From: an uncultured Sphingomonadaceae bacterium
GTDB taxonomy: Bacteria; Pseudomonadota; Alphaproteobacteria; Sphingomonadales; Sphingomonadaceae
Length of the DNA stretch: 64,000 bases
Reading direction: 5' to 3'
Assembly: GCA_947493215.1 (NCBI GenBank)
Contig: CANLQE010000001.1
Span: forward strand, 620,001 to 684,000
This document shows positions 1 to 64,000 of this stretch, piece by piece; positions within the stretch are counted from its first letter, which is position 1; each line of letters opens with the position of its first letter. The position numbers were made by a program, and so were the translations under genes. Under the pieces are notes generated by a model. That model was not told the DNA's origin. It saw only the letters and a list, made by a program, of their open reading frames with translations, and made no database searches.

Positions 1-1073
1 GAGACTATCGGTACTCCTTGATCCCATTTTTCCCAGTCGGTGTTGGAAAAGCGGTCCACACCTTTAGCTGCGAACAAATTTGATATGGGTTGTTGACCAA
101 TGTGCAATATGTTTACCGCAAAGGCATCCGCATCTTGAAATGCCGTCAAAGTATTGGCTTTCCTGTCTAGACAGACAAGAACAAGTGCTGGATCAAGCGA
201 GACGGAAGTGAATGAATTGACGGTTAGACCAACCGGTTTGCCGTTTCGATCGGTAGTAGTGATAACTGTAATACCGGTAGCGAAACATCCCATCGCATCT
301 CTGAGCGTTCGTGCGTCAGATCCGGACATATATTCTGGAGCCCGTCGCGGTATGTGCCGTTCGATGAATTCGAGAAGGACAGCGTTGAAATCATCGGCGT
401 TGTCGAAGGCGACATAATGTCCACCCCCTTCGATTTCAGCAACTTCACAGTTTGCTACTAAGTCTGCCAACTTGTACGTCGACTGCGGAGAGCTTGTTGT
501 GGTTTCAGAACCACGTACGATCAGTGTCGGAATTTTCAATCGCTTTGCAGCATCGTGCAGCCGAGTCTCCATATCCGCAAAATCAAAGCCACCATCCAGA
601 ATTTTCTTATCATAGAAGTTGTTTGCTAACTGTTCATCGATCCTTTTTTCAACTGTCCTGTTGAGAGCCTTTGCATTTTGGGAAGTGATTTCCGGCGGTG
701 GATTGGTCAAAACCAGCCCGGTTGCCAATGGTTCTTCCGCTTCACCCAGCGCGGAGAGAGCTATCCAGCCGCCCAGTGTCGATCCGACAATCACTGGACG
801 GGATGACAGTTGCGCCAGCACTGCGATCAAGTCAGCAATGAAGCTATCTAGCGTATAGTTACCATCGTCCGGTATTCCGCTGTCACCATGGCCGCGCAAA
901 TCCGGGCAAATCACAAAGCGTCCAGCTTGAGCCATCGACCGCGCTGCCTGTTTCCAGACCTGTCGTGTCTGCATGCCGCCTGGAAGTAAAAGCACTGATG
1001 GATCATTCTCGTCCCCATAGGTGTCGGCGACAATTTTCAGCCCGCCAAATCCGGTAAATATTCTGGTGGGCAT
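1..1073 (-). CDS. alpha/beta hydrolase - flavin reductase fusion (3' end outside window)
   Basis: An open frame runs from ATG at 1073 to the window edge (357 codons seen, no stop). Residues 1-240 are an alpha/beta hydrolase: an LLLPGG oxyanion loop, DLRGHGDS, an elbow IVGSTLGGW, and a late GGGHYVAFD histidine. From about residue 249 the frame continues without a break into a flavin reductase domain (MSGSDARTLRDAMGCFATG, then ITVITT and LTVNSFTSVSLDPALVLVCLD), as in the HpaC/ActVB reductases that supply reduced flavin to two-component monooxygenases. The hydrolase elbow has Thr99 where GxSxGG families carry the nucleophilic Ser; Ser98 is adjacent. A ribosome site AAGGAAA precedes the start, 13 bp after the GST gene, so this is the third gene of an operon starting at 3084. 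Coupling of ring hydroxylation and hydrolysis is inferred. Confidence 0.85.
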   Translation of the reverse strand, partial: MPTRIFTGFGGLKIVADTYGDENDPSVLLLPGGMQTRQVWKQAARSMAQAGRFVICPDLRGHGDSGIPDDGNYTLDSFIADLIAVLAQLSSRPVIVGSTLGGWIALSALGEAEEPLATGLVLTNPPPEITSQNAKALNRTVEKRIDEQLANNFYDKKILDGGFDFADMETRLHDAAKRLKIPTLIVRGSETTTSSPQSTYKLADLVANCEVAEIEGGGHYVAFDNADDFNAVLLEFIERHIPRRAPEYMSGSDARTLRDAMGCFATGITVITTTDRNGKPVGLTVNSFTSVSLDPALVLVCLDRKANTLTAFQDADAFAVNILHIGQQPISNLFAAKGVDRFSNTDWEKWDQGVPIV

Positions 1074-1086
1074 GATTCCAATTTCC

Positions 1087-1728
1087 TTATGTCTGGGGAC
1101 TTGGAGTGGCACTTGCTGACTGGCAACTTGGCCGGGATGACACTTGCTCGTGCCAGCGGGCGAGGTTGTTAAGGCCTTCGTCTGGCTTTAAACCTACCAA
1201 CGACGCTGCGAAATCGACGCCAGTGAGCAAAGTAATGTCGGCAATTGTGAATCGGTCTCCCGCAACAAACTCACTATTCTCAAATTCCTTGTCGAGGCGG
1301 TTGTAATATTGATGTGTTCGTTCATCACTTTGCGCCTTCGCCTCCGGGATTGACTCGAACAATCCCATTGCACCCACAATCGGGCCGTTAATCCATGAAA
1401 TCGAAATTTCGCGCCAATATTCAAACTCCATTTGCCGGTTGCGTGCCTCGATATGCCCCAGTTCATAAGCATCCCGGCCAAATAGATTTGGTTCGGGTTC
1501 AACGGCCTCTAGATAGCGGCAAATCGCGACCGATTCTGGAATACACCGGCCATCATCGAGTTCCAGCACCGGGATTTTACCGCTTGGGTTCTTCTTGAGA
1601 AAACCCGAAACCTTGTGCTCCCTTTTGGTGATGTCGCAATGCACTAGCTCCAGATCAATTCCTTTTTCCGCAGCAAAAATCTTCACTCGCCGTGGGTTGG
1701 GTGCACCGGCATAATCATATAATTTCAT
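1087..1728 (-). CDS. glutathione S-transferase family protein
   Basis: A 213-residue cytosolic GST. The thioredoxin-like N-terminal half (residues 1-80) shows the cis-proline (KIPVLELDDG, Pro53) and the Glu65-Ser66 pair that binds the gamma-glutamyl part of glutathione. An all-helical C-terminal half follows, with the FTIADITLLTGVDF motif typical of bacterial GSTs. Length is normal. It lies 15 bp downstream of the exported hydrolase and 13 bp upstream of the hydrolase-flavin reductase fusion, so it is the middle gene of a three-gene operon. In such catabolic operons GSTs often act as isomerases or glutathione-dependent lyases on ring-cleavage products; that role is inference, and the class cannot be fixed from sequence alone. 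Confidence 0.88.
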   Translation of the reverse strand: MKLYDYAGAPNPRRVKIFAAEKGIDLELVHCDITKREHKVSGFLKKNPSGKIPVLELDDGRCIPESVAICRYLEAVEPEPNLFGRDAYELGHIEARNRQMEFEYWREISISWINGPIVGAMGLFESIPEAKAQSDERTHQYYNRLDKEFENSEFVAGDRFTIADITLLTGVDFAASLVGLKPDEGLNNLARWHEQVSSRPSCQSASATPSPQT

Positions 1729-1743
1729 CGAAAATCTCTCCCG

Positions 1744-3084
1744 TCATTCCTCGGCATTTGCCTGGCGCATTTCCAGCCCGGCCGCCCAGCGGCGCTGGAA
1801 GCCACGCCAGTAAGCATCTTCTTCAGGACCAGCGAGCTTGCCATTGAGCTGTTCGCCAAAGCCAACCGGCCACTCTGCCTTGTTTGACTCAACCGTGGGA
1901 ACGTTCAGATAGCTGGCTTTGTCTTCGTCACCTTTCAACTTCCAATCCAGAAAGGCGGTCGCAAAATGTTGGTTGATCACATTCAACCGATCGCTTCGCC
2001 ATACCGGTTCTTTGAGAAATTCCAGTGCGTTGAAAATCATATCATCGCTGACTTCGAATTCATTACCAACAATATTATGCCGCGCTTCTCGATAGGTCAG
2101 TAAATAACGATCACTGCTTTTCATATTATCGAACAACCAGGTCACACCTTCATCATAATTGACGATATCGTCCTGATTGCCGGAAACAATCAGTGCGGGA
2201 ATATTGATATTGTTCAACGCCTCTGAGCTCCAGACCCGACTATCGGGCTGACCACCCCAGGGCGCAAAAGTAATCAAGGCTTTTATTGGCAATGGCTTGA
2301 TCGTGGCTTCCTTTAAACTATCCTGCGCTGTTTTAGGAATGTTAGACATCAAATCGCTATCGAAAACATAAGGCGCTCCGGCTGAAGCAACGGCGCCGTA
2401 ACCGCCCATCGAATATCCGATCAAGCCCAGTTTTTCTGTATCAATCAAAGAGGCGTAGCCGTTGGTTGCGCCTTTCGTTTCCTCTAAAAGCAGGTGCATT
2501 ATCTGACGCTGGTCGAGCGTGCGGTCGACCAGGACATTACCAAAAGACAAAATTGCAGAAGCGACGCCATCTGCAAGCTCATCTCCATGATCAATCGAAG
2601 CGACCACATATCCATGCGATGCTATATGCTCGCCCAAATTGCTGAACTGAGTGCTCCAGCCGCCATAACCATGTGACATCAGCACAAATGGAAACTTCTG
2701 ATTTGTTAGGGGCGCAGCATCGGAAACGGCGATACCATTGCTGATAATTTCAAATGGATCTTTGCCCGCAAGATTCATCTGATGAATATATTGCGCTGGC
2801 GCAGCCTCGGGACCCTCCTGAGCCGGATACCAGATACGAACCGAAAGTTTGCGCTCCCTGGTGTCCAGATCGCCCGTCAATGCTCCCCAGGCAGTTATTG
2901 TTGTGCGGTTCGGAAGCACATATTCCTTCTCTATTGTGCCAATAGAATATTCCCCGATGCGTCCAAGTTCAGGAGCCTCGCCACCCTGTCCGGGATGAAC
3001 TGTCGGAGAGATAACATAAGCGGTTGCTCCGACCCCAACAGCCAATAGGGCCACAACACCGATAAAAATTCGCCGCTTCTTCAT
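1744..3084 (-). CDS. exported alpha/beta hydrolase, platelet-activating factor acetylhydrolase-like
   Basis: A 446-residue protein starting with a basic n-region and one hydrophobic helix (MKKRRIFIGVVALLAVGVGA), so it is membrane-anchored or periplasmic. The body matches the PAF-acetylhydrolase/dienelactone hydrolase-like group: PFVLMSHGYGG oxyanion strand, nucleophile elbow GYSMGGYG with Ser225, acid Asp305 or Asp306 in SGNQDDIV, and His336 in EARHNIVG. Expected activity is hydrolysis of an ester or lactone before or during uptake. It is first in the operon with the GST and the flavin reductase fusion. A good ribosome site (AGAGGAAA) precedes the ATG, and promoter element 1 lies about 85 bp upstream. 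The true substrate is unknown. Confidence 0.85.
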   Translation of the reverse strand: MKKRRIFIGVVALLAVGVGATAYVISPTVHPGQGGEAPELGRIGEYSIGTIEKEYVLPNRTTITAWGALTGDLDTRERKLSVRIWYPAQEGPEAAPAQYIHQMNLAGKDPFEIISNGIAVSDAAPLTNQKFPFVLMSHGYGGWSTQFSNLGEHIASHGYVVASIDHGDELADGVASAILSFGNVLVDRTLDQRQIMHLLLEETKGATNGYASLIDTEKLGLIGYSMGGYGAVASAGAPYVFDSDLMSNIPKTAQDSLKEATIKPLPIKALITFAPWGGQPDSRVWSSEALNNINIPALIVSGNQDDIVNYDEGVTWLFDNMKSSDRYLLTYREARHNIVGNEFEVSDDMIFNALEFLKEPVWRSDRLNVINQHFATAFLDWKLKGDEDKASYLNVPTVESNKAEWPVGFGEQLNGKLAGPEEDAYWRGFQRRWAAGLEMRQANAEE

Positions 3085-3169
3085 GTCGATTTCCTCTTGT
3101 TTGCAGGCGGATCAAAGGCCCGCATTCCAGTTTCGGCGAGCAGTCCCTTGACTCATTCAGAACATTTTT

Positions 3170-3189
3170 ATTATATAAACCGTAAACTA
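3170..3189 (-). promoter_or_regulatory. shared promoter/operator element, site 1
   Basis: On the minus strand this reads TAGTTTACGGTTTATATAAT. It is identical over 20 bp to site 3 (11712-11731), differs at two positions from site 4 (14251-14270) and at four from site 2 (5640-5659). The last six bases form a perfect -10 box directed at the hydrolase gene starting at 3084. A GTTTA-CG-GTTTA direct repeat sits in the -35/-10 spacer, where a regulator could bind. It lies in the gap between the divergent hydrolase (-) and Coq4-like (+) genes, so it could affect both. The binding protein is not shown; the TetR protein encoded at 4069 is one candidate. Confidence 0.75.
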
Positions 3190-3223
3190 AAATCAAGCAA
3201 TTGCAGATTGGAAAGAGGTGTAA

Positions 3224-3961
3224 ATGCCAAAAGTAGATCGCGAATTTGCAGAAAAATTCCTAACCTCAATAGATGATTATGATGCCTATGGCGTGCACCT
3301 GCTGTTTAACGACTGGTGGGAGAAAGCTCCTCAGGATGCCATTGAGAAATACGTCTTGGCCATAGAAGAGCATCCTGAGCAGGGCCCGCTTGCGAAAGAG
3401 GGTTGGCTGGCACCACCGGTTGATATGGAAAGACTGGCGGGTTGCGCACCGGACACTCTCGGTGAAGCCTATTACCGGTTCATCGTTGACAATGATCTGG
3501 AGGAACAACTGGCCACTGGCTATCGCGACCTGCACGAGGAAATCAAGAGCGATGGCAAGCTACAGCGCATGCCTGATGTGATCCAGTATAAGGTGCTCCG
3601 AGGATATCAGACTCATGACATGCATCATGTCTTGACCGGCTATGATCCGGATCCCGTCGGAGAGATTGCGCTTCAGGCTTTTGGGTTGGCGCAAATGAGC
3701 TACCCATATGCGGGCATGTGGATCGCAGTGATCACGGCCCATATGACCTATTTGGAGCCTGATCTTGTGAAGCCTGCAATGGATGCCATTTCCGATGGCT
3801 GGACCTTTGGTCGTCAGACACGAAATCTACAATTTGTGAAATTTGAACATCAACTGGAGCGACCACTAAAGGATATACAGGTCGAATATGGCCTGTATCC
3901 ACGTTGTTTGCGGTTCAGTGCGGGCAATAGAAGCGCAACCGAGAGTCTCGTTGCGGCATAA
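3224..3961 (+). CDS. Coq4-family protein
   Basis: A 245-residue protein with the diagnostic Coq4 motif HDxxHx11E: His131, Asp132, His135 and Glu147 in THDMHHVLTGYDPDPVGE. In eukaryotes COQ4 binds metal through this motif and takes part in ubiquinone assembly and C1 decarboxylation/hydroxylation. Bacterial homologues occur outside ubiquinone loci and are mostly uncharacterised. Here the gene sits in a catabolic cluster, divergent from the hydrolase-GST-flavin reductase operon, with promoter element 1 between them, and is followed by a TetR regulator in the same direction. A decarboxylase- or hydroxylase-like role on an aromatic intermediate is possible but is inference. No signal peptide is seen. 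The ATG follows GAAAGAGGTG, a usable ribosome site. Confidence 0.82.
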   Translation: MPKVDREFAEKFLTSIDDYDAYGVHLLFNDWWEKAPQDAIEKYVLAIEEHPEQGPLAKEGWLAPPVDMERLAGCAPDTLGEAYYRFIVDNDLEEQLATGYRDLHEEIKSDGKLQRMPDVIQYKVLRGYQTHDMHHVLTGYDPDPVGEIALQAFGLAQMSYPYAGMWIAVITAHMTYLEPDLVKPAMDAISDGWTFGRQTRNLQFVKFEHQLERPLKDIQVEYGLYPRCLRFSAGNRSATESLVAA

Positions 3962-4068
3962 TTTCGAAGCCCGTGGCCCGGCAGAACTGCGCGATAAAGC
4001 CCGTTAAAATATTTGTGTCGCCGATGTCCTTATTGTAACAATGCGACTGCATTACACTAAAAAACAGA

Positions 4069-4734
4069 GTGGGATTTCATTTGTCGGCCGCCACAAAAAT
4101 CAAAAAACAGAAAAACCGCAGACTCAGTCCAGAAGTTCGTAAGAACATTATTTTGGACAAAACCGCCGAGTTAATTGCCAAAGAGGGTGTTTCGGCCGTA
4201 TCCATGGAACGTGTCTCGAGAGAGGTTGGTGTCAGCAAGCCGCTGATTTATATCTATTTTCCGAACAAAACTAATCTGCTAGGAGAGTTGCTTATCCGCG
4301 AGCAGAACAAGCTTATGGACCTGCAAGCGCAAGCAGTGGCCGAAGCCTCTGATTTTGAAGATTATATCCGCCGGACGACCCGCACATATCTCAAGCATGT
4401 CGATGAAACGGGTGACCATGTTCAAAGACTGATGCGCGAGCCATCGGTGGCCGAGGTGTTTGAGGAGTTTGATCGCAAAGACAAGCAACGAGTGGTCGAA
4501 ACGCTTGCAAAAAATGTGTCCAAAACTTTCGACATTCCTCCGAGAACCGCTGCTCTGGCTACGGAAATTGCAATGGGAATGACAGGGGCTGCAGGAGGCA
4601 TGATCGCGCGCGGCGTTGCCAGTCGAAAAAGAATTGAGGAAATAACGCTCAATCTGGCAATGGGAAGCATCAAGGCCATGGAAGATAATTATAGTCGCAA
4701 AGGGAAAAAGAAATCCAAAAAAATACTGAGGTAA
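4069..4734 (+). CDS. TetR/AcrR family transcriptional regulator
   Basis: A 221-residue regulator. The N-terminal HTH covers about residues 22-72 (AELIAKEGVSAVSMERVSREVGVSKPLIYIYFPNKTNLL), a standard TetR DNA-binding domain with the SKPLIYIYFPNK recognition segment. The C-terminal ligand domain is unassigned, and the tail is very basic (RKGKKKSKKILR). The listed start is GTG at 4069; TTG at 4081 is an alternative. It follows the Coq4-like gene by 108 bp on the same strand and converges with an SDR gene. As the only TetR gene in the cluster it is the obvious candidate for reading the four-copy 20-bp promoter element, but this is inference; no copy of that element lies directly in front of it. 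Confidence 0.85.
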   Translation: MGFHLSAATKIKKQKNRRLSPEVRKNIILDKTAELIAKEGVSAVSMERVSREVGVSKPLIYIYFPNKTNLLGELLIREQNKLMDLQAQAVAEASDFEDYIRRTTRTYLKHVDETGDHVQRLMREPSVAEVFEEFDRKDKQRVVETLAKNVSKTFDIPPRTAALATEIAMGMTGAAGGMIARGVASRKRIEEITLNLAMGSIKAMEDNYSRKGKKKSKKILR

Positions 4735-4749
4735 CTTTGTCTACCCTAT

Positions 4750-5520
4750 TCATTGCGCCTTTAAACCACCGTCGACTGGCACCACAGCACCATTTACAAA
4801 TGATGAATTGTCGCTGGCTAGAAATACTATGACGTCTGCTATCTCTGATGGGCTGGCATAGCGTCCCAACGGTATCATCTCCGTAAAATGACTACGAATC
4901 TCAGCTGCTTGAGTTTCGTTCTTTCCCGCTTCCAAGTTCAGCATCATTTGTGTTTCCGTCATGGCTGGGCAGATAGCATTCACCCGAATATTGCGAGAGG
5001 CCAATTCGGATGCCCCAACTTTAGTCATGCCAATCACCGCATGTTTGCTGGCATTGTAAGCAAAGAGCATTTTTCCGCCGCCAATGCCCGATACCGATGA
5101 GATATTCACGATCGAACCGCCGTCATTCAGAATGTTGGCACCATATTTCATACCTAGAAAAACACCACGGCAGTTGACTCGCATCACATTGTCAAAGGCA
5201 TCAACGGGATAATCAGTCAGTAAACAGCTCGGACCCGATATTCCCGCATTGTTGATGATGGTATCGAGCGCATCGAAATTCTGGATCGTCAACTTTTTGG
5301 CGAGATCCCAGGTCTCAGGATCGGATACATCACCCGCGATAGACACTGCGGACGATCCGTTTGTCTCAACAATCGATACGGCGTCTTCAAGCGGAGAATC
5401 CTTAAGATCCATCAAAACTATATTGGCGCCTTCGGCCGATAGCTTTTTGACAGTTGCCAGTCCGATACCTCGTGCTGCGCCGGTAATGAGAGCAGTTTTT
5501 CCTTTGAAATTTCCCGTCAT
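4750..5520 (-). CDS. short-chain dehydrogenase/reductase (classical SDR)
   Basis: A 256-residue classical SDR with every key feature: cofactor loop TGAARGIG (residues 13-20), NNAG, catalytic serine in NISSVSG, and Tyr155-x3-Lys159 in AYNASK. The C-terminus ends in the usual FVNGAVVPVDGG motif. An aspartate after the second strand (LMDLKD) suggests NAD rather than NADP. It should oxidise or reduce a hydroxyl/keto group of a pathway intermediate. It is convergent with the TetR gene and divergent from the TonB-dependent receptor gene; promoter element 2 lies in the gap but points toward the receptor. Confidence 0.9.
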   Translation of the reverse strand: MTGNFKGKTALITGAARGIGLATVKKLSAEGANIVLMDLKDSPLEDAVSIVETNGSSAVSIAGDVSDPETWDLAKKLTIQNFDALDTIINNAGISGPSCLLTDYPVDAFDNVMRVNCRGVFLGMKYGANILNDGGSIVNISSVSGIGGGKMLFAYNASKHAVIGMTKVGASELASRNIRVNAICPAMTETQMMLNLEAGKNETQAAEIRSHFTEMIPLGRYASPSEIADVIVFLASDNSSFVNGAVVPVDGGLKAQ

Positions 5521-5639
5521 AGTCCACTGTACTTTCCGCTCAATCCACTCGGCGCTGCCGCATATAATTATATCATACGTAAATAATGCGCGATAGCATC
5601 TAAGTTTAATACGGTGATTATGTCACAGCTTCGATAATT

Positions 5640-5659
5640 TAACTGACGGTATATATAAT
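5640..5659 (+). promoter_or_regulatory. shared promoter/operator element, site 2
   Basis: The plus strand reads TAACTGACGGTATATATAAT, matching 16 of 20 positions of site 1. The TATAAT -10 box points at the TonB-dependent receptor gene, whose ATG lies about 100 bp downstream, a leader length close to that at the other three sites. The invariant part over all four sites is ACGGT followed by TATATAAT. It is also 120 bp in front of the divergent SDR gene. Orientation and leader length repeating across four loci argue for a real promoter element and against chance AT-rich similarity. Confidence 0.65.
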
Positions 5660-5757
5660 TAATTGACTAGTGAGGGCTCTTATAATAAGGATTGTGACCT
5701 ATCAACGTTGGCAACAGATATGAATTGTTGGCGAGAAAAAGTTGAAGGGGAGAAAAT

Positions 5758-8052
5758 ATGAAACTTGCTAGGAAAATTATTTTAGCAGCGATGCTGACCA
5801 CCGTTGCATTGCCCGTAACACCGGTCTGGGCACAGTCAAATGGTGAAGCACAAGATGGGGATGATCAATCGAAGAATTCTAACATGATTATTGTCACCGC
5901 TCGGAAAACAGAAGAAAGTTTGTTCGAAACACCAGTCGCCGTTTCAGTGATTTCTGGCGAGTTTCTCGAAAAGACGGGATTCGTGGAAATCGGAGATATT
6001 GTGCGCTTTGTACCTGGCTTTGATTTGACTCCGCTCAATACAACGCGGGCAACTGGTTCAAAAATCCGGGGTATTTCTACTTTTAGTTTCAGTGACGGTT
6101 TTGAATCCAGCGTCGCAACAGTTATTGATGGCGTTGTTCTCGGCCGTGAAGCGCAGGGTTTTTTTGATTTTGTTGATGTAGAATCAATCGAAGTGATCAA
6201 GGGTCCTCAGGGCACACTTTTTGGAAAAAATGCATCGGCTGGCGTGATTAACATTCGTACAAAGGCACCGGAATTTGATTTTGGCGGAAAGGCTGACATT
6301 TCCTATGGTAGCTTCGATGAAATAAAAATCCGCGGTACTGTTACCGGTCCGCTGGTTGAGGATAAACTAGCGGCGAGAATTAGTGGGACTTACAACAAGA
6401 GGGATGGTTTTTACGATAACCCCATCGCGGGCGAGTCGGATTTGAATGACAAAGAGCAATTGTCTCTCCGCGCGAAACTATTGTTTCAACCCAATGATGA
6501 ACTGAAGTTTACGCTTGCAGGCGACTATGTAACGGAAGAAAATAATTGTTGCTTGCCTACTTATCGCGTTGCGGGAGCTCCATCAGCAGCATTGCTCTTT
6601 GCTTTAAATCCGGGCGCGGTTCAGTTACAGACAGCTCTAGCACAATTTGGAGTGGTTGCCGGACCAGGCAATCGGTCGGTTCCAGTTCTTGACGAGAATA
6701 TTCTGCAAGAATCGGAAGCTTATGGATTGGCGCTTACGGTTGAACAAGAGCTGGGCGATTTGAACCTGACATCGATCTCCGCTTGGCGTCATTGGGAGAT
6801 TGATGAGTTTAACGAAGCGGATGGCGTTTCCAACTCCAACGTCAATAATCGCAATGGCACCCGGTCCTCCACGGAACAAATTAGCCAGGAACTGCGAATA
6901 GACGGCAAAGTCTCGGATAACGTCTCGCTCGTAGCCGGACTATTCTATTTCCACCAAGATTTGGATGCGCAAGGCCAGGTAGATATTGAACTCGCCTTGC
7001 CGTTCCCACCTTTCTTCAACGTCCGGACGAATGCCGATCGTACAGTCCAAACAGACAGCTTCGCAGTCTTTGGCGAGACGACGTTTGATCTTACTGACAA
7101 GCTCTCTTTGGTACTCGGTGGACGTTATACAAACGAAACTCTGGAAGCCACATATTCGCGCGTTGCGAGTCCTATTCTTCAGGGAGCTCCATTTGGTGCA
7201 TTTTTCGGACCTGACATAAACGGGATGCAAAAAGTAACTGATGAAAATCTGTCAGGACGGGTTATTGGCCGGTATATCTGGTCCGACCAATTGATGACAT
7301 ATGTCTCATGGTCGCGTGGTTATAAGGGACCAGGTATTGATGTAGCCGAAAGCGCCAACGTGGCGGCCATTATGACTCCAGGGGGATTGCCGGTCTTGCC
7401 GCCTGAAATTCCTACACTGTGGGAAGCCGGTGTTCGCGCCAATCTGTTTGATGATGCGCTGGCGGTGAATGTGGCACTTTATCATCAGGACGTGCGAGAT
7501 GTTCAGGGTATTGCCACCAATGCAAATGGAGTAACTTTGAACCTCTCGATCGACAAGATAAGGGCAAAGGGCATTGAAGCAGACTTTATATTGAGGCCTG
7601 CTGCGTTACCAGGTTTCACTCTGTCGGGAAGCTTTACGCACAACGATATCGAGATAAATCAATTTGCAGAACGACCTGACCTTGTGGGCGTCAGATATCG
7701 GGACAATCCTCGCTTCTTCTATTCGGTGGTTGGTGACTATAGGACCAATTTCGGCGCCTCCGATTTCGAAGGCTTCCTAAGAGGGGAATGGACCTGGCAG
7801 TCTTCGAAAAATACCAGTCTCGTCCGCGATCCAACTACATTTGTCGACTCATACGGACTGTTAAACCTACGAGTTGGTGTTAATGGACCTGATAATAAAT
7901 ACGGGGTAACTTTCTCGGTCGAAAATGTGTTTGACAAAGACTATGAACATTTCATTTTTGGTTCTACGTTTAATGCACTCGACGGGACTACTAGATCGCA
8001 ATTCCTGGGCGAAGAACGAACTTGGAACGTGACGTTGCGAACTAAGTTCTGA
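5758..8052 (+). CDS. TonB-dependent receptor
   Basis: A 764-residue outer-membrane receptor. A signal peptide (MKLARKIILAAMLTTVALPV...VWA) is followed by a TonB box-like stretch (MIIVTARK, about residue 43), the plug domain (about 55-170, with IEVIKGPQGTLFGKNASAGVINI), and a 22-strand barrel ending in the C-terminal aromatic signature TLRTKF. It imports a large or poorly permeant substrate using proton-motive force via TonB. Its place inside the catabolic cluster, behind promoter element 2, suggests it takes up the compound that the neighbouring enzymes degrade; siderophore receptor signatures are not obvious. An adjacent cysteine pair (NNCCLPTY, about residue 263) is shared with the receptor at 50308. 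The ribosome site AAGGGGAG precedes the ATG. Confidence 0.93.
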   Translation: MKLARKIILAAMLTTVALPVTPVWAQSNGEAQDGDDQSKNSNMIIVTARKTEESLFETPVAVSVISGEFLEKTGFVEIGDIVRFVPGFDLTPLNTTRATGSKIRGISTFSFSDGFESSVATVIDGVVLGREAQGFFDFVDVESIEVIKGPQGTLFGKNASAGVINIRTKAPEFDFGGKADISYGSFDEIKIRGTVTGPLVEDKLAARISGTYNKRDGFYDNPIAGESDLNDKEQLSLRAKLLFQPNDELKFTLAGDYVTEENNCCLPTYRVAGAPSAALLFALNPGAVQLQTALAQFGVVAGPGNRSVPVLDENILQESEAYGLALTVEQELGDLNLTSISAWRHWEIDEFNEADGVSNSNVNNRNGTRSSTEQISQELRIDGKVSDNVSLVAGLFYFHQDLDAQGQVDIELALPFPPFFNVRTNADRTVQTDSFAVFGETTFDLTDKLSLVLGGRYTNETLEATYSRVASPILQGAPFGAFFGPDINGMQKVTDENLSGRVIGRYIWSDQLMTYVSWSRGYKGPGIDVAESANVAAIMTPGGLPVLPPEIPTLWEAGVRANLFDDALAVNVALYHQDVRDVQGIATNANGVTLNLSIDKIRAKGIEADFILRPAALPGFTLSGSFTHNDIEINQFAERPDLVGVRYRDNPRFFYSVVGDYRTNFGASDFEGFLRGEWTWQSSKNTSLVRDPTTFVDSYGLLNLRVGVNGPDNKYGVTFSVENVFDKDYEHFIFGSTFNALDGTTRSQFLGEERTWNVTLRTKF

Positions 8053-8068
8053 TCGCGCAAAGGCATGT

Positions 8069-8128
8069 GTGACGCTGCTAGTCGGTCGGTTCTCTCCCGT
8101 TCTCGCCATCCGCAGCGTCACGATTTTT
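8069..8128 (+). terminator. possible rho-independent terminator after the TonB-dependent receptor gene
   Basis: A 10-bp perfect inverted repeat, GTGACGCTGC (8069-8078) and GCAGCGTCAC (8112-8121), with a 33-base loop is followed by GATTTTT. It lies 17 bp after the receptor stop codon. The long loop makes it weaker than a textbook terminator. The next gene begins just after it, so partial read-through into the VOC gene is possible. Confidence 0.5.
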
Positions 8129-8136
8129 GAAAGCTT

Positions 8137-9084
8137 TTGCTTGTGATAACCGGATTACATCATGTCGGCCTCGGTGTTGCCCATCTGGACAATGCCATAG
8201 ACTTTTATGAACAAATTGCCGGATTCTCGACTGTGTCCCGTTACTCACGGGATGCAGAAAGCCCGCTGCGGGAAGGTCTAAATGCGGGAAGTGCTTCCAT
8301 AGAAATTGCTCTGATTGCAGGTCCGAATGGCTATATTGAATGCGCGGCAATGGCTCCGAAAACTGCTGATGTTTCCGATTCCACCCCGCCGATTAATGAG
8401 TCCGGTATCCGCCATTTCTGTATCCAGAACCGGGATTGTGCTATGTTGGCTGGAGGTGTTAAAAATGCCGGTGGCTCACTGTTTGCCGATCCTCTCGATC
8501 TCGGAACCGGCAATCAATATGCCTATGCCCGTGATCATGAGGGTAATATTATCGAAATCGAAGGCCTTCCCTATGTGCCCGCAGAACAACCGAGCTGGTT
8601 GGGTCATGTTGCAATTGTGACGCCTGATCTGGATAGGATAGTTGCATTCTACAGTGATATTCTTCGTTCCGAACCTCAGGGTCGCGGTATGGTCGGGCCG
8701 GGGCCACAATCTGACAAAATGGGCAACCTCAAAGATGCTCAACTCGAAGGTGCATGGCTGCCAACTCCAAACATGTTGCTCGAATTCTGGCAATTTCATA
8801 CGCCGGAATCACCACCCAAAAAAACACCAACGACCATGCTGGATTTGGGTTACACGCATATCTGTCTGGAGACAGATGATCTGGATGGCGACATGACGCA
8901 GATGATCGGAGCGGGTGCCGCCGCAATTTGTGAACCCATAGAGACCTATAATGTGCGCATCCAATTTGCCCGAGATCCTGACGGCAATATTGTCGAGCTT
9001 CTTGAGCCTCAGGACGGCTTTGATCAGACCATTAGCGCGCTAACGGATACAGAAATATGCAGCCGGACTGATGCCTTGAAATAG
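8137..9084 (+). CDS. VOC superfamily protein with two domains, extradiol dioxygenase/glyoxalase-like
   Basis: A 315-residue protein with two vicinal-oxygen-chelate modules: residues 4-145 (LHHVGLGVAHLDNAIDFYEQIAGF ending in HEGNIIEIEG) and residues 150-300 (LGHVAIVTPDLDRIVAFYSDILRSEP ending in RDPDGNIVELLEP). Metal ligands of the VOC fold can be seen as His in HHVG and HVAI and Glu in IIEIEG and IVELLE. Two-module VOC proteins include type I extradiol dioxygenases and isomerases such as lactoylglutathione lyase relatives; this one is short of a classical BphC motif, so ring cleavage is only likely. The start is TTG at 8137 or GTG at 8143; no strong ribosome site decides. It is downstream of the receptor and convergent with the MDR reductase. 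Confidence 0.75.
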   Translation: MLVITGLHHVGLGVAHLDNAIDFYEQIAGFSTVSRYSRDAESPLREGLNAGSASIEIALIAGPNGYIECAAMAPKTADVSDSTPPINESGIRHFCIQNRDCAMLAGGVKNAGGSLFADPLDLGTGNQYAYARDHEGNIIEIEGLPYVPAEQPSWLGHVAIVTPDLDRIVAFYSDILRSEPQGRGMVGPGPQSDKMGNLKDAQLEGAWLPTPNMLLEFWQFHTPESPPKKTPTTMLDLGYTHICLETDDLDGDMTQMIGAGAAAICEPIETYNVRIQFARDPDGNIVELLEPQDGFDQTISALTDTEICSRTDALK

Positions 9085-9089
9085 TGGTA

Positions 9090-10085
9090 TCAGACTTTTA
9101 GCAGCAACTTACCGTTATTCTTACCTTCAAATAACATTCTCAAAATCGCAGGAAAATTCTCGATGCCCTGTTCGATTTGGTCGCGGAACTGTAACTTCCC
9201 GTCACGATGCCATTGCAACAAGTCCGCTCTTGCTTCGGCATATTGCTCGGTGAAATGAAAGTTTACATAACCCTGCATCCGGGCCGCTTTGCCGATCAGG
9301 TTGAGATAATTGCGCGGCGCGTGCACCGCATCCAGATTATCATATTCTCCAATGGCGCCGCAAATGACGATACGCGCGTGCAGCGCTATATTATCGAGAG
9401 CATTTTCAAGCAACTCGCCGCCCACATTGTCAAAATAGACATCGATCCCGTTCGGGCAAAGTTCCTGCATCCGGCCGGCAATAGATTCAGACTTGTAATC
9501 GATACATGCGTTTGCACCATATTCATCCACAACCCTCCTGCACTTTTCCGGGCCGCCGGCAATGCCTATCACGCGGCATCCTTTTAATTTGGCGATCTGA
9601 ACGGCGATATGGCCAACCGCTCCTGCAGCTGCAGATACTACGACTGTTTCCCCATCTCGAAGCGCACCCACTGACAATAGTCCGAAATAGGCAGCCAGAC
9701 CCGTGCCCCCCAAACCGCCCAGGTAATGCCGAATGTCGATTTCTCCGGGATCAAGTTTCATCACATCGGCAGTAGAACCTGCGTAAACAGATTGAATACC
9801 AAAACGCCCCATGACCTTGTCGCCAACCTGATAGTCCGTCGATTTGCTTTCTATAACCTCGCCAATACCGCCGGATCGCATCAACTCTCCAATTGCCAAA
9901 GGGGGTACATAGCTCGCTTTATCGGCGAGCCATGTTCGCATCGCCGGATCTACCGAGCAATATTCCAGAGCAACGCGGATCTCGTCGCCGTTAAGTTCTG
10001 GAACTACTTCTGATGCGATCTCGAACGTCGTATCTGTAATTTCACCAATTGGCCGCTCGGCCAATCGCACCGTCATATTATTCAT
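9090..10085 (-). CDS. NADP-dependent oxidoreductase, zinc-independent MDR family (leukotriene B4 12-dehydrogenase/PTGR-like)
   Basis: About 331 residues when started at ATG 10085; a longer frame to 10124 would overlap the transporter gene. The fold is medium-chain dehydrogenase: a GroES-like domain (1-120), then the Rossmann part with VVVSAAAGAVGHIAVQIAKLKGCRVIGIAGG, the AxxGxxG nucleotide loop of the PTGR/CurA group. Zinc-binding cysteines are absent, consistent with enone reduction rather than alcohol oxidation. YFDNVGGELL is a family hallmark. It probably reduces an alpha,beta-unsaturated carbonyl intermediate. It follows the MFS gene by four bases and is almost certainly co-transcribed from promoter element 3. 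Confidence 0.88.
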   Translation of the reverse strand: MNNMTVRLAERPIGEITDTTFEIASEVVPELNGDEIRVALEYCSVDPAMRTWLADKASYVPPLAIGELMRSGGIGEVIESKSTDYQVGDKVMGRFGIQSVYAGSTADVMKLDPGEIDIRHYLGGLGGTGLAAYFGLLSVGALRDGETVVVSAAAGAVGHIAVQIAKLKGCRVIGIAGGPEKCRRVVDEYGANACIDYKSESIAGRMQELCPNGIDVYFDNVGGELLENALDNIALHARIVICGAIGEYDNLDAVHAPRNYLNLIGKAARMQGYVNFHFTEQYAEARADLLQWHRDGKLQFRDQIEQGIENFPAILRMLFEGKNNGKLLLKV

Positions 10086-10089
10086 CACA

Positions 10090-11625
10090 CTAGCTTTCTG
10101 TTTGCAACTTTGATTCCAGTCCATGGGTCTCTTGATGGTCTTCGCCCTGATGCTTTTTCTTGTGCGACAGTTGTTTGATAATTTTATTATGCTCCGAGCG
10201 GGTCAGACGATATCTGGCATAAAGGGGAATTGCGAATAGCGCACCGAAGGCCATTATTGGTCCTCCTGCCAGAGCCAATCGAAAAATGACGTCTTCATCA
10301 ACTTTCCCTGGGACCGCGTTGAACGGCATTCGAATGAACAGGTCGAGCATGACACCTGCGATAAAGTGGCCAGCGGAATTGGATGCCTTGGCGAAAAAAG
10401 CTCTGGCAGAATAGATCAATCCCTCCTGGCGTAATCCTTTTTCCAGTTCGATCTGATCAGAAATATCCCCCAGCATTGACAGAACCGAAACCGCCGCAAT
10501 CGCGATGGATCCGGCGACTACGGCCATTTGTAACATCAATAAAGGTAATAATAGTGGAGATTCGTTGGTCACGAATAGACCAAGTAATCGAAGATTAAGC
10601 GGTGTTTGTACGGCGATGACTACGGCGATGATCGACCATAGTAAGACTGGGCGACGATCAAATCTTCGCATCATAGCGGGTGCAATTAGGGCCCCTACCA
10701 CGATGGCCGGCATTGCTGCCAATCCGAACCATTTAATATCCTCTGTACCCAATTCCCAAACATATGTGTTCACGAATACAGCAAAGACTTCGTTCAGTCC
10801 GACAGACATCATGAAAAAGAAAAAGCCAGCGATCAGGAACAGATAATTTCTGTTCTCAGCAGCATTGAGGAGATCATGATAATAGTTTTTCAGGCTTATC
10901 TTGCTTTGGTTCGCAGGCGGTGCGCTGAGCATTGGAATACGGTTATATGTACCCCAAGCACTTATCACGATGGTCGATAAAATGATACCGCATGCCGTCA
11001 GAACCAGAGGTCCATAGGCATCCGCATCCAGATGTCGGGGTATTGCATCGCCATTGGTATTGATCGTTTCACCGCCAAGGAAATATCCCCAGGCGGTAAA
11101 GGCAAACAAAGCACCAGTCATATACCCAAAGACCGAGTTGATACTGAACAATCGGGAACGATCGTTGGCGTCTTTGGTCAATTCGCCACCAAGGGCAAAA
11201 TGCGGAATTGTGTATAATGTGAGAAACAAACGCGCCAATATCGTCCAAATGCAAAGCCAGGCGAATAAAGCGATTTGGGAGGGTTCTCCGTTATCCCCAC
11301 CGGTCAGCAATGAATCGGGCGGCATGAAGACCAGATAGACCGCGACAACAACAGGAATGGGGGCCGCAAATAGAAATGGGTGGCGCCTACCGATCCGCGA
11401 ACGCCAGCGGTCGGAAATCATGCCAACGGCCGGATCGGACACTGCATCGCCCAATAAGGCAATCATGATCGCCACGCCGATCAAGCTATTAGAAAGTCCC
11501 AAAGCCTGATTGTAGTAGATCGTGATAAAAGTGTTGAACATGCCGAAAAAGACCTGTTCGCCCACTGCACCAATTCCATAAGCAAGTTTCGTCGGCAATG
11601 GCAGTCTGGATTGCGTTGCGCTCAT
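10090..11625 (-). CDS. MFS transporter of the GPH (MelB-like) family
   Basis: A 511-residue inner-membrane transporter with about 12 hydrophobic segments. The N-terminal motif LPLPTKLAYGIGAVGEQVFF and the loop AVSDPAVGMISDRWRSRIGRRHPFLF match the glycoside-pentoside-hexuronide:cation symporters (TC 2.A.2), which also include many sphingomonad and SAR11-type carriers for non-sugar substrates. The C-terminal tail is charged and His-rich (KKKHQGEDHQETHG). It presumably moves the pathway substrate across the cytoplasmic membrane after TonB-dependent entry. The ribosome site GGGGAGGAG precedes the ATG; promoter element 3 is 87-106 bp upstream; the MDR gene follows almost directly. Confidence 0.88.
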   Translation of the reverse strand: MSATQSRLPLPTKLAYGIGAVGEQVFFGMFNTFITIYYNQALGLSNSLIGVAIMIALLGDAVSDPAVGMISDRWRSRIGRRHPFLFAAPIPVVVAVYLVFMPPDSLLTGGDNGEPSQIALFAWLCIWTILARLFLTLYTIPHFALGGELTKDANDRSRLFSINSVFGYMTGALFAFTAWGYFLGGETINTNGDAIPRHLDADAYGPLVLTACGIILSTIVISAWGTYNRIPMLSAPPANQSKISLKNYYHDLLNAAENRNYLFLIAGFFFFMMSVGLNEVFAVFVNTYVWELGTEDIKWFGLAAMPAIVVGALIAPAMMRRFDRRPVLLWSIIAVVIAVQTPLNLRLLGLFVTNESPLLLPLLMLQMAVVAGSIAIAAVSVLSMLGDISDQIELEKGLRQEGLIYSARAFFAKASNSAGHFIAGVMLDLFIRMPFNAVPGKVDEDVIFRLALAGGPIMAFGALFAIPLYARYRLTRSEHNKIIKQLSHKKKHQGEDHQETHGLESKLQTES

Positions 11626-11711
11626 ATCGATGCCACTCTCCTCCCCAATTTATTCCGGTCGTTAGATATTACATCTTTTGCCAAGAATTGGCTTGGATAG
11701 CAGCATCACTT

Positions 11712-11731
11712 ATTATATAAACCGTAAACTA
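11712..11731 (-). promoter_or_regulatory. shared promoter/operator element, site 3
   Basis: The minus strand reads TAGTTTACGGTTTATATAAT, identical to site 1 over the full 20 bp although the flanks differ. The -10 box points at the MFS transporter gene (ATG at 11625). The element lies between the divergent transporter and SnoaL-like genes. The hexamer at the expected -35 position is poor, so activation by a bound regulator is plausible; repression through the spacer is the alternative. Confidence 0.75.
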
Positions 11732-11813
11732 CGGATAGAGAGGTTGGCAATGACTGTCAAACCTATGGTTTGGAAATATTTTGAAAACCGAATATTGAAA
11801 GAACGAGGCAAAC

Positions 11814-12167
11814 ATGGATTACAATCGATTGGCGCATACTCTTTACGAGAGGTTTAATGCGCGTGATGTTGATGGTATATTTGAACTGCTGCACGCCGAG
11901 GTGGAATGGGTGAATGAACCCAAAGATATTCACGTTCACGGACTTGATGAATTGCACGTGGTTTGGACACGGCAAAAAGGCACTGCGATTGTCCATTTTG
12001 ATGTCACTAGCGTAACTCCAAAGGAGAACGGGTTTTTTGTTGTCGTTCAGGAGAAGGTCTGGACGCATGAAAAAGAGCTGTTGTTTGATGGTCCTGTTGG
12101 CCATGACTATACATTGAAAGAGGAAAAGATCATCCGATGTGACATTGTCGATGCCGATGCAGGATAG
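11814..12167 (+). CDS. SnoaL/NTF2-like protein
   Basis: A 117-residue alpha+beta barrel protein of the nuclear transport factor 2-like superfamily: an N-terminal helix (YNRLAHTLYERFNARDVDGIFELLHAEVEWVNEP) followed by the curved sheet (DELHVVWTRQKGTAIVHFDVTSV and GFFVVVQEKVWTHEKELLFDGP). Members include polyketide cyclases, ketosteroid isomerase and limonene epoxide hydrolase; the catalytic pattern does not select one. It is divergent from the transporter, with promoter element 3 between them, and convergent with the aldo/keto reductase gene. A cyclase, isomerase or hydratase step is inferred only from the fold. Confidence 0.75.
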   Translation: MDYNRLAHTLYERFNARDVDGIFELLHAEVEWVNEPKDIHVHGLDELHVVWTRQKGTAIVHFDVTSVTPKENGFFVVVQEKVWTHEKELLFDGPVGHDYTLKEEKIIRCDIVDADAG

Positions 12168-12178
12168 CCCAAAGTTAG

Positions 12179-13144
12179 CTACCAGGCGTAAGCTTCCGGT
12201 GCCTTTCCTTGCTTCGGGAATATCGCGTCGATTTGGGCAAGCACTTCATCGTCGAGGATAATGTCGGGTACACTCAGACTGGAGATGAGCTGCTCTACTG
12301 AAGCAGGTCCGATAAGGGGCGCTGCAACACCCGGTTGATAAAGCAACCAGGAAAGGGCAACGCTACTGGGAGAATGTTGCAGGTCACTGCAGAGTTTTTC
12401 AAATTTCTCTAGTTGAGGAACATATTTGGCTCGCGCGCTTTGCGCATCTTCACTTCGGCGGCGCCCTGATTTTGAACCGTTACAGCCCGCTAATAAACCA
12501 CCCGCCAAAGGGCTCCAAGGAATCAAGCCAAGACCATATTCACGACATGCTGGAAGCACCTCGAGTTCAACCCGCCGTTCGATCAGATTATAAAGACTTT
12601 GCTCCGAAACCAACTGGAATTGATTGCGTGTGATCGACTGCTCACTTGCCTTTGCTATCGCCCACCCAGGGAAGTTACTCGATCCAACATAACGCACTTT
12701 TCCTTGCTTCATGAGCCTATCCATAGCCTCCCAAGTTTCCTCAAACGGAACCGCGCGATCAATATGATGCATTTGATAGAGGTCGATATGATCCACGCCG
12801 AGCCGTTTCAAACTGGCGTCGCAGGCTTCCTGAATATGCCGAGCTGACAATCCGCGGTCCTCGGGATCATCCGACATAGGTTCATAGACTTTCGTAGCCA
12901 ATATGATCCGATCCCGCCGAGCTGAGTCCTGAGCAAACCATTTACCGAGGATAATCTCTGTCGCGCCAACACCCAAATGGCCGCCATACTGATTGGCGGT
13001 ATCAATGAAGTTGATGCCGGCCTCCACAGCATTGTTAAGAATGTTGAATGATTCTTCTTCGGATGTCCGGGGACCGAAATTCATGGTGCCAAGGCACAAA
13101 TTACTAACCCGAAGATCGGAATGCCCAAGATCTCGATAGTCCAT
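12179..13144 (-). CDS. aldo/keto reductase
   Basis: About 321 residues from ATG at 13144; an upstream in-frame start at 13222 would overlap the dioxygenase gene. The TIM-barrel AKR tetrad is visible: Asp and Tyr in FIDTANQYG, Lys in ATKVYEPM, and His in YQMHHID. GLIPWSPLAGGLLAG and the C-terminal LIGPASVEQL cofactor motif place it in the AKR11-13/Tas-like group, which uses NADPH. It sits 25 bp after the phytanoyl-CoA dioxygenase-like gene and is probably expressed with it from promoter element 4. It likely reduces an aldehyde or ketone intermediate. Confidence 0.9.
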   Translation of the reverse strand: MDYRDLGHSDLRVSNLCLGTMNFGPRTSEEESFNILNNAVEAGINFIDTANQYGGHLGVGATEIILGKWFAQDSARRDRIILATKVYEPMSDDPEDRGLSARHIQEACDASLKRLGVDHIDLYQMHHIDRAVPFEETWEAMDRLMKQGKVRYVGSSNFPGWAIAKASEQSITRNQFQLVSEQSLYNLIERRVELEVLPACREYGLGLIPWSPLAGGLLAGCNGSKSGRRRSEDAQSARAKYVPQLEKFEKLCSDLQHSPSSVALSWLLYQPGVAAPLIGPASVEQLISSLSVPDIILDDEVLAQIDAIFPKQGKAPEAYAW

Positions 13145-13169
13145 TTTCAGCCGCCAACTCTGAAATGGT

Positions 13170-14147
13170 TCATGGCGCGCGCAGCGTTGATCCAGAGACC
13201 AGGGTTTGGCTGGAATCGACAACCAGATGCCGGGTAAAGCTTTGTGCCCGCTCGGAGAGTTTTTGAAAATCCTGATAGTCTATTCCAGGGATCATGGGTT
13301 CCCGAAACCAAGGAGCGTAAAATTCCAGATTGGGAATCGAGCGCACTTTGTTGGACAGGTTGGGCGTGCCGCCATGCCAAGCCCGAACATCCCGGATCAT
13401 AATGCTGCCCGCAGGCGCAGGACAAACAGTGCTGAGTCGCATCCATTCGGGTTCTTCCTTGAGGCTTGGAATCGGTGCTCTGGAATTTTGCGTGCCCGGT
13501 ATCTGGCGGGTTGGGCCATTCAGCCGGGTTACGTCCTGTGGGAGAAAATTGACGCAAATATAAGGACAAGACAAATCACGCAAGCTGATCTGACCTCGCG
13601 GATCATGGTAGGAACTAAATGGTGAATTCCCCGATACCTTCCATTCACTCACATCGGAATGCAGCGGTTGATATTCTTCGGTTCCAGGCAAGCAGAAATC
13701 ACCGCTAGCTGCCCTCAATATATAGTTTGGCGATTCAAAGAGCGCATCTAGCAGCGTCCATACTTGAGGTATTTCCAACAGCATCTGCCACGCAGGGCGG
13801 TGCAACTGGCTGCGCGTCAAACTGGATCCACCAAAAGAATAGCGGCCCGACCCGCGATTACCCTTATTTTGCTCATCCAAATCCAGAATCTCGTCAATAA
13901 CTTCAGCGCAGCCCGCCGCCAATGATTGAACTTGTTCTTGGTTCAGAATATCTGAGACCAAGACAAAACCGTCGCGTCTAAAAGATGTCGTAATCCCTTG
14001 AATATCTGTAGATTGCTTGATTTCCAGATTCCGGATGCCATTATTACCTTCAAGATATCTTCGTTTTTCGGGGACCTCTACATTTTCGGTACGAGGGTAG
14101 GTTTCGGATTGGCTTATTACAGAATCATCGTTCGATGTTTCGGTCAC
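13170..14147 (-). CDS. phytanoyl-CoA dioxygenase (PhyH) family, Fe(II)/2-oxoglutarate oxygenase
   Basis: About 325 residues from GTG at 14147, which has AGGAA six bases upstream. A longer frame begins with TTG at 14267, but that codon lies inside promoter element 4 and is unlikely. The 2-oxoglutarate oxygenase facial triad is visible: His and Asp in HSDVSEW and a distal His in RAWHGGTPN, with Arg a few residues on (NKVRSI) to hold 2-oxoglutarate. FRRDGFVLVSDILNQEQV marks the PhyH N-terminus. The family hydroxylates or oxidatively modifies small molecules, often next to a carbonyl. Two genes appear to form one unit: this oxygenase, then the aldo/keto reductase. Confidence 0.85.
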   Translation of the reverse strand: MTETSNDDSVISQSETYPRTENVEVPEKRRYLEGNNGIRNLEIKQSTDIQGITTSFRRDGFVLVSDILNQEQVQSLAAGCAEVIDEILDLDEQNKGNRGSGRYSFGGSSLTRSQLHRPAWQMLLEIPQVWTLLDALFESPNYILRAASGDFCLPGTEEYQPLHSDVSEWKVSGNSPFSSYHDPRGQISLRDLSCPYICVNFLPQDVTRLNGPTRQIPGTQNSRAPIPSLKEEPEWMRLSTVCPAPAGSIMIRDVRAWHGGTPNLSNKVRSIPNLEFYAPWFREPMIPGIDYQDFQKLSERAQSFTRHLVVDSSQTLVSGSTLRAP

Positions 14148-14250
14148 ATTTAATTCCTGATGCTGTTTCTGGTCACAGAATTGTTCAACGTAGATTAGCA
14201 ATAGATCAAACTTAGGGAGCTCGTTGCCAACTGAAATGCGCTTATCATTA

Positions 14251-14270
14251 ATTATATAAACCGTCAATTA
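14251..14270 (-). promoter_or_regulatory. shared promoter/operator element, site 4
   Basis: The minus strand reads TAATTGACGGTTTATATAAT, with 18 of 20 positions the same as sites 1 and 3. The -10 box points at the PhyH-like gene; from the GTG start at 14147 the distance is just over 100 bp. The site shows that the upstream in-frame TTG (14267) is not the translation start. Confidence 0.72.
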
Positions 14271-14404
14271 AGATAATCGAAAAATCGTTTTGCATACCCA
14301 TGCATGATGTGGTTGGAGATCAATTCAATTCGTAAATTTGTTCTAAGGTAGTAATTTTGATTACCCTCCAGAGAGTCCGCGTTCGGGATATTACAGACAT
14401 AAAT

Positions 14405-14439
14405 CTAATGTCCGCTTTGGGCATAAAAGCGGACATTAG
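14405..14439. repeat. intergenic hairpin repeat, copy A
   Basis: A perfect 14-bp inverted repeat (CTAATGTCCGCTTT and its complement) around a 7-base loop. It is the shortest, single-hairpin form of the dispersed repeat family seen at ten places between 14.4 and 48.8 kb. There is no T-run, so it is not a standard terminator. Confidence 0.85.
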
Positions 14440-14484
14440 CTGGACTTGATATCAAAGCTATTTGTTTAGTGCGCAAAGAGCGAT

Positions 14485-15789
14485 TCAACCCAATTCGGAT
14501 ATTGCTGCCAATGCTCGGTCAATTTCCTGCTCATTGTTGAGCAAACTTGGCGCAAAACGCGCATAGCTTATGCGATAGGGCGTGCTGCTCATGATGATGG
14601 CCTTGCTGTGCATTCGTTTAACAACTTCGCCGGGTGCCATTCCGTCAATATCAAAGCAGGCGAAACCGGAAGATGATCCGGTCGATAAAGGTGTATGCAG
14701 TTTTACGTGTGCCATCTTCGCGAGCCCCTCTTTGGTTTGGGTGTTAAGTTGGTGGATACGATCTTGGACATTTGCTTTCCCCAATTGAAGATGTAACTCA
14801 AACGCGGCAGGGAGCGCCCAGCGATGCTCAAAGCTGTGGAAACCGCCCGGCGACATATGCTGACCCATCGGGACTTGATCCTGTTCAGCTAATCCGCGCC
14901 AGGCATAAGTGGAAAGACTAAAACTGGGGATTATAGCATCACAGGCTCCCCAAGCACGATCATTGCCCCAGATCACTCCTGTACCGCGCGGTCCGAAAAT
15001 CCATTTATGGGTACCGCCGATGAAGAAATCGCAGCCTAGCTTGCTCACATCTTCATTTTCAATTCCCAATCCGTGTACACCGTCCACACAAAATATGATC
15101 TGATCGGCAATGTCTCTTTTAGCGTTCACTGCGTCGATAACGTCGGCCATGGTCCGAATTGGCAGCTTTACTCCACTTGATGAATGTACCCAAGTGACGG
15201 CCACCACCCGTGTTTTGTCTGCAATGGCTTTGCTGAGACGTTGGACGGCATCCTCAGGCCTGAACAATGCTGGATCGTCATAGAGCGCAATTTTGCGGAT
15301 CGCGGCCCCTGAGCGCTGCGCGGCAAATTCAATCGCCATGTCTGATGAATAATGTTCATGAACAGTATGCAATATTTCATCGCCGGGCTCTAATTTGAGG
15401 CCCCCATAGACTAAGCCGAGCCCCATAGTTGTGCTGTCGGTCAAAGCAAACTGATGAAATTCGCCGCCCATATAGCGCGCTGCCGTTTCAGCGACCAGAT
15501 AGTCATACTTTGGAAAACTATCCTGCAGGAAATCGGACGGATTTTCGTCCAGAGCGCGCCGGATTTTCTCAATCGCATCAGACACGGGTTTAGGGTGCGA
15601 TGCGATAAGGAAAGTCGACAATTGAATATAGTCACGGGTTAGCGGAAACAGCGATCTCAGGGCCTTCCAGTCACCAGCTTTGATGGGGCCAGACTGTGAC
15701 GAAGCGGAGGCTGAAACACTGTTCCCACCAACTAGCGCGCTGGCGCCTATTGTTGCACCTGCGCCGCCTAGAAATTGACGCCTCAACAT
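14485..15789 (-). CDS. Tat-exported class V aminotransferase-fold PLP enzyme (isopenicillin N epimerase-like)
   Basis: 434 residues from ATG at 15789, preceded by AGGAGAG; a longer frame from 15861 would bury the signal. The N-terminus MLRRQFLGGAGATIGASALVGG carries a twin-arginine motif and hydrophobic stretch ending SVSASA, so the folded, cofactor-loaded protein is probably exported. The body is class V aminotransferase/cysteine desulfurase fold: GGTHKWIFGPRGTG with PLP-binding Lys262, and VDGVHGLG with the cofactor-contacting Asp. Relatives include isopenicillin N epimerase and EgtE-like C-S lyases. A periplasmic PLP enzyme is uncommon. Substrate unknown. It is the last gene of the minus-strand run from 19.8 kb, but separated by 300 bp including a gene remnant, so it may have its own promoter. 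Confidence 0.85.
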   Translation of the reverse strand: MLRRQFLGGAGATIGASALVGGNSVSASASSQSGPIKAGDWKALRSLFPLTRDYIQLSTFLIASHPKPVSDAIEKIRRALDENPSDFLQDSFPKYDYLVAETAARYMGGEFHQFALTDSTTMGLGLVYGGLKLEPGDEILHTVHEHYSSDMAIEFAAQRSGAAIRKIALYDDPALFRPEDAVQRLSKAIADKTRVVAVTWVHSSSGVKLPIRTMADVIDAVNAKRDIADQIIFCVDGVHGLGIENEDVSKLGCDFFIGGTHKWIFGPRGTGVIWGNDRAWGACDAIIPSFSLSTYAWRGLAEQDQVPMGQHMSPGGFHSFEHRWALPAAFELHLQLGKANVQDRIHQLNTQTKEGLAKMAHVKLHTPLSTGSSSGFACFDIDGMAPGEVVKRMHSKAIIMSSTPYRISYARFAPSLLNNEQEIDRALAAISELG

Positions 15790-15966
15790 ATTGTCTCTCC
15801 TCTGTTTGTGTTCGACTAAAATGGGGTCTATTTCGATCATAACGCTGTTACGGCGCGACAAATTTTACACAGTTCGATAGCGTCCGTTTCCGGGATGAAC
15901 CCAACATGATGCGATTTCAGCTGTTCTCGCAAAACTGATGCAAGTACAGCGATGCACTGTTGGACT

Positions 15967-16089
15967 CTAATCATGATTGTTAGTGAACGAAACGTTCTCA
16001 CCAAGCCGCCCAAGATCCAGCGCGTTCATGGGCGGACGGTCAAGCGTTATTCGTTCCACGCGTTCAGATCGTTCAAATGTAAACGCCAT
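15967..16089 (-). pseudogene. enoyl-CoA hydratase/isomerase, N-terminal remnant
   Basis: A 40-codon frame with a good ribosome site (GGAGAACTGCT before ATG at 16089). Its first 30 residues (MAFTFERSERVERITLDRPP, then MNALDLGRLGE) are the start of a crotonase: the beta-hairpin and the RPPMNAL motif are typical of enoyl-CoA hydratases. After GRLGE the similarity ends, and a stop follows at 15967. A full family member has about 260 residues, so over 80 percent is missing. It begins 11 bp after the SDR stop codon, so it was once part of that operon and lost its body by deletion, joining this spot to sequence near the PLP-enzyme gene. Too short to be functional. Confidence 0.8.
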
Positions 16090-16099
16090 AGCAGTTCTC

Positions 16100-16858
16100 C
16101 TACCAATGTTCTGCGAATGGACGAACTACCATATCGAATGCCCAAGTAGACCGGTCCTGATGAGCGAGATGATAGACTTCGTCGGCTATAGCCAAGGGCT
16201 TTGCATAAAAATCAGCCTGCTCGAAGGGCCAGTCTGATGGCGGCAACAACCAAGCCGGTTTATCTTCCGCAGGGCCCAGCCAAGTCACATCAATGGCCGC
16301 GTCCACTGTCACATAACCAACATGCACGCCCTGTGGTCCAAGATCGCGGGCCATGGCCTCCGCAAAAATTCGTTGCGCGGCCTTGGTTGGCGCAAAAAGC
16401 GCATAATTTGGAACGCCGCGGTGCGATGCCGTATTGCCTGTGGCGATGATCGCCCCTTTTCCAGCTTGCACCATAGCCGGCGCAAGAGCACGTGACATAT
16501 ACAAAAAAGCGGTCACATTAACTCTGAAGTTTCGTTCAAGCTCACTTGGGTCAGCGTCGAGAAATCGGTCAAAACTATGTGCAACGGCGTTGTGAATAAC
16601 CACAGTTGGACTGCCAAGCTCCTTTTGCACAAGTTTGATCACTGCGGTCAGTTTTCCAAGATCACCCACATCACAGATATAGGCTTCTGCGTTGTCAATC
16701 TCTTGCTCCAACGTTGCCAATCGCTTCGCATTGCGGGCAATCATCGCAACACGGTAACCACCCTGAACAAAGCGTCTGACGAGCGCAGCACCGGTTGCAT
16801 CTCCCACTCCGGTAATCAGGCAAAGCGGGCGCGTCTCTTTCTTTTTGGTTTCAACCAT
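16100..16858 (-). CDS. atypical SDR-fold protein lacking the catalytic tyrosine
   Basis: A 252-residue Rossmann protein: cofactor loop CLITGVGDATGAALVRRF, ICDVGDLGKL, HNAV in place of NNAG, and a RVNVTAFLYMSRALAP helix. At the catalytic tetrad the sequence is NYALFAPTKAAQ: Lys159 is kept but the Tyr position is Phe155 (Tyr152 is three residues too early), and the serine region reads TGNTASHRG with Thr. Redox activity of the classical kind is therefore doubtful; a binding or non-redox role, or an altered acid, is possible. It lies between the unknown 136-residue gene (10-bp gap) and the enoyl-CoA hydratase remnant, in a fatty-acyl-type operon with a thiolase. Confidence 0.82.
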   Translation of the reverse strand: MVETKKKETRPLCLITGVGDATGAALVRRFVQGGYRVAMIARNAKRLATLEQEIDNAEAYICDVGDLGKLTAVIKLVQKELGSPTVVIHNAVAHSFDRFLDADPSELERNFRVNVTAFLYMSRALAPAMVQAGKGAIIATGNTASHRGVPNYALFAPTKAAQRIFAEAMARDLGPQGVHVGYVTVDAAIDVTWLGPAEDKPAWLLPPSDWPFEQADFYAKPLAIADEVYHLAHQDRSTWAFDMVVRPFAEHW

Positions 16859-16867
16859 TCCGATACC

Positions 16868-17278
16868 TTAGGCTGCCCTTTTTGAGCCAAAAGGTGGCCC
16901 ATATTTTTCATTTGCTTCTCCAGCTTTGATTACGCTGTGGATGGACTGATCGACTTCATAGGTACGCACCCATTCTAAGTCTCCTGGATGCATAGCCATT
17001 TGCGAATGCGGAGATCGGCTTGGGCGCAAATAGGATACCAAAGCCATCCGGCATGCCTGACCGCCAAAGCCATAATTATATTGGCCATTCTCCTTGGCGT
17101 AACGGCTGCGATAGAGTTTCCAAAACTGTCCGTCATAAGCATAGATAGCGAAACTGATTTCATGTGTATCATATTGCCAATGCCAAATGCCTGGATCTTC
17201 CACCAAAACCCAATCGGAAAACCGGCTGCCGTCCTGAAACGTCTCACCGATCATGTCCCACCTTAGTGTATCAGTCAT
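16868..17278 (-). CDS. uncharacterised protein in thiolase operon
   Basis: 136 residues from ATG at 17278, which has AAGGACT nine bases upstream; an earlier start at 17365 would run into the thiolase gene. No known family is recognised. The sequence is rich in Trp and Tyr (LRWDMIGETFQDGSRFSDWV, GIWHWQYDTHEISFAIYAYDGQFWKLYRSRY), with alternating hydrophobic residues suggesting a beta-rich fold, perhaps a lipocalin-like or SnoaL-like barrel. There is no signal peptide or membrane segment. It is 22 bp after the thiolase gene and 10 bp before the SDR-like gene, so it is an operon member. Function unknown. Confidence 0.7.
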   Translation of the reverse strand: MTDTLRWDMIGETFQDGSRFSDWVLVEDPGIWHWQYDTHEISFAIYAYDGQFWKLYRSRYAKENGQYNYGFGGQACRMALVSYLRPSRSPHSQMAMHPGDLEWVRTYEVDQSIHSVIKAGEANEKYGPPFGSKRAA

Positions 17279-17300
17279 TTTTGAAGTCCTTTCTTTCAGA

Positions 17301-18557
17301 TTATGGTTTTTCGAGAAGTACCGCACTGGCCAGACCGCCGGCAGCGCAGACACTGGCGAGCCCATAGCGCGCGTCCCGACGTTTCATTTCATTGGCCAGC
17401 GTCGTTATGATCCGGACACCGGTGGCGGCGAGGGGATGCCCAACCGCGATAGAGCTTCCCAGCGGATTGAGGATGGCATGATCAACCGGCCCGGTGGCAG
17501 CAGCTTTCCAAGCCGTTTCCCATGCCTTGATATTTGCAAGAACCTGTCCTGCAAATGCTTCGTGCATTTCGAGAATCTCAATGTCAGACAAACGCAATTC
17601 GTTCCGGGCGAGAAGTCTTGGCACGGCCAATGCGGGCGCCATCAGCAAGCCTTCGGCCGGGTCTATCGCGGCAAATTCGATATCCTTGATGAAGCAGACT
17701 GGCGGGAAACCAATTTGCTCTGCATAGGCCTCGGACGCGAGTAAAATTGAAGCGGACCCGTCTGTCAGTGGACTCGCATTTCCCGCTGTGATCGAACCGC
17801 TTGAAGACCGATCAAAAACTGGCGGGAGGGAAGCAAGCTGCTCTTTGGAGGTATCGGAGCGAATTTGCTGGTCACACTCTATCCCATCTATCGGTGCAAT
17901 TTCGGCCAATAAGCGTCCATCTTCCGTGGCCTTACGGGCATTCATATGGCTGGTATATGCAAGCAGGTCCTGATTTTCGCGAGAGATATGCCAGTCCTTG
18001 ATCGACAATTCGGTATGTTCTCCCATGGAGAGGCCCGTTGACGGTTCCCGCAAGCCGCCCGCTGATGTTAGTAGGCTATTGAAATCCAGCTCTTCGAGAA
18101 TTTTCAAGCGGGCGCGGTTGCGAGACTCAGACACCAGCGAATGGAGCGCCTTGGTTGCTTCTGGGCCAAGAGCGACCGGCGGATTGGACATGGATTCCGT
18201 GCCGCCAGCAATCACCAGATCGGCATGGCCGGTAGAGATACGGGCCGATGCGGTTTCGATAGCGCTGATGCCGGTCACGCAATTGCTGCCGACGCTGAGT
18301 GCGCGTATGCTGGGGTCCAGATCGGATTGCAGCACTATCTCTCGAGCAAGATGCGGAATTGCGGGGTTGGCGGCCACCGTACCGAAGATAATCTCGTCAA
18401 TGGCCGCGTCATCGACCTGATATCTTTCGAGCAACCCATTTACTGCATGGATTGCCAGATCCAGCGCTGATAAATGTGCGAAGACGGTCCCTGCTTTTGC
18501 AAAGGGCGTTCGGATGCCGCCCAGTATTGCAACGCGTGTCGATTTGCTGTTTGCCAT
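17301..18557 (-). CDS. thiolase / acetyl-CoA acyltransferase (FadI-like)
   Basis: A 418-residue thiolase with the three active-site elements: acyl-binding Cys93 in SVGSNCVTGISA, His in AVGHPLAATG, and the second cysteine in SVCAAGGLA. EMHEAFAGQ replaces the common NEAFA, as in FadI-type trifunctional partner thiolases. GGIRTPFAK marks the N-terminus. It should cleave a 3-ketoacyl-CoA with CoA, i.e. a beta-oxidation or side-chain-degradation step. It is the first substantial enzyme of the minus-strand operon with the AhpD-like protein upstream (23 bp) and the unknown protein downstream (22 bp). The neighbouring enoyl-CoA hydratase is now only a fragment, so the cycle is incomplete locally. Confidence 0.9.
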   Translation of the reverse strand: MANSKSTRVAILGGIRTPFAKAGTVFAHLSALDLAIHAVNGLLERYQVDDAAIDEIIFGTVAANPAIPHLAREIVLQSDLDPSIRALSVGSNCVTGISAIETASARISTGHADLVIAGGTESMSNPPVALGPEATKALHSLVSESRNRARLKILEELDFNSLLTSAGGLREPSTGLSMGEHTELSIKDWHISRENQDLLAYTSHMNARKATEDGRLLAEIAPIDGIECDQQIRSDTSKEQLASLPPVFDRSSSGSITAGNASPLTDGSASILLASEAYAEQIGFPPVCFIKDIEFAAIDPAEGLLMAPALAVPRLLARNELRLSDIEILEMHEAFAGQVLANIKAWETAWKAAATGPVDHAILNPLGSSIAVGHPLAATGVRIITTLANEMKRRDARYGLASVCAAGGLASAVLLEKP

Positions 18558-18580
18558 GCGATCCGTCTCCTGCCGCCCGT

Positions 18581-19135
18581 CTATCGGGCCTTCGTCTCGG
18601 AAGACTCCAGCAGCGGCGTATATCCGTGGTTGGCGAGCGCGGTTCCGACATATTCAAAATAGCTTGGGCCGCCCTCGACCCCGAAAGAGTCGACCAGCCG
18701 GTTTACATAGTTGAACAGTGAAATGACGTTGATCGCATCTTCAATCGTCTGTTCCGCAATGCCTTCGGTTATCAGTGCGTCGATGTCAGCTTTTCCGATG
18801 CCGCCCGGATCCCTTGTCAGCTTGGTTGCGAAATCCAGAATGGCGCGCAGCTGATCACTAACCCCTTCCATTTTCGAACCATGTTCCAGGCTATCAATGA
18901 CCTCGGCACCGGTATCCATTGCCGCCAAAGTTGCGCGATGGGCTCCGAGGCAAAAATCGCACCCGTTGAGACTCGAAACATGAGCAGCGAGAATCTCCCG
19001 TTCCGGTTTGCTGAGGTCCGAAGGACCGACCATTACGTTTTCAATAAATTCCAGCAATGGTTTGTAGATGGCAGGAGAGCGGAGGAAGACGTCGGCGACT
19101 CCTTGAAAATCTTTGGCATAGGTGAGATGAGGCAT
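18581..19135 (-). CDS. carboxymuconolactone decarboxylase/AhpD-family protein
   Basis: A 184-residue all-helical protein with the AhpD redox motif: Cys59-x2-Cys62-x3-His66 in NGCDFCLGAHRA, preceded by LSKPEREILAAHVSSLN. It belongs to the peroxidase-related (YciW/AhpD) branch rather than true gamma-carboxymuconolactone decarboxylases, which lack the CxxC. Such proteins reduce peroxides or act as thiol-disulfide partners. It is upstream of the thiolase (23-bp gap) and 75 bp downstream of the carbonic anhydrase gene. Its presence suggests oxidative by-products in the pathway; that is inference. Confidence 0.82.
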   Translation of the reverse strand: MPHLTYAKDFQGVADVFLRSPAIYKPLLEFIENVMVGPSDLSKPEREILAAHVSSLNGCDFCLGAHRATLAAMDTGAEVIDSLEHGSKMEGVSDQLRAILDFATKLTRDPGGIGKADIDALITEGIAEQTIEDAINVISLFNYVNRLVDSFGVEGGPSYFEYVGTALANHGYTPLLESSETKAR

Positions 19136-19210
19136 TGTTTTTCCGTGACATATTGGAGGTGGGGAGGAAGGATTGGTGAAGGCGCCTGTTGCTTGCGCAT
19201 CTGGCGTGAC

Positions 19211-19807
19211 TTAACCGGGCGCAAGATCTTCAATAATGCGCGTCAGGCTGTGTTCCTCGATATCGTAGACATAGCCATATATGTTCACATGCTTTGGCGT
19301 TCCGGGCGATTGACGGATCAGCGCGGTGTCATGTACCAGCGAGGAGCCATAATCCGAAATGCACACACTTTCTGTCGGATAGAGATCGGAAATATCGGCC
19401 TGATGCTCATCTTTGAAAGCAGTGATGATACCATCGACTGTATAAGAGGTCGCGCCGCAATGGGTGTGATGGACCACCACGATATTTTCGACGCCCAGAA
19501 GATGCTGTCCAACCGTAATCGAGCGAAGCGCGTCCATCGCCCGGCCGCCAGCGACCACAACATCGAGCATGCTGGTCGACACGCCGATTACCTCACCCGA
19601 TTCATCCGAGATTTCTTCACCGGGATAGGTTTCGCCAAATTCCTTCGCGATTGCGTCCGGAATACCCTTGGCGCGCGGGTCGTAACAATAGATGACAATT
19701 GTCTTTAATGGCATCAGCTGGGAAAATTCAGAGCGAACGTCTGCTTCGACATAGCCGGGCTGTTTTGAAAACGCATATTTGTCAAACTTGGAGGCAGATG
19801 GGGGCAT
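19211..19807 (-). CDS. beta-carbonic anhydrase-like protein
   Basis: 198 residues from ATG at 19807, preceded by AAGGAAC; the longer frame to 19885 has no supporting site. The zinc site of beta-carbonic anhydrases is visible: Cys41 with the Asp43-Arg45 dyad (YCYDPRAKG), His114 and Cys117 (VVHHTHCGATS). The protein is close to the short cab-type enzymes. The reaction would be reversible CO2 hydration. Being first in an operon of acyl-CoA enzymes and divergent from a GcvA-type regulator, it may supply bicarbonate or remove CO2 from a decarboxylation step; alternatively it is a related hydrolase such as COS or CS2 hydrolase, which share this fold and would fit the DsrE genes nearby. Confidence 0.82.
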   Translation of the reverse strand: MPPSASKFDKYAFSKQPGYVEADVRSEFSQLMPLKTIVIYCYDPRAKGIPDAIAKEFGETYPGEEISDESGEVIGVSTSMLDVVVAGGRAMDALRSITVGQHLLGVENIVVVHHTHCGATSYTVDGIITAFKDEHQADISDLYPTESVCISDYGSSLVHDTALIRQSPGTPKHVNIYGYVYDIEEHSLTRIIEDLAPG

Positions 19808-19987
19808 GGCGGTGTTCCTTTTTCTTGCAACGGCATCGTAAAACAGGTGGACGAAGAAGGGTTCGATCAGAATTTGACTAAACATATCTTGGTCATTTCA
19901 TCTCCGTGTGTTACCTAAATGATCAGAAAAAGTTGTTGTTTCAAACGATCCTTTCTAAGTCTTGAATCAAAATAACTAGGTCTAAAA

Positions 19988-20923
19988 ATGTCTCGCCGAC
20001 TTTACCCCATGAATGCCATGCGTGCCTTTGAGGCTTCGGCCAGACATCTGAGTTTCGTGAAGGCAGCCGACGAACTTTACGTGACCCCGGCCGCGCTTAG
20101 CCATCAGGTCAAGAAGCTTGAAAACTACCTCGGAGCGAAGCTGTTCAACAGACTGCACCGCGGAATCACACTCACCAGTGCCGGATTGAGTCTGCTCGAA
20201 GATATCAGGCATATATTTGCCGATCTTGACGATATTGTTGAACGGTTCTTCGAAACCGAAGCGGAAGGGGCACTGACGATCAGTGTTGCTCCCATGTTTG
20301 CCGCGAAATGGCTCTTACCCCGTTTACAGGATTTCGAGACATCCTTTCCGGAGCTGGATCTGCGCATATCATCCAGCCTGTCGCTGGTTGATTTTACCAG
20401 CGATGCATTTGATGCAGCCATACGCATAGGGCACGGGAACTATCCGGGGGTGCAATCAATTGAACTCCTCCAAGAGACCGTGACCCCGATGTGCAGTCCG
20501 CGCCTGCTGGACGATGGACGGCCAGCTACCCAGGCTTCAGATCTCCAGAATCACGTTTTGTTGCATGATGAATCCATGTCTTTCGATCCAGCCGCGCCAA
20601 CATGGGAGACATGGTTCGCAACATTTGGAGCTGTGCCAAGCAATCCAGCCCGGGGGCCGCGGTTCAGTCAGCCGGACCATGCTCTGCAAGCTGCCGTTGA
20701 CGGTGCAGGCATCGTCCTGGGTTGGCGAACGTTGGCGCGGGATGATATCAAGGCTGGCCGGCTGGTCGAACTTTTTGATCATACATTGCCGTTGAACTCG
20801 TCATTATTCCTTGTTTACCCTGAAGCATATACGCGACGACAGAAAATCCAGCTTTTTGAAAACTGGTTGTTGCAACAGTTTTCCGTTGAAGCGAGTGACC
20901 CCGGCTCAGGCTTGTTGCGATAG
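19988..20923 (+). CDS. LysR-family transcriptional regulator, GcvA type
   Basis: A 311-residue LysR regulator. The winged HTH is at residues 8-66 (MNAMRAFEASARHLSFVKAADELYVTPAALSHQVKKLE), with LGAKLFNRLHRGITLTSAG next. The C-terminal domain (about 92-300) is a periplasmic-binding-protein fold of the GcvA group. It is transcribed away from the carbonic anhydrase operon, sharing a 180-bp gap with TTGTTTCAAACGATCC, a candidate LysR T-N-A site. It probably controls the carbonic anhydrase to SDR operon and itself. Confidence 0.9.
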   Translation: MSRRLYPMNAMRAFEASARHLSFVKAADELYVTPAALSHQVKKLENYLGAKLFNRLHRGITLTSAGLSLLEDIRHIFADLDDIVERFFETEAEGALTISVAPMFAAKWLLPRLQDFETSFPELDLRISSSLSLVDFTSDAFDAAIRIGHGNYPGVQSIELLQETVTPMCSPRLLDDGRPATQASDLQNHVLLHDESMSFDPAAPTWETWFATFGAVPSNPARGPRFSQPDHALQAAVDGAGIVLGWRTLARDDIKAGRLVELFDHTLPLNSSLFLVYPEAYTRRQKIQLFENWLLQQFSVEASDPGSGLLR

Positions 20924-20975
20924 CATGGCCCCGTAATTGATAGAAACGATTACAAATCAGCGGGCACTCAAAATA

Positions 20976-21044
20976 GAATATCGGCTTTCGGGATAAAGCG
21001 GACGCAACGCTAGTATAGGTTTTGGGCGCAAAAGCAGACATTGG
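20976..21044. repeat. intergenic double-hairpin repeat, copy B
   Basis: A full-length (about 70-bp) copy. The left arm TCGGCTTTCGGGATAAAGCGGA and right arm TTTTGGGCGCAAAAGCAGACATTGG each fold on themselves, joined by the conserved linker with AACGCTAGT. It lies between two convergent LysR genes. Confidence 0.8.
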
Positions 21045-21115
21045 AGTTTTGCATTTTCCACAGTTGTTGACGATCAGCTCCGGACGGCACCGGCAGACTC
21101 CAGATGCATATTGTT

Positions 21116-22042
21116 TCACTTCGCACACTCAACGGCGTTTATGAGCCATCTACGAAATGCGCAGATTATCCGATCACCTGCTTGTTCAGGACGTACCACC
21201 ATATACAGCGTACTTTCTTGTCCTGCCGGATCAAGTGGCGTGACGAGCTTCTTGCCGTGGTCGGGGCGCCGGTAAATGAGGGGGCTCATTCCTAACGCAA
21301 CACCGTGGCCATGTTCTGCCGCCTCCAAAGCGGCCGGGACGCTGTCGACCCAAAGTTCGCCGGCGGGTGTCAAGTCACCTTCGCCCATCGCGGAAAGCCA
21401 TTTACTCCAAGAATGCGGCATCGCAGATACATGGATTAGCACGCTTTCAGAAAGCTTCTTGGCGCAATCTAGACCTTGGGCAATGTCGGGGTGACATACA
21501 GGTACAGATTGAACGCGCAGCAAGGGTTCAAATTTTAGTCCTCGACTTCTGGTTTTCCCGAAACGAATTGCAACGTCCACACCGCTGGAGTCGAAATCGG
21601 CATACTGATGAGTTGCCTCAAGACGGAGCGATAACGATGGGTGATACCGATTGAGTGTGCCAAGTGATGGCATGATTACGGTGCTGGTGAAGAAAGGGAG
21701 TGAACTAACTCTTAATTCGTACCGCCGCGCCTCGTTGGTCGACAACAGATCTCGTCCAGCCAGGTCGAGTTCTTCTAAGATCGATTTTGCGACTTGAAAA
21801 TATTTTTCGCCCGCAGGCGTTAACCGGACTGACCGACCAGCGCGAGCAAATAATCGCACGCCAAAACTCTCTTCTAGGCCGCGTATTTGGTGGCTGATCG
21901 CCGACGGTGAGAGACTCAAATCCTTTGCAGCAATCTGAAAACTTCGATGTGATGCAGCACGTTCAAATGCCAACAAGGCTGTCATTGATGGCAGCGTTCT
22001 TTGTGAACCCGAACCATGACTCGGTAGATGAAATAAACTCAT
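21116..22042 (-). CDS. LysR-family transcriptional regulator, GcvA type
   Basis: A 308-residue regulator: HTH at residues 18-76 (MTALLAFERAASHRSFQIAAKDLSLSPSAISHQIRGLEESFGVRLFARAGRSVRLTPAG), then the effector-binding domain. It is related to the regulator at 19988 but clearly distinct. It is divergent from the thioesterase-DsrE-MBL operon with an 80-bp gap, the normal layout for LysR control of the neighbouring operon. The gap contains TTTTAATTGCAAACC, a possible operator. The effector is unknown. Confidence 0.9.
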   Translation of the reverse strand: MSLFHLPSHGSGSQRTLPSMTALLAFERAASHRSFQIAAKDLSLSPSAISHQIRGLEESFGVRLFARAGRSVRLTPAGEKYFQVAKSILEELDLAGRDLLSTNEARRYELRVSSLPFFTSTVIMPSLGTLNRYHPSLSLRLEATHQYADFDSSGVDVAIRFGKTRSRGLKFEPLLRVQSVPVCHPDIAQGLDCAKKLSESVLIHVSAMPHSWSKWLSAMGEGDLTPAGELWVDSVPAALEAAEHGHGVALGMSPLIYRRPDHGKKLVTPLDPAGQESTLYMVVRPEQAGDRIICAFRRWLINAVECAK

Positions 22043-22122
22043 CTCAATTGAATAATGCCCTTTTGTTTTAATTGCAAACCTAAGTCATTGGAGAATTCAG
22101 GTGAACAAAAGGAAATTTAAGA

Positions 22123-22926
22123 GTGGCAGTTTTTAAACGAGATTCCACAAGTGGAAAATGGCAACCTACCCCATTGGCTCGTGGCCCATTCAAGGGCTTA
22201 CAGGGCGGTGCAATATCCGGATTGTTGATATCGGAAATAGAATCTCAGGCCGCAGGTCGTGGGTGGGGGCGAGCGATAAGCGCGCATACATCTTTCTTGA
22301 AACCGGTTCCTCTCACAAAACTTATTACGACGATAGAACCGCTTCATGAGGGTGGAAGAGTCTCTGTAGTCGACAACCATCTTTTCGCCGAAGATGAAGA
22401 TCAGCCAAGCGCATCAGTACGTGTCACATTAGTCGAAGACAGAGAGATTGATATTCCCGGTTTTTGTGCCAAGGCCTCTGAATATTTCACGCCCGAAGAT
22501 TTTGAACTGGTCAGTCGTTCTGCTCCTCATGGTGAACCCTGGTTTATGGACATAATGGATGTTCGCTCGTCTGAGGAAATCTGCTGGTTCAAATTATCTG
22601 ATATCGTTGCAGAAGGCGCTGGCCAATTAGCCCAGATCGCTGGGCCGGCGGATTGGGCTCACGGCATTGCTCGACCGGTTCAAAATATTGTGGCTGATCC
22701 AAACACAGATCTCTCCATTCATACTTTTCGAGCAAAAGTTGGAGATTGGGTTGGAGTCGAACCTGTTACGGAATGGAATCCAGCGATTGGTGTTGGGTTA
22801 GGACAAGCGAGCCTTTTAGATATCACGGGAATTTTCGGGTCGGTCACGATGTCGGTCGCCTTAACCCCTTTTCCTAAATCCTTTCACCGGAAAGTCGAGG
22901 CTCCTGCCAGAGCAACATCGACATGA
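22123..22926 (+). CDS. acyl-CoA thioesterase (TesB-like double hotdog)
   Basis: A 267-residue protein beginning with GTG at 22123 (GGAAATTTAA upstream). It has the TesB/thioesterase-II-like layout: N-terminal hotdog with GPFKGLQGGAISGLLISEIE and a strand pair (AHTSFLKPVPLTKLITTIEPLHEGGRVSVVDNHLF), then a second hotdog (FRAKVGDWVGVEPVTEWNPAIGVGLGQASLLD). The final segment matches the typical GxGxxxxxLxDxxG motif. It should hydrolyse an acyl-CoA thioester. It is the first gene of the operon and overlaps the next start by an ATGA. Thioesterase beside sulfur-relay proteins is an unusual pairing. Confidence 0.82.
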   Translation: MAVFKRDSTSGKWQPTPLARGPFKGLQGGAISGLLISEIESQAAGRGWGRAISAHTSFLKPVPLTKLITTIEPLHEGGRVSVVDNHLFAEDEDQPSASVRVTLVEDREIDIPGFCAKASEYFTPEDFELVSRSAPHGEPWFMDIMDVRSSEEICWFKLSDIVAEGAGQLAQIAGPADWAHGIARPVQNIVADPNTDLSIHTFRAKVGDWVGVEPVTEWNPAIGVGLGQASLLDITGIFGSVTMSVALTPFPKSFHRKVEAPARATST

Positions 22927-23288
22927 CACCCCCCAAACGCCAACAAACAGAAGAGGCTAAGGTGAAAGATTACATGATCGTCGAAACACGAGACATGATG
23001 GAAACACGAGATTCAGAATGGACGGGCGCGCTCGCGACCAAATTGAATCAGGCTGGTGAATGTGCGGCCATTTTTCTAGCTGAAAATGCGGTTCTGGCCG
23101 CGCGAGCTATGGCCGATGCGCCTATGATTAAACAGCTTGTTGAGGACAATGTCCCAATATTTGCGGATACTTTTGCTCTTGATGAACGCGGTATCGCTTC
23201 GTGTCATTTGACCGAGGGCGTGCGGCCTTCGAACATCTCCAGGATCGCTGACAAACTGATCGATGGCTCAACAGTAATTTGGCGTTAG
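22923..23288 (+). CDS. DsrE-like sulfur-relay protein 1
   Basis: Up to 121 residues from ATG at 22923, overlapping the thioesterase stop; a start at the GTG 22962 or ATG 22974 is possible and would remove a charged leader. The core KDYMIVETRD...GALATKLNQAGECAAIFLAENAVLAAR is a DsrE/DsrF/TusBCD fold with the usual middle segment DNVPIFADTFALDERGIASCHLTEGVRPSNI and a final STVIW strand. One Cys in IASCHL sits where TusB/DsrH-type or TusD-type cysteines occur. DsrE proteins pass persulfide sulfur between partners. It is the first of three consecutive DsrE-fold genes. Confidence 0.75.
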   Translation: MTPPKRQQTEEAKVKDYMIVETRDMMETRDSEWTGALATKLNQAGECAAIFLAENAVLAARAMADAPMIKQLVEDNVPIFADTFALDERGIASCHLTEGVRPSNISRIADKLIDGSTVIWR

Positions 23289-23299
23289 GAGGCCTTTTA

Positions 23300-23713
23300 A
23301 TGGAAACGATATCAACTCTTACTTTCGCTCTCATGGATGCACCATTTGAAGCGTCCCGAACTACAACAGTCTTGCGGCTAATAGACAGCGCATTGGACAA
23401 GGGCTGCAACATCAATGTTTTCGCCTACGAAGGCGCGGTGTATCTACCATTTGCGCTACAGGAACCGCATGCAAATGCAGTTCATGGTCATGATGTAGAT
23501 GAGGAAGACCATCCGCTTCCTCGCGAATGGATCGCGGCGCTTATCGATAAAGCTGAAGGCAAAGGCCTCACACTCAAATGGGTGAATTGCGGGCTATGCG
23601 TCGATGAACGCGGTGCTCACCAGGCAATAGCCGGGGTCGAGCGCGGTTCACCAGCAGACTTTTGGAAGATGTCGGTCGGCTCGAACAACACGCTAGTTGT
23701 TGGCACAAACTAG
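23300..23713 (+). CDS. DsrE-like sulfur-relay protein 2
   Basis: 137 residues from ATG at 23300, with a perfect AGGAGG eight bases upstream. The sequence TLTFALMDAPFEASRTTTVLRLIDSALDKGCNINVFAYEGAVYLPF follows the TusD/DsrE pattern: a glycine-rich strand-turn and substrate loop. WVNCGLCVDERGA holds a CxxC, the second cysteine aligning with the persulfide-carrying Cys of DsrE/TusD. Inserted HANAVHGHDVDEEDHPLPR is His/Asp-rich and could bind metal. It lies 11 bp after protein 1 and 10 bp before protein 3. Confidence 0.8.
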   Translation: METISTLTFALMDAPFEASRTTTVLRLIDSALDKGCNINVFAYEGAVYLPFALQEPHANAVHGHDVDEEDHPLPREWIAALIDKAEGKGLTLKWVNCGLCVDERGAHQAIAGVERGSPADFWKMSVGSNNTLVVGTN

Positions 23714-23723
23714 GAGATTGAAA

Positions 23724-24104
23724 ATGAAAGTGCTGAACATAATTTCCTGCGGCTATCGTGCAACGCTTGAAGAACAAGATGACACGATTGTCTGGATAAC
23801 CCACGCCATACGGGGTGCGGGAGCAGATATCGACATTCTCCTTCGCGGCCCGGCAACCAACTATGTTGCAACAGGCCAGAAGGTTTCACCGATTTCGATC
23901 GGCGGTCGAGAGCAAAAACATGCGCCCGATATATACGGACAGGTCGCATCGCTAGCCGGCAAGGAGGCTAAAATATTTGTAGCGGCCGAAGATATGGATA
24001 GCCGTGGACTGAAGAGGGAAGATTGCCTTCCAGCTGCACAGCCGATCCGGACAGATGACCTGCCTACTCTAATTCGCGGGTATGACGCCGTTTGGCATTG
24101 GTAA
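23724..24104 (+). CDS. DsrE-like sulfur-relay protein 3
   Basis: 126 residues from ATG at 23724 (GGAGA upstream). The start KVLNIISCGYRATLEEQDDTIVWITHAIRGAGADIDILLRG is the first strand and helix of a DsrE-like fold; the end DDLPTLIRGYDAVWHW resembles TusB/DsrH-type C-termini. One early cysteine (Cys9 in ISCGY) and one late (REDCLPA) are present. The three proteins could form a DsrEFH/TusBCD-like heteromer, but the order and lengths do not match the classical dsrEFH operon, and no dsrC/tusE gene is visible nearby. Confidence 0.7.
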   Translation: MKVLNIISCGYRATLEEQDDTIVWITHAIRGAGADIDILLRGPATNYVATGQKVSPISIGGREQKHAPDIYGQVASLAGKEAKIFVAAEDMDSRGLKREDCLPAAQPIRTDDLPTLIRGYDAVWHW

Positions 24105-24203
24105 AGTCAGTGTCATGATTCCCCGCCAGTTTTTCTATCTGAGGACTTGTTCCTTTGCTTACTTAATCGCGACCTGCACAGCCACCCGGTAAGGAGAAAG
24201 ATA

Positions 24204-25148
24204 TTGCCCTGTTTACTAATGCGAGCGGCAACGCTGATTTTTCTTGTCTTGTCAATTATTCGGCCAGCAAATGCAGACGACGGCGGGATAACCATCCTTT
24301 ACGACGCCTTTGGAAATAATGCCGAGATGAAGCATGACTGGGGATTTGCCGCTCTCATAGAATATCGCGGTCAGCAGATCCTGTTCGATACAGGAAATGA
24401 TCCTGCAACGCTTGAGCGAAACCTGAAAACTCTCGCGATCGAGCTGAAGGATATTGATTTTGCTGTTATATCTCACCGTCATGGTGATCATACCGGCGGA
24501 TTGAGCCATCTCCTTGCAGTCAACCCTGACGTTCAAATTTACACGCCGAAAGAAAACTTTGGAGTGTTTGGAATGACGTTGCCCGGGTCGTTTTACGAGC
24601 GGGACGCATCATTGCCAGAAAGCATGCGATATTTTGGCGGAAATGCACCTTCAACTATCCAGTCTGGAAGCGCGTGGCCCAAAGGAAATTTTGCCTGGAT
24701 ATCTGAGAATACCGAGATTGCTCCAGGAATCCATCTTGTTATCGAACGCGGCGAGTGGGGTGTCGATCTAGATGTGATGGAACTATCGCTTGCAATCGAA
24801 ACCGCAGATGGATTGGTCATAGTAGCTGGCTGCAGCCATCCAACCGTAGAGAAAATTGTTTCTGCGGCGAAGGAAGTAACGGACAAGCCCATTCACTTGA
24901 TCGTCGGTGGATTACATCTGCTCCCGGCAGGACGTGAGGAAATATATCGGGTTGCCGTCGCATTGAAGGACACGTGGAATGTCCGACACATCGCTCCGGG
25001 ACATTGCACCGGTGAACCAGCCTTCGCTATTTTGCGCGAGACCTTTGCCGATAACTATCTGAGCGCCGGCGTCGGTGAGAGGATCAAACTCAGCGGCCTT
25101 CCCCGCCATGACACATTGCCTGTTAGTCCAAGTACAAAAGAAAATTGA
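24204..25148 (+). CDS. exported metallo-beta-lactamase-fold hydrolase
   Basis: 314 residues if started at TTG 24204, which has AAGGAG seven bases upstream; ATG at 24219 is the alternative. The N-terminus LLMRAATLIFLVLSIIRPANA is a signal peptide. The metal motif HxHxDH is intact (His91, His93, Asp95, His96 in SHRHGDHTGG), with later ligands in GCSHPTVEK and GGLHLL and the final GHCTGEPA. This pattern matches the branch of the MBL fold that includes the methanopterin-linked dihydropteroate-synthase-like proteins. Location would be periplasmic. It follows three DsrE-fold genes by 99 bp; MBL-fold sulfur dioxygenases often accompany sulfur-relay proteins, but this sequence is not of the ETHE1 type. 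Confidence 0.85.
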   Translation: MPCLLMRAATLIFLVLSIIRPANADDGGITILYDAFGNNAEMKHDWGFAALIEYRGQQILFDTGNDPATLERNLKTLAIELKDIDFAVISHRHGDHTGGLSHLLAVNPDVQIYTPKENFGVFGMTLPGSFYERDASLPESMRYFGGNAPSTIQSGSAWPKGNFAWISENTEIAPGIHLVIERGEWGVDLDVMELSLAIETADGLVIVAGCSHPTVEKIVSAAKEVTDKPIHLIVGGLHLLPAGREEIYRVAVALKDTWNVRHIAPGHCTGEPAFAILRETFADNYLSAGVGERIKLSGLPRHDTLPVSPSTKEN

Positions 25149-25159
25149 AGGGTGGTCTT

Positions 25160-26059
25160 ATGCTGAGAAGCTTTGGTGAGCATTTGGATAAAAGGCGATG
25201 GCGAGAGCGAATTGAAACGGCTCGGTTCGGCGCGCCCGCCCATACTGTCACTGATATTAAATTTTACGAAGATGATCGTTGCTTGATCCGATATCGTAAG
25301 CGGGGCCAAGGTAAAGCGATTGTATTTATGTGTGACGCACCAGCAACATTAGAGTTATATGATCCGCTATTCGATGCTCTCGACGATCAGCTCACTGTCA
25401 TCGCGTTTGAGGTGCCCGGCAACGGTTTTTCGGTCCCTAAACCAGATTACAGCTTCAAATTTAACCTTACCAATGATGCTATCGCGCGGTTTCTTGGCAG
25501 CGTTGCCGGAGAAGGCGCTATTCTGGCATTCTCTTGTGGTGGCGCTTATGCGGCAATCGATATAGCGGCGAGATATCCTCAATATTGCGACCGATTGGTC
25601 GTGATACAGGCTCCATCCTGGGAGGAGGAGATGAAGTGGAAGGTCAGGCGAGATCCAAGCGGGGTAATCTCCTTGCCGATCATAGGGCAACTCCTTTTCC
25701 CTCGAATGATGGTCTCGCGCGCACCGCAATGGTATGATTTGTGTGTTGGAGATCGAAACCAAATTGATCGGTTCTGCAGTTGTACTTCCGCTGCGTTCGA
25801 TCACGGTTCCCGATTTTCTCTGGCATCCATGTTTCAATCTTATCTCGCGGGAGACATGGTTCCATTTGGACAGCCGGAACAGCCTACTCTTGCGCTTTGG
25901 GGGGCCTTAGACGGATCGCATGGCGAAACCGACAAATTTTCGTCTCAAAAACTCGCCAAAAACACCACTGTAAAAATATTGCAAAACGTCGGGCACTTTC
26001 CAGAACTGGAAAACCCTGGGCAATTTCGGCAACTGATAATGTCTTGGTCAGGGAATTGA
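25160..26059 (+). CDS. alpha/beta fold hydrolase
   Basis: About 299 residues from ATG at 25160. The elbow is LAFSCGGAYA with Ser125 as nucleophile and Cys next to it; FEVPGNGFSVP is the canonical post-strand-4 loop, LALWGALDGSHGETD carries the likely acid, and NVGHFPELENP the catalytic His. It is a general alpha/beta hydrolase; the substrate cannot be assigned. It begins 11 bp after the MBL gene, so it is co-transcribed with the thioesterase-DsrE operon. Confidence 0.82.
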   Translation: MLRSFGEHLDKRRWRERIETARFGAPAHTVTDIKFYEDDRCLIRYRKRGQGKAIVFMCDAPATLELYDPLFDALDDQLTVIAFEVPGNGFSVPKPDYSFKFNLTNDAIARFLGSVAGEGAILAFSCGGAYAAIDIAARYPQYCDRLVVIQAPSWEEEMKWKVRRDPSGVISLPIIGQLLFPRMMVSRAPQWYDLCVGDRNQIDRFCSCTSAAFDHGSRFSLASMFQSYLAGDMVPFGQPEQPTLALWGALDGSHGETDKFSSQKLAKNTTVKILQNVGHFPELENPGQFRQLIMSWSGN

Positions 26060-26100
26060 ACAGCAGTTTTCATCGATTTGAAGCATGTCGGGAAGGCAGC

Positions 26101-26271
26101 TTGAACATATTGAAACTGGAGATGTCAGGTTTTGCAGCCATTTTCCTTTTTCCGCTCATCCGGCCCATCATGATCCGAGCGATCGCCCAAGAGAACGCAG
26201 GATTGAAGCACTACAGCGAAGCCAGAAATCTGTTAGGCAAAAGAAACCCGGACGAATTAGATAAAGTCTGA
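26101..26271 (+). CDS. short unassigned ORF, possibly a C-terminal gene remnant
   Basis: About 56 codons (TTG start at 26101, or internal ATG at 26122) ending at 26271. The translation contains SGFAAIFLFPLIRPIMIRAI and EARNLLGKRNPDELDKV: an amphipathic or hydrophobic stretch, then a charged tail. It resembles the end of a soluble lipid-binding protein such as an SRPBCC member rather than a complete gene. No clear ribosome site. It sits in the 336-bp gap between the alpha/beta hydrolase and the DUF4345 gene, where I see nothing else. Confidence 0.25.
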   Translation: MNILKLEMSGFAAIFLFPLIRPIMIRAIAQENAGLKHYSEARNLLGKRNPDELDKV

Positions 26272-26396
26272 GGTTTAAATTCAAATGATGTCAATCACTG
26301 CAGATTGGTGTTCAGACAGACCTTCATTGCTCCACCGCGAAGTCTCATTCCGAAAGCCGTCGTTAGAAAATGATATTCTTGAAGGGAAAGTCAAAA

Positions 26397-26858
26397 ATGG
26401 AAAATCCACCACGTGTTGCAACCATGGTTTTTCGGGTTGCTTTGACCTCACTGGGTATAGCAGCCGTTATTATCGGAACTTCGATGTTTTTGATGGGTCC
26501 AACTGTAACAGCTGAGGCTAGCAATTGGCTGCTCAGCTTGGTCGCAGGAACCGGAGAACCCGTCAGCGGTTTGCAATCGGCCAATGCGGATTCAGAACTC
26601 AGATTCTATTCTGTCTTGTGGATCGCGTTTGGCGTTATCACAATCGCTGCAGCACGAGACCCGTTCAAGTATCATCATCGAATAACCATTCTGCTCCTAG
26701 TATTTTTCTTGGGTGGAGTGGGGCGTGTAATCGCTTTTTTTCAGTCGGGCGAACCGCATTTTTTGTTCATCGTTTTAATGATTTTTGAACTTGCACTGCC
26801 GCCAACTTTCATAGTTTTTTGGCGAATTGTGAAATCCCGCGTAGCAGAGCATGTTTAG
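26397..26858 (+). CDS. DUF4345 family membrane protein
   Basis: 153 residues from ATG at 26397 (GAAGGGA ten bases upstream). Four hydrophobic segments can be seen: VFRVALTSLGIAAVIIGTSM, FYSVLWIAFGVITIAA, ITILLLVFFLGGVGRVIAFF and FLFIVLMIFELALPPTFIVF. The conserved DSELRFYSVLW and FFLGGVGRVIAF blocks are those of DUF4345, a small inner-membrane family of unknown function. It is the last gene of the operon direction starting at 22123, 540 bp after the hydrolase start of the previous unit's end region, so co-transcription is uncertain. Confidence 0.8.
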   Translation: MENPPRVATMVFRVALTSLGIAAVIIGTSMFLMGPTVTAEASNWLLSLVAGTGEPVSGLQSANADSELRFYSVLWIAFGVITIAAARDPFKYHHRITILLLVFFLGGVGRVIAFFQSGEPHFLFIVLMIFELALPPTFIVFWRIVKSRVAEHV

Positions 26859-26965
26859 TTCATTCGCGCATTTCTGCTTGTGCACCAACAAGTCTGCGAG
26901 TGGTATCATGCGCAATTTGTTATGATGCGTAGTCTATTTTACCTGCGCATAGGAAAACTGTCCCG

Positions 26966-26995
26966 CAGGTCCGCTTTGGGATATTGCGGACAATT
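26966..26995. repeat. intergenic hairpin repeat, copy C (short)
   Basis: GGTCCGCTTTGGGATATTGCGGACAA forms a partial copy of the family hairpin with a degraded right arm. It lies in the 163-bp gap before the GNAT gene. Confidence 0.6.
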
Positions 26996-27021
26996 GCGCT
27001 GTCATTATTTATACAAGCGGA

Positions 27022-27477
27022 ATGACCATGATTCTCCGTCCGCCAAACAAAACCGAGTTGTCAGAAGTATCCGAATTGTGCCTTCGATCCAAAGCCTATT
27101 GGGGCTATGACGAGGCGTTCATGATATCCTGTCGGGACGAGCTTACGCTCACGGAAGCAGATTTGTGTAACGACAAGGTCGCCGTGGCGGAAGATCGAAT
27201 AGGTTTGGCGGGTGTTGTGCAAGTTTCGAATGATCAGACCGGATGCTACTTGGAGAAACTTTTTGTTGATACCGATCGGATTGGTCAGGGTGTTGGTAAG
27301 ATATTGTACGAATGGTCCATATCAGCGGCACGCGAGTTTGGTGCAAAAGAACTAATCGTAGAAGCTGATCCGGACGCTGCTCCCTTTTATGAACGGATGG
27401 GGTGCCAGAGAAAAGGCCAAGCCAATTCTGGCTCGATCCAAGGCAGGATCCTACCGCGATACGTTCACATATTGTGA
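27022..27477 (+). CDS. GNAT family N-acetyltransferase
   Basis: A 151-residue GNAT protein. Motif A, the acetyl-CoA pyrophosphate loop, reads LFVDTDRIGQGVGKILYEW (R/Q-x-x-G-x-G/A pattern as RIGQGVGK), preceded by YLEKLFV and followed by ELIVEADPDAAPFYERMGCQRKG, the usual motif B with Y-x-x-x-G. It acetylates a small molecule or protein amine; the acceptor is unknown. It is flanked on both sides by copies of the intergenic repeat and appears to be a single-gene unit. Confidence 0.88.
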   Translation: MTMILRPPNKTELSEVSELCLRSKAYWGYDEAFMISCRDELTLTEADLCNDKVAVAEDRIGLAGVVQVSNDQTGCYLEKLFVDTDRIGQGVGKILYEWSISAAREFGAKELIVEADPDAAPFYERMGCQRKGQANSGSIQGRILPRYVHIL

Positions 27478-27533
27478 AGTGTAGGGTTTGATCGAACAAA
27501 TTGTCCGATGATGGGTTTCACCAATTCATTCTT

Positions 27534-27604
27534 CTAATGTCCGCTTTCGTGACAAAGCAGCCACAACGCTAGTGTTAGCCATGGGCGCAAAAGCGGACAT
27601 TAAA
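27534..27604. repeat. intergenic double-hairpin repeat, copy D
   Basis: A full-length copy (about 71 bp): CTAATGTCCGCTTTCGTGAC at the left, linker with ACAACGCTAGTGTTAG, and GGGCGCAAAAGCGGACATTA at the right. The outer ends are complementary, so the whole unit can also fold into one long cruciform. It lies between the convergent GNAT and autotransporter genes. Confidence 0.85.
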
Positions 27605-27707
27605 TAAACACCGTTTTCTATTCACAATAATTTAGTTCTGCGGAATTACCCTAGATCATTCATCTTGCGTCATTTCGCTGCCCATGACCGGCTCCCACCG
27701 ATGCAAA

Positions 27708-30700
27708 TTAGAACCTCTTACCGACTTTGAGCAACCCACCAAAGCCTTCCAGGTCGCCGAACTCGAGATAGCCATTGACTGAAGCGGTCCAACCGTTGCC
27801 GAGATTTTGATCCAGACCGGTTTCGAACAGATATTGATCCCTGATGCTTTTGCCTGTCGTGTTAAACGGCTGCGCGCCGGTGCCACCTGCAACAAAGCGC
27901 GAGGTCAGCAGCGACTGCGTATCATCGCTATGATGAACCCCCGAAACGCCGACCTTGATCGCCGTGTTGTAGTTGAGGCGTTGCTCCAGCATCAGTCCGT
28001 AACCAAAGGTGAAGCGATCAAAATTGCCGCTTTGCGTTGCCAGAGCCGTTGCCCCATTGCCGAGCGTCAGGGCATCTTGGGAGGTTTTGTTATAGCCAAC
28101 CATCAGATGCGGTTTGATAGCCCAAACTTTGTCGCCGATACCATCCAGCGTCAGGCGGCTGAAAATGCTGAGGCTGTCTATATCAGCTTTGCCATTTTGT
28201 TGAACGGCAAGCCCGATGGCGGGTATCGCGATATTCATGGTGGTGTCGTTGGAACCGAAAGCCGCGGTGATCGCATTGTCCAAATGCGCCTGCAATCCCT
28301 TGTTACTTTGGTTGAGGTCGATGGCCGCGCTAGCACCCAGACGAAATAGGTCGGTCTGGACCCGGTCCCCGCCGGTTGCATCTTCGATCGTATCAAGCTC
28401 GGCGTAGCCGACTGCGACACCGAAGGAAATCGGTCCCGCCTCTATGTTCGAAATACCACTCACAACCTCAAACCCGTCTGTGTCAAAGCTTAAATTGGTC
28501 AAGTCACCGCTTTGTTCGTAATTGGTATATTGGATGGAACCCCAGATATGCGGGCCATCTGGTGATTTGTTCATGGCAACCGGCGTCAGCGATGCCGTTT
28601 CAACCGGGTCACTGCCGAAATCTGGTGCACTGCTGTTGAGCAATGTGCGCACAAACAGCATTTGCGAATTGCGGAACACTTCGATGCCGCCATTCACTAT
28701 TTCAGGCTGCAACTCGTCAAGGGCATTGCCCAGAGTGTTGGCGTTGCCGATCGAGCCAATAGCCAGGGCGATATCTTCCAAACCGCCCGAGAGGCCTCCT
28801 ACCCGCAACTGGCTGACAAGGCTGTTTGCAACGGCAATCTGGTTAGTCGTTAGCCCGGCGATATCGGTCGCGGCCGTAAAGCTAGTGCTAAGTTTGACGT
28901 CGTTATTGACCCGATCCAACTGCACTATCTGCGATACGAGCAAGCCGTCTGTTGCGAGGCCGGAAACCGAACTAAAATTGCCGAACAAACCTGTGCCGCC
29001 ATCAATAAGCGTCCTGTCTTCCTTGATGAATGCACTCTGGTTGACCACCAAAGCGCCATCCAGTGTGACATCGCCCGATACGATGATCTGATCGAGACTG
29101 GTGCCGTTCACTACATCCAGGGTCAAGGTACCGCCCGCGCTTTGAGTCAAATTGCCGTTGATGTTCAAAGTGCCAAGGCCGCCCGCATTAATGCCAAGAT
29201 TACCCATATTGTTCAGATTGCCGTTGATGGTCGCACCATCAGCAACCAACAAACCACCACCGGTTGCAATATTAACATTGGTGGAACTCAAAGTGCCGAG
29301 AAGCATGGTATCACCAACATTAAAGTTGGTCGTGGTCAGCCCTTGATGGGTTCCACCAAGTGCATAACCGCCAACGTTAAAGTTAAAAGTCTCGAACTCA
29401 TCAATAGCATCGGTTGCGTCACCGCTATTGGTGATCAGACCGCCGCCGACAAAGTTGAGCGTATCGCTATCATCCCCGCCGCGCAGCATGCCCATAGTGC
29501 CGCCATCGAGGTTCAGCGTGTCCGCGCCCGCGCCAAGCATGACAGCTCCGTTGACCGACGAGCCATCTGCCAAGGTCACGACATCGTTGCCCTCAAAGGT
29601 CATGATTGCGCCATTAACGCTACCCAATATGTTGAGAATATCATTGGAAGTCGCACTGCCGCCACTCGCCATAGTGGCAATACCGACGGTGCTGCCGCTC
29701 ACGGTGCTGCCAGCGGCTACATCCAATTGCGTGCCATTTTGCGAAACGGAAACGATACCATTGTCACCGCCACTGACATCGCCAGCGACCGAAATCTGAA
29801 CGGCGCTGCCGTCAGCGCGTGCATCAATGCCGGTCGTCCCACCGGTCACATCGGCCGCGGTAACAGCAACAACTCCCGCGCCTCGATCGCGCGCAAATAT
29901 CCCGTACTCGTCGCCAGTGACCATACCAGCGCGGCTATCAACCGTGACACTACCGCCGATGGATTCAGCAAATATGCCAGTAAAGCCCCCGGTGACGTTA
30001 GCGGAGGTGACGCTGACCGCACTTGGGCCAGAATTTCGTGCATTTATGCCATAGCTGCCGCCCGTAACTGTGCCAGCGCTGCTGTCCACCGTGATACCGC
30101 CGACAGTAGAGTAGGCAAAAATGCCATCGGCGTATGTTCCGGTCACATCGGTTGTAGCGATACTGATCGATCCCGTTCCACGTTCAAAAACGTATACTCC
30201 ACGATTAGCGCCAACAATCGATCCTGCGGCCGAATCTATGGTTACGCTACCCATGCTGCTATATCCGTTGCTGACGTCTATACCATTTCGTCCACTGGTT
30301 ACGTCGCTCACGGCAATCAAGATTGAACCGCTACCATCATTTTCGGCTACAATGGCGCTACCATAGGCCGTGATAGGCGCGACGCTGGTATCTATTGCGA
30401 TATTTCCGGACCCAGCGGCCGCTGTATCAATAGCGCGCGATGCGATGCCGGTCGCACTAACAGAACCCGTCACAATGACTGCGACATCACCATCTCTCGT
30501 TCGGGCGGAAATTCCTGTTGAGTTAAAGGCCGTAGTTATGACTTCATTTGCCAAAATACTGATGTCAGAACTATAAAATCCTGCGGCAATTCCGCGCGAA
30601 CTACGCTCTGATGTTGATACCGTTCCCGTACTGGTAATATTTACACTCGATGCAGTACCATAGACGTTAATTCCAGACGAACCTGATCCAGCTGTGCTGA

Positions 30701-33350
30701 TATCGCCAACAGTAACCGTTAAATTACTCTCAGTGCTATTTGCAGATATTTTGATTCCGTCGGAATACTCGCCCGTGGTTTCTACCCTATTGGTGTCTAC
30801 TAGCACATCTCCAGTATCAGCGGTTGCGAAAACCCCTCCTGCAAATCGCCCCGTAGAGTTCACGAGCCCGCTGGTCGTTATACTGATATCGCCATTGCCA
30901 TTTTGGATTCGGGCATTGATTGCAAAAATATCAGGATTGTTAGTGCCGGAACTCGAAACATTATTCGCGCTGATTACAATATTGCCATCCGACGACCTTG
31001 CAAATATTCCGTTGCCATTAACACTGGTCACGTTGCCGATGGCGGCAACACTGCCAATATTTATTGATCCGTTAGCTGTCGCATAAATCCCGTCACCGCT
31101 ATTGACGAACAAACCGCCTACCATTCTAGGCATAGAACCGGCCCCGGTGATCCCACCGACCAGCCCGCTACCTTGGATTGAAATATTTCCAGCTCCTGCC
31201 TGGGTAAGGACACCAAAGCCGCCAGATCCGGTTATCGTATCAATATTCGCAATCGTAATGTCACCACCGTTCGAAACGGCATCGATACCGTCACCCGCCT
31301 GGCCGGTCACGCTGTCGAGATTCTGGACAAGGATGTCCGCGCCCATGGTGTCGATGTCTAGGCCATCGGTTCCGCCGGTCACATTGCCCGACATGCCCTG
31401 TACGGTGATATGGCCCGTCGCGCCGGCGGAGTAAGAGAAAATCCCCGCACCGGTTGTGCCGGTCACATCCGCTGTCGAACCAAGTGTGATTGTTGTCGTA
31501 CCATCTACTGCGCGTGTATCTATACCGTCATAGACACCCAAAACATCATCAACCGTCAGCGTTATCGCACCTGCGCCATAAGTTATCGCATATATGCCAG
31601 CGTAACCGCCCGTAACCGTCCCAGCGCTGCTGTCCACGGTTATAGCGCCGCCATTGGAACTGGCATATATGCCATCGAAGCTTGTCCCGGTCGCATCCGC
31701 GGACGTGATACTGATCGCATCTGCACCATTAGTTATCGCATATATGCCATTATCACCGCCCGTAACCGTCCCAGCGCTGCTGTCCACGGTTATAGCCCCA
31801 TCAACGGAACGGGCATCTATGCCAGCAGAGGCCGCCCCGGTCACATCAGCAGAGATGATGCTGATCGCACCTGCACCATATTCTCGCGTAACTATGCCAA
31901 AATCGCCGCCTGTAACCGTGCCAGCGCTGCTATCCAACGTGATACCGCCATTAGTGGTTTGGGCCAATATGCCAATCGTATTGTCGCTGGTGACATTACC
32001 GATAGCCGTGGTGCCGCCGATATTGATAGCACCGGCGGTGGAGAAGGCGACAAGGCCACTGCCATTGGCGTTCGATAAAATTGATGCACCGATGGTGATA
32101 TTGCCAACCGCACCTGTACCGGTAATCCCGCCGACAAGGCCGCTGTCCTGAATAGAAATGTTACCCGCACCGGCGTTGGCAAATATGCCATTGCCGCCGG
32201 TGCCGAGGATCGTATCCACGCCCGTGATCGTAATATCACCGCCAGCCGAAACCGCATCAATACCGTCGCCTGCATTGCCGGTAATGCTGGCAAGATCATC
32301 GACAAGGATATCCGCGCCCATGGTGTCGATGTCTAGACCGTCGGTCCCGCCAGTTACAGTGGCACCAGCCATACCTTGGACAGTGATATTTGCGGGTGCA
32401 AAGTTAGAGCTGGCGCGAATGCCCTGTGCCGCTGTACCGGTTACATTCGCTCCAGAACCCAGCGTGATCGTGGTGATGCCAGCAGGCGTATTTGTATTAA
32501 TCCCGACATTGCCTCCGGTCACATCGGCTGCAGTCACGTTGACGGCGAAAGCGCCACTAACCGCATTAATTCCGATGTTCCCGCCCATAACGGTGCCGGC
32601 ACTGCTATCCACCGTTGCGGAGCCGTAACTATCAAAGACCCAAATAGCTGTGCCACTCGTGGCCGTCACATCAGCCGTCGTAATATCGGCGATGCCGGTT
32701 GCGTGAATGCCAAAGGTCTCGCCTTGAACACTGCCGGCGCTGCTATCCACCGTGACGCTGCCGTCATAGCTAGCATAAGCACTGATGCCAGCATCACTCA
32801 TACCAGTCACATCAGCGGTGGTAATATTGATGTCGGCACTAGAAAATAGTCCTGATGCGACAATGCCACTACTTCCGCCGGTAATGGTACCTTCACTCAC
32901 AATCGTTAGGTCTGCCACGCCCCCTGTAACCCGGATATCAACACCATCGGAAGAACCCGTAACGCTCGATCCTGTGTTGACGATATTCAGCGTCTGTCCG
33001 TTGTTGCCGGACATATTGATACCATCACCAGCCGCTTCATTTACGGAGGTCGGGGTCGCTGCATCACCGACAATGACAGTCAGATCATCAACCGTTGTCG
33101 CGATGCCATCAATGACTGTCGGCGCAGGGGCTATGCAGACAATTGTTCCACCGGTTATCGCGGTGGTCGGCGTACATTCCGCCGGAACCGCTTGTGCGCT
33201 GGCACCGGTCGCCATGGATATCGAAAGAACACTAGCAGAGGCCGTGGCGAGCAATGCTCGCGCTATGCCATGTTTATTCGGGTTCGCGATGTCTTTCGCG
33301 CGCGCGAAAACAGCCCCGCCCAACGGCGCATTACCGTGCAATATTGTCAT
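27708..33350 (-). CDS. large autotransporter (type Va) with repetitive beta-helical passenger
   Basis: 1880 residues. An extended signal region (MTILHGNAPLGGAVFARAKD, then a hydrophobic stretch ending GASAQA) leads to a passenger of some 1300 residues made of short glycine/aspartate/serine-rich repeats: TVDSSAGTVTGG, GIYA and SITSADVTG recur about every 45-50 residues, the look of a right-handed beta-helix. From about residue 1350 the repeats change (DTLNLDGGTMGMLRGGDDSD, LTLDVVNGTSLDQIIVSGDV), and the last 270 residues (from GPHIWGSIQYTNYE) form the autotransporter barrel ending in KVGKRF with terminal Phe. It should be displayed on or released from the cell surface, with a role in adhesion or aggregation inferred from the family. 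Antisense frames over the gene are long but are shadows of the low-complexity composition. Confidence 0.9.
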   Translation of the reverse strand: MTILHGNAPLGGAVFARAKDIANPNKHGIARALLATASASVLSISMATGASAQAVPAECTPTTAITGGTIVCIAPAPTVIDGIATTVDDLTVIVGDAATPTSVNEAAGDGINMSGNNGQTLNIVNTGSSVTGSSDGVDIRVTGGVADLTIVSEGTITGGSSGIVASGLFSSADINITTADVTGMSDAGISAYASYDGSVTVDSSAGSVQGETFGIHATGIADITTADVTATSGTAIWVFDSYGSATVDSSAGTVMGGNIGINAVSGAFAVNVTAADVTGGNVGINTNTPAGITTITLGSGANVTGTAAQGIRASSNFAPANITVQGMAGATVTGGTDGLDIDTMGADILVDDLASITGNAGDGIDAVSAGGDITITGVDTILGTGGNGIFANAGAGNISIQDSGLVGGITGTGAVGNITIGASILSNANGSGLVAFSTAGAINIGGTTAIGNVTSDNTIGILAQTTNGGITLDSSAGTVTGGDFGIVTREYGAGAISIISADVTGAASAGIDARSVDGAITVDSSAGTVTGGDNGIYAITNGADAISITSADATGTSFDGIYASSNGGAITVDSSAGTVTGGYAGIYAITYGAGAITLTVDDVLGVYDGIDTRAVDGTTTITLGSTADVTGTTGAGIFSYSAGATGHITVQGMSGNVTGGTDGLDIDTMGADILVQNLDSVTGQAGDGIDAVSNGGDITIANIDTITGSGGFGVLTQAGAGNISIQGSGLVGGITGAGSMPRMVGGLFVNSGDGIYATANGSINIGSVAAIGNVTSVNGNGIFARSSDGNIVISANNVSSSGTNNPDIFAINARIQNGNGDISITTSGLVNSTGRFAGGVFATADTGDVLVDTNRVETTGEYSDGIKISANSTESNLTVTVGDISTAGSGSSGINVYGTASSVNITSTGTVSTSERSSRGIAAGFYSSDISILANEVITTAFNSTGISARTRDGDVAVIVTGSVSATGIASRAIDTAAAGSGNIAIDTSVAPITAYGSAIVAENDGSGSILIAVSDVTSGRNGIDVSNGYSSMGSVTIDSAAGSIVGANRGVYVFERGTGSISIATTDVTGTYADGIFAYSTVGGITVDSSAGTVTGGSYGINARNSGPSAVSVTSANVTGGFTGIFAESIGGSVTVDSRAGMVTGDEYGIFARDRGAGVVAVTAADVTGGTTGIDARADGSAVQISVAGDVSGGDNGIVSVSQNGTQLDVAAGSTVSGSTVGIATMASGGSATSNDILNILGSVNGAIMTFEGNDVVTLADGSSVNGAVMLGAGADTLNLDGGTMGMLRGGDDSDTLNFVGGGLITNSGDATDAIDEFETFNFNVGGYALGGTHQGLTTTNFNVGDTMLLGTLSSTNVNIATGGGLLVADGATINGNLNNMGNLGINAGGLGTLNINGNLTQSAGGTLTLDVVNGTSLDQIIVSGDVTLDGALVVNQSAFIKEDRTLIDGGTGLFGNFSSVSGLATDGLLVSQIVQLDRVNNDVKLSTSFTAATDIAGLTTNQIAVANSLVSQLRVGGLSGGLEDIALAIGSIGNANTLGNALDELQPEIVNGGIEVFRNSQMLFVRTLLNSSAPDFGSDPVETASLTPVAMNKSPDGPHIWGSIQYTNYEQSGDLTNLSFDTDGFEVVSGISNIEAGPISFGVAVGYAELDTIEDATGGDRVQTDLFRLGASAAIDLNQSNKGLQAHLDNAITAAFGSNDTTMNIAIPAIGLAVQQNGKADIDSLSIFSRLTLDGIGDKVWAIKPHLMVGYNKTSQDALTLGNGATALATQSGNFDRFTFGYGLMLEQRLNYNTAIKVGVSGVHHSDDTQSLLTSRFVAGGTGAQPFNTTGKSIRDQYLFETGLDQNLGNGWTASVNGYLEFGDLEGFGGLLKVGKRF
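31130..32480 (-). repeat. internal duplication in the autotransporter passenger
   Basis: Two blocks in the passenger region, about 31130-31500 and 32105-32480, are near copies with a 975-bp offset. Both encode TGGTDGLDIDTMGADILV, then a GDGIDAVS...GGDITI segment and GAGNISIQ.SGLVGGITG. Shorter repeats coding for DSSAGTVTGG are found between and around them. Such repeats allow slippage or recombination and could change passenger length between strains. Confidence 0.8.
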
Positions 33351-33611
33351 GATATTATTTGGCCCCCACCAAGCGGGTCGACACCGGCAGAAGAATATCT
33401 CGCAGTGGTGAGCCGCAGCCTTATTAGCGCAGATATATATCTACTTGTCTAGGCAGTTAACTGACCGCGATGAAATAAATTATTGGAAAATAAATATTTT
33501 CTGGCTTGCCGCGATCTCAAGGCCTATTTGACCCAAATGTGAAGCCATCACCCTGGCTTTAGATATGCGATTATAGTCTGGGCGATAAGATCAAAACTTG
33601 GAGCATTTAAC
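33351..33611. other. intergenic region upstream of divergent autotransporter and TIGR03032 genes
   Basis: A 261-bp gap that must hold both divergent promoters. It is AT-rich near 33470-33500 (AAATAAATTATTGGAAAATA). I see no clear operator, terminator or small gene. Confidence 0.4.
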
Positions 33612-34736
33612 TTGGTAGAAAAACAAAGCGACAACGCCGAAACGGCCACGCCTGAAAATACCAACAAGCCAACCGAAGCGCCCGCGACCGCACAAGCGAA
33701 TGCAGGTAAAATCGATATTAATTTCTCGCCGGGTCTCGCTCCATTTTTGGCTTCCAACAACATCTCGATCGGCTTTACATCCTATCAAACCGGCCGCCTA
33801 TATTTAGTCGGCGCGGGGCTTGACGGAAAGCTCGCGCTGCATGAGGCCCAATATCCGCAAGCCATGGGCGTGGCCGGGGATCAGGAACGCCTGTATCTCG
33901 GTACGCTGACCCAAATTGTGCGGATGGAAAATGTGCTGGGACCGGATCAGCTGGCGAACAAGGCGCATGACAAAGTCTATGTTCCGCGCAACATGCAGAC
34001 CACCGGCAATATCGACATTCACGAGCTTGGTATCCGCGAAAATGGCCGGATGGTGTTCGTCAACACGCGCTTTAGCTGCCTGTGCGAACCCAGCGTCAAA
34101 CATAGCTTCAAACCAATCTGGAAACCGGCGTTTATCTCCAAGCTAGCGCCCGAAGATCGCTGCCACCTCAATGGGCTGGCGATGGTCGATAATGAACCTA
34201 AATATGTCAGCGCCATATGCCGGTCCGATGTCATCGACGGATGGCGCGACCGCCGCCATGACGGCGGCGTGATTATCAATGTCGAGACCGACAAGATCAT
34301 GGCTGACGGCCTGTCCATGCCGCACAGCCCACGCTGGTTTGACGGAAAGCTTTGGGTACTGAATTCCGGCACCGGTGAACTGGGCTGGCTCCACCCGAGC
34401 GACGGCGCGTTCAATCCGGTTGCCTTCTTCCCCGGCTTTTTGCGGGGACTGGCATTCCACAACGACCACGCCTTTGTCACCCTGTCCAAACCCCGCCATG
34501 GACGTTTTGAAGGACTGGCACTCGACGACAAACTCAAGGAAAAAGACGCCGACGCATGGTGCGGCATCCAAATAGTTTCTCTATCCAGCGGAGACGTCGC
34601 CCAATGGCTGCGCTTCGACGGCGCGATAACCGAACTGTTTGATATCTGCGTCCTGCCGGGCGTCAAAAACCCGATCACACTGGGGCCGCAGTCTCAAGAA
34701 ATCCGAGACTTTATCACCATGGAACCATTGCAGTGA
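33612..34736 (+). CDS. TIGR03032 family protein
   Basis: A 374-residue soluble protein with an Ala/Thr/Glu-rich N-terminal segment (about residues 1-35), then the TIGR03032 core: SNNISIGFTSYQTGRLYLVG, YVPRNMQTTGNIDIHELG, VFVNTRFSCLCEPS, DRCHLNGLAM, PHSPRWFDGKLWVLNSGTGE and RGLAFHNDHAFVTLSKPR. The pattern of repeated strand motifs suggests a beta-propeller. The family is of unknown function and often lies near sulfotransferase or surface-protein genes. The apparent start is TTG at 33612. It is divergent from the autotransporter gene, so a link to surface biology is possible. Confidence 0.82.
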   Translation: MVEKQSDNAETATPENTNKPTEAPATAQANAGKIDINFSPGLAPFLASNNISIGFTSYQTGRLYLVGAGLDGKLALHEAQYPQAMGVAGDQERLYLGTLTQIVRMENVLGPDQLANKAHDKVYVPRNMQTTGNIDIHELGIRENGRMVFVNTRFSCLCEPSVKHSFKPIWKPAFISKLAPEDRCHLNGLAMVDNEPKYVSAICRSDVIDGWRDRRHDGGVIINVETDKIMADGLSMPHSPRWFDGKLWVLNSGTGELGWLHPSDGAFNPVAFFPGFLRGLAFHNDHAFVTLSKPRHGRFEGLALDDKLKEKDADAWCGIQIVSLSSGDVAQWLRFDGAITELFDICVLPGVKNPITLGPQSQEIRDFITMEPLQ

Positions 34737-34799
34737 TTTGTGTGAGAATGGGCTGAGTACCCGCCGTCATTGTCAGGATAGTTAAGAGAAAGCATCACT

Positions 34800-34833
34800 C
34801 TAATGCCTGCTTTCGGGATAAAGCAGACATTAG
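34800..34833. repeat. intergenic hairpin repeat, copy E
   Basis: A single hairpin: CTAATGCCTGCTTT and AAAGCAGACATTAG around a 6-base loop, pairing at 13 of 14 positions. The stem differs from copy A by a compensating C:G to T:A change (CCTGC/GCAG for TCCGC/GCGG), which keeps the pairing. Confidence 0.85.
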
Positions 34834-34884
34834 ATGTTATCGGTCGTCAGTGTGGCGACAAAATTCAGGAGATTTAGATACGAC

Positions 34885-35337
34885 TTATTTTAGGGCTTCA
34901 AAGTTTGGCCGCTTATCTAGAACTGCGCTGTCACTTCGCCACCACCCGGCTAGCGATAGCTTGCGAGCGGAAGAGTTCCCGGCAAGCACTAGAAGCCCTG
35001 CCAAGATGCCAAGGTTTTTAATGAAGTTCTGAGTTTCATGAGCGACGTTTCCATCTTCCATGTTCCAGAAATCATGCAGCAGAAAATTTACCATCAGGAT
35101 ATAGACAACAAAACCATAAGCGACGAACTTGACCTGTCGCCCCGAGATGAGAAAGAGGCCACCGACGATATTCACGGCGGCGGCGAACCACATGAGAGGT
35201 GATGCGAATGGAATGCCATGTCCTTGCATATATGCAATCGTGCCGGCTGACCCAGCGACCTTCATTAAACCGGGTATCAAGAAGTAGAGCCCTAACAAGG
35301 TCCGTCCGATTGTAATTGTCAGTGATGATGCCACCAT
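34885..35337 (-). CDS. DoxX family membrane protein
   Basis: A 150-residue protein with four hydrophobic helices (TITIGRTLLGLYFLIPGLMKV, IPFASPLMWFAAAVNIVGGLFLIS, KFVAYGFVVYILMVNFLLH, NLGILAGLLVLAG). GLYFLIPGLMK and GGLFLISGR are standard DoxX signatures. The family includes the quinol oxidase subunit DoxD relatives and proteins linked to redox stress; function here is unknown. It stands alone, between repeat copy E and the racemase-like gene. Confidence 0.82.
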   Translation of the reverse strand: MVASSLTITIGRTLLGLYFLIPGLMKVAGSAGTIAYMQGHGIPFASPLMWFAAAVNIVGGLFLISGRQVKFVAYGFVVYILMVNFLLHDFWNMEDGNVAHETQNFIKNLGILAGLLVLAGNSSARKLSLAGWWRSDSAVLDKRPNFEALK

Positions 35338-35541
35338 TATCTCCTATCGCTTGACGCATGGCACAACATCGCAACGCATGCAAAATTATCTGGAGTTGGG
35401 GGCAAAGACCGACCTTCTAGTTATGCATCGACAGTTTAGATTGCCGGTATCCCGAATGGGATTGCCTTCTCCACTGCGGGGAGGCGGCAAGCCGTCGATT
35501 AGCAGTTTAATTCTACACTCACGACCAAGTTGTGGTCGCTG

Positions 35542-36228
35542 TTAGGTTGGAACAACTCCGCTAATCGCGTACTCGGCGATTGTCCGCACATGGATTGCAG
35601 CGCAATCGACAAGAGGGAACGGAGAGTTGGAGGAGTCGAAGGCAAGCGCCAGATCTGTGCCGCCCAGCAAAATTGCTTTTGCGCCAGCTGTTTCTATCAT
35701 TCGACGAGCGGCTTGATCGAAGGTTTCCTGCTGCTCTGCCGTTATCACCCCCGCTGAGGCCATCGCAACGTAGGCCGCATGCACCTCATCAATTTCCGAC
35801 TCAGACGGAGGCACCACAGTCGCCGTCGTGATACCCCCGTAGAAATGGGATTCCATGACGGTGCGTGTGCCAAGAATGCCTATCCGGTCTAGTCCACGCT
35901 TCGCGACATCCTGTGCCACCGTACTAATCATGTCGATAACTGGAAGCGAGGATTGGGATGCAAGTTCGCGACGGCAGAAATGTCCGGCGATTGACGTGAC
36001 AGCCACACACGTCGCCCCGCCACATGCTAGACGCTCGGTCAGATTTGTGAATATTTCAGCCTGCTCGGCCTTGCGATCAGCGGCTAGATTTGCAAGCAGA
36101 GTCGGCGCGTCCGCATGGACGATGGTCATGTCAAGCGGCACGCGGGCTTGAGCGAGCAAGCCGATCAATCGTCTGGTGTAATAATCCTGCGCGGCAGGAC
36201 CGATCCCTCCTATAAGTCCGATTTGCAC
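35542..36228 (-). CDS. aspartate/glutamate racemase family protein without the usual cysteines
   Basis: A 228-residue protein of the Asp/Glu racemase fold: IGLIGGIGPAAQDYYTRRL at the N-terminus, and the pseudo-symmetric halves ending near KAILLGGTDLALAFDSS. In PLP-independent racemases two cysteines act as acid and base, in a CNTxH-like loop and a GCTE-like loop. Here the first loop reads VAVTSIAGHF and the second LGGTDLA, so neither cysteine is at the normal position. It may be a related isomerase/decarboxylase or an inactive or differently working subgroup. A single-gene unit. Confidence 0.8.
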   Translation of the reverse strand: MQIGLIGGIGPAAQDYYTRRLIGLLAQARVPLDMTIVHADAPTLLANLAADRKAEQAEIFTNLTERLACGGATCVAVTSIAGHFCRRELASQSSLPVIDMISTVAQDVAKRGLDRIGILGTRTVMESHFYGGITTATVVPPSESEIDEVHAAYVAMASAGVITAEQQETFDQAARRMIETAGAKAILLGGTDLALAFDSSNSPFPLVDCAAIHVRTIAEYAISGVVPT

Positions 36229-36635
36229 AAATAGTTCCTCCGGTGATGGTCTAGCTATACTGAATCCACCCCGAGTTAGCTACCGCTTAGAGATGTCTAC
36301 GCCCAAAAACGCAACCGTCCGCTCTCCACCCAATTGTAGCTATTCAATCAAAATAACTTTAGAGTCCGCTTTCGGGATGAAGCGGTCACAGCGCTAGCGA
36401 CCAATATCAGTTGACGTTATGGTCTGCCGATTTCTAGGAAGGCATTTCTGGAAATCGGCTATAGTCGCCAGCGCGGTTTTACATCAAATCGGATGCCCAT
36501 AAATGTATCTCAGCCAACCAAAATGAACCCCCGACTTTGGAATAAGGTAGATACTACCAACAAGGCTCAAGGACCGTACGACAATCGGAAAGACAAGCGG
36601 GATCAACGGTTGGTAATCTGTCGCATTGGTGGTGG
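36229..36635. other. intergenic region with composite repeat F
   Basis: A 407-bp gap. It holds the composite repeat (36299-36402) and a stretch 36420-36635 in which I see no convincing gene; a 63-codon frame there (36493-36684) has no ribosome site and overlaps the methyltransferase end. Confidence 0.45.
36299..36402. repeat. composite intergenic repeat, copy F
   Basis: Two parts: a box with CGCCCAAAAACG and CTCCACCCAATTGT (36299-36340), then, 21 bp on, the hairpin family element AGTCCGCTTTCGGGATGAAG with CACAGCGCTAGCGACC (36361-36402). The same order and spacing recur in copy H (40459-40588), so both parts belong to one larger repeat. Confidence 0.75.
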
Positions 36636-37283
36636 TCACACCTTCCGCGCAACCAGATATCGGCTGAGAACCATGCTGGCTTGATCACCTGTTTCGATTA
36701 TTTTGAAACCTGCTGCCTTAATCTTTCCTTCAAGCACATTCGCCGCCATGAATTCGACAAAAGGAGCTTTCCCGATGGCCCGCATGATCGGGATAGCTAG
36801 GCGGCGGATCAGGTTGAATTTTAATCCCGCCTGGTAGGGTGCACAAACCGTCTTTGAAATGAAGAGACCACCCGGTTCAACCAACCCGCTGATATGGGCT
36901 AGCGCGCTGTCGAGGTCGGATACCAGATGCAGCAAATTATGGGCCATGATCACGTCAAAAGGACCACCCTTGGTGCTGTGATCGAGGACGTCCGCGACCG
37001 CGAAGGTAACATTATCCAAGCCTTCCTCTGCCAGTTTCTCATTTGCAATCTCGATCATGCCCGGCGCGAGATCGGTGGCGGTGATATGGGCCACATGGGG
37101 TGCAAGAAGAAGCGCCGTCGATCCCGTTCCGCAGCCCATTTCCAGCGCCCTGTCGCTGGACTTGAGATAGGATTTGGTGCGCTCAAGCGTATTAAGATAA
37201 CCGTCCAAATCGCCAATTGGGCTGGCGGCATATTTGCGGGATTGTTTGCTCCAGAAAGCTGCGTCTTTGGATAGGGGAACCAT
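36636..37283 (-). CDS. class I SAM-dependent methyltransferase
   Basis: A 215-residue Rossmann methyltransferase: motif I ALEMGCGTGSTALLLAPH (about residues 45-62), motif II acidic segment ITATDLAPGMIEIA, and post motif VADVLDHSTKGGPFDVIMAHNLLHLV. It is of the UbiE/MenG-like or arsenite-type small-molecule group; the substrate is not identifiable. The gene is divergent from a LysR regulator (85-bp gap), which probably controls it. Confidence 0.88.
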   Translation of the reverse strand: MVPLSKDAAFWSKQSRKYAASPIGDLDGYLNTLERTKSYLKSSDRALEMGCGTGSTALLLAPHVAHITATDLAPGMIEIANEKLAEEGLDNVTFAVADVLDHSTKGGPFDVIMAHNLLHLVSDLDSALAHISGLVEPGGLFISKTVCAPYQAGLKFNLIRRLAIPIMRAIGKAPFVEFMAANVLEGKIKAAGFKIIETGDQASMVLSRYLVARKV

Positions 37284-37367
37284 TGGATTATTCTTTCCTT
37301 CTACGATTTGGCCTCTCTATAAACTCAAACATTTTTCTTTTGAATTGCCACTTTCTGTAGTTTTGTT

Positions 37368-38273
37368 ATGCATAAATGCATGAACTGGCAGGCAATCAAC
37401 TTTGACTGGAATCAGGTGCGTTCGTTTCTCGCAACTGTGGAGGAAGGGTCATTTTCTGCTGCCGCGCGTGTTCTTGGTCAGACGCAGCCGACTGTAGGGC
37501 GACAGGTTGCTGCGCTTGAGATAGCCTTGGGCGTGGTGCTGTTCGAACGGGTTGGCAAGTCTTTGAATCTCACCCGCACAGGCACTGAACTGCTTTTGCA
37601 CGTGCGCGAAATGGCAGATGTTGCAAACCGTATCTCGCTGACTGCTTCAAGCCAGTCTCAGACGATTGACGGACAGGTAAGAATCACTGCTTCGGATGTG
37701 ATGTCGGCCTATCTGTTGCCACCTGTCCTGAAGCAAATACGTTTGGCAGCGCCCCGGCTGGAAATCGACTTGGTTGCAGCCAATGATATACGCGATATTC
37801 AGCGGCGCGAGGCCGATATTGCAATTCGGCATGTACGACCAATCCAGCCTGATCTTATTGCCAGACTTGTGGCAGAGGCTTCGGCAAATTTCTACGCTGC
37901 AACAACCTATCTTGACCGAGTTGGACGACCGAACAATGAAGCGGAGTTGGCTAATCTTGATTTTGTAGCCTTCGGCGACGCCGCCGAGATTGTTGGCTAT
38001 TTTCAACCTGCTGGTATTCCTATTACGGTGCAGAATTTTCGCCTCGGTTCCCAGAGCGGGGTCGTCGCCTGGGAGATGGTCCGTCAGGGCTTTGGGGTCA
38101 GTGTGATGTCGGACGAGGTGGCTGAACTAACACCGGGCGTCGAACGGATTTTGCCAGAGCGCAAGCCGTTTACCTTCCCCATCTGGCTGGCGACGCATTC
38201 GGAGCTGCATACTGCCCGGCGTATCCGACTGGTTTTCGATATCCTCGCAGAATATTTCAGCCGCGGGCGATAA
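37368..38273 (+). CDS. LysR-family transcriptional regulator
   Basis: A 301-residue LysR protein. The HTH occupies residues 14-72 (WNQVRSFLATVEEGSFSAAARVLGQTQPTVGRQVAALE), followed by LGVVLFERVGKSLNLTRTG and an effector domain starting near QVRITASDVMSAYLLPP. Start choice lies between ATG 37368 and ATG 37380. It is divergent from the SAM methyltransferase gene and ends 15 bp before the truncated tRNA. Confidence 0.9.
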   Translation: MHKCMNWQAINFDWNQVRSFLATVEEGSFSAAARVLGQTQPTVGRQVAALEIALGVVLFERVGKSLNLTRTGTELLLHVREMADVANRISLTASSQSQTIDGQVRITASDVMSAYLLPPVLKQIRLAAPRLEIDLVAANDIRDIQRREADIAIRHVRPIQPDLIARLVAEASANFYAATTYLDRVGRPNNEAELANLDFVAFGDAAEIVGYFQPAGIPITVQNFRLGSQSGVVAWEMVRQGFGVSVMSDEVAELTPGVERILPERKPFTFPIWLATHSELHTARRIRLVFDILAEYFSRGR

Positions 38274-38288
38274 CACACATTTGAAAAC

Positions 38289-38333
38289 TGGCGCACCTGA
38301 CAGGATTCGAACCTGTGACCTCTGCCTTCGGAA
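38289..38333 (-). pseudogene. tRNA-Arg(CCG) 3' half, likely attachment-site remnant
   Basis: On the minus strand these 45 bases form the 3' half of a tRNA: loop TTCCGAA (anticodon CCG, arginine), 3' anticodon stem GGCAG, variable AGGTC, T-arm ACAGG-TTCGAAT-CCTGT with perfect pairing, acceptor strand CAGGTGC, discriminator G and encoded CCA. The 5' half (acceptor strand, D-arm) is absent: to the right the sequence turns AT-rich with no D-arm. A break at the anticodon loop is a usual crossover region of tRNA-targeting tyrosine integrases, so this is probably the displaced 3' end left beside an integrated element. By its orientation the element would lie to the right; no intact tRNA-Arg or integrase gene is visible in the window. 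Confidence 0.85.
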
Positions 38334-38466
38334 AGCAATAATCTATGATAAAAACATTACATTACAATAACAAGTATCAAAAATTATTTTTCTACCGTTG
38401 AACAATCAAAAGCCGAAATATTCGGCTAGCCAAATCCGTTCCACGGATTGGAGCAAGACGCGAAAC

Positions 38467-38536
38467 CTAACGTCCGCTTTCGGTATAGAGCGGCCACAGC
38501 GTTAGTGTCTGCTTTGGGCGCAAAAGCGGACATTAG
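38467..38536. repeat. intergenic double-hairpin repeat, copy G
   Basis: The most complete copy: CTAACGTCCGCTTTCGGTAT, AGAGCGGCCACAGCGTTAG, then TGTCTGCTTTGGGCGCAAAA and GCGGACATTAG. The first half closes on itself (CTAACG...CGTTAG) and the second on itself (TGTCTGCTTT...AAAGCGGACA), giving two adjacent hairpins. Confidence 0.88.
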
Positions 38537-38592
38537 ATATGTAGCAGCTGACGGTCAGCTAACGCACCAGTTGTTGCCGGTTGCAGTAGCGA

Positions 38593-39549
38593 TCAAATTT
38601 TCGAATTGAGCCCCTTGGTCCAATCAATTGTCTTGATCCAATCCTTTAGGGTTAACATAGCGGGATGTATGGATCGGAGTTGTTCAATGTCAGCGTCCCA
38701 ACCCCCAATTGGGCTGTTATTGTTCCATCGGAACTGATTGATCAACGACGGCCCCGCTTTGTAAAGGGCTTGCCGCCCTGTAATGGCGATGAAAGCGCTG
38801 GCAACGTGAAGCTGCGCAGGCGTGACGACGCTGTATTTGACGGGCCGCTTCATTTGAACGCCCAGTGCTTGGGCCCACTCATCCATTGTAAACGCATCGC
38901 TCGCAATCTCGGTGGTTCGTCCTTTAACTCGGGGATCATCATCAAATGCAAGCGCCGCAAAGACTGCAAGGTCATCCATAGCAACCATTTGGAAAGTTCT
39001 CTGCCTATTGAACCCAAAGCGTAGAATGCCTCGTTCACAAATGGCGCGTCTGAATCGAGGCGTTATGATGTTTTCCATGAATGTGACAGGTCGCAATATT
39101 GTCCAACTTAGACCTGATCGCAGCAAGCGGTCTTCGATTTCCGCTTTGGCCTCAAAATGAGTGATCCCCAAACCCTTTGTTCTTTCAGTCGCACCTACGG
39201 AACTAAACACAAAATGGCCAATATCTGCACGTTTGGCGCATTCAATCAGGTTCGAGCCCATGCGTATCTCTTTATCGAAACCATGTTCCCAAAAGTCGGT
39301 TACACCAAAAACACCGTGAGCACCGTCCAGCGCGTTGTCCAGTGAGGTTGGGTCATCAAGATTTGCTTGTACGAGTGTTGCTCCTTGGACCGCAAGTGCA
39401 CGCGCTGGGGCGCTACCAGGGTTCCGCGTCAGGGCTCGAACCTGCCAACCATCACGAAGAAGTTTTCGTGTTGTCGCACCACCTTGCCTGCCGGTAGCAC
39501 CGCACACAACGATGATACCTCGTTTTGAATCTGTATATTTATCTGTCAT
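38593..39549 (-). CDS. NmrA/HSCARG-like NAD(P)-binding protein
   Basis: A 318-residue atypical SDR. The cofactor loop is IIVVCGATGRQGGATTRKLL (GxxGxxG near residues 17-23), followed by VRALTRNP, a basic segment favouring NADP, and GAHGVFGVTDFWEHG. The NmrA/HSCARG type has no YxxxK catalytic pair and commonly acts as a redox sensor or quinone reductase-like protein. It is divergent from an AraC-type regulator gene with a 33-bp gap, a compact pair in which the regulator probably controls it. Confidence 0.88.
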   Translation of the reverse strand: MTDKYTDSKRGIIVVCGATGRQGGATTRKLLRDGWQVRALTRNPGSAPARALAVQGATLVQANLDDPTSLDNALDGAHGVFGVTDFWEHGFDKEIRMGSNLIECAKRADIGHFVFSSVGATERTKGLGITHFEAKAEIEDRLLRSGLSWTILRPVTFMENIITPRFRRAICERGILRFGFNRQRTFQMVAMDDLAVFAALAFDDDPRVKGRTTEIASDAFTMDEWAQALGVQMKRPVKYSVVTPAQLHVASAFIAITGRQALYKAGPSLINQFRWNNNSPIGGWDADIEQLRSIHPAMLTLKDWIKTIDWTKGLNSKI

Positions 39550-39582
39550 TCGTTGCTAATATGGGCCGTAGAGGAGAACCGC

Positions 39583-40299
39583 ATGAACGTATCTGCTGAA
39601 AATTCTGATTGGCAGGGAACTGTTGCATTCGCGCCTATGCTTGCTCTGTTTGTTGGGAACGGTGGTGGGACACCCAGACATCAAACTGTCGCGCATAAAA
39701 TAATATTGGGCGCCAAACAGCTACTTGTTGGCAGCACGCATAACGTCCTTGGGGAACCCGTTGTTGTTCCTGCAGGTATCGAGCACCAATTTGATGCAAG
39801 GGGACGCAAAGTCGTTGTAGCCTATCTTGATGCGCGTCACTATACTTTCAAGGATGCGGACGACCTAGCGTATAGATGGCGGGCGGTTGATCCTCAAGTG
39901 GTGTCGATTGATTGCCTTCAGGAAGACGCCGAAACAATGAACCCGCGCGCTATCGATGCGAGAATTCTAAAGGCAATGATTGCATTGGAGGAATATCCGA
40001 CAATTCGAATGGCTGCCGCTAGCCTTGGCATGTCCGACAGTCGGTTCACACATATTATTACTGAACAACTTGGCGCACCGCCGCAACGATGGCGGCGTTG
40101 GTTGCGACTGCGAAGAGCTATTGATTTATTAGCGGATGGACAAAATATTACGGCGTCTGCTCATGAAGCTGGATTTTCTGATTCAGCTCATTTTTCTCGC
40201 ACCTGTGTTGAAGCATTGGGAGTACGTCCCAGCGTTCTTAAAAGTGTTGAAACGAAGTTCGTGCGCAGCAGTGAAGCATGTGACTTAGCGTTGGCTTAA
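39583..40299 (+). CDS. AraC-family transcriptional regulator
   Basis: 238 residues from ATG at 39583, preceded by GAGGAG; a TTG 30 bp earlier is less likely. The N-terminal part resembles a cupin-like sensor (NVLGEPVVVPAGIEHQFDARGRKVVVAYLDAR); the C-terminal AraC double HTH is at about residues 135-228 (IRMAAASLGMSDSRFTHIITEQLGAPPQRW and ITASAHEAGFSDSAHFSRTCVEALGVRPS). It is divergent from the NmrA-like gene. Confidence 0.88.
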   Translation: MNVSAENSDWQGTVAFAPMLALFVGNGGGTPRHQTVAHKIILGAKQLLVGSTHNVLGEPVVVPAGIEHQFDARGRKVVVAYLDARHYTFKDADDLAYRWRAVDPQVVSIDCLQEDAETMNPRAIDARILKAMIALEEYPTIRMAAASLGMSDSRFTHIITEQLGAPPQRWRRWLRLRRAIDLLADGQNITASAHEAGFSDSAHFSRTCVEALGVRPSVLKSVETKFVRSSEACDLALA

Positions 40300-40458
40300 G
40301 ATTTCCGTTTTTATTGGTAGAAAAAACGCTATCTATCTGGATCAATTAATTGCAGATTCTAAATGGATATTAGCAATCTTTTATGAGAGACTAATTCGGC
40401 TCAATTCAAATCGTAGGAAGAACGCCCGTTTAGCCCTACCTTGGCCGGTTGAAGTCGC

Positions 40459-40588
40459 CGCCCAAAAGCAGATCGCCCGCTTGCCACCCAATTGTCGCGG
40501 TCAAGAACTACTTAATCTTGTATCCGTTTTCGGGACAAAGCAGCCTCAATGCTATTGTCTGCTATGGGAGCAAAAGCGGGCAATAGAA
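40459..40588. repeat. composite intergenic repeat, copy H
   Basis: Part one, 40459-40498, carries CGCCCAAAAGCAG and CTTGCCACCCAATTGT; part two, 40519-40588, is a full but diverged double hairpin (CCGTTTTCGGGACAAAGCAG, linker AATGCTATTGTC, GGGAGCAAAAGCGGGCAATAG). Spacing between the parts is the same as in copy F. It lies in the 395-bp gap (40300-40694) between two AraC genes, where I see nothing else. Confidence 0.8.
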
Positions 40589-40694
40589 ATCGTGCGCGGT
40601 TGAACTCAAACTGCCCCCCAAAAAATATCAATTTTTGTGTCAACCGCTAGGCCAATGGGATTCTATCTGACTTGGTCGCGCAGACAGCACAGGA

Positions 40695-41591
40695 TTACGC
40701 CATGGCAAAATCAGGACTGGCCCGCAGTCGCTGCGCATCTTGCATTGGCGGCGCGCCAAATACCCGGACATAGTCACGGCTAAACTGTGAGGGGCTTTCA
40801 TAGCCCACTTTAAATCCGGCACTGGCCGCATCCAGTGCATCCGAAACCATGATCCGGCGGGCTTCCTGCAAGCGAAGGCGGGTGCGATATTGCAGTGGGC
40901 TGTAGGTCGTTATTGCCTTGAAATGTTCGTGCAATGACGAACTGCTCATCCCGGCTTCCTGCGCCAGTCGATCAATGCTGAACGGCTCTGCATAATGGTT
41001 TCTGATCCAGATTATCGCTCTGCTGATCTGGCTGAGATGACTCTCAGCATTGGCAATATGGCGCATCATCTCACTCTGTTCACCGTTTAACAACCGGTAC
41101 AGGATTTCGCGTTCTGCCAAAGGTGCAAGTGCCGGAATATCTTCAGGCGTATCAAGCAGGCGCAGCAAGCGGACCATCGCGTCGATAAGGTTTGGCGTGA
41201 CGGTGCTGAGGGCTATTCCAGGTTTTGATGTGGTCGCGGGCGCTCGGGTCCCATGTTCGAGCAACAGTTCACTGAGCACCGGAACATTGAGGTCCAGACT
41301 GATGCAAAAATAGGGGCGTTCCTCGCTGGCTTCTATGATTGAACCCAGCAGCGGCAGATCAACGGACGCCACCAGATATTGGGACGCATCGTACACATAT
41401 TCCAGGTGACCCAGGGTCACGTGTTTCTTTCCTTGCGCAACAAGGCATAGAGAAGGCTCATATATTGTTGGCATGGATGCCGTCGTCGTCACGGATCGTA
41501 TAAGCTTAACCCGCGGCAATGCGCAGGGCTCTATACCATCAAAAGTCTGATGACGGCTGACAATTTCGTTCAATTCCTGCGCTTTTTCCAT
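40695..41591 (-). CDS. AraC-family regulator with AraC_N (cupin) domain
   Basis: A 298-residue regulator of the AraC_N type: residues 20-175 form the sensory part (TTASMPTIYEPSLCLVAQGKKHVTLGH and YLVASVDLPLLGSIIEASEERPY), and residues 190-290 the DNA-binding part (YAEPFSIDRLAQEAGMSSSSLHEHFKAIT and RIMVSDALDAASAGFKVGYESPSQFSRDYVRVFGAPP). It is divergent from the SDR-AKR-SnoaL-NmrA operon with a 166-bp gap. In many proteobacteria a regulator of this class controls exactly such a set of oxidoreductases in response to aldehydes or oxidants, so control of the operon is likely. Confidence 0.9.
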   Translation of the reverse strand: MEKAQELNEIVSRHQTFDGIEPCALPRVKLIRSVTTTASMPTIYEPSLCLVAQGKKHVTLGHLEYVYDASQYLVASVDLPLLGSIIEASEERPYFCISLDLNVPVLSELLLEHGTRAPATTSKPGIALSTVTPNLIDAMVRLLRLLDTPEDIPALAPLAEREILYRLLNGEQSEMMRHIANAESHLSQISRAIIWIRNHYAEPFSIDRLAQEAGMSSSSLHEHFKAITTYSPLQYRTRLRLQEARRIMVSDALDAASAGFKVGYESPSQFSRDYVRVFGAPPMQDAQRLRASPDFAMA

Positions 41592-41757
41592 GATCGCTTT
41601 ATCTCACGGATCACATGCCCGGACAAGAGCAAGCCGGTCATTCTGGAGGATCAGGCAAGACTCCCGGATTAGCATTCTACCTCCCTCAGACAAGCATGGG
41701 CCATATTGAGAATGCGAAGAGACACTGCTGTCTCGGGTCAAACCCCAGGAGATTGAA

Positions 41758-42492
41758 ATGAAACCTGCAACAGAAAAAGTCGTATTGATCACCGGCGCAA
41801 GCAGTGGGATTGGTGCCGCTACATCGCGCTTGCTCGGCCAGAGCGGGACGAAGCTCGTCCTAGGTGCACGGCGGACCGAACCGTTGGCTGCCCTCTGCGA
41901 CCAGATAAATGCAGCGGGCGGCGATGCGATCTATCATATGGTCGATGTAACAAACCGTGATGACGTTTCTACCTTTTGCAATGCGGCAATCGATCGATTT
42001 GGCAGAATAGATGTTTTGGTGAACAATGCTGGCATCATGCCGGTATCGCCTTTGTCCGCCGTAAAGGTGGATGAATGGGATAGGATGATTAACGTCAATA
42101 TCCGCGGTGTGTTAAACGGAATTGCTGCTGCCTTACCGCATTTTATTGCGCGCAAAACAGGTCAGTTCGTCAATATTGCGTCGCTTGGCGCGCATTATGT
42201 CGTGCCAACCGGCGCTGTCTATTGCGCAACAAAATTTGCCGTCTGGGCGATCACGGATGGCATCAGGCAAGAGCATAAGGACATTCGCGCGACGATCATC
42301 TCGCCCGGTGTCGTAACTTCCGAACTGGGCAGCGACATAACAGATGCCGCGTCAATCAAAGCCATGGCTGACTTTCGCAAAGTGGCGATCGAACCTGATG
42401 CCATTGCCCGCTCGATCCGTTTTGCCATCGAACAACCGGACGATGTCGATGTCAGCGAAGTGATCGTTCGTCCAACCGCAAGCGACTTTTAA
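41758..42492 (+). CDS. short-chain dehydrogenase/reductase
   Basis: A 244-residue classical SDR with [12 protein letters not shown] (residues 14-25), LGARRTE giving NADP preference, [10 protein letters not shown], the serine in NIASLGA, and YCATK. It is close to the clavulanate dehydrogenase-like/YdfG-like SDR group often found with AraC_N regulators. The ATG follows AGGAGATTGAA. It is first in a four-gene operon with tight spacing (27 bp, then two overlaps). Confidence 0.9.
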
Positions 42493-42518
42493 CTCTCACC
42501 CCCAGAAAGGAAATAGAA

Positions 42519-43520
42519 ATGGAACAACGTAAACTTGGAAATACAGGACCCATCACCTCTGCGATTGGTTTAGGATGTATGGGTATGTCGGATGTCTATG
42601 GTCCGGCAGATCGGGACGAAAGTCTCGCCACAATCGCCATGGCCATCGAGCAAGGGATCACATTGCTTGATACGGGCGACTTTTATGGCATGGGCCATAA
42701 TGAAATGCTGATCGGCGAAGCGTTACGCAACCACAAGCGTGACTCTTTGGCGATCAGTGTCAAATTTGGCGCTTTGCGGGATCCCGACATTGGCTGGGGC
42801 GGTTATGATGCCCGCCCGGAAGCGATTCCGAATTTCCTGGCCTATTCGCTTCGGCGCCTGGGAACGGACTATATTGATATTTATCGTCCCTCCCGTTTGG
42901 ACCCCGCCGTTCCCATTGAGGACACCATCGGCGCCATCGCCGATATGGTCGACAAAGGCTATGTGCGGCATATCGGTCTGTCCGAAGTAGGTGCTTCGAC
43001 CATCCGCCGCGCCCATGCGGTTCACCCGATCACCGATCTGCAAATCGAATATTCGCTCATCTCGCGCGGTATTGAGGAAGAAATTCTGTCGACTTGCCGC
43101 GAACTGGGCATTGGCATCACCGCCTATGGCGTCTTGTCGCGCGGTTTGATCAGCGGCCATTGGTCACCCGATCGCAACAACGAGCGGGATTTTCGCAGCA
43201 TGAGCCCGCGCTTTGCCGGTGATAATCTTGCGCATAATCTGTCTCTGGTCGATGCCCTTCGCAAGGTTGCGGAAGCCAAAAATGCGACAGTGGCCCAGAT
43301 CGCCATCGCTTGGGTGGCGCATCAAGGCGAGGATATCATTCCCTTGGTCGGAGCCCGCAAACGCGATCGGCTTACCGAAGCGCTGGGCGCAATGTCGCTG
43401 TCCCTGAGTGCAGCCGATCTGGCCGATATTGAAGCGGCAATTCCGAATGGCAGTGCGGCTGGTGCCCGGTATCCGGAGTCTCAGCTCGCGCATCTCGATA
43501 GTGAAAGGAGTGCGGCATGA
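42519..43520 (+). CDS. aldo/keto reductase
   Basis: A 333-residue AKR13-like enzyme: [19 protein letters not shown] at the N-terminus, tetrad residues Asp and Tyr in [11 protein letters not shown], Lys in AISVKFG. The usual YQxHRxD segment is altered to [16 protein letters not shown], as in other members of this subgroup where His is replaced. NADPH-dependent reduction of aldehydes or ketones is expected. The ribosome site AGAAAGGAAA is good. Second gene of the AraC-linked operon; its stop overlaps the next start. Confidence 0.88.
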
Positions 43521-43984
43521 TGACCAAGCAATCCGATCCCTTTTCCAGCTTCTCCGGCCTCCTGCGGGCAGCGCTTGGTGACTTGCTGGTGCCAGAAGCG
43601 GAGACGTTTCTGGATATGGTAGCCGATGATATCATAATGGAATTTCCCTATGCACCTCCGGCCGCTGTGCCCCGCGTGGAAGGGAAAGCAGCATTGGCAG
43701 AATATTTACCCGGTGCGGCTTCGCTTATCACGATTGAATCGATGTCACAGCCGGTGGTTCATCGCGCGCAGGATTCCGATATCGTAATATTGGAATTCAC
43801 CTGCACCGGTTATGGCACCGAAACCGGGATCGCCTATGACCAAACCTATATATCCGTGGTGACCGTGGCGAATGGGTATATCACCCATTATCGCGACTAC
43901 TGGAACCCGCTGATCCTGTTGCGCGCGATGGGCGGCGATGGTGCCATTGCCGCAGCATTGAAGGAGACCGGCGATGCGCAATAA
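43517..43984 (+). CDS. SnoaL-like NTF2-fold protein
   Basis: A 155-residue NTF2-like protein: helix [34 protein letters not shown] and sheet [44 protein letters not shown]. The EFPYAP and YRDYWNP motifs place it in the ketosteroid isomerase-like SnoaL group. Its ATG overlaps the AKR stop (ATGA), so translation is coupled. In this operon it is probably an isomerase, hydrolase or binding protein for the same metabolite handled by the reductases. Confidence 0.85.
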
Positions 43985-44834
43985 AATCCTTGTCACAGGC
44001 GGCACGGGCAAGACGGGAAGCCGTCTTGCCAAACAGCTGCGCGCTAGCGGTCACCGCCCGCGTATTGCAACCCGGAACCCCGATGGGGCCGATCAGGTCC
44101 GTTTTGATTGGTCAGATCCGGGCAGCTTCGAAGGGGCACTGGATGAAATCAAAGCGATATATCTTGTCGCACCCGCCAATGTTCCGGAACCGCTGGCTGC
44201 CATGCAGCCATTTATCGACCGCGCGATCGCAAGCGGTGTCGAGCGCTTTGTGCTGCTCAGTGCTTCCTCGCTCGAAGAAGGCGGTCCGATGATGGGTGCC
44301 GTGCACCGTTACCTGCATGATCACGCGCCGGGCTGGTTCGTCCTGCGCCCCACCTGGTTCATGCAGAATTTTTCGGAACAACAGCATCTACCGACAATCC
44401 GCGATGAACAGGCCATCTATTCCGCAACGGAAGATGGAAGGGTACCTTTCATTGATGCCGACGATATCGCAGCGGTTGCGGCCGCCGCGCTGACGGACCC
44501 TTGCATTCCCAATGGTGATGCAATTCTGACCGGACCACAGTCGCTTTCCTATGATGAGGTTGCCGAGATCCTTTCCGATGCTTTGGGTATCACGATCACC
44601 CACCATAAACTGAGCGAACAGGAACTGACGGAGCGCATCCAGTCGGGCGGATTGAGCAGAAGCTATGCGGAATTACTTGCTGCAATGGATACCGCTATCG
44701 CGGCTGGTGGCGAGGACAGGTTGACCGATTCGATCATAAAGTTGGCTGGAAAAGCACCGCAGGATTTGACCGGCTTTGTTGCGCGCAATATCGAGATGTG
44801 GAAAACGCCCCAAACCAGTAAAAGATCATCATGA
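43974..44834 (+). CDS. NmrA-like NAD(P)H-binding protein (ergot alkaloid biosynthesis-like)
   Basis: A 286-residue atypical [36 protein letters not shown] at the N-terminus gives a GxxGxxG loop with an NADP-favouring Arg. VERFVLLSASSLEEGGPM, FVLRPTWFMQNFSEQQHL and AILTGPQSLSYDEVAEILSDALG are typical of the EasG/AgnL4-like NmrA group (TIGR03649). It overlaps the SnoaL gene by 11 bp. Reduction of an imine, enone or quinone is possible. Last gene of the operon; it converges with the recombinase remnant. Confidence 0.85.
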   Translation: MRNKILVTGGTGKTGSRLAKQLRASGHRPRIATRNPDGADQVRFDWSDPGSFEGALDEIKAIYLVAPANVPEPLAAMQPFIDRAIASGVERFVLLSASSLEEGGPMMGAVHRYLHDHAPGWFVLRPTWFMQNFSEQQHLPTIRDEQAIYSATEDGRVPFIDADDIAAVAAAALTDPCIPNGDAILTGPQSLSYDEVAEILSDALGITITHHKLSEQELTERIQSGGLSRSYAELLAAMDTAIAAGGEDRLTDSIIKLAGKAPQDLTGFVARNIEMWKTPQTSKRSS

Positions 44835-44844
44835 AGATACAGCG

Positions 44845-45336
44845 CTAAAATTCTGTTTGAGAAAAGGAAGGCCGTGTCTTGCGCCTCTCAACCATACTGA
44901 TGGTTGGAAGTGTCTTGGTAGTTTTCCGATATTGATCGATCCTATCCTGGTTCAAGTTCTCATCTTCAGAAGCCATAATTAGTTCATGCGATAGATGATT
45001 GGCGATAGCCTTGATAACGGCCTGTTCCAGATCGCCTGCAGGAAGGTGCCAAGCGGATGCCTTGTCTTCCAGCGGTTTCAAACGGGTTGAATAGTATCGA
45101 TAACTACGCGATTTTTTCTTCGATTGGGTTGGGGACATGGGCCTAGCATCCCGATCAGTTATCATTCCCGTCAACAGGCTGGGATTGCGACTTTTTTGGC
45201 CCAGTGTTTTGTCTCGGTGATTTTCTGAAAAGATGACCTGCACCTGATGAAACAGTTCTTGCGAGATTAGGGGATCATTGCTTACCTTGATGCTTGATCC
45301 TAATGGTTGCGCATAACCGGTCCGCCTGTTGAATGG
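44845..45336 (-). pseudogene. large serine recombinase, C-terminal remnant
   Basis: A minus-strand frame whose central part, NDPLISQELFHQVQVIFSEN, then PSLLTGMITDRDARPMSPTQ and SRSYRYYSTR, is the zinc-ribbon/recombinase domain of large serine recombinases (their PIIs-LF--VQ, LL-GL--D--G--M-P and YRYY motifs). The N-terminal catalytic serine domain and the following coiled-coil are missing; the frame meets a stop at 45337 upstream and ends at 44845. The first zinc-site cysteines are also absent. It overlaps the 3' end of the unknown gene at 45275 in another frame. It is a dead fragment of a mobile-element integrase, consistent with this region having received elements. Confidence 0.72.
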
Positions 45337-46114
45337 TCATAGATACCATGTTGTCTTTCCGACCATGTTGATCCAGTTCAATATGAAACGGGCGACCCAA
45401 TTCCACATATCGCGAAAAATGCATCTCACCGCCGATGACCATTAACGGTTCTCCGTCGAGCAAAAGGCTCGCAAATTGTCTCCCGACATCGGCCAGATGC
45501 GTCGAGTTCACATGATCGCCAGAACCGCTAAGGTAGGGGTGCAAGGGAGGGAAGCCATTTTCTTTTGTGATCAACGCCCGCGCGGAAGGGTTATCGCGAT
45601 CCATAAGGGGTGAGAGAAAGCTCTGACTTTGCCTCGCAACGCCCACAGCATTTGCAGGTGCATATTGAAAATCAGTTACGGCAGGGATCGTTGCCATTTT
45701 TGTTTTCGCTTTCTTGCGCCAAGCGTCAAAGTCTCGGGTCTGAAATACGACACCGGTGCCATCCATGCTGTAGACGAGTGAATCATCTTCATCGAAAAAG
45801 GTAAGCCCGAAACGCGGCGTGCCTTCGTCGTTCATAGCATTTGCAATGCCGTGCGTAGCATGCCCTACTCCGGGCTTTCCACAGGTCCATTCCGTCTGCG
45901 TCAAAGCCGACCATTTCGTCGGATCAAATGTCCCGCGCGCCGCGCCAGTCTCTACCGACGCCCAGTAATTGATGGTCTGCACCACGATGGGATCAAATGG
46001 ATGCAACTCCAGCCACGGCCATTGGTCCTTTTCTGACGAGCATTTAAAAGTAACGGTTCCATCATCCAAAACGTTATGGGAATGGGTGAACTGGCTTGCT
46101 GGAGCTTGCGACAT
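45275..46114 (-). CDS. uncharacterised protein, possible hotdog-fold C-terminus
   Basis: A 279-residue protein with no family I can name. Notable segments: WPWLELHPFDPIVVQTINYWASVETGAARG, WTCGKPGVGHATHGIANAMNDEGTPRFGLTFFDEDDSLVYSMDGTGVVFQTRDF, and the end LMVIGGEMHFSRYVELGRPFHIELDQHGRKDNMVSMTIQQADRLC, which has the strand pattern of a hotdog (thioesterase/dehydratase-like) domain. Residues 60-160 may hold a degenerate first hotdog. There is no signal peptide. It stands alone; a perfect 10-bp palindrome GACAATTGTC (46145-46154) 31 bp upstream could be an operator. The last codons overlap the recombinase remnant, so its C-terminus may have been reshaped by that insertion. Confidence 0.65.
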   Translation of the reverse strand: MSQAPASQFTHSHNVLDDGTVTFKCSSEKDQWPWLELHPFDPIVVQTINYWASVETGAARGTFDPTKWSALTQTEWTCGKPGVGHATHGIANAMNDEGTPRFGLTFFDEDDSLVYSMDGTGVVFQTRDFDAWRKKAKTKMATIPAVTDFQYAPANAVGVARQSQSFLSPLMDRDNPSARALITKENGFPPLHPYLSGSGDHVNSTHLADVGRQFASLLLDGEPLMVIGGEMHFSRYVELGRPFHIELDQHGRKDNMVSMTIQQADRLCATIRIKHQGKQ

Positions 46115-46422
46115 ATATTGATGATCGCAGAAGTTTGTCGTCCTGACAATTGTCGCAGGATTAGCGCTCTGCTAATGGCCGCTATGGCCGCAAAAGCGGA
46201 CGCTGGTTTGCAATATTTAAATTAGGGCTTGATTCTGCAAGGTTCTTCGGGACTAGATTGATCTTTGGGTCCAGCTATTTTGCTAAGGCAGTTTGAAGAT
46301 AATCTCGTTGTTCTTACCATATCTATGGCCCTGAAATTGTTCCGCCAAACTAACAACAAAGCGACCGTTATTGAGATGAAGCAGATAAGGTGGTCAGCAA
46401 TGTTGAAGGAGGCTGGCCTGTG
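46115..46422. other. intergenic region between divergent unknown gene and glucokinase gene
   Basis: A 308-bp gap. It contains the palindrome GACAATTGTC (46145-46154), repeat copy I (46172-46206), and the glucokinase leader with AAGGAGG at 46406. Nothing else is recognised. Confidence 0.45.
46172..46206. repeat. intergenic hairpin repeat, copy I (diverged)
   Basis: CTAATGGCCGCTATGGCCGC followed by AAAAGCGGACGCTGG: the right hairpin of the family, with several mismatches. Preceded at 46161 by TTAGCGCTCTG. Confidence 0.65.
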
Positions 46423-47439
46423 ATGTCAGGGAAAACCGAAGGGAGCTGGCCCGCGGCGCCTGAGGAGATTGTCGTTGCCGATATTGGCGGCACCCATGCG
46501 CGCTTTGCTATTGCCGTGATTCAGAAAGATCAAGTAATCCGGCTCGATAACCAGGTTACAATGAAGAGCGTTGACCATAACAGTTTTCAAATCGCATGGG
46601 AGGCTTATGGTGCCGAGATTGACCGTGAGCTGCCCAAAGACGGAGCGATCGCAGTTGCGGCTCCGGTTGGCGGGGATGTGATCCACCTTACCAATAGTAG
46701 CTGGCTGATCCGTCCCCATTTGATCCGTGAAAAACTGAAGCTTAATCGGTTTAGTCTGGTCAATGATTTCGGTGCGGTCGGTCATGCGGTCGCCTTGCTT
46801 GGCGATGACCAGTTTCAGCATATTTGTGGGCCAGATAGTCCGATCAGTGAGAAACATTCCATCACGGTCGTCGGACCGGGCACGGGCCTCGGCGTGGTCC
46901 ATGTTCTGAGGAAGGGCGACGAATATCATATATCCGAAACGGAAGGCGGTCATATTGATTTTGCGCCGCGTGATGAGTTTGAGGATCGCTTGCTGGATAG
47001 CTTCCGCAAACAGCATAGTCGGGTCTCAGTGGAGCGCATTGTCGCCGGGCCTGGCATGCAGGCCATCTATCGCATGCTGGCAGAAATCGAGGGACAAACG
47101 CCGAAACAGCTTGATGACAAGGCCTTGTGGAAATTGGTCTTTAGCGGCGACGACAATCTGGCGGCCGCCGCTTTTGATCGTTTCTGTCTATGTCTGGGTT
47201 CTTTTGCTGGAGATATGGCTCTGGCCCATGGGTCAGGCGCGGTTGTGATTTCCGGCGGGCTTGGCAACCGGATTGCGCACCAGTTACCATCATCGGGCTT
47301 TCGCGGCCGGTTTACGGCAAAAGGTCGTTTCCAGTCCCTGATGGAGCAAATTTCGGTGAAACAATTTCTGAATGACGAACCAGGATTATATGGTGCAGCG
47401 GCAGCATTTTTAAAAGAGCATGAAGCACCGGTTTTGTGA
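46423..47439 (+). CDS. glk: glucokinase
   Basis: 338 residues from ATG at 46423 with AAGGAGG ten bases upstream; an earlier GTG at 46390 is less likely. It belongs to the bacterial glucokinase (Glk) family: phosphate-1 loop VVADIGGTHARFAI, NDFGAVGHAVALL with the catalytic Asp, GPGTGLGV, and the ETEGGHIDFAPRDEFED signature that contains the sugar-binding residues. It phosphorylates glucose with ATP for the Entner-Doudoroff route. Other edd/zwf genes are not adjacent. A core metabolic gene sitting between accessory genes. Confidence 0.9.
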   Translation: MSGKTEGSWPAAPEEIVVADIGGTHARFAIAVIQKDQVIRLDNQVTMKSVDHNSFQIAWEAYGAEIDRELPKDGAIAVAAPVGGDVIHLTNSSWLIRPHLIREKLKLNRFSLVNDFGAVGHAVALLGDDQFQHICGPDSPISEKHSITVVGPGTGLGVVHVLRKGDEYHISETEGGHIDFAPRDEFEDRLLDSFRKQHSRVSVERIVAGPGMQAIYRMLAEIEGQTPKQLDDKALWKLVFSGDDNLAAAAFDRFCLCLGSFAGDMALAHGSGAVVISGGLGNRIAHQLPSSGFRGRFTAKGRFQSLMEQISVKQFLNDEPGLYGAAAAFLKEHEAPVL

Positions 47440-47636
47440 TGAAGCCAATATCGGCAATGGCGAAAAACTGCGGGTTGGCCAGTATATCGGTATAAAATAT
47501 ATTAGTTGTGCGCCATTTCCATAGGATGCCAGTGCTTCAACGGTCGTTGACTTTGCAGTATTTCAACGATTTTGATAAGGTTCGGTAGAGGTCGAGGGAT
47601 TCTGTGGTTCGAGCGGTCAAATTCAGGGAATCTTTC

Positions 47637-48512
47637 ATGCATGTCGTCGAGGAAAACTTACCTTATAGCCTTCGCTCCAACACTATAGATTATTCAGCAG
47701 TATCCACATTGCACTATTTGGGAAACTACGTCCGCCAACTTCCGGTGAATATGGCGCGGATGATGGAAAATGCTTACGATTGGGAACACCTTCCCTTTGT
47801 CCATCAATCATCTTTCTCCAGTATCGCATTGATTGAATCTGGATCATGGGGTTGGCGGGCGAAAGCAAGCCTGCCTCCTGTAGGCAGTGATAATTTTCAG
47901 ATTATCGAATTGCTCGTGGATGCGCCTAGGAATTATTGGGCAACCACTGTGCTCGCCGGCCAAGGCGAAGCTGTTCAAATTCATACACAGGCGACAGAGC
48001 TTTCCAGGGATGGTATTGAAGTCGACATACGGTTCTACCTGCCACAAGCCCCGACCGACTCATCGCAGTCGGAATTGATACTCAACTATCTGCAAGCCCA
48101 ATATGGTCAACTGTATGACGAGGATCTAGGCCTGATGGAGGGGCGCCAATTCGCGCTGGATCAAAAGCAGAAACCGAATCCGGCTTTAGCCTCTCGACCA
48201 GAAGTATTGATTGGACGGGTGATAGATATGGACCCTGATGAATCCTATATGATTGAAATGGGGAGCGATCTGTTCGTCGTAAGAAATTGGCAAAGACGAT
48301 GGGTCGTTCATAGTGCAATCTGTCCCCACCGGCTTGGTCCTTTAGGCACAGCAAAGATTGACTCCGATGGAGTTATAACATGTCCTTGGCATGGCTATCG
48401 GTTCGATATTGAAAGTGGCAAGAATGACAGCGGAAAATGCGCTTCTCTCAAAGCGGCACCGAAACTCGTGGAACGAGACGGTAATGTATATCTTGAGACA
48501 CTACCCTGCTAA
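47637..48512 (+). CDS. Rieske-type oxygenase with inverted domain order (catalytic domain first, [2Fe-2S] last)
   Basis: 291 residues from ATG at 47637 (AGGGA upstream; GTG at 47604 is an alternative). Residues 38-56 read PVNMARMMENAYDWEHLPFV plus H: the EN-x2-D-x2-H-x4-H mononuclear-iron motif of Rieske oxygenase alpha subunits (Asp48, His51, His56). YDEDLGLMEGRQ (about 160-172) offers the third ligand Asp. The Rieske cluster motif is at the C-terminus: Cys229-x-His231 in CPHRLGPLG and Cys249-x2-His252 in CPWHGYRFD. In all classical oxygenases (NdoB, VanA) the Rieske domain comes first. The reversed order therefore suggests a circularly permuted enzyme. The order is direct from sequence; activity is inference. 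It is a single-gene unit beside an ECF41 module. Confidence 0.85.
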   Translation: MHVVEENLPYSLRSNTIDYSAVSTLHYLGNYVRQLPVNMARMMENAYDWEHLPFVHQSSFSSIALIESGSWGWRAKASLPPVGSDNFQIIELLVDAPRNYWATTVLAGQGEAVQIHTQATELSRDGIEVDIRFYLPQAPTDSSQSELILNYLQAQYGQLYDEDLGLMEGRQFALDQKQKPNPALASRPEVLIGRVIDMDPDESYMIEMGSDLFVVRNWQRRWVVHSAICPHRLGPLGTAKIDSDGVITCPWHGYRFDIESGKNDSGKCASLKAAPKLVERDGNVYLETLPC

Positions 48513-48532
48513 ACGCCGGAACCCAAGGCTTT

Positions 48533-48588
48533 CATGAGCCAGACCCCCTTCCGATCTGCCAGTCCCAACCGGACCCTGATGGCTCATG
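48533..48588 (+). terminator. hairpin downstream of the Rieske gene
   Basis: CATGAGCCA (48533-48541) and TGGCTCATG (48580-48588) form a 9-bp perfect stem, with an inner CCGA...CCGG pairing. It begins 20 bp after the stop codon. The downstream bases (CTTCTTGTTGTTT) are only partly T-rich, so transcription stop or mRNA protection are both possible. Confidence 0.4.
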
Positions 48589-48746
48589 CTTCTTGTTGTT
48601 TCAGCGGTGCCTTTTGTTCGATCAACTTTCCCATTTCCCATGGATATGGCTTTTGAATGTCATAAGTTTGATTTTATATTTTGATCTCCTCATTGAGAAG
48701 GTCAAAGCCTGCAGAACGCTAATAATTGGTTCTTTGAACTGGTGAC

Positions 48747-48805
48747 GAATGTCCGCGTTGGGCGCAAAAGCGGACGCACATATTCGCTAAAGTTCGCTTT
48801 CGGAA
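48747..48805. repeat. intergenic hairpin repeat, copy J
   Basis: GAATGTCCGCGTTGGGCGCA and AAAGCGGACGCACATATTCG form the right-hand hairpin; AGTTCGCTTTCGG follows as an inverted left arm, so the two halves are in swapped order compared with copy G. This is the most distal copy found. Confidence 0.65.
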
Positions 48806-48820
48806 ATCAGCATTTTTATC

Positions 48821-49720
48821 TTAACTTATTAGAATCTTAGCCGCAGTTAGTGGTATGTTTTTTAGCTTATCTGGATTACGCACTATAAATATTCCCGAAA
48901 CTAGACCTGAAGCGTCAAATCCAAAAGTTACTGCCGCAACAATATCTGAATTCTTCCGGACAATGATCCCAAGCATGCCATTGAGGTGTTTTTGCTCCAG
49001 AGTATAATCCACCCAATAATCAGGAAGTTTCTTGGAAAGGAACAAACAAACAGGCTCGATCCCCAAAAGGGGTTTAAGAAGTGCTGGTACCTTTCCACCA
49101 CCATCGGCGTTCAATTTTATATCTTGGGACAAGAGGGTGCTTAGCTCAGCGATGTCACCGCCTTTGATGACATTCTGAAAAGCGGAGAGAAGTCTCTTCT
49201 GAGTCCTCTTGGGCGGTATATATTTACTGCTATGTTTTCCCACATGCACTTTGGCCCGAGACACAAGTTTCCTACATGCGGAATTCGAGATGTTCAGCAA
49301 CTTTGAAATATCTTCATATGAAACATCGAATATTTCGCGGAGAAGATATACTGCTCGTTCTTTTGGAGATAATCTTTCCAGAACCAACAAAAAAGCCGTG
49401 GTCAATGAGGAAGAGAGCTCTGCTTGCGCATCCGGGTTTTCTTCCAATGAAGCACAAATGGGTTCGGGAAGCCAGGATCCGATATAATCGACGCGAGATC
49501 GTTGACTGGCGCGCAACATATCAATGCATCGGCGCGTGCAAACGGTCGTAAGCCATGCTCTTGAGCTTCGGATTTGAGTGCAATCTGCGCTCACCCATTT
49601 TAAGTAGGTGTCTTGTACGGCATCTTCGGCGTCGGAAACTGAACTAAGAATACGATAGGCAATTCCTATCAGATAACTTCGAGCTTCCTCGAAATCCGCA
49701 AAATGATCAACATGTTTCAT
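48821..49720 (-). CDS. ECF41-family RNA polymerase sigma factor with NTF2-like C-terminal domain
   Basis: A 299-residue extracytoplasmic-function sigma factor: region 2 at about 10-75 (ARSYLIGIAYRILSSVSDAEDAVQDTYLKW) and region 4 at about 110-165 (AFLLVLERLSPKERAVYLLREIFDVSYEDISKLLNISNSACRKLVSRAK). The linker contains WLPEP, and the C-terminal extension carries the DGGGK and NPDKL motifs; all three are hallmarks of ECF41, where the fused SnoaL/NTF2-like domain replaces an anti-sigma factor and both activates and restrains the sigma factor. Only one base separates it from the stop of the AhpD-like gene upstream, the normal ECF41 partner. Its own consensus promoter precedes that gene. Confidence 0.93.
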   Translation of the reverse strand: MKHVDHFADFEEARSYLIGIAYRILSSVSDAEDAVQDTYLKWVSADCTQIRSSRAWLTTVCTRRCIDMLRASQRSRVDYIGSWLPEPICASLEENPDAQAELSSSLTTAFLLVLERLSPKERAVYLLREIFDVSYEDISKLLNISNSACRKLVSRAKVHVGKHSSKYIPPKRTQKRLLSAFQNVIKGGDIAELSTLLSQDIKLNADGGGKVPALLKPLLGIEPVCLFLSKKLPDYWVDYTLEQKHLNGMLGIIVRKNSDIVAAVTFGFDASGLVSGIFIVRNPDKLKNIPLTAAKILIS

Positions 49721-49721
49721 T

Positions 49722-50165
49722 TCAATGCTGAGAAACCTGTATTCGGTTCCAGAGATTAATCATTGAAATGGCTGCTGTCATCAAGCTTATCTCTTGATTA
49801 CTGAAATGTTTACTCAAGTTTCCACGCAGCTCTTTCAATTTTGACGAGACGTGCAAATTAGTAAGAGCTTCCGTCCAAGCGAGCGCTGCCCTTTCTTTAT
49901 CACTATAGTGATCCGTTGTGTCCCAAACGATGAGATTATTTAGCCGGGCGTCGGTTTCCCCGTCAGCTTTAGCTTCAGATATGTGAAGCCCAATACAATA
50001 TGCGCACTTGTTGATTTGTGATGCGCGCAGTTGGATAAGATGGTGCAATTTTGGGTCTAGGCCATTTCTTACGATCTGTTCGTGTGCTTTACTAAGTTTT
50101 CCCAAAATTACAGGGATCTCGATACTGTGATCTATCTCGTTCCGGTTTTCCACTGGTGTCTCCAT
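49722..50165 (-). CDS. carboxymuconolactone decarboxylase/AhpD-like protein, ECF41 partner
   Basis: A 147-residue CMD/AhpD protein with CAYCIGLHISEAKADGETDARL, holding the CxxC-x3-H redox motif, and the WTEALTNL and NLWNRIQVS segments typical of ECF41-linked carboxymuconolactone decarboxylase-like proteins. ECF41 sigma factors are paired with a carboxymuconolactone decarboxylase-like protein, an oxidoreductase or an epimerase (COE group), which are their known or predicted main targets. It overlaps nothing but ends one base before the sigma factor start, so the two genes form one operon driven by the ECF41-type promoter at 50192-50218. Confidence 0.88.
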   Translation of the reverse strand: METPVENRNEIDHSIEIPVILGKLSKAHEQIVRNGLDPKLHHLIQLRASQINKCAYCIGLHISEAKADGETDARLNNLIVWDTTDHYSDKERAALAWTEALTNLHVSSKLKELRGNLSKHFSNQEISLMTAAISMINLWNRIQVSQH

Positions 50166-50191
50166 TTTCGTTAACTGCCTTCAGTAACATA

Positions 50192-50218
50192 GACGATCGG
50201 GCCAGTTACTTTGTGACA
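50192..50218 (-). promoter_or_regulatory. ECF41-type promoter
   Basis: On the minus strand TGTCACA (50218-50212) and CGTC (50195-50192) are separated by exactly 16 bases. This is the established ECF41 promoter consensus (TGTCACA-n16-CGTC). The -10 lies 27 bp before the ATG of the AhpD-like gene. It supports autoregulation of the AhpD-like and sigma factor pair. Confidence 0.85.
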
Positions 50219-50240
50219 AAAAGAAAATTTGGATGACTCG

Positions 50241-50284
50241 AAAAAAAAGGCGTGCAACCTATTTTGAAAGTGCTGCACGCCTTA
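50241..50284 (-). terminator. rho-independent terminator of the TonB-dependent receptor gene
   Basis: On the minus strand AAGGCGTGCA (50284-50275) pairs with TGCACGCCTT; an eight-T run follows the stem. It begins about 24 bases after the receptor stop codon. A typical strong intrinsic terminator, also separating the receptor from the ECF41 promoter. Confidence 0.82.
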
Positions 50285-50307
50285 TGTTGACTGATTATTA
50301 TAATTTT

Positions 50308-53037
50308 CTAAAAACGTCCACGCAACGTGATGCCGTAGGTTCTTGGCTCCGCAAGGTAGGCCGAGTAAGTTTGCTGCGATGCGACGAATGGTGTGTTGAA
50401 TGCAACCTGGGTGTAATCAACATCGAACAAGTTTTGAGCCCAGCCTTCAATGGCCCACATGTCGTCCGGACCGCGGATACCGATACGGGCGTTCACGAGC
50501 GTGAACCCGTCCTGTTCCTTACCAAATAGCAAGTCCGAACCAGTGTTATAATCGCTAGTCGTCCGCGCGTTCAGATAAAATAAGCCGGTCAAACCGCTGT
50601 TGCCAAGTTCTGGTGTGTATGAAAGTGATGCCGTAGCGGTTATTTCGGGAGCGTTGGACAGATTATCCCCCGGAAGCAGACGCAGCGCAGGATCGAGTGG
50701 AGCGCCAGTATCACGGCCCACCAGATCATTTTCATAGCTGGTATCCGTATATGTCAGGCCCATTGTGATGTTAACATCACTGATCGGATTGATTGACGCT
50801 TCCAGCTCGACACCCTGTGCCACAACGCCATATTTGACATTGTCGGGATTACAAGCGCCCGTGGTGACGTCAGCATCGAGATCCGTACCGCCCAAGTCAT
50901 CGCTACAGGCGTTAACATTCTGGACCAGGAAAACAGATCCGTTGAATGTATTGAGCTGAAAACTGTCAAACTGTTGACGGAAAGCGGCTACGCTCAGCGA
51001 AAATTCCCGGGTCGTGTATTTTGCGCCGATTTCAAATGCATCCACTGTTTCCTGATCAAATTGCAGGTTGGCGGTGTCGCCTACCGCTGCCGGATCAAGC
51101 AGTGTCGAGCTAGTCAACGCAGACCGGTCGAGGTTGAAGCCGCCTGCCTTGTAGCCGCGCGAGTAGCTGGCATAGAGAAGCAGATCATCGATTGGTTGGT
51201 AAGAAAGGACGGCCGTGCCGGTGAATTCATTCTCGCTCCGGCTGTCACTCAAGGTAACGCCATCCAGTTCCGAAGTAGAATTACCCTGACAGGAAAGGCC
51301 AATCAGTCCGCCTGCCAATCCGCCAAGTGGGCCATCGAGCAACGGGGTAAACAATCCGCGCTGAGTTGGACAAATGGTATTATCGTTGGTGAACGCGGCT
51401 CTGAAATCCTTGGTTTCGTTAGTATAACGCAACCCCAATGTAAGATCGAGCTTGTCGGTTATGTGGACGATGTTGTGGGTGAAAAAAGCAAAATTCTCGC
51501 TTTTCTGATTATAGGTATCAACAATGCTACCGCGATCATTAATCTGCGCCAAATTATCCAAGCCAGCAAAAATCAACGGTGTCGCGGCGCCAAATGCACC
51601 CGTGCCGCCATTGGCTGCTTGCAATGCAGCCCTGCCGCCGGCGCTCAAACACCCTGTGTCGGTTGGTGAGGCAAGCGCAGGATTAACCGCATTGACTATA
51701 CGGCATGGTGCGAAAGCACCATATTGCGTGCCGAAGCGGACGTTATCCCGCGTTTCGAGCTTTTCATTGGCGTAGAAACCGCCGATCAACCAATCTAGCT
51801 TATCATCGAAAGCCGAACCTTGCAGTCGCAATTCTTGCGTGAATGTTCTGAACTCCCGAGCGCCAGCATTTTCGTTCGGCGCGCGATAAAGGACGTCCAC
51901 TTGGGTATAATCGGTATCAGAACCCTGAAAGTTGGAATATTCACGATATCCGGTGATGGACGTGAGATTGACGGAGCCGAGTTCCGCATTAGCTTCGATC
52001 GAAGCGCCATAATCCTCTGTCTCACCGGCATAAGAGCGGCCCGGGGTAACATAGATATCCCGGTTAAAAGTACTCTGATTCAGGGCGTTGGGGTTTTGAC
52101 CGAGACCGAAAAGCACAGGAATGATTGGGTTATCGGGACTGGTGAGAGCAGGTGCGCCGGGCTGCGGAAGGGAAAACGGATCGAGCCTCGGGCTTACCCG
52201 CGTCTGCTGCGCAAATTCTGGCTGGACAAAAGTCGCTGCACAGCAGGATTCATCTTTCTTTGAGTAGTCACCGATCAGACGGATGTTAAGGGTATCGCTC
52301 GGTTTAAACAAAACCTGAGCGCGCACAAGATAGCGGTCCTTATTGTTAACGTCGGTATCGTTAACAACATCATTATAGAAACCATCGCGTTGCAGATAAA
52401 CACCATCGATACGCGCCGCAATATTATCGGTCAGAGGGGCATTGATACCGCCTTCCAAGCGAATCTGGTCATAATTGCCATAAGTGGCAGCGCCATATCC
52501 TGAAAACATGAATTCCGGGGCCGCTGTGGAGATGCTGATCAGACCAGCAGAAGAGTTTCGCCCGCCAAGCGTCCCTTGGGGGCCACGCAGCACTTCAATC
52601 CGGTCAATCGGACCAAGTTCACTCAGCGCATTACCGCTACGCGAGCGGTAAACGCCATCGATGAACACCGCTACCGAGCTTTCGAGCCCAGGGTTGTCTC
52701 CAACGGTGCCGATACCGCGAATACGAGCAGAACCATTGGCTTCGTTGCCGGTTGAGGATACCAGCAAGGACGGCGCAAGCTGGTTCAATTCACGAATGTC
52801 GCTTGTCCCGCTCCGCTGCAATTGTTCCGCGCCAATGGCCGAAACGGCAATGGGAACATCAGACAAAGCCTGCGCACGGCCCTGCGCGGTCACTACGATA
52901 ACATTGTCGTCAAAGGCGTTGTCACTTTCTTCAGCTTGGTCGGCTGTATCATTAGGCTGGGCTTGAGCGTAGACGGGGGCAGTCGCAATCGCTGCGACCG
53001 CAAATGCGCACGCAGACAGATTCAATACTAATTTCAT
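50308..53037 (-). CDS. TonB-dependent receptor
   Basis: A 909-residue outer-membrane receptor: signal peptide (MKLVLNLSACAFAVAAIATAPVYAQA), TonB box region VIVVTAQGRAQALSDVPIAVSAI (about 46-68), plug with LRGPQGTLGGRNSSAGLISI, and a barrel ending TYGITLRGRF. Like the receptor at 5758 it belongs to the large sphingomonad catabolic-uptake group and shares the adjacent cysteine pair (ESCCAATF, about residue 265). There is no FecR/sigma signalling domain at the N-terminus. No degradation genes adjoin it directly; the closest are the ECF41 pair downstream and a 1.4-kb gene-poor stretch upstream. Substrate unknown. Confidence 0.92.
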   Translation of the reverse strand: MKLVLNLSACAFAVAAIATAPVYAQAQPNDTADQAEESDNAFDDNVIVVTAQGRAQALSDVPIAVSAIGAEQLQRSGTSDIRELNQLAPSLLVSSTGNEANGSARIRGIGTVGDNPGLESSVAVFIDGVYRSRSGNALSELGPIDRIEVLRGPQGTLGGRNSSAGLISISTAAPEFMFSGYGAATYGNYDQIRLEGGINAPLTDNIAARIDGVYLQRDGFYNDVVNDTDVNNKDRYLVRAQVLFKPSDTLNIRLIGDYSKKDESCCAATFVQPEFAQQTRVSPRLDPFSLPQPGAPALTSPDNPIIPVLFGLGQNPNALNQSTFNRDIYVTPGRSYAGETEDYGASIEANAELGSVNLTSITGYREYSNFQGSDTDYTQVDVLYRAPNENAGAREFRTFTQELRLQGSAFDDKLDWLIGGFYANEKLETRDNVRFGTQYGAFAPCRIVNAVNPALASPTDTGCLSAGGRAALQAANGGTGAFGAATPLIFAGLDNLAQINDRGSIVDTYNQKSENFAFFTHNIVHITDKLDLTLGLRYTNETKDFRAAFTNDNTICPTQRGLFTPLLDGPLGGLAGGLIGLSCQGNSTSELDGVTLSDSRSENEFTGTAVLSYQPIDDLLLYASYSRGYKAGGFNLDRSALTSSTLLDPAAVGDTANLQFDQETVDAFEIGAKYTTREFSLSVAAFRQQFDSFQLNTFNGSVFLVQNVNACSDDLGGTDLDADVTTGACNPDNVKYGVVAQGVELEASINPISDVNITMGLTYTDTSYENDLVGRDTGAPLDPALRLLPGDNLSNAPEITATASLSYTPELGNSGLTGLFYLNARTTSDYNTGSDLLFGKEQDGFTLVNARIGIRGPDDMWAIEGWAQNLFDVDYTQVAFNTPFVASQQTYSAYLAEPRTYGITLRGRF

Positions 53038-54162
53038 TATATACTCTTCCTAAATAATTATCTCTATTTATATTTTATAACATAATGTATTGTATATTTA
53101 ATTTTGAAATTATAATTTGATATTATATACTTTATTAATGATAACGATTGCTTTATTAACAATCAATTTTCACTCTTCACCGAAGTTAAATGCGGACGAA
53201 CATTCCCCAATGCCCGCCCGCTGACCCAACGAGAGAGAAGGATCAATTAAAAATTACAAAAATAATTTTATAATTTGAAATTCTTTTAAAACATTTTATT
53301 ATTTATCTGTCTAACTTAATGCATTTTAAGTTATAATTTGGATATACGTTAAATTATTATTTAAGCTTTACTGAACTTCACTAAAGAAGCATTCCGATCA
53401 CCAAAGAACTTAATACTAGAAACAGATGTCAGCTTGTCATCATGAATAACTCAAAACTTGTCATTAGGCCTTCGGTCATACTGCGCCTTTTCTGATCTGC
53501 AGTTCTTGCGCAGCCAGCTTCGTTTATTGAGACGACTGCGATAAACCCGACGATGAATGCTTCTTTAGAATTGATACTTTTGATCTCCTAAATGGGTTTG
53601 CGACAACGCTGGCTATGAATCGGTTTTGGATGAGCGCACTTGTAAAATCCTGTGGTCAGGATGATTGTTTTATGATGAAAAGGTGAGGTCTTTGAAAAAC
53701 AAGCGTAATATCGTTCTTGCATGTGACCACAAAGTCCATCTGAAACCCAAGATCATGGGCGTCTGCTTATTTTTCGCAGGAAGAAGTTCCTCAGGAAATT
53801 GCGGCCGCGGTGCAGCGTGTCCACGCTCGGATTCAAACCGCTGCGGAAGAATAGAACCAAATTTCCCACGAGCATTTGTCTGAAACAAGTGGAAGCAAAT
53901 AGATCAAATCAGTGAAATTATACGGCTATTCGACCAGTCCCTATGTCTGGAAAACCGGGTGCTTCCTATATTATAAGGGGATCGACTTCGCGCATCTGCC
54001 AGACAATCCCACATTATCCCCCGATTTCTTGCAGGTAAATTCAATCGCTGATGGTCTGGGGTGAAGGAAACAAGTTAAGGTCCGTACCCTAAGAGCCGAG
54101 TTGTGATCATGGTCAGCGGTAATCACTACCCAAAAGCCGTTGCTTTTTGGCTCGCTTCTTTG
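53038..54162. other. gene-poor, partly AT-rich region upstream of the second TonB-dependent receptor
   Basis: About 1.1 kb. The part 53041-53400 is strongly AT-rich and has three copies of TATAATTTG (53111, 53269, 53332), which may be regulator sites for the receptor gene. From 53400 to 53900 there is normal composition but no intact gene; a short reading GEIAAAVQRVH-like tail ending near 53850 looks like a decayed C-terminus I cannot name. A GST fragment follows at 53912. The region reads as a scar of past gene loss. Confidence 0.5.
53912..54064 (+). pseudogene. glutathione S-transferase, N-terminal fragment
   Basis: A 50-codon frame from GTG at 53912: KLYGYSTSPYVWKTGCFLYY then GIDFAHLPDNPTLSPDFLQVN. 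This is the first strand-helix-strand of a GST thioredoxin fold, including the SPY(V) active-site loop. It stops at 54062 before the cis-proline strand, so three quarters of the protein is missing. It is clearly a pseudogene, located between the AT-rich region and the rplJ promoter. Confidence 0.7.
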
Positions 54163-54190
54163 TTGACATATTCCCCCATCCCGCTAATGC
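54163..54190 (+). promoter_or_regulatory. candidate promoter of rplJ-rplL
   Basis: TTGACA (54163-54168), a 16-base spacer, and TAATGC (54185-54190) make a good sigma-70-type promoter 300 bp before rplJ. It is the best -35 box of this gap and would give a leader of about 290 nt. Confidence 0.5.
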
Positions 54191-54486
54191 GCTATCACAA
54201 ATTGCGGTTCCGTGAAAAGAATCACAATTTCCGTCCGAGACAGCCGGTGAGGGGAATATGCCTCTCTTAATTTCCAGCCTAGACGGGGATCAGTTTTTTC
54301 GTGTGGAAACACACGGGTTTGCAGTCAGCGTTTTCTAACGCGACAAAGCAACCAAAACCCCCCTTCGGATTATACAGAACTAACCTCGGTTGGTTCTTTC
54401 GCTCGTCATCCCGGTTCGCGCCGGAATGGCGCTATTGAAGAAAGCGGATTGCGCCTCAAAACGCAATCCACGTGAAGGAGCAAAAT
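54191..54486 (+). ncRNA. candidate ribosomal protein L10 leader
   Basis: The 290-nt untranslated stretch before rplJ has several inverted repeats (GTGTGGAAACACAC near 54300, and GGATTGCG/CGCAATCC at 54446-54469, just upstream of the AAGGAG ribosome site). In bacteria L10(L12) complexes bind the leader of their own mRNA and reduce translation; the position and hairpins fit such a leader. I cannot confirm the specific L10-leader fold by eye. Confidence 0.4.
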
Positions 54487-54999
54487 ATGGATCGTGGTCA
54501 AAAGACCGAAGCCGTTGCTGCGCTAAACGCGACTTTCAAAGAGGCTGGGGTTGTTGTGGTAACACGCAATCTGGGCCTCACCGTAGCCGATTCTACAGCG
54601 CTACGCGGAAAGATGCGGGAAGCCGGTGCAAGCTTCAAAGTCTCTAAAAACCGCCTTGCCAAGCTGGCTCTGGAAGGAACCGACTATGCCCCGATAGCAG
54701 ATATGCTGTCTGGACCAGTCGCACTTGCTACATCGGATGATCCGGTGGCTGCTGCAAAAATCGCAGTGGAATTTGCAAAGTCTAATGATCTCCTGGAGAT
54801 TGTTGGCGGCGCGATGGGCGATACCCTTCTTGACGAAGCGGGCGTTAAATCCCTGGCCTCTATGCCTTCTCTGGACGAACTGCGCGGAACGATTGTTGGA
54901 TTGCTTGTTGCACCACAAACGAAAATCGCACGGGTGGTCAAGGAACCAGCTGGAGCCCTTGCACGTGTAGTCGGCGCTTATGCCGCTACGGGTGAATAA
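54487..54999 (+). CDS. rplJ: 50S ribosomal protein L10
   Basis: 170 residues from ATG at 54487 (GAAGGAGCAAAAT upstream). L10 features: an N-terminal globular RNA-binding part (MDRGQKTEAVAALNATFKEAGVVVVTRNLGLTVADSTALRGKMR and FKVSKNRLAKLALEGT), LLSGPVA-like strand (ADMLSGPVALATSDDP), and the C-terminal helix that binds L7/L12 dimers (LDELRGTIVGLLVAPQTKIARVVKEPAGALARVVGAYA). It forms the stalk base of the large ribosomal subunit. It is followed 46 bp later by rplL. The usual upstream rplK-rplA pair is not in the window. Confidence 0.97.
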   Translation: MDRGQKTEAVAALNATFKEAGVVVVTRNLGLTVADSTALRGKMREAGASFKVSKNRLAKLALEGTDYAPIADMLSGPVALATSDDPVAAAKIAVEFAKSNDLLEIVGGAMGDTLLDEAGVKSLASMPSLDELRGTIVGLLVAPQTKIARVVKEPAGALARVVGAYAATGE

Positions 55000-55045
55000 G
55001 TAAACTTACTCAAGCATTGATTAGAAAATTTGGAGCGTAAATAAC

Positions 55046-55420
55046 ATGGCTGACATAGCAAAACTAGTTGAAGAACTTTCAAAATTGACCGTGATGGAAG
55101 CGGCTGAACTGTCTAAAGCTCTTGAAGAAGAGTGGGGCGTTTCTGCTGCAGCTGCTGTTGCAGTTGCTGGACCTGCTGCAGGCGGCGGCGGCGAAGCTGC
55201 GGAAGAGCAGACCGAATTCGACGTTATTCTGACTGGCGACGGCGGCAAGAAAATCCAAGTGATTAAAGAAGTTCGTGCCATCACCCAGCTTGGCCTGACC
55301 GATGCGAAAGCACTTGTCGAAGGCGCGCCTAAAGCAATTAAAGAAGGCGTAAACAAAGCTGAAGCTGAAGAGATCAAAGGTAAGATCGAAGCAGCTGGCG
55401 GTACCGTCGAAATGAAATAA
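55046..55420 (+). CDS. rplL: 50S ribosomal protein L7/L12
   Basis: 124 residues, normal for the family. N-terminal dimerisation part ([30 protein letters not shown]), an Ala/Gly-rich hinge ([21 protein letters not shown]), and a C-terminal factor-binding domain ([45 protein letters not shown]). It recruits and stimulates translational GTPases. Co-transcribed with rplJ and closed by a strong terminator; rpoB does not follow, unlike in many bacteria. Confidence 0.98.
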
Positions 55421-55442
55421 ACCATTCGGTTTATTGACAAGA

Positions 55443-56411
55443 TTAAGGGGCGGTTTCCGGTTTGGAAGCCGCCCTTTTTGTTTTCAGTTGGATGGCGATC
55501 CATTTTTGTGCGGCTGCGATGGCGTCATTTTTGGAAGCTTCGATATCTGGAATCACGCCCGTTCTTTCCCAATTGCTTCCTGTATGTGGACTAAATGGAC
55601 GCATCTCGGGAACGCCAATTTTCCATCCACCCGGCAAGGCTGCGCCTTCCCCAAGCATATGCGCGCCGCCACCGCTGGGTGAGCCGATAACCACCGCGCG
55701 ACCTTGGGCCTGCAAAGAATAGGCAACCGCCTCTGGTGCAGAGAAACTGGTTTGATCCAACAATATCGCCAGCGGGCGTTGCGCCCCGTAGCGCGGCCAG
55801 GTTATTTTCGGTTCCTGTCGGTCCGGTTCTAAGCCGGAGCGTTTTTCGCGGCGAAGCGGCATCTGCGATCCCGGTTCCATGAAGGACCATTGCAGGGGCC
55901 ATGCCGTTTCGGGACTACCACCCGGGTTGCCGCGCAGGTCCAGGATAAGGGCGTCGCTGCTGCTGGCGAGCGTAAAGGCAGAGCTGAAAGCCTGCTCAGC
56001 CATTTCATAATCGTAAAAGTCGGTGACGTGCAGATAGGCTATGTTATTGTCCAGCCGCTGGACCGTTTTGATGCCGTGGCCCCTAGCAGGGGCGCCTTGT
56101 CGCCATTTCTCTAACCAGTCATTGTCTCCGTGCTCAGATGAATGCGGCGCATATTCCATATAAACATGGTTGTCGGTCATCACTGTGCGCAGTTGCTTGG
56201 TCATAAATTGGGCAAAGGCCTCAGGATCATCGCAGTGCTTGTCAAACGCACCTGAGGTTGCGCGCTCTCGCAAGGTGGCAGCTGATTTACGGGCAATATC
56301 GGCAAGCACATAACGGCTTTCGATTACATCGGCGGCAGCGCTTAATGCGGCCCTTTCCTGGGTGCAATCAGCAACCTGCGGTTGTGCTATGAGTAAAAGC
56401 GCAGAAATCAT
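55443..56411 (-). CDS. S41 family peptidase (C-terminal processing peptidase-like)
   Basis: 322 residues from ATG at 56411, preceded by AAGGAGAG and lying directly after the MarR stop codon. A short hydrophobic leader (MISALLLIAQPQVA) suggests export. The S41 core is visible: NIAYLHVTDF, ALILDLRGNPGG, and catalytic Ser in DQTSFSAPEAVAYSLQ, with GRAVVIGSPSGGG after it. The partner Lys lies three to four residues after the Ser in many Ctp enzymes but here the helix reads APEAVAY, so this is the tricorn-like/retinol-binding-like branch using other residues. No PDZ domain is obvious. It probably digests peptides in the periplasm. Confidence 0.82.
   Translation of the reverse strand: MISALLLIAQPQVADCTQERAALSAAADVIESRYVLADIARKSAATLRERATSGAFDKHCDDPEAFAQFMTKQLRTVMTDNHVYMEYAPHSSEHGDNDWLEKWRQGAPARGHGIKTVQRLDNNIAYLHVTDFYDYEMAEQAFSSAFTLASSSDALILDLRGNPGGSPETAWPLQWSFMEPGSQMPLRREKRSGLEPDRQEPKITWPRYGAQRPLAILLDQTSFSAPEAVAYSLQAQGRAVVIGSPSGGGAHMLGEGAALPGGWKIGVPEMRPFSPHTGSNWERTGVIPDIEASKNDAIAAAQKWIAIQLKTKRAASKPETAP
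55447..55480 (+). terminator. rho-independent terminator of rplJ-rplL
   Basis: GGGGCGGTTTCC and GGAAGCCGCCC form a GC-rich stem around a 5-base loop, followed by TTTTTG. It lies 26 bp after rplL stop and overlaps the last codons of the convergent S41 peptidase gene. Confidence 0.88.
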
Positions 56412-56412
56412 C

Positions 56413-56904
56413 TCAACTCTCCTTGTTGGCAAAGACCGCTTCGATGCGATCGGCAAAGCTCAGCCGGTCCAGTGCGTCATCCAGCCCATCGAGCTGTTTC
56501 AGAAAATCCGGAGCCGCTTCTTCAAGCAGGTCTGCAGCGGCTTGATCCACAATCCGCGATATTGCGGATACTTGATCAAGCTTCTCTGATCCTGCAGCGG
56601 TCAGGTGCAATATCTTGCTCCGTGCATCGCTGGCATCGGCCTTGCGCTCGAGCAATCCTGCCTTTTCCATAGCGCCAACGACTTGAACCATGGCGACATG
56701 GCTTTGACCCAGCATTTTTGTCGCATCGCGGCTGTTCATTGGTCCGCGCTCGTTGAGCAACATGCCCAGTGCAAACCACCGCTGTTCAAAGCTCAGTTCG
56801 CGGCGGTAGACTTCTGTGACATTGCTGTTGAGGCGCTCAAGTAGACGCCTGATACGTGTGCCGAGTGTCTTTATTCCGGATTCACGGAGATAGTCATTTT
56901 CCAT
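56413..56904 (-). CDS. MarR-family transcriptional regulator
   Basis: A 163-residue MarR regulator: winged HTH at about residues 45-110 (RWFALGMLLNERGPMNSRDATKMLGQSHVAMVQVVGAMEKAGLLERKADASDARSKILHLTAAG), with DASDARSK as the wing. Flanking helices make the dimer. The gene is immediately upstream of the S41 peptidase gene (stop at 56413, next ATG at 56411), so they are co-transcribed and coupled. The AT-rich inverted repeat TATATGTAA-GTTGTTACATATA at 56903-56924, overlapping its own start, is a good candidate for its operator. Confidence 0.9.
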   Translation of the reverse strand: MENDYLRESGIKTLGTRIRRLLERLNSNVTEVYRRELSFEQRWFALGMLLNERGPMNSRDATKMLGQSHVAMVQVVGAMEKAGLLERKADASDARSKILHLTAAGSEKLDQVSAISRIVDQAAADLLEEAAPDFLKQLDGLDDALDRLSFADRIEAVFANKES

Positions 56905-56924
56905 ATATGTAAGTTGTTACATAT
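56903..56924. promoter_or_regulatory. palindrome at the MarR gene start, probable autoregulatory operator
   Basis: ATATATGTAA (56903 on) and TTACATATAT (to 56924) form an almost perfect inverted repeat with a two-base centre. Palindromes of this size and AT content overlapping the promoter are typical for MarR operators. It also lies 20 bp from the end of the PagL-like gene. Confidence 0.6.
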
Positions 56925-56935
56925 ATTCTGAGATG

Positions 56936-57475
56936 TCAAGGCAGTTTAATCACCAACCGCGCACCGATAATGTCGAGACCGGGATTTTGGTTGCGGTTGA
57001 ATAGCTGCGCATGACTGACATGGACCCAGCTTGCTTCCAGATCGACACGCTTGGATAGTTGGACACCAACGGCGAGTTCCGGTTCAAATAGAATGCGCGA
57101 TCCCAATTGGGTTTGCGAGCCATCTGCGGTGAAACGCTGTGACGGGCCATCATGAATGGCCAGGCCGATTCCCGGGCGCAGATAAAATTTATCACCGATT
57201 TTCCAGCTTAAACCCACCGCCACGAGGCTGGTATCACCAGCGCTGTTGACCGACGCAAATATATAAGGGGACGGTGCGCCGATGACGGCCAAAGCTTCTA
57301 TTCGTTTGCCACGGTAACCGGCTTGGATATCGACGCCTTGTTCGCCAATTTTAAAAGACAAGGGCGTGTCAACTTCGTGCGCGGCCAACCCAATGAATAT
57401 TTCCTGCGCGGCCGCCGGCTGTATTGCGATGAACAAAGCAAAGGTCGAAAAAACCAATATATAGAAACGCTTCAT
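56936..57475 (-). CDS. outer-membrane acyloxyacyl hydrolase, PagL-like
   Basis: A 179-residue small barrel protein with a clear signal peptide (MKRFYILVFSTFALFIAIQPAAAQ). The C-terminal part SWVHVSHAQLFNRNQNPGLDIIGARL matches the PagL/acyloxyacyl hydrolase motif, where a His and Ser (here VSHAQ context) remove the 3-O acyl chain of lipid A; the family normally reads H-x-S-N-A, and here the order H-V-S-H-A keeps His and Ser. The end VIKLP is not a typical aromatic terminus. It would modify lipopolysaccharide or glycosphingolipid-based outer membrane; sphingomonads often lack LPS, so the substrate needs care. Confidence 0.75.
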   Translation of the reverse strand: MKRFYILVFSTFALFIAIQPAAAQEIFIGLAAHEVDTPLSFKIGEQGVDIQAGYRGKRIEALAVIGAPSPYIFASVNSAGDTSLVAVGLSWKIGDKFYLRPGIGLAIHDGPSQRFTADGSQTQLGSRILFEPELAVGVQLSKRVDLEASWVHVSHAQLFNRNQNPGLDIIGARLVIKLP

Positions 57476-57792
57476 AGACGCGGCCTCCCGTTGCCGCCCG
57501 ACGGCCGATTCCGGTCCGTCGGCTGTGGCTATAGGATTGGTTCTGCATTTAGGGAAGCAGGCCTGCGGTGCAGTCTCCTATTGGGCCAGGTTAATCGATA
57601 GACCTTAACGGCGGAGCGACTAAGGGCGAGTTCTGTTGCCCGGTTTCTTGCGCTCATATGAGAATTGGCGCGTCCCATATCAATCATAAAACACTCAGAT
57701 AAAACGACATTTATCGTCGTTAACTTTATACAAACCCTGCGCACCTAATGTCGCGTCATTATTTGTAACATAGAGTAAAACGGGGCGCGTAT

Positions 57793-60201
57793 ATGGGAGA
57801 GACAATCACACTGCAGCGTTTGCTGGAGATGCAGAAAAAGGTTTGGAATTTCAAGATCAGTGCTGATCATGAAACCACTGAACTTGTCGCGCGCGAACAG
57901 ATTAAATCTTTTGGCCAGATATCGCGGATCGGGGCATTGATAGCTTTGCCCCTAACCATCTACGCCTTGGTACTGCTGTTCACCTATGCTGACGTGCAGT
58001 TTATCGCGATAGCCTGTTTCTACGTCACCATTGCGGCATTCCTCAGCGTACGCAACTTTGCTCGCCAAATGGCCTTGGACCCCGATACGGTGGACTATAA
58101 AGAAGCCATCAAAGATATCCGTACAGAAAGCATCATTAGCAGCATCGGCTTCTCCTGCGTTCTGGCTATCCCGGTTGCTTTTGGTCAGGTTCCCTACAGT
58201 CTTGATATTGCCATATTGGCGATGGGCGGTCTGGTTATCGGCGGCTTTGTTTTTGGCAGTGTTCCTCGCGCGCAAACCTATAATCTATCCATTACCACAA
58301 TATGTTACGTCGGCGCATTCCTCGCCGCAAAGGGCTATGGCGGTATCAGCACAGCGATATTATTGGTCTTTTTTGCGCTCTGCATCGACTATATTTATCG
58401 GATGTTCTTCTTCAACTTTGTCCAGCGCCATCTGCATGCAGCCAAGCAAAAAGATGCAGCGGAAACCGTGCGGTTGTTACTGCATGATTATGCGGAGCAA
58501 AGCTCCGATTGGCTTTGGGAAGTGGATGGCGACCATTTGATCGTCAACCCTTCGGCGCGTTTTGCCACGGCCGTTGATATGGAAATACGTGATTTGCGCA
58601 ATCTGCCATTGGTTGATCTGTTCGAAGATTCCATGGAGCGCAATCAATTGGCCCAGTCTCTGGCGTCCGGAAAGGCCTTTCGCGATATTCATGTTCCGAT
58701 CAAACTTGGTGGGGAAGAATACTGGTGGAGGTTATCCGGTCGACGGATCAAAACCGTGGACGGGGAGAGCCGGCATATACGCGGCGTCGCAGCTGATATT
58801 ACCAGTGCTAAAAAAGCGGAGGCACGGGTCGCGCATCTTGCCCATTTTGACAGCCTGACCGACCTACCTAACAGGGCTCTGTTTAATCAATCGCTGCAAC
58901 GGTCGATCGCCCGGATGAGGGATGATCAGAAGCTGGCGGTGCTCTATCTCGACCTAGATCATTTCAAAATGATCAACGACACTTTGGGGCATGGCGCAGG
59001 GGATCTGGTCCTGAAAGCGGTCGCTAACCGCCTGGAAAATACCATCGGCATAGAAGATGTCGTGGCACGGCTAGGCGGAGACGAATTTGCGGTATCCTTG
59101 CGCAATGTCGGTTCGCATGAGGATGTCATGCAAGTGGCCTCGAATATAATAGACAAAATTTCGGAGCCAGTGATGGTTGAGGGACAGCCAGTTTCGACAG
59201 GCGTGAGTATCGGAATAGCCCTTGCGCCAGATTGTGGCGATGACGCCGAACAGCTCATCAAGCATGCCGATATTGCTTTGTACCACGCCAAAGAAAACGG
59301 CCGCGGCTGTGCATCCGTGTTTGAACTATCTATGCATGAGGCGGTGCAGGATCGTCGCAATATAGAAATGGATTTGCGCGCCGCGCTGAAACGCAACGAG
59401 CTGGAACTCTATTACCAGCCACTCGTAAATATCGAGACCAATGAAACTATCGGCTACGAAGCTTTGCTGCGCTGGCATCACAGTGAAAAAGGCATGATTA
59501 TGCCGGATGTGTTCATTCCAGTAGCTGAGGACACGGGACTGATTGTGCAGCTTGGTGAATGGGTCGTACGATCTGCCTTGTATGAGGTTGCCAAATGGCC
59601 AGATCATCTCAGCGTTGCGGTTAACCTATCGCCGGCCCAGATGCGAAGTCCCAACCTGATGCCGACCATCATCAATGCTTTGGCCGCGACCGGCGTCGCT
59701 CCGCATCGGCTGGAACTGGAAATCACTGAGTCCGTGCTGATGAATGATAACCAATCGAACGTGGAGTTACTGCACAAAATCCGCTCTCTGGGTGTGCGGA
59801 TTGCGCTGGATGATTTCGGCACCGGCTATAGCTCGCTCAACTATTTGCGCAGCTTCCCGTTTGACAAGATCAAAATCGACCGGTGTTTTGTCGAGGAAGT
59901 GGACAGCCGCGAAGACTGCCGGGCGATTATTCGCGCCGTTACCGGTCTGGCCTCCAGCCTCGGCATGGTAACAACCGCCGAAGGGGTGGAACGCAGCGAT
60001 CAGCTGAGCCAGCTTAAGGAAGAGGGCTGCGTTCAGGTCCAAGGCTATTTGTTCAGCAAGGCCATGCCCGCCTCCAATGTGGAAGGCCGGATTGAAACGA
60101 CAGCCCATGAAGGAGCCAAGGCCAGCGACATCGGTGAACAAAGCGCTGAGCCCAAGCATCTAAGCACGCCTAAGAAGGTCCGTCGCAGAAAGACAGGCTG
60201 A
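57793..60201 (+). CDS. membrane GGDEF-EAL protein with PAS domain
   Basis: An 802-residue c-di-GMP protein. Residues 35-215 hold five to six membrane helices (LIALPLTIYALVLLFTYADV, FIAIACFYVTIAAFLSV, FSCVLAIPVAFGQVPYSLDIAILAMGGLVIGGFVFGSV). A PAS-type sensor follows at about 235-350 (SDWLWEVDGDHLIVNPSARF). The GGDEF domain keeps its motif (GGDEF, 428-432), so diguanylate cyclase activity is possible. The EAL domain keeps EALLRW (556-561) and DDFGTGYSSLNYL (673 on), so phosphodiesterase activity is possible too. The 317-bp gap upstream (57476-57792) shows nothing recognisable. It probably adjusts motility or biofilm state to a membrane signal. Confidence 0.93.
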   Translation: MGETITLQRLLEMQKKVWNFKISADHETTELVAREQIKSFGQISRIGALIALPLTIYALVLLFTYADVQFIAIACFYVTIAAFLSVRNFARQMALDPDTVDYKEAIKDIRTESIISSIGFSCVLAIPVAFGQVPYSLDIAILAMGGLVIGGFVFGSVPRAQTYNLSITTICYVGAFLAAKGYGGISTAILLVFFALCIDYIYRMFFFNFVQRHLHAAKQKDAAETVRLLLHDYAEQSSDWLWEVDGDHLIVNPSARFATAVDMEIRDLRNLPLVDLFEDSMERNQLAQSLASGKAFRDIHVPIKLGGEEYWWRLSGRRIKTVDGESRHIRGVAADITSAKKAEARVAHLAHFDSLTDLPNRALFNQSLQRSIARMRDDQKLAVLYLDLDHFKMINDTLGHGAGDLVLKAVANRLENTIGIEDVVARLGGDEFAVSLRNVGSHEDVMQVASNIIDKISEPVMVEGQPVSTGVSIGIALAPDCGDDAEQLIKHADIALYHAKENGRGCASVFELSMHEAVQDRRNIEMDLRAALKRNELELYYQPLVNIETNETIGYEALLRWHHSEKGMIMPDVFIPVAEDTGLIVQLGEWVVRSALYEVAKWPDHLSVAVNLSPAQMRSPNLMPTIINALAATGVAPHRLELEITESVLMNDNQSNVELLHKIRSLGVRIALDDFGTGYSSLNYLRSFPFDKIKIDRCFVEEVDSREDCRAIIRAVTGLASSLGMVTTAEGVERSDQLSQLKEEGCVQVQGYLFSKAMPASNVEGRIETTAHEGAKASDIGEQSAEPKHLSTPKKVRRRKTG

Positions 60202-60293
60202 TGCTGGCAATAACAGCGCTTACTGACAGCGCTGTGAATAGTTGATTATTCAGCTCCGATGCGGTAATCTTCGTCTCTGACAAGGACGGTGCC

Positions 60294-60488
60294 GTGCAAT
60301 TTGTTCTGAAAAATATTCTTCATTTCATGCCCCTGATCTTCGGTATCGGATTTTTGGCACCGCTGCTCGCGCAGATCATCCAGGTGCTGGGTTGGCCGGC
60401 TCCTCTGGGGCTCGCGCCCATGACACTGGGATTGATCATCGGTGGCGCATGGGGTGCTTTTGCGCAGTTCAAAGGCCGCTGGATATGA
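60294..60488 (+). CDS. small membrane protein upstream of the desaturase
   Basis: A 64-residue protein with two hydrophobic helices (FMPLIFGIGFLAPLLAQIIQVLGW and LAPMTLGLIIGGAWGAFAQF). Its stop overlaps the desaturase start by ATGA, which implies translational coupling and supports that it is a real gene. No known family; possibly an accessory or anchoring subunit for the desaturase. Confidence 0.7.
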   Translation: MQFVLKNILHFMPLIFGIGFLAPLLAQIIQVLGWPAPLGLAPMTLGLIIGGAWGAFAQFKGRWI

Positions 60489-61345
60489 GTGAGGCTCTGA
60501 CCGAAACGGACCTGCGCAAACAGGAAATAGCGATTGCCCGCAAATATGCGGACCGTTTGCCTTGGGAAGCGGTGGCATGGGGATTGGGCAATTTGCTGGT
60601 CTGGTTGTCGCTTTGGCCCTTGGTGTTTTTCGGTTTCCTGCCGCTTTGGCTGGGGTTCATCATTGCCACGTTCAATGTCATGCTTTGCTATTTGCCGTCA
60701 CATGAAGCCCAGCATGATATTATTGGACGCAAAGGAACAAAATGGCGCTGGCTGAATGAACTGGTCGGGCATATGTCGACCATCCCGCTGGTACTGCCGT
60801 ATCGCGTCGCCAAGCTCACCCATATCCAGCATCATCTGCATGCCAATGACCCGGTACTTGATCCGGATATTAGCAGCATGGCTAGCGGTCCCTGGCATGC
60901 CATCTGGAAGTCGATCCAGAACCGCCAGCCGGGCGCCGAGGGCGGGTTCAACAAATATGGTGATATTCTACGCGACATTGGCCGCCCCGATGCGCTGCTG
61001 GATGGCGCGCTGTTTCAACTCACCCATTTCGGGATATTGATCGCGCTGGCTTGGTCTGGCTATGCGCTGGAAGCGGCCTTGCTGTGGTGGCTGCCCCGGC
61101 AAATTGGCCTGACCTATATCCAGTTTTTTCTCAGCTGGGCGCCGCATCATCCCGCTGATGGGATCGGCCGCTATAAAGACACCCGCGCCTTCAAAAGCGC
61201 GTGGGGCAATATTGGATCAATGGGCATGCAATATCACATCGTCCATCACCTTCACCCCTATATCCCGCTCACCGACACGCCGCGCGCTTATCGCGAGATG
61301 CGCGATATCTTGGAGCAGCGCGACTGCCGGTTGGAGAATATCTGA
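60485..61345 (+). CDS. fatty acid desaturase
   Basis: 286 residues from ATG at 60485. The three histidine boxes of membrane di-iron desaturases are present: HEAQHD, HIQHHLHAND and HIVHHLHPY. Membrane helices flank them (AVAWGLGNLLVWLSLWPLVFFGFLPLWLGFIIATFNVMLCYL, and LFQLTHFGILIALAWSGYALEAALLWWLP). It introduces a double bond or hydroxyl in a lipid or carotenoid; the HxxxH spacing and length are closer to beta-carotene hydroxylase-like and fatty-acid hydroxylase-like members. Position two genes from a carotenoid oxygenase makes a carotenoid substrate worth considering. Confidence 0.85.
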   Translation: MSEALTETDLRKQEIAIARKYADRLPWEAVAWGLGNLLVWLSLWPLVFFGFLPLWLGFIIATFNVMLCYLPSHEAQHDIIGRKGTKWRWLNELVGHMSTIPLVLPYRVAKLTHIQHHLHANDPVLDPDISSMASGPWHAIWKSIQNRQPGAEGGFNKYGDILRDIGRPDALLDGALFQLTHFGILIALAWSGYALEAALLWWLPRQIGLTYIQFFLSWAPHHPADGIGRYKDTRAFKSAWGNIGSMGMQYHIVHHLHPYIPLTDTPRAYREMRDILEQRDCRLENI

Positions 61346-61353
61346 ACAGCCCG

Positions 61354-61875
61354 TTAGGCCGAGAACACTCCCATTCCCATAACATGATCAAGATAGATCG
61401 CCGCATCGCGGATGTCGAAAATGAACGAGAAGAGGATCACCGCGGTGATAAGGCCTGACCAGAGCGCATAAAAGGAACGGTCTTTTGAAAACGGACGGTT
61501 TTTGAGCAAGAGATACAGTGCTGGTGACCAGAATATCAAATGCATCAGCGCGATTAAGCCAGAAAGCGAAACCAGCCCGAGCGCCGGTATCACGAAACCA
61601 CTGACAAGTAAGCTGGTGATGAACCCACCGACGACCCAGCGCGCTTCCACTCGTTTCCAGACGAATAGCAAACCCAGCGCAAAGCTGGCCAACATGATCA
61701 TCAGCCAAATCTGAACCCATTGCGGTGCGTTGGCCTGCCCTTCCGCATTCCATACTTCCAAAGCGCTATGGCCGGGCTCATAACCGGTCGCGGCCTGCGC
61801 GGGTGCCGCGCCTGCAAAACCGATACAGAAAAGGAACATTACTAGCGGCAGATATTTCGTCCAAGAGGTGGCCAT
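61354..61875 (-). CDS. membrane protein of unknown function with signal peptide
   Basis: A 173-residue protein: signal peptide (MATSWTKYLPLVMFLFCIGFAGAAPAQA), a short periplasmic part (TGYEPGHSALEVWNAEGQANAPQ), then four helices (WLMIMLASFALGLLFVW, WVVGGFITSLLVSGFVIPAL, LSGLIALMHLIFWSPALYLLL, FYALWSGLITAVILFSFIF). It is convergent with the desaturase. No family is recognised. Confidence 0.75.
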   Translation of the reverse strand: MATSWTKYLPLVMFLFCIGFAGAAPAQAATGYEPGHSALEVWNAEGQANAPQWVQIWLMIMLASFALGLLFVWKRVEARWVVGGFITSLLVSGFVIPALGLVSLSGLIALMHLIFWSPALYLLLKNRPFSKDRSFYALWSGLITAVILFSFIFDIRDAAIYLDHVMGMGVFSA

Positions 61876-62052
61876 CAGAATCTCCTATTTGCTCGAGTCA
61901 ATCCTCTGTTTGTGGTTTGCTCGCTACCGGTTTTATATGACCCACATATCGAAGGGAGTGTGTTCATTTGTCAACAGACGTGTCGGTTCTTATTGCTGAT
62001 CCAATATGATATGCCTTCATTGTAGATTTTGGAAAAGGACTGACGCCAGATC

Positions 62053-62487
62053 ATGACCGATAAATTGACGGGCAGTTGCCTCTGTGGCGGGGTATCATTT
62101 TCAATCAGCGGTCCGCCCGGTCCGATTGGACAATGCCATTGTTCCAAATGCCGAAAAGTGTCGGGCACGAACGGCAATTCGGTTTTTCACGCAACCCGCG
62201 ATAATTTTACCTGGGAGCGCGGAGAAGATCTGATTTCAACTTTCTTCGTTCCGGACGGGAACGGATGGCACTCGGTATTCTGCAAAACATGCGGTAGTCC
62301 GCTTCCGCTGGACGGGAAGAAAAGCAAGATATTCTTCGTGCCAGCTGGGTTGCTCGATAACGATCCAGGCGGGCGCGGCTATGCCGCCCACATCTTTGTC
62401 GACTCCAAAGCCGCTTGGGAGGAAATAACCGACGAGGCCCCACAGTTTTCTGAAGGCTTTGGTTCGGCCAGACTCGATAAAGACTAA
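62053..62487 (+). CDS. GFA family zinc protein (glutathione-dependent formaldehyde-activating enzyme-like)
   Basis: A 144-residue protein of the GFA/CENP-V fold. Zinc ligands can be read: GSCLCGGVSF (CxC), CHCSKCRK (CxCxxC) and FCKTCGS (CxxC). Founding members act on S-hydroxymethyl-glutathione, but most have no proven function. It is convergent with the carotenoid oxygenase (a 3-bp gap between stops) and stands alone. Confidence 0.9.
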   Translation: MTDKLTGSCLCGGVSFSISGPPGPIGQCHCSKCRKVSGTNGNSVFHATRDNFTWERGEDLISTFFVPDGNGWHSVFCKTCGSPLPLDGKKSKIFFVPAGLLDNDPGGRGYAAHIFVDSKAAWEEITDEAPQFSEGFGSARLDKD

Positions 62488-62490
62488 GGC

Positions 62491-63933
62491 CTAAGCCGCA
62501 CTGATCCAGTTACCATGAAATCCGGGAGGGATGCGGTGCGGGACATGGATCACCGCCTGCGGTTCGCCGGTAAAGTCATCGGCTTTCAGGATTTGCAGCT
62601 GGGTGGTTTCGTTATTCATGTCGATCACTAGACCGATTAGCCAGCCGTCATCTTCTGCGCTGTCAGCAGATCGCGGGACAAAAACAAATTCTCCGGGATG
62701 GCGGTTTTCGCCAAAATGGCGGATGGCCGTTTCGCCGGTTTTCAAATCATGTTTGAACAGTTCATTCCCAGCCATGTCGAGCTGATCTGGCTCCCCTGCC
62801 AAGGCAATGCTGTAAATATAACGATAGTCGCTGGTCGATTGGCGTTCGTCATAGCGCGGGAATTCTTGCGCGCGATCATTGAGAATTTTGCGGGTCACCT
62901 TTTTGCTTACCGGATCAACCGTCCAGCGTTCGAGCCGCGACCATTCGCCGCCGGGACCAAAGGTTGTTCGGGCATAGGTGCTTTCATGGACCACCACATC
63001 GACAATGACTTTACCGTCATCTGTCTCAAAAGCATTGGCCGGGTGATAGACATAGCAGGGCTCGACGTCACACCAGATGGTGTCGGCGCCTGATCCATTG
63101 CGAGGGCATAGGCCGACGCGGGCTTTATGATCAGGGTTCCAGTCATAGGGGAAGGCAAAGCCAGCCAGCATGCGCTTCATCGAGAAAGTTGCAGGCAGGT
63201 CGAAAACCAGCACATGATTTTCGGTAATCTGACAGTCGTGGATAGATGGACCCTGGGTGACTGCGATGGGTTCTTCCCGTTTCACTTTACCATCTGCTCC
63301 AAGCACCACATGCCAGACGGTGTCCATCACCGGTGCGTCATAACAAATCGCGTGCATCTCTCCGGTTTTCGGATCCAGATGGGGATGCGCGGAGAACGCG
63401 TTGTTCAACGTGCCATCAAACGGATTGTGCGCAACCGTCTCGAGCTCGTCGGTCAGTTCGACCGGAAATCCGCCCGCTTCCACAATCGCAAAAGTTCGGC
63501 CACCAATTTCCACAATATTGGTATTGGCGGTATCGGTCTGCGGCTTACGCGTGCCTGGCTTGCGTTTTTCACCAAGCCCATCGCTCACAGCGTTGGAGCG
63601 TATCCAGCGGTTACGATACCATTCAGCCTTGCCGTCGGTGATGCGTATGCCGTGCGCCATGCCGTCGCCGACAAACCAGTGATAGCTGGCTTCATCAGGC
63701 GCGGTCACTGGGTTCGGTCCGATCCGCAGATAACGACCGTCAAGCTGTGCCGGGATTTCACCGTCCACTTGCAAGTGGGCAAGGGTCAGTTCCTCTGTCA
63801 TTGGTTTATGTATACCGGTTAGATAAGGATGCCCGCCTTCTGGCGCTTTCATCCGTTTGCGATTGAAATTGGCGACGGCGCCTAAGACAGGTGTTACCGC
63901 CGAGCGGATAGTGTTCTCAATAACGGAAGCCAT
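62491..63933 (-). CDS. carotenoid oxygenase (carotenoid/lignostilbene cleavage dioxygenase)
   Basis: A 480-residue seven-bladed propeller of the RPE65/CCD family. Typical motifs: GRYLRIGPNPVTAPDEASYHWFVGDGMAHGI at blade one, FSAHPHLDPKTGEMHAICYD, SIHDCQITENHVLVFDLP, and HVPHRIPPGFHGNWI at the C-terminus; the four iron-binding histidines are the ones in AHPH, IHDC, VVHE and FHGNW. It cleaves a carotenoid or a stilbene-like double bond with O2. The nearby fatty-acid desaturase/hydroxylase-like gene fits carotenoid metabolism. The ribosome site AAGGAT precedes ATG 63933. The last 67 bp of the window hold its upstream region with nothing recognisable. Confidence 0.9.
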   Translation of the reverse strand: MASVIENTIRSAVTPVLGAVANFNRKRMKAPEGGHPYLTGIHKPMTEELTLAHLQVDGEIPAQLDGRYLRIGPNPVTAPDEASYHWFVGDGMAHGIRITDGKAEWYRNRWIRSNAVSDGLGEKRKPGTRKPQTDTANTNIVEIGGRTFAIVEAGGFPVELTDELETVAHNPFDGTLNNAFSAHPHLDPKTGEMHAICYDAPVMDTVWHVVLGADGKVKREEPIAVTQGPSIHDCQITENHVLVFDLPATFSMKRMLAGFAFPYDWNPDHKARVGLCPRNGSGADTIWCDVEPCYVYHPANAFETDDGKVIVDVVVHESTYARTTFGPGGEWSRLERWTVDPVSKKVTRKILNDRAQEFPRYDERQSTSDYRYIYSIALAGEPDQLDMAGNELFKHDLKTGETAIRHFGENRHPGEFVFVPRSADSAEDDGWLIGLVIDMNNETTQLQILKADDFTGEPQAVIHVPHRIPPGFHGNWISAA

Positions 63934-64000
63934 AGTGAAATCCTTTTCAGTTAAACCAGATGTCGGCAGCGGTCGTGGTCGCTGCGAGTAATAACAATAT

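Follow-up and report, generated by a model that had tools for sequence, protein, structure and literature searches.

A TetR-family protein as the proposed regulator of a sphingomonad catabolic module through a 22-bp element overlapping the −10 box

EdcR of Caenibius tardaugens is a TetR-like, oestrogen-responsive repressor of the oestradiol edc cluster, and in the available part of its report the palindrome overlaps the −10 box in two operon promoters and is less conserved before edcT and edcR (PMC8700777). The locus described here, within a 64,000-nucleotide stretch of DNA from an uncultured Sphingomonadaceae bacterium (the window), shares this layout, with a TetR-type regulator gene beside catabolic operons and an element lying over the −10 box. 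The operator differs, however: even with one mismatch allowed, the EdcR operator TnnCnnTACnAnTnGTAnnGnnA is not found in the window; the comparison covers layout and operator, and unlike the present case the ligands of EdcR are known. The C. tardaugens TetR gene EGO55_16300 has likewise been proposed as controller of a sphingomonad catabolic cluster, the bile-salt cluster bsd I, but the palindromes proposed in the accessible text, ATAGGGCCATTG and GCATGCGGGATGC, do not resemble the present operator (PMC12882949). In Sphingobium sp. SHPJ-2, a catabolic operon and also TonB receptor genes go up when the repressor PheR is lost, a range similar to that proposed here, although PheR is of the IclR family and its operator, in the excerpt of the report, is different (PMC13273656). 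This type of control is familiar, and the switch protein and recognition code of the present locus appear undescribed; a literature search for such a regulator or operator, judged chiefly from titles and listings, found no description.

The sequence-only reading had reported a 20-bp element, TAGTTTACGGTTTATATAAT, in two exact copies (3170-3189 and 11712-11731, both minus strand), one copy with two changes (14251-14270, minus) and one with four (5640-5659, plus). A sequence search of the window recovered all four, while 100 shuffles gave an expectation of 0.00 for matches with ≤3 mismatches. Across the whole genome (3,685,390 bases), the pattern TTKACGGTWTATATAAT at ≤1 mismatch was found at these four places only. 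At this threshold the element is confined to one 11-kb cluster of the 3.69-Mb genome rather than spread over many unrelated genes. No match carried two mismatches and 24 carried three. Because the total of 28 matches at ≤3 mismatches compares with 34 for a reversed control, the three-mismatch matches as a group are at background level; two of the 24 were accounted for, by O2 (see below) and by a site of another TetR gene.

A weight model, R1, was built from 22 sites of loci L062-L065 with the window sequence left out. When 150 of 797 first-look candidates in the window's own genome were scored, five sites had E<1, all in the cluster, and the next match had E 1.03. R1 regained the four known copies together with a fifth, weaker copy at 5565-5586 (minus), facing the SDR1 gene (start 5520), so that four is not the full copy number. 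Conservation beyond the −10 box was borne out, with the conserved unit spanning 22 bp, T[A/T]ATTGACGGTNTATATAATAA, and having inverted symmetry. The GTTTA-CG-GTTTA direct repeat was rejected as the recognition unit, being limited, within the window, to the two exact copies; the other aligned sites carry TTGACGGT or TTGACGA in its place.

The five sites are referred to as putative operators O1 to O5. O1 (3168-3189, minus; TAGTTTACGGTTTATATAATAA; R1 E 1.1e-4 genome-wide; 21 of 22 columns invariant among four genomes) directs its −10 box at the hydrolase-GST genes, with TATAAA/TATTAT on the opposite strand towards Coq4-TetR. The weak O2 (5565-5586, minus; TTATTTACGTATGATATAATTA; E 0.19 genome-wide, 0.0033 in the window) is located upstream of SDR1 and holds the same position in L062-L064. 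O3 (5640-5661, plus; TAACTGACGGTATATATAATTA; E 2.2e-4) precedes the TonB-dependent receptor gene. O4 (11710-11731, minus; TAGTTTACGGTTTATATAATAA; E 3.2e-5; 22 of 22 columns invariant, four genomes) lies upstream of the GPH transporter-CurA genes with the divergent SnoaL gene opposite, and O5 (14249-14270, minus; TAATTGACGGTTTATATAATTA; E 5.5e-6; 20 of 22 columns, four genomes) upstream of PhyH-AKR. A possible tandem site at 5667-5688 (three mismatches) was not counted because of its low score (4.5 bits at 5680-5690).

All five sites overlap a perfect TATAAT. The distance from the −10 box to the start codon is 85 bp (start 3084), 98 bp (5758), 86 bp (11625) and about 103 bp (14147), consistent with the earlier claim that each TATAAT points to a gene start some 80-110 bp away. 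That this is the nearest gene does not hold for the 3170 copy, where the Coq4-like gene starts 34 bp away on the opposite side; at the 11712 copy the transporter and the SnoaL gene, the latter at 82 bp on the opposite side, are equally close. Matches to a −35 box are poor, reaching 4 of 6 at best, and promoter-like matches were fewer than in shuffles (11 vs 18.6). TTGAC was rejected as a −35 box given that it ends 6 bp before TATAAT and not 16-18.

To the left of O1 on the minus strand are genes for a glutathione S-transferase (GST; 1087-1728; PF02798) and an alpha/beta hydrolase resembling PETase and PAF-acetylhydrolase (1744-3084; PF12740 E 9.9e-13, PF03403 E 4.3e-11), whose N-terminal hydrophobic stretch, judged by eye, suggests export. 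To its right on the plus strand are a Coq4-like gene (3224-3961; PF05019 E 1.4e-13) and, probably co-transcribed with it, the TetR-family regulator gene (4069-4734; PF00440 E 1.5e-14), with orthologues in L062-L066. These are followed by the short-chain dehydrogenase SDR1 (4750-5520, minus; PF13561), the TonB-dependent receptor (5758-8052, plus; PF00593, PF07715) and a two-domain VOC (glyoxalase/dioxygenase) protein (8137-9084, plus; PF00903). Next come a CurA-like enone reductase (9090-10124, minus; NF058644 E 1.4e-92, 310 of 440 bits and so below cut-off) and a GPH-family transporter (10090-11625, minus; PF13347 E 7.3e-66). Beyond O4 lie a SnoaL-like protein (11814-12167, plus; PF12680), an aldo/keto reductase (AKR; 12179-13222, minus; PF00248) and a PhyH-like Fe/2-oxoglutarate oxygenase (13170-14147, minus; PF05721). 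The start of the latter was moved by context to a GTG at 14147, the TTG start of the ORF list (14267) falling within the element.

Solved structures were jointly too little to name one compound as substrate. The hydrolase is similar to PAF acetylhydrolases as well as to an esterase and a cutinase; for the VOC protein, a sequence search of the PDB found nothing at E≤1e-5, and by structure comparison its fold resembles glyoxalase I and two-domain dioxygenases; the Coq4-like protein matched a putative ubiquinone-biosynthesis protein and Alr8543. Seven plasmid relatives of the hydrolase, the best 39% identical, give no substrate hint. Shared sites and conserved linkage suggest that all module genes act on one compound.

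In three same-genus genomes (L062-L064) the unit is found at corresponding positions, and in two distant alphaproteobacterial bins it lies upstream of orthologous genes, in clusters with another gene order. Orthologues of the TetR gene are present in all six genomes, in which the A-type pattern at ≤3 mismatches gave 28 matches against one for the reversed control; 26 of these are in the clusters and two on a short contig with GPH and amidohydrolase orthologues. Order-wide, in a set of 396 genomes that excludes the three same-genus genomes, 20 matches at ≤2 mismatches compare with 17 in the control, four of them in the window's own genome and 16 over 14 other genomes, never two per contig. Among four genomes, 99 of 110 operator columns are invariant, compared with 369 of 637 outside the operators in the same four intergenic regions and 69 of 107 in the Coq4-TetR gap. 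The L065 genome, G551 (99% complete), has eight operators upstream of module genes, a count that leaves out a site at 20821 of L065 (three mismatches) scoring <8 bits by weight matrix.

We favour, with a probability of about 0.8, the reading that the TetR-family protein encoded at 4069-4734 has the 22-bp element as its operator and, bound there as a dimer, represses the module until an inducer releases it. This gene had been named as the local candidate, and its case is strengthened by the orthologous clusters and by paralogues associated with variants of the element. The binding, repression and start sites that we infer, along with a presumed inducer and substrate, would operate as follows. 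The left arm, TNATTGAC, would sit in the promoter spacer and the right arm, TATAATNA, would double as the −10 box. Because the right half is the −10 box, a bound dimer, covering roughly −27 to −4, would shut out RNA polymerase. Without inducer, the units hydrolase-GST, Coq4-like-TetR, SDR1, TonB receptor-VOC, GPH transporter-CurA, SnoaL and PhyH-AKR would be off; an inducer, probably the substrate once imported or else an early product, would free TetR and turn all units on together. Since the operator has −10-like hexamers on both strands, the divergent genes (Coq4-TetR and SnoaL) probably also use O1 and O4, and TetR would therefore be autoregulated. Promoters that share one −10 element between two directions are described in Escherichia coli, where, in the part of the report available, such symmetry is general among promoters (PMC12825309). 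O1 and O4 resemble these in that they lie between divergent genes and carry −10-like hexamers on each strand, but here the symmetry coincides with a putative TetR operator.

Another regulator could bind the element, although this is unlikely. The best candidate is a second TetR encoded just left of the window (G000:C1:619234-619851), whose gene is present in five of the six genomes and, in a Parvularculaceae bin, is flanked by two operator sites. A search of the whole G551 genome for it found nothing at E≤1e-20, despite the eight operators there, and variants of the element go with paralogues of the first TetR. In L066 an Lrp/AsnC-type gene (1675-2127) lies some 4 kb beyond the block. No other regulator was seen when ten further L065 ORFs were scanned against Pfam.

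The protein encoded at 4069-4734 has a TetR_N helix-turn-helix (PF00440) at residues 28-74, scoring 53.9 bits against a cut-off of 24, and no plasmid-borne relative at E≤1e-20. An AlphaFold model made from five sequences (mean pLDDT 74.1) predicts helices only and had 327 PDB matches at E≤0.001, of which the 50 listed are mostly TetR-family by description. The closest solved fold among those 50 is FasR of Mycobacterium tuberculosis (PDB 6o6o; 6o6n with C20-CoA; 6o6p with DNA), and the predicted likeness is one of fold, the structurally matched part being about 20% identical. The FasR profile NF053731 was second of 20 NCBIfam matches at 45.2 bits, well short of its cut-off of 330. As FasR is named an activator, both matches would suit a scheme, improbable in our estimation, in which the same TetR binds the sites but activates, compensating for the weak −35 boxes when ligand is present; the shortage of promoter-like matches would also suit an activated promoter. 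However, the site spans the −10 box together with the spacer, a stretch on which a bound dimer should keep polymerase away, and the TATAAT is perfect at all five window sites. Perfect TATAAT is unusual in an activator-dependent promoter. That the element is only a strong core promoter, or a piece of promoter that was duplicated, with no dedicated regulator is very improbable: it contains a perfect −10 box and two copies are identical, but its conserved bases span 22 bp with TTGAC and TAYAAT 6 bp apart, which is no −35 spacing, the flanks of the copies differ from one another, the ≤1-mismatch pattern occurs nowhere else in the genome, and the element recurs in distant, rearranged clusters.

With the first TetR as its regulator, a catabolic module without a named substrate gains a proposed regulator and a readable operator code, which predicts module members, some outside the window. 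Related codes mark further TonB-receptor modules in the order Sphingomonadales. Paralogues about 40% identical to the TetR adjoin a sister version of the element, TTATTGACTATTTTTACAATAA, with palindromic arms. This site was found at ≤2 mismatches in all nine B-type paralogue loci (L067-L075), in only four of the ten loci L077-L086, and not at that threshold in L076, where the TetR is 44% identical. A shared pattern at ≤1 mismatch gave 43 matches in 16 genomes, with 3 in the control; 38 lie within 11 kb of a TetR homologue, a count drawn in part from the regions that first revealed the pattern. In two genomes not used in forming it (G369 and G097), seven of eight matches are near a TetR homologue.

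The dyad of the A-type sites, the kind found in the window, is weak, with 4.73 symmetric pairs per site; shuffled letters gave 3.70, and 4.77 at most. The 26 B sites have a clear dyad, most having been collected with a pattern whose arms were already symmetric; in four distinct B sites found with the left arm left free, pairs 2-6 are complementary in all four. On balance, we lean towards the view that paralogous TetR repressors, each with its own TonB-receptor/VOC/SDR module, have split an ancestral 22-bp operator into largely insulated codes. The right half-site would be the −10 box, TATAAT in one branch and TACAAT in another, with operator symmetry traded against promoter strength. Such codes could help to delimit regulons, to pick a promoter with which to screen for inducers and to build sensors, the last as reported for EdcR in the available part of that work (PMC8700777). 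One same-genus genome has two of these modules next to each other, with different codes.

The promoter element reported in the sequence-only reading was found at its coordinates on re-checking, and at up to three mismatches it was absent from shuffled windows. Across the 3.69-Mb genome the core TTKACGGTWTATATAAT, searched with at most one mismatch, occurred at the four reported places only. All 28 of its matches, 24 of them with three mismatches, represent no excess over the 34 of a reversed control; among the 24 are a weak operator, O2 (at 625567 of the contig), and a site at G000:C3:182876. A sequence-only model was then built from 22 sites of four related loci (L062–L065), with the window sequence left out, and 150 of 797 first-look candidates in the own genome were scored. 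The model recovered O5 (14249..14270, minus; E = 5.5e-6), O4 (11710..11731, minus; 3.2e-5), O1 (3168..3189, minus; 1.1e-4), O3 (5640..5661, plus; 2.2e-4) and O2 (5565..5586, minus; 0.19), the next match having an E-value of 1.03, and the four copies counted originally therefore become five operators in the window. If same-strand neighbours are co-transcribed, all 12 genes between 1087 and 14147 lie in units able to start at an operator. A second TATAATAA with a degenerate left arm is present at 5667–5688, 27 bp downstream of O3, and its TATAATA is kept in three same-genus loci; this is perhaps a tandem site or a second promoter. By eye, the window holds a second TonB-dependent-receptor-like gene (50308–53037), with no element at up to three mismatches nearby.

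Five orthologous loci were found via the receptor protein. Three (L062–L064) are from the same genus, with a receptor 89% identical; one of them is named Sphingorhabdus sp. EL138, and the others are uncultured Sphingomonadaceae. Two are distant bins, an alphaproteobacterial MAG (L065, receptor 64%) and a Parvularculaceae MAG (L066, 63%). All three same-genus loci keep the GST-to-PhyH block in collinear order; its right end falls after PhyH, on the left it continues as in the own genome, and the element is present at all five window places. L065 has a different gene order and nine generic-pattern matches (seven at up to two mismatches, two at three), eight of which exceed 8 bits by weight matrix. 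These eight precede the amidohydrolase, PhyH, Coq4-like, TetR, receptor, GPH, VOC and alpha/beta-hydrolase genes, those at the amidohydrolase and Coq4-like genes being directed away from the gene, like O1 relative to Coq4 in the window. In L066, two sites of A type (the window's own kind) at up to three mismatches lie upstream of the receptor and hydrolase, and two more are found in the same genome on a 4.7-kb contig with a GPH gene (78% identical) and an amidohydrolase gene (85%). Conservation of the sites despite changed gene order argues for function. Of the operator columns, 99 of 110 do not vary over four genomes; the corresponding figures are 369 of 637 for the remainder of these intergenic regions and 69 of 107 for the Coq4–TetR gap. 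In a search of 396 genomes from this order, A-pattern matches at up to two mismatches did not exceed the control once the own genome was set aside (16 against 17).

Two TetR genes may be considered as the source of the regulator. The second, just left of the window, is present in five of the six genomes, and had no match at E ≤ 1e-20 in the whole genome of L065, which has eight operators. The gene at 4069 (4069..4734, plus), already proposed as the local candidate, has an orthologue in all six genomes including the window's own, and its paralogues stand near variants of the element. Ten further L065 ORFs contained no other regulator by Pfam; an Lrp/AsnC gene is found in L066, approximately 4 kb outside the block. 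The predicted regulon, a TetR regulator with a putative operator, is well supported by comparison.

TetR paralogues of about 40% identity sit in clusters of their own with a 22-mer variant, TTATTGACTATTTTTACAATAA, nearby. At up to two mismatches this variant was present in nine of nine loci (L067–L075) and in three of three fetched later (L093–L095), was absent from L076 (TetR 44% identical), and occurred in four of ten loci with TetRs of 32–38% identity (L077–L086). In the 20 loci L067–L086 combined, the pattern matched 55 times at up to three mismatches and its reversed form 14 times. Sites resembling AATTTGACTTTTCATATAATTA lie near some TetRs of 36% identity, and the own-genome copy is that at G000:C3:182876, between a receptor gene and a VOC gene. 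A common pattern, allowing one mismatch, matched 43 times in 16 genomes (~59 Mb) against three times for the reversed control. Of the 43 matches, 38 had a TetR homologue at a distance of no more than 11 kb, and such neighbourhoods account for 0.8% of the sequence or less. Since some of these loci were those in which the pattern originally came to light, the proximity test is circular in part; two genomes that had no share in deriving the pattern gave seven TetR-proximal matches out of eight. Within the fetched stretches of L067–L086, the TetR homologues (32–42% identity) co-occur with a two-domain VOC in 19 of 20, an SDR in 17 and a TonB receptor in 14; we know of no name for this catabolic module family.

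Within the genus, weight matrices of the A-type sites and of the B-type sites near the paralogues scarcely recognise each other's sites. A-type sites score 30.6–34.3 under the A matrix and 5.1–15.0 under B, B sites score 2.9–13.6 under A, and the best window site, which is not in the matrix, scores 33.8 and 12.5 respectively. The separation is blurrier at a distance, with sites in L071 and L093 reaching 22.9 and 21.2 under A. In the same-genus locus L062 (18440–21990) B-type operators of the next module follow within ~3.3 kb of the A-type module, so that the two TetR codes adjoin.

Pairs 2–6 of the B-type 22-mer are complementary in 24, 20, 25, 26 and 23 of 26 sites, giving TTATTG-N10-CAATAA, counts that are inflated by the symmetric arms of the collecting pattern; in four distinct sites first seen with the left arm free, these pairs were complementary in four of four. 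For the A set the dyad signal is marginal, at 4.73 symmetric pairs compared with a mean of 3.70 and a maximum of 4.77 in shuffles, and the right arm, TATAATNA, is a perfect -10 box, from which we infer that one arm was compromised for promoter strength. TTGAC was rejected as a -35 box, since 6 bp separate it from the -10, and true -35 boxes are poorly matched. O1 and O4, located between divergent genes, have TATAAA or TATTAT on the opposite strand. The SnoaL promoter candidate, TTGGCT-17-TATTAT, matches at 9 of 12 positions, and such matches are rarer than in shuffles. E. coli is an established case of bidirectional promoters that share one -10 element (PMC12825309). Bound at the operator, a TetR dimer would sit over the -10 box and spacer, excluding polymerase, and an inducer would free all units simultaneously. 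A -10 shared in this manner at O1 and O4 would place Coq4–TetR under its own control, and the presence in L065 of an operator immediately upstream of tetR points the same way.

This kind of control is known already. EdcR of Caenibius tardaugens is a TetR-like repressor whose single palindrome overlaps the -10 box at several promoters, with lower conservation before the receptor gene edcT and EdcR's own gene (PMC8700777). The layout here corresponds to that account, whereas the operator sequence differs, and a literature search of limited depth found no description of this putative regulator or operator. A guess based on the protein family names (outer-membrane receptor, GPH transporter, esterase-like hydrolase, GST, reductases, PhyH oxygenase, VOC, SnoaL and Coq4-like proteins) is that the module takes up a hydrophobic ester or lactone, perhaps carrying an enone, and degrades it step by step.

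To the left of the window, at 12874-16112 of L096 (G000:C1:605001-621500), the block goes on: an amidohydrolase gene (12927-14144) is followed by the second TetR gene (14234-14851) and, on the minus strand, by a fusion of an alpha/beta-hydrolase with a flavin reductase (14844-16112). The amidohydrolase is preceded, at 31 bp, by a degenerate operator, TAGTTTATACATTATATAATAA (15.0 bits), in the orientation of the good L065 operator; the site is equally weak or weaker in the same-genus loci (9.9–15.2 bits), and the second TetR may have taken it over. On the right, a 14-pair hairpin followed by T-rich sequence (14405-14439) lies between O5 and an aminotransferase gene (14485-15861, minus) and is likely a terminator isolating the module from its neighbour, with terminator-like matches in this region being no commoner than in shuffles. 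Further along, at 27708-33350, is a repetitive protein of 1880 residues with, by eye, an autotransporter-like C-terminus.
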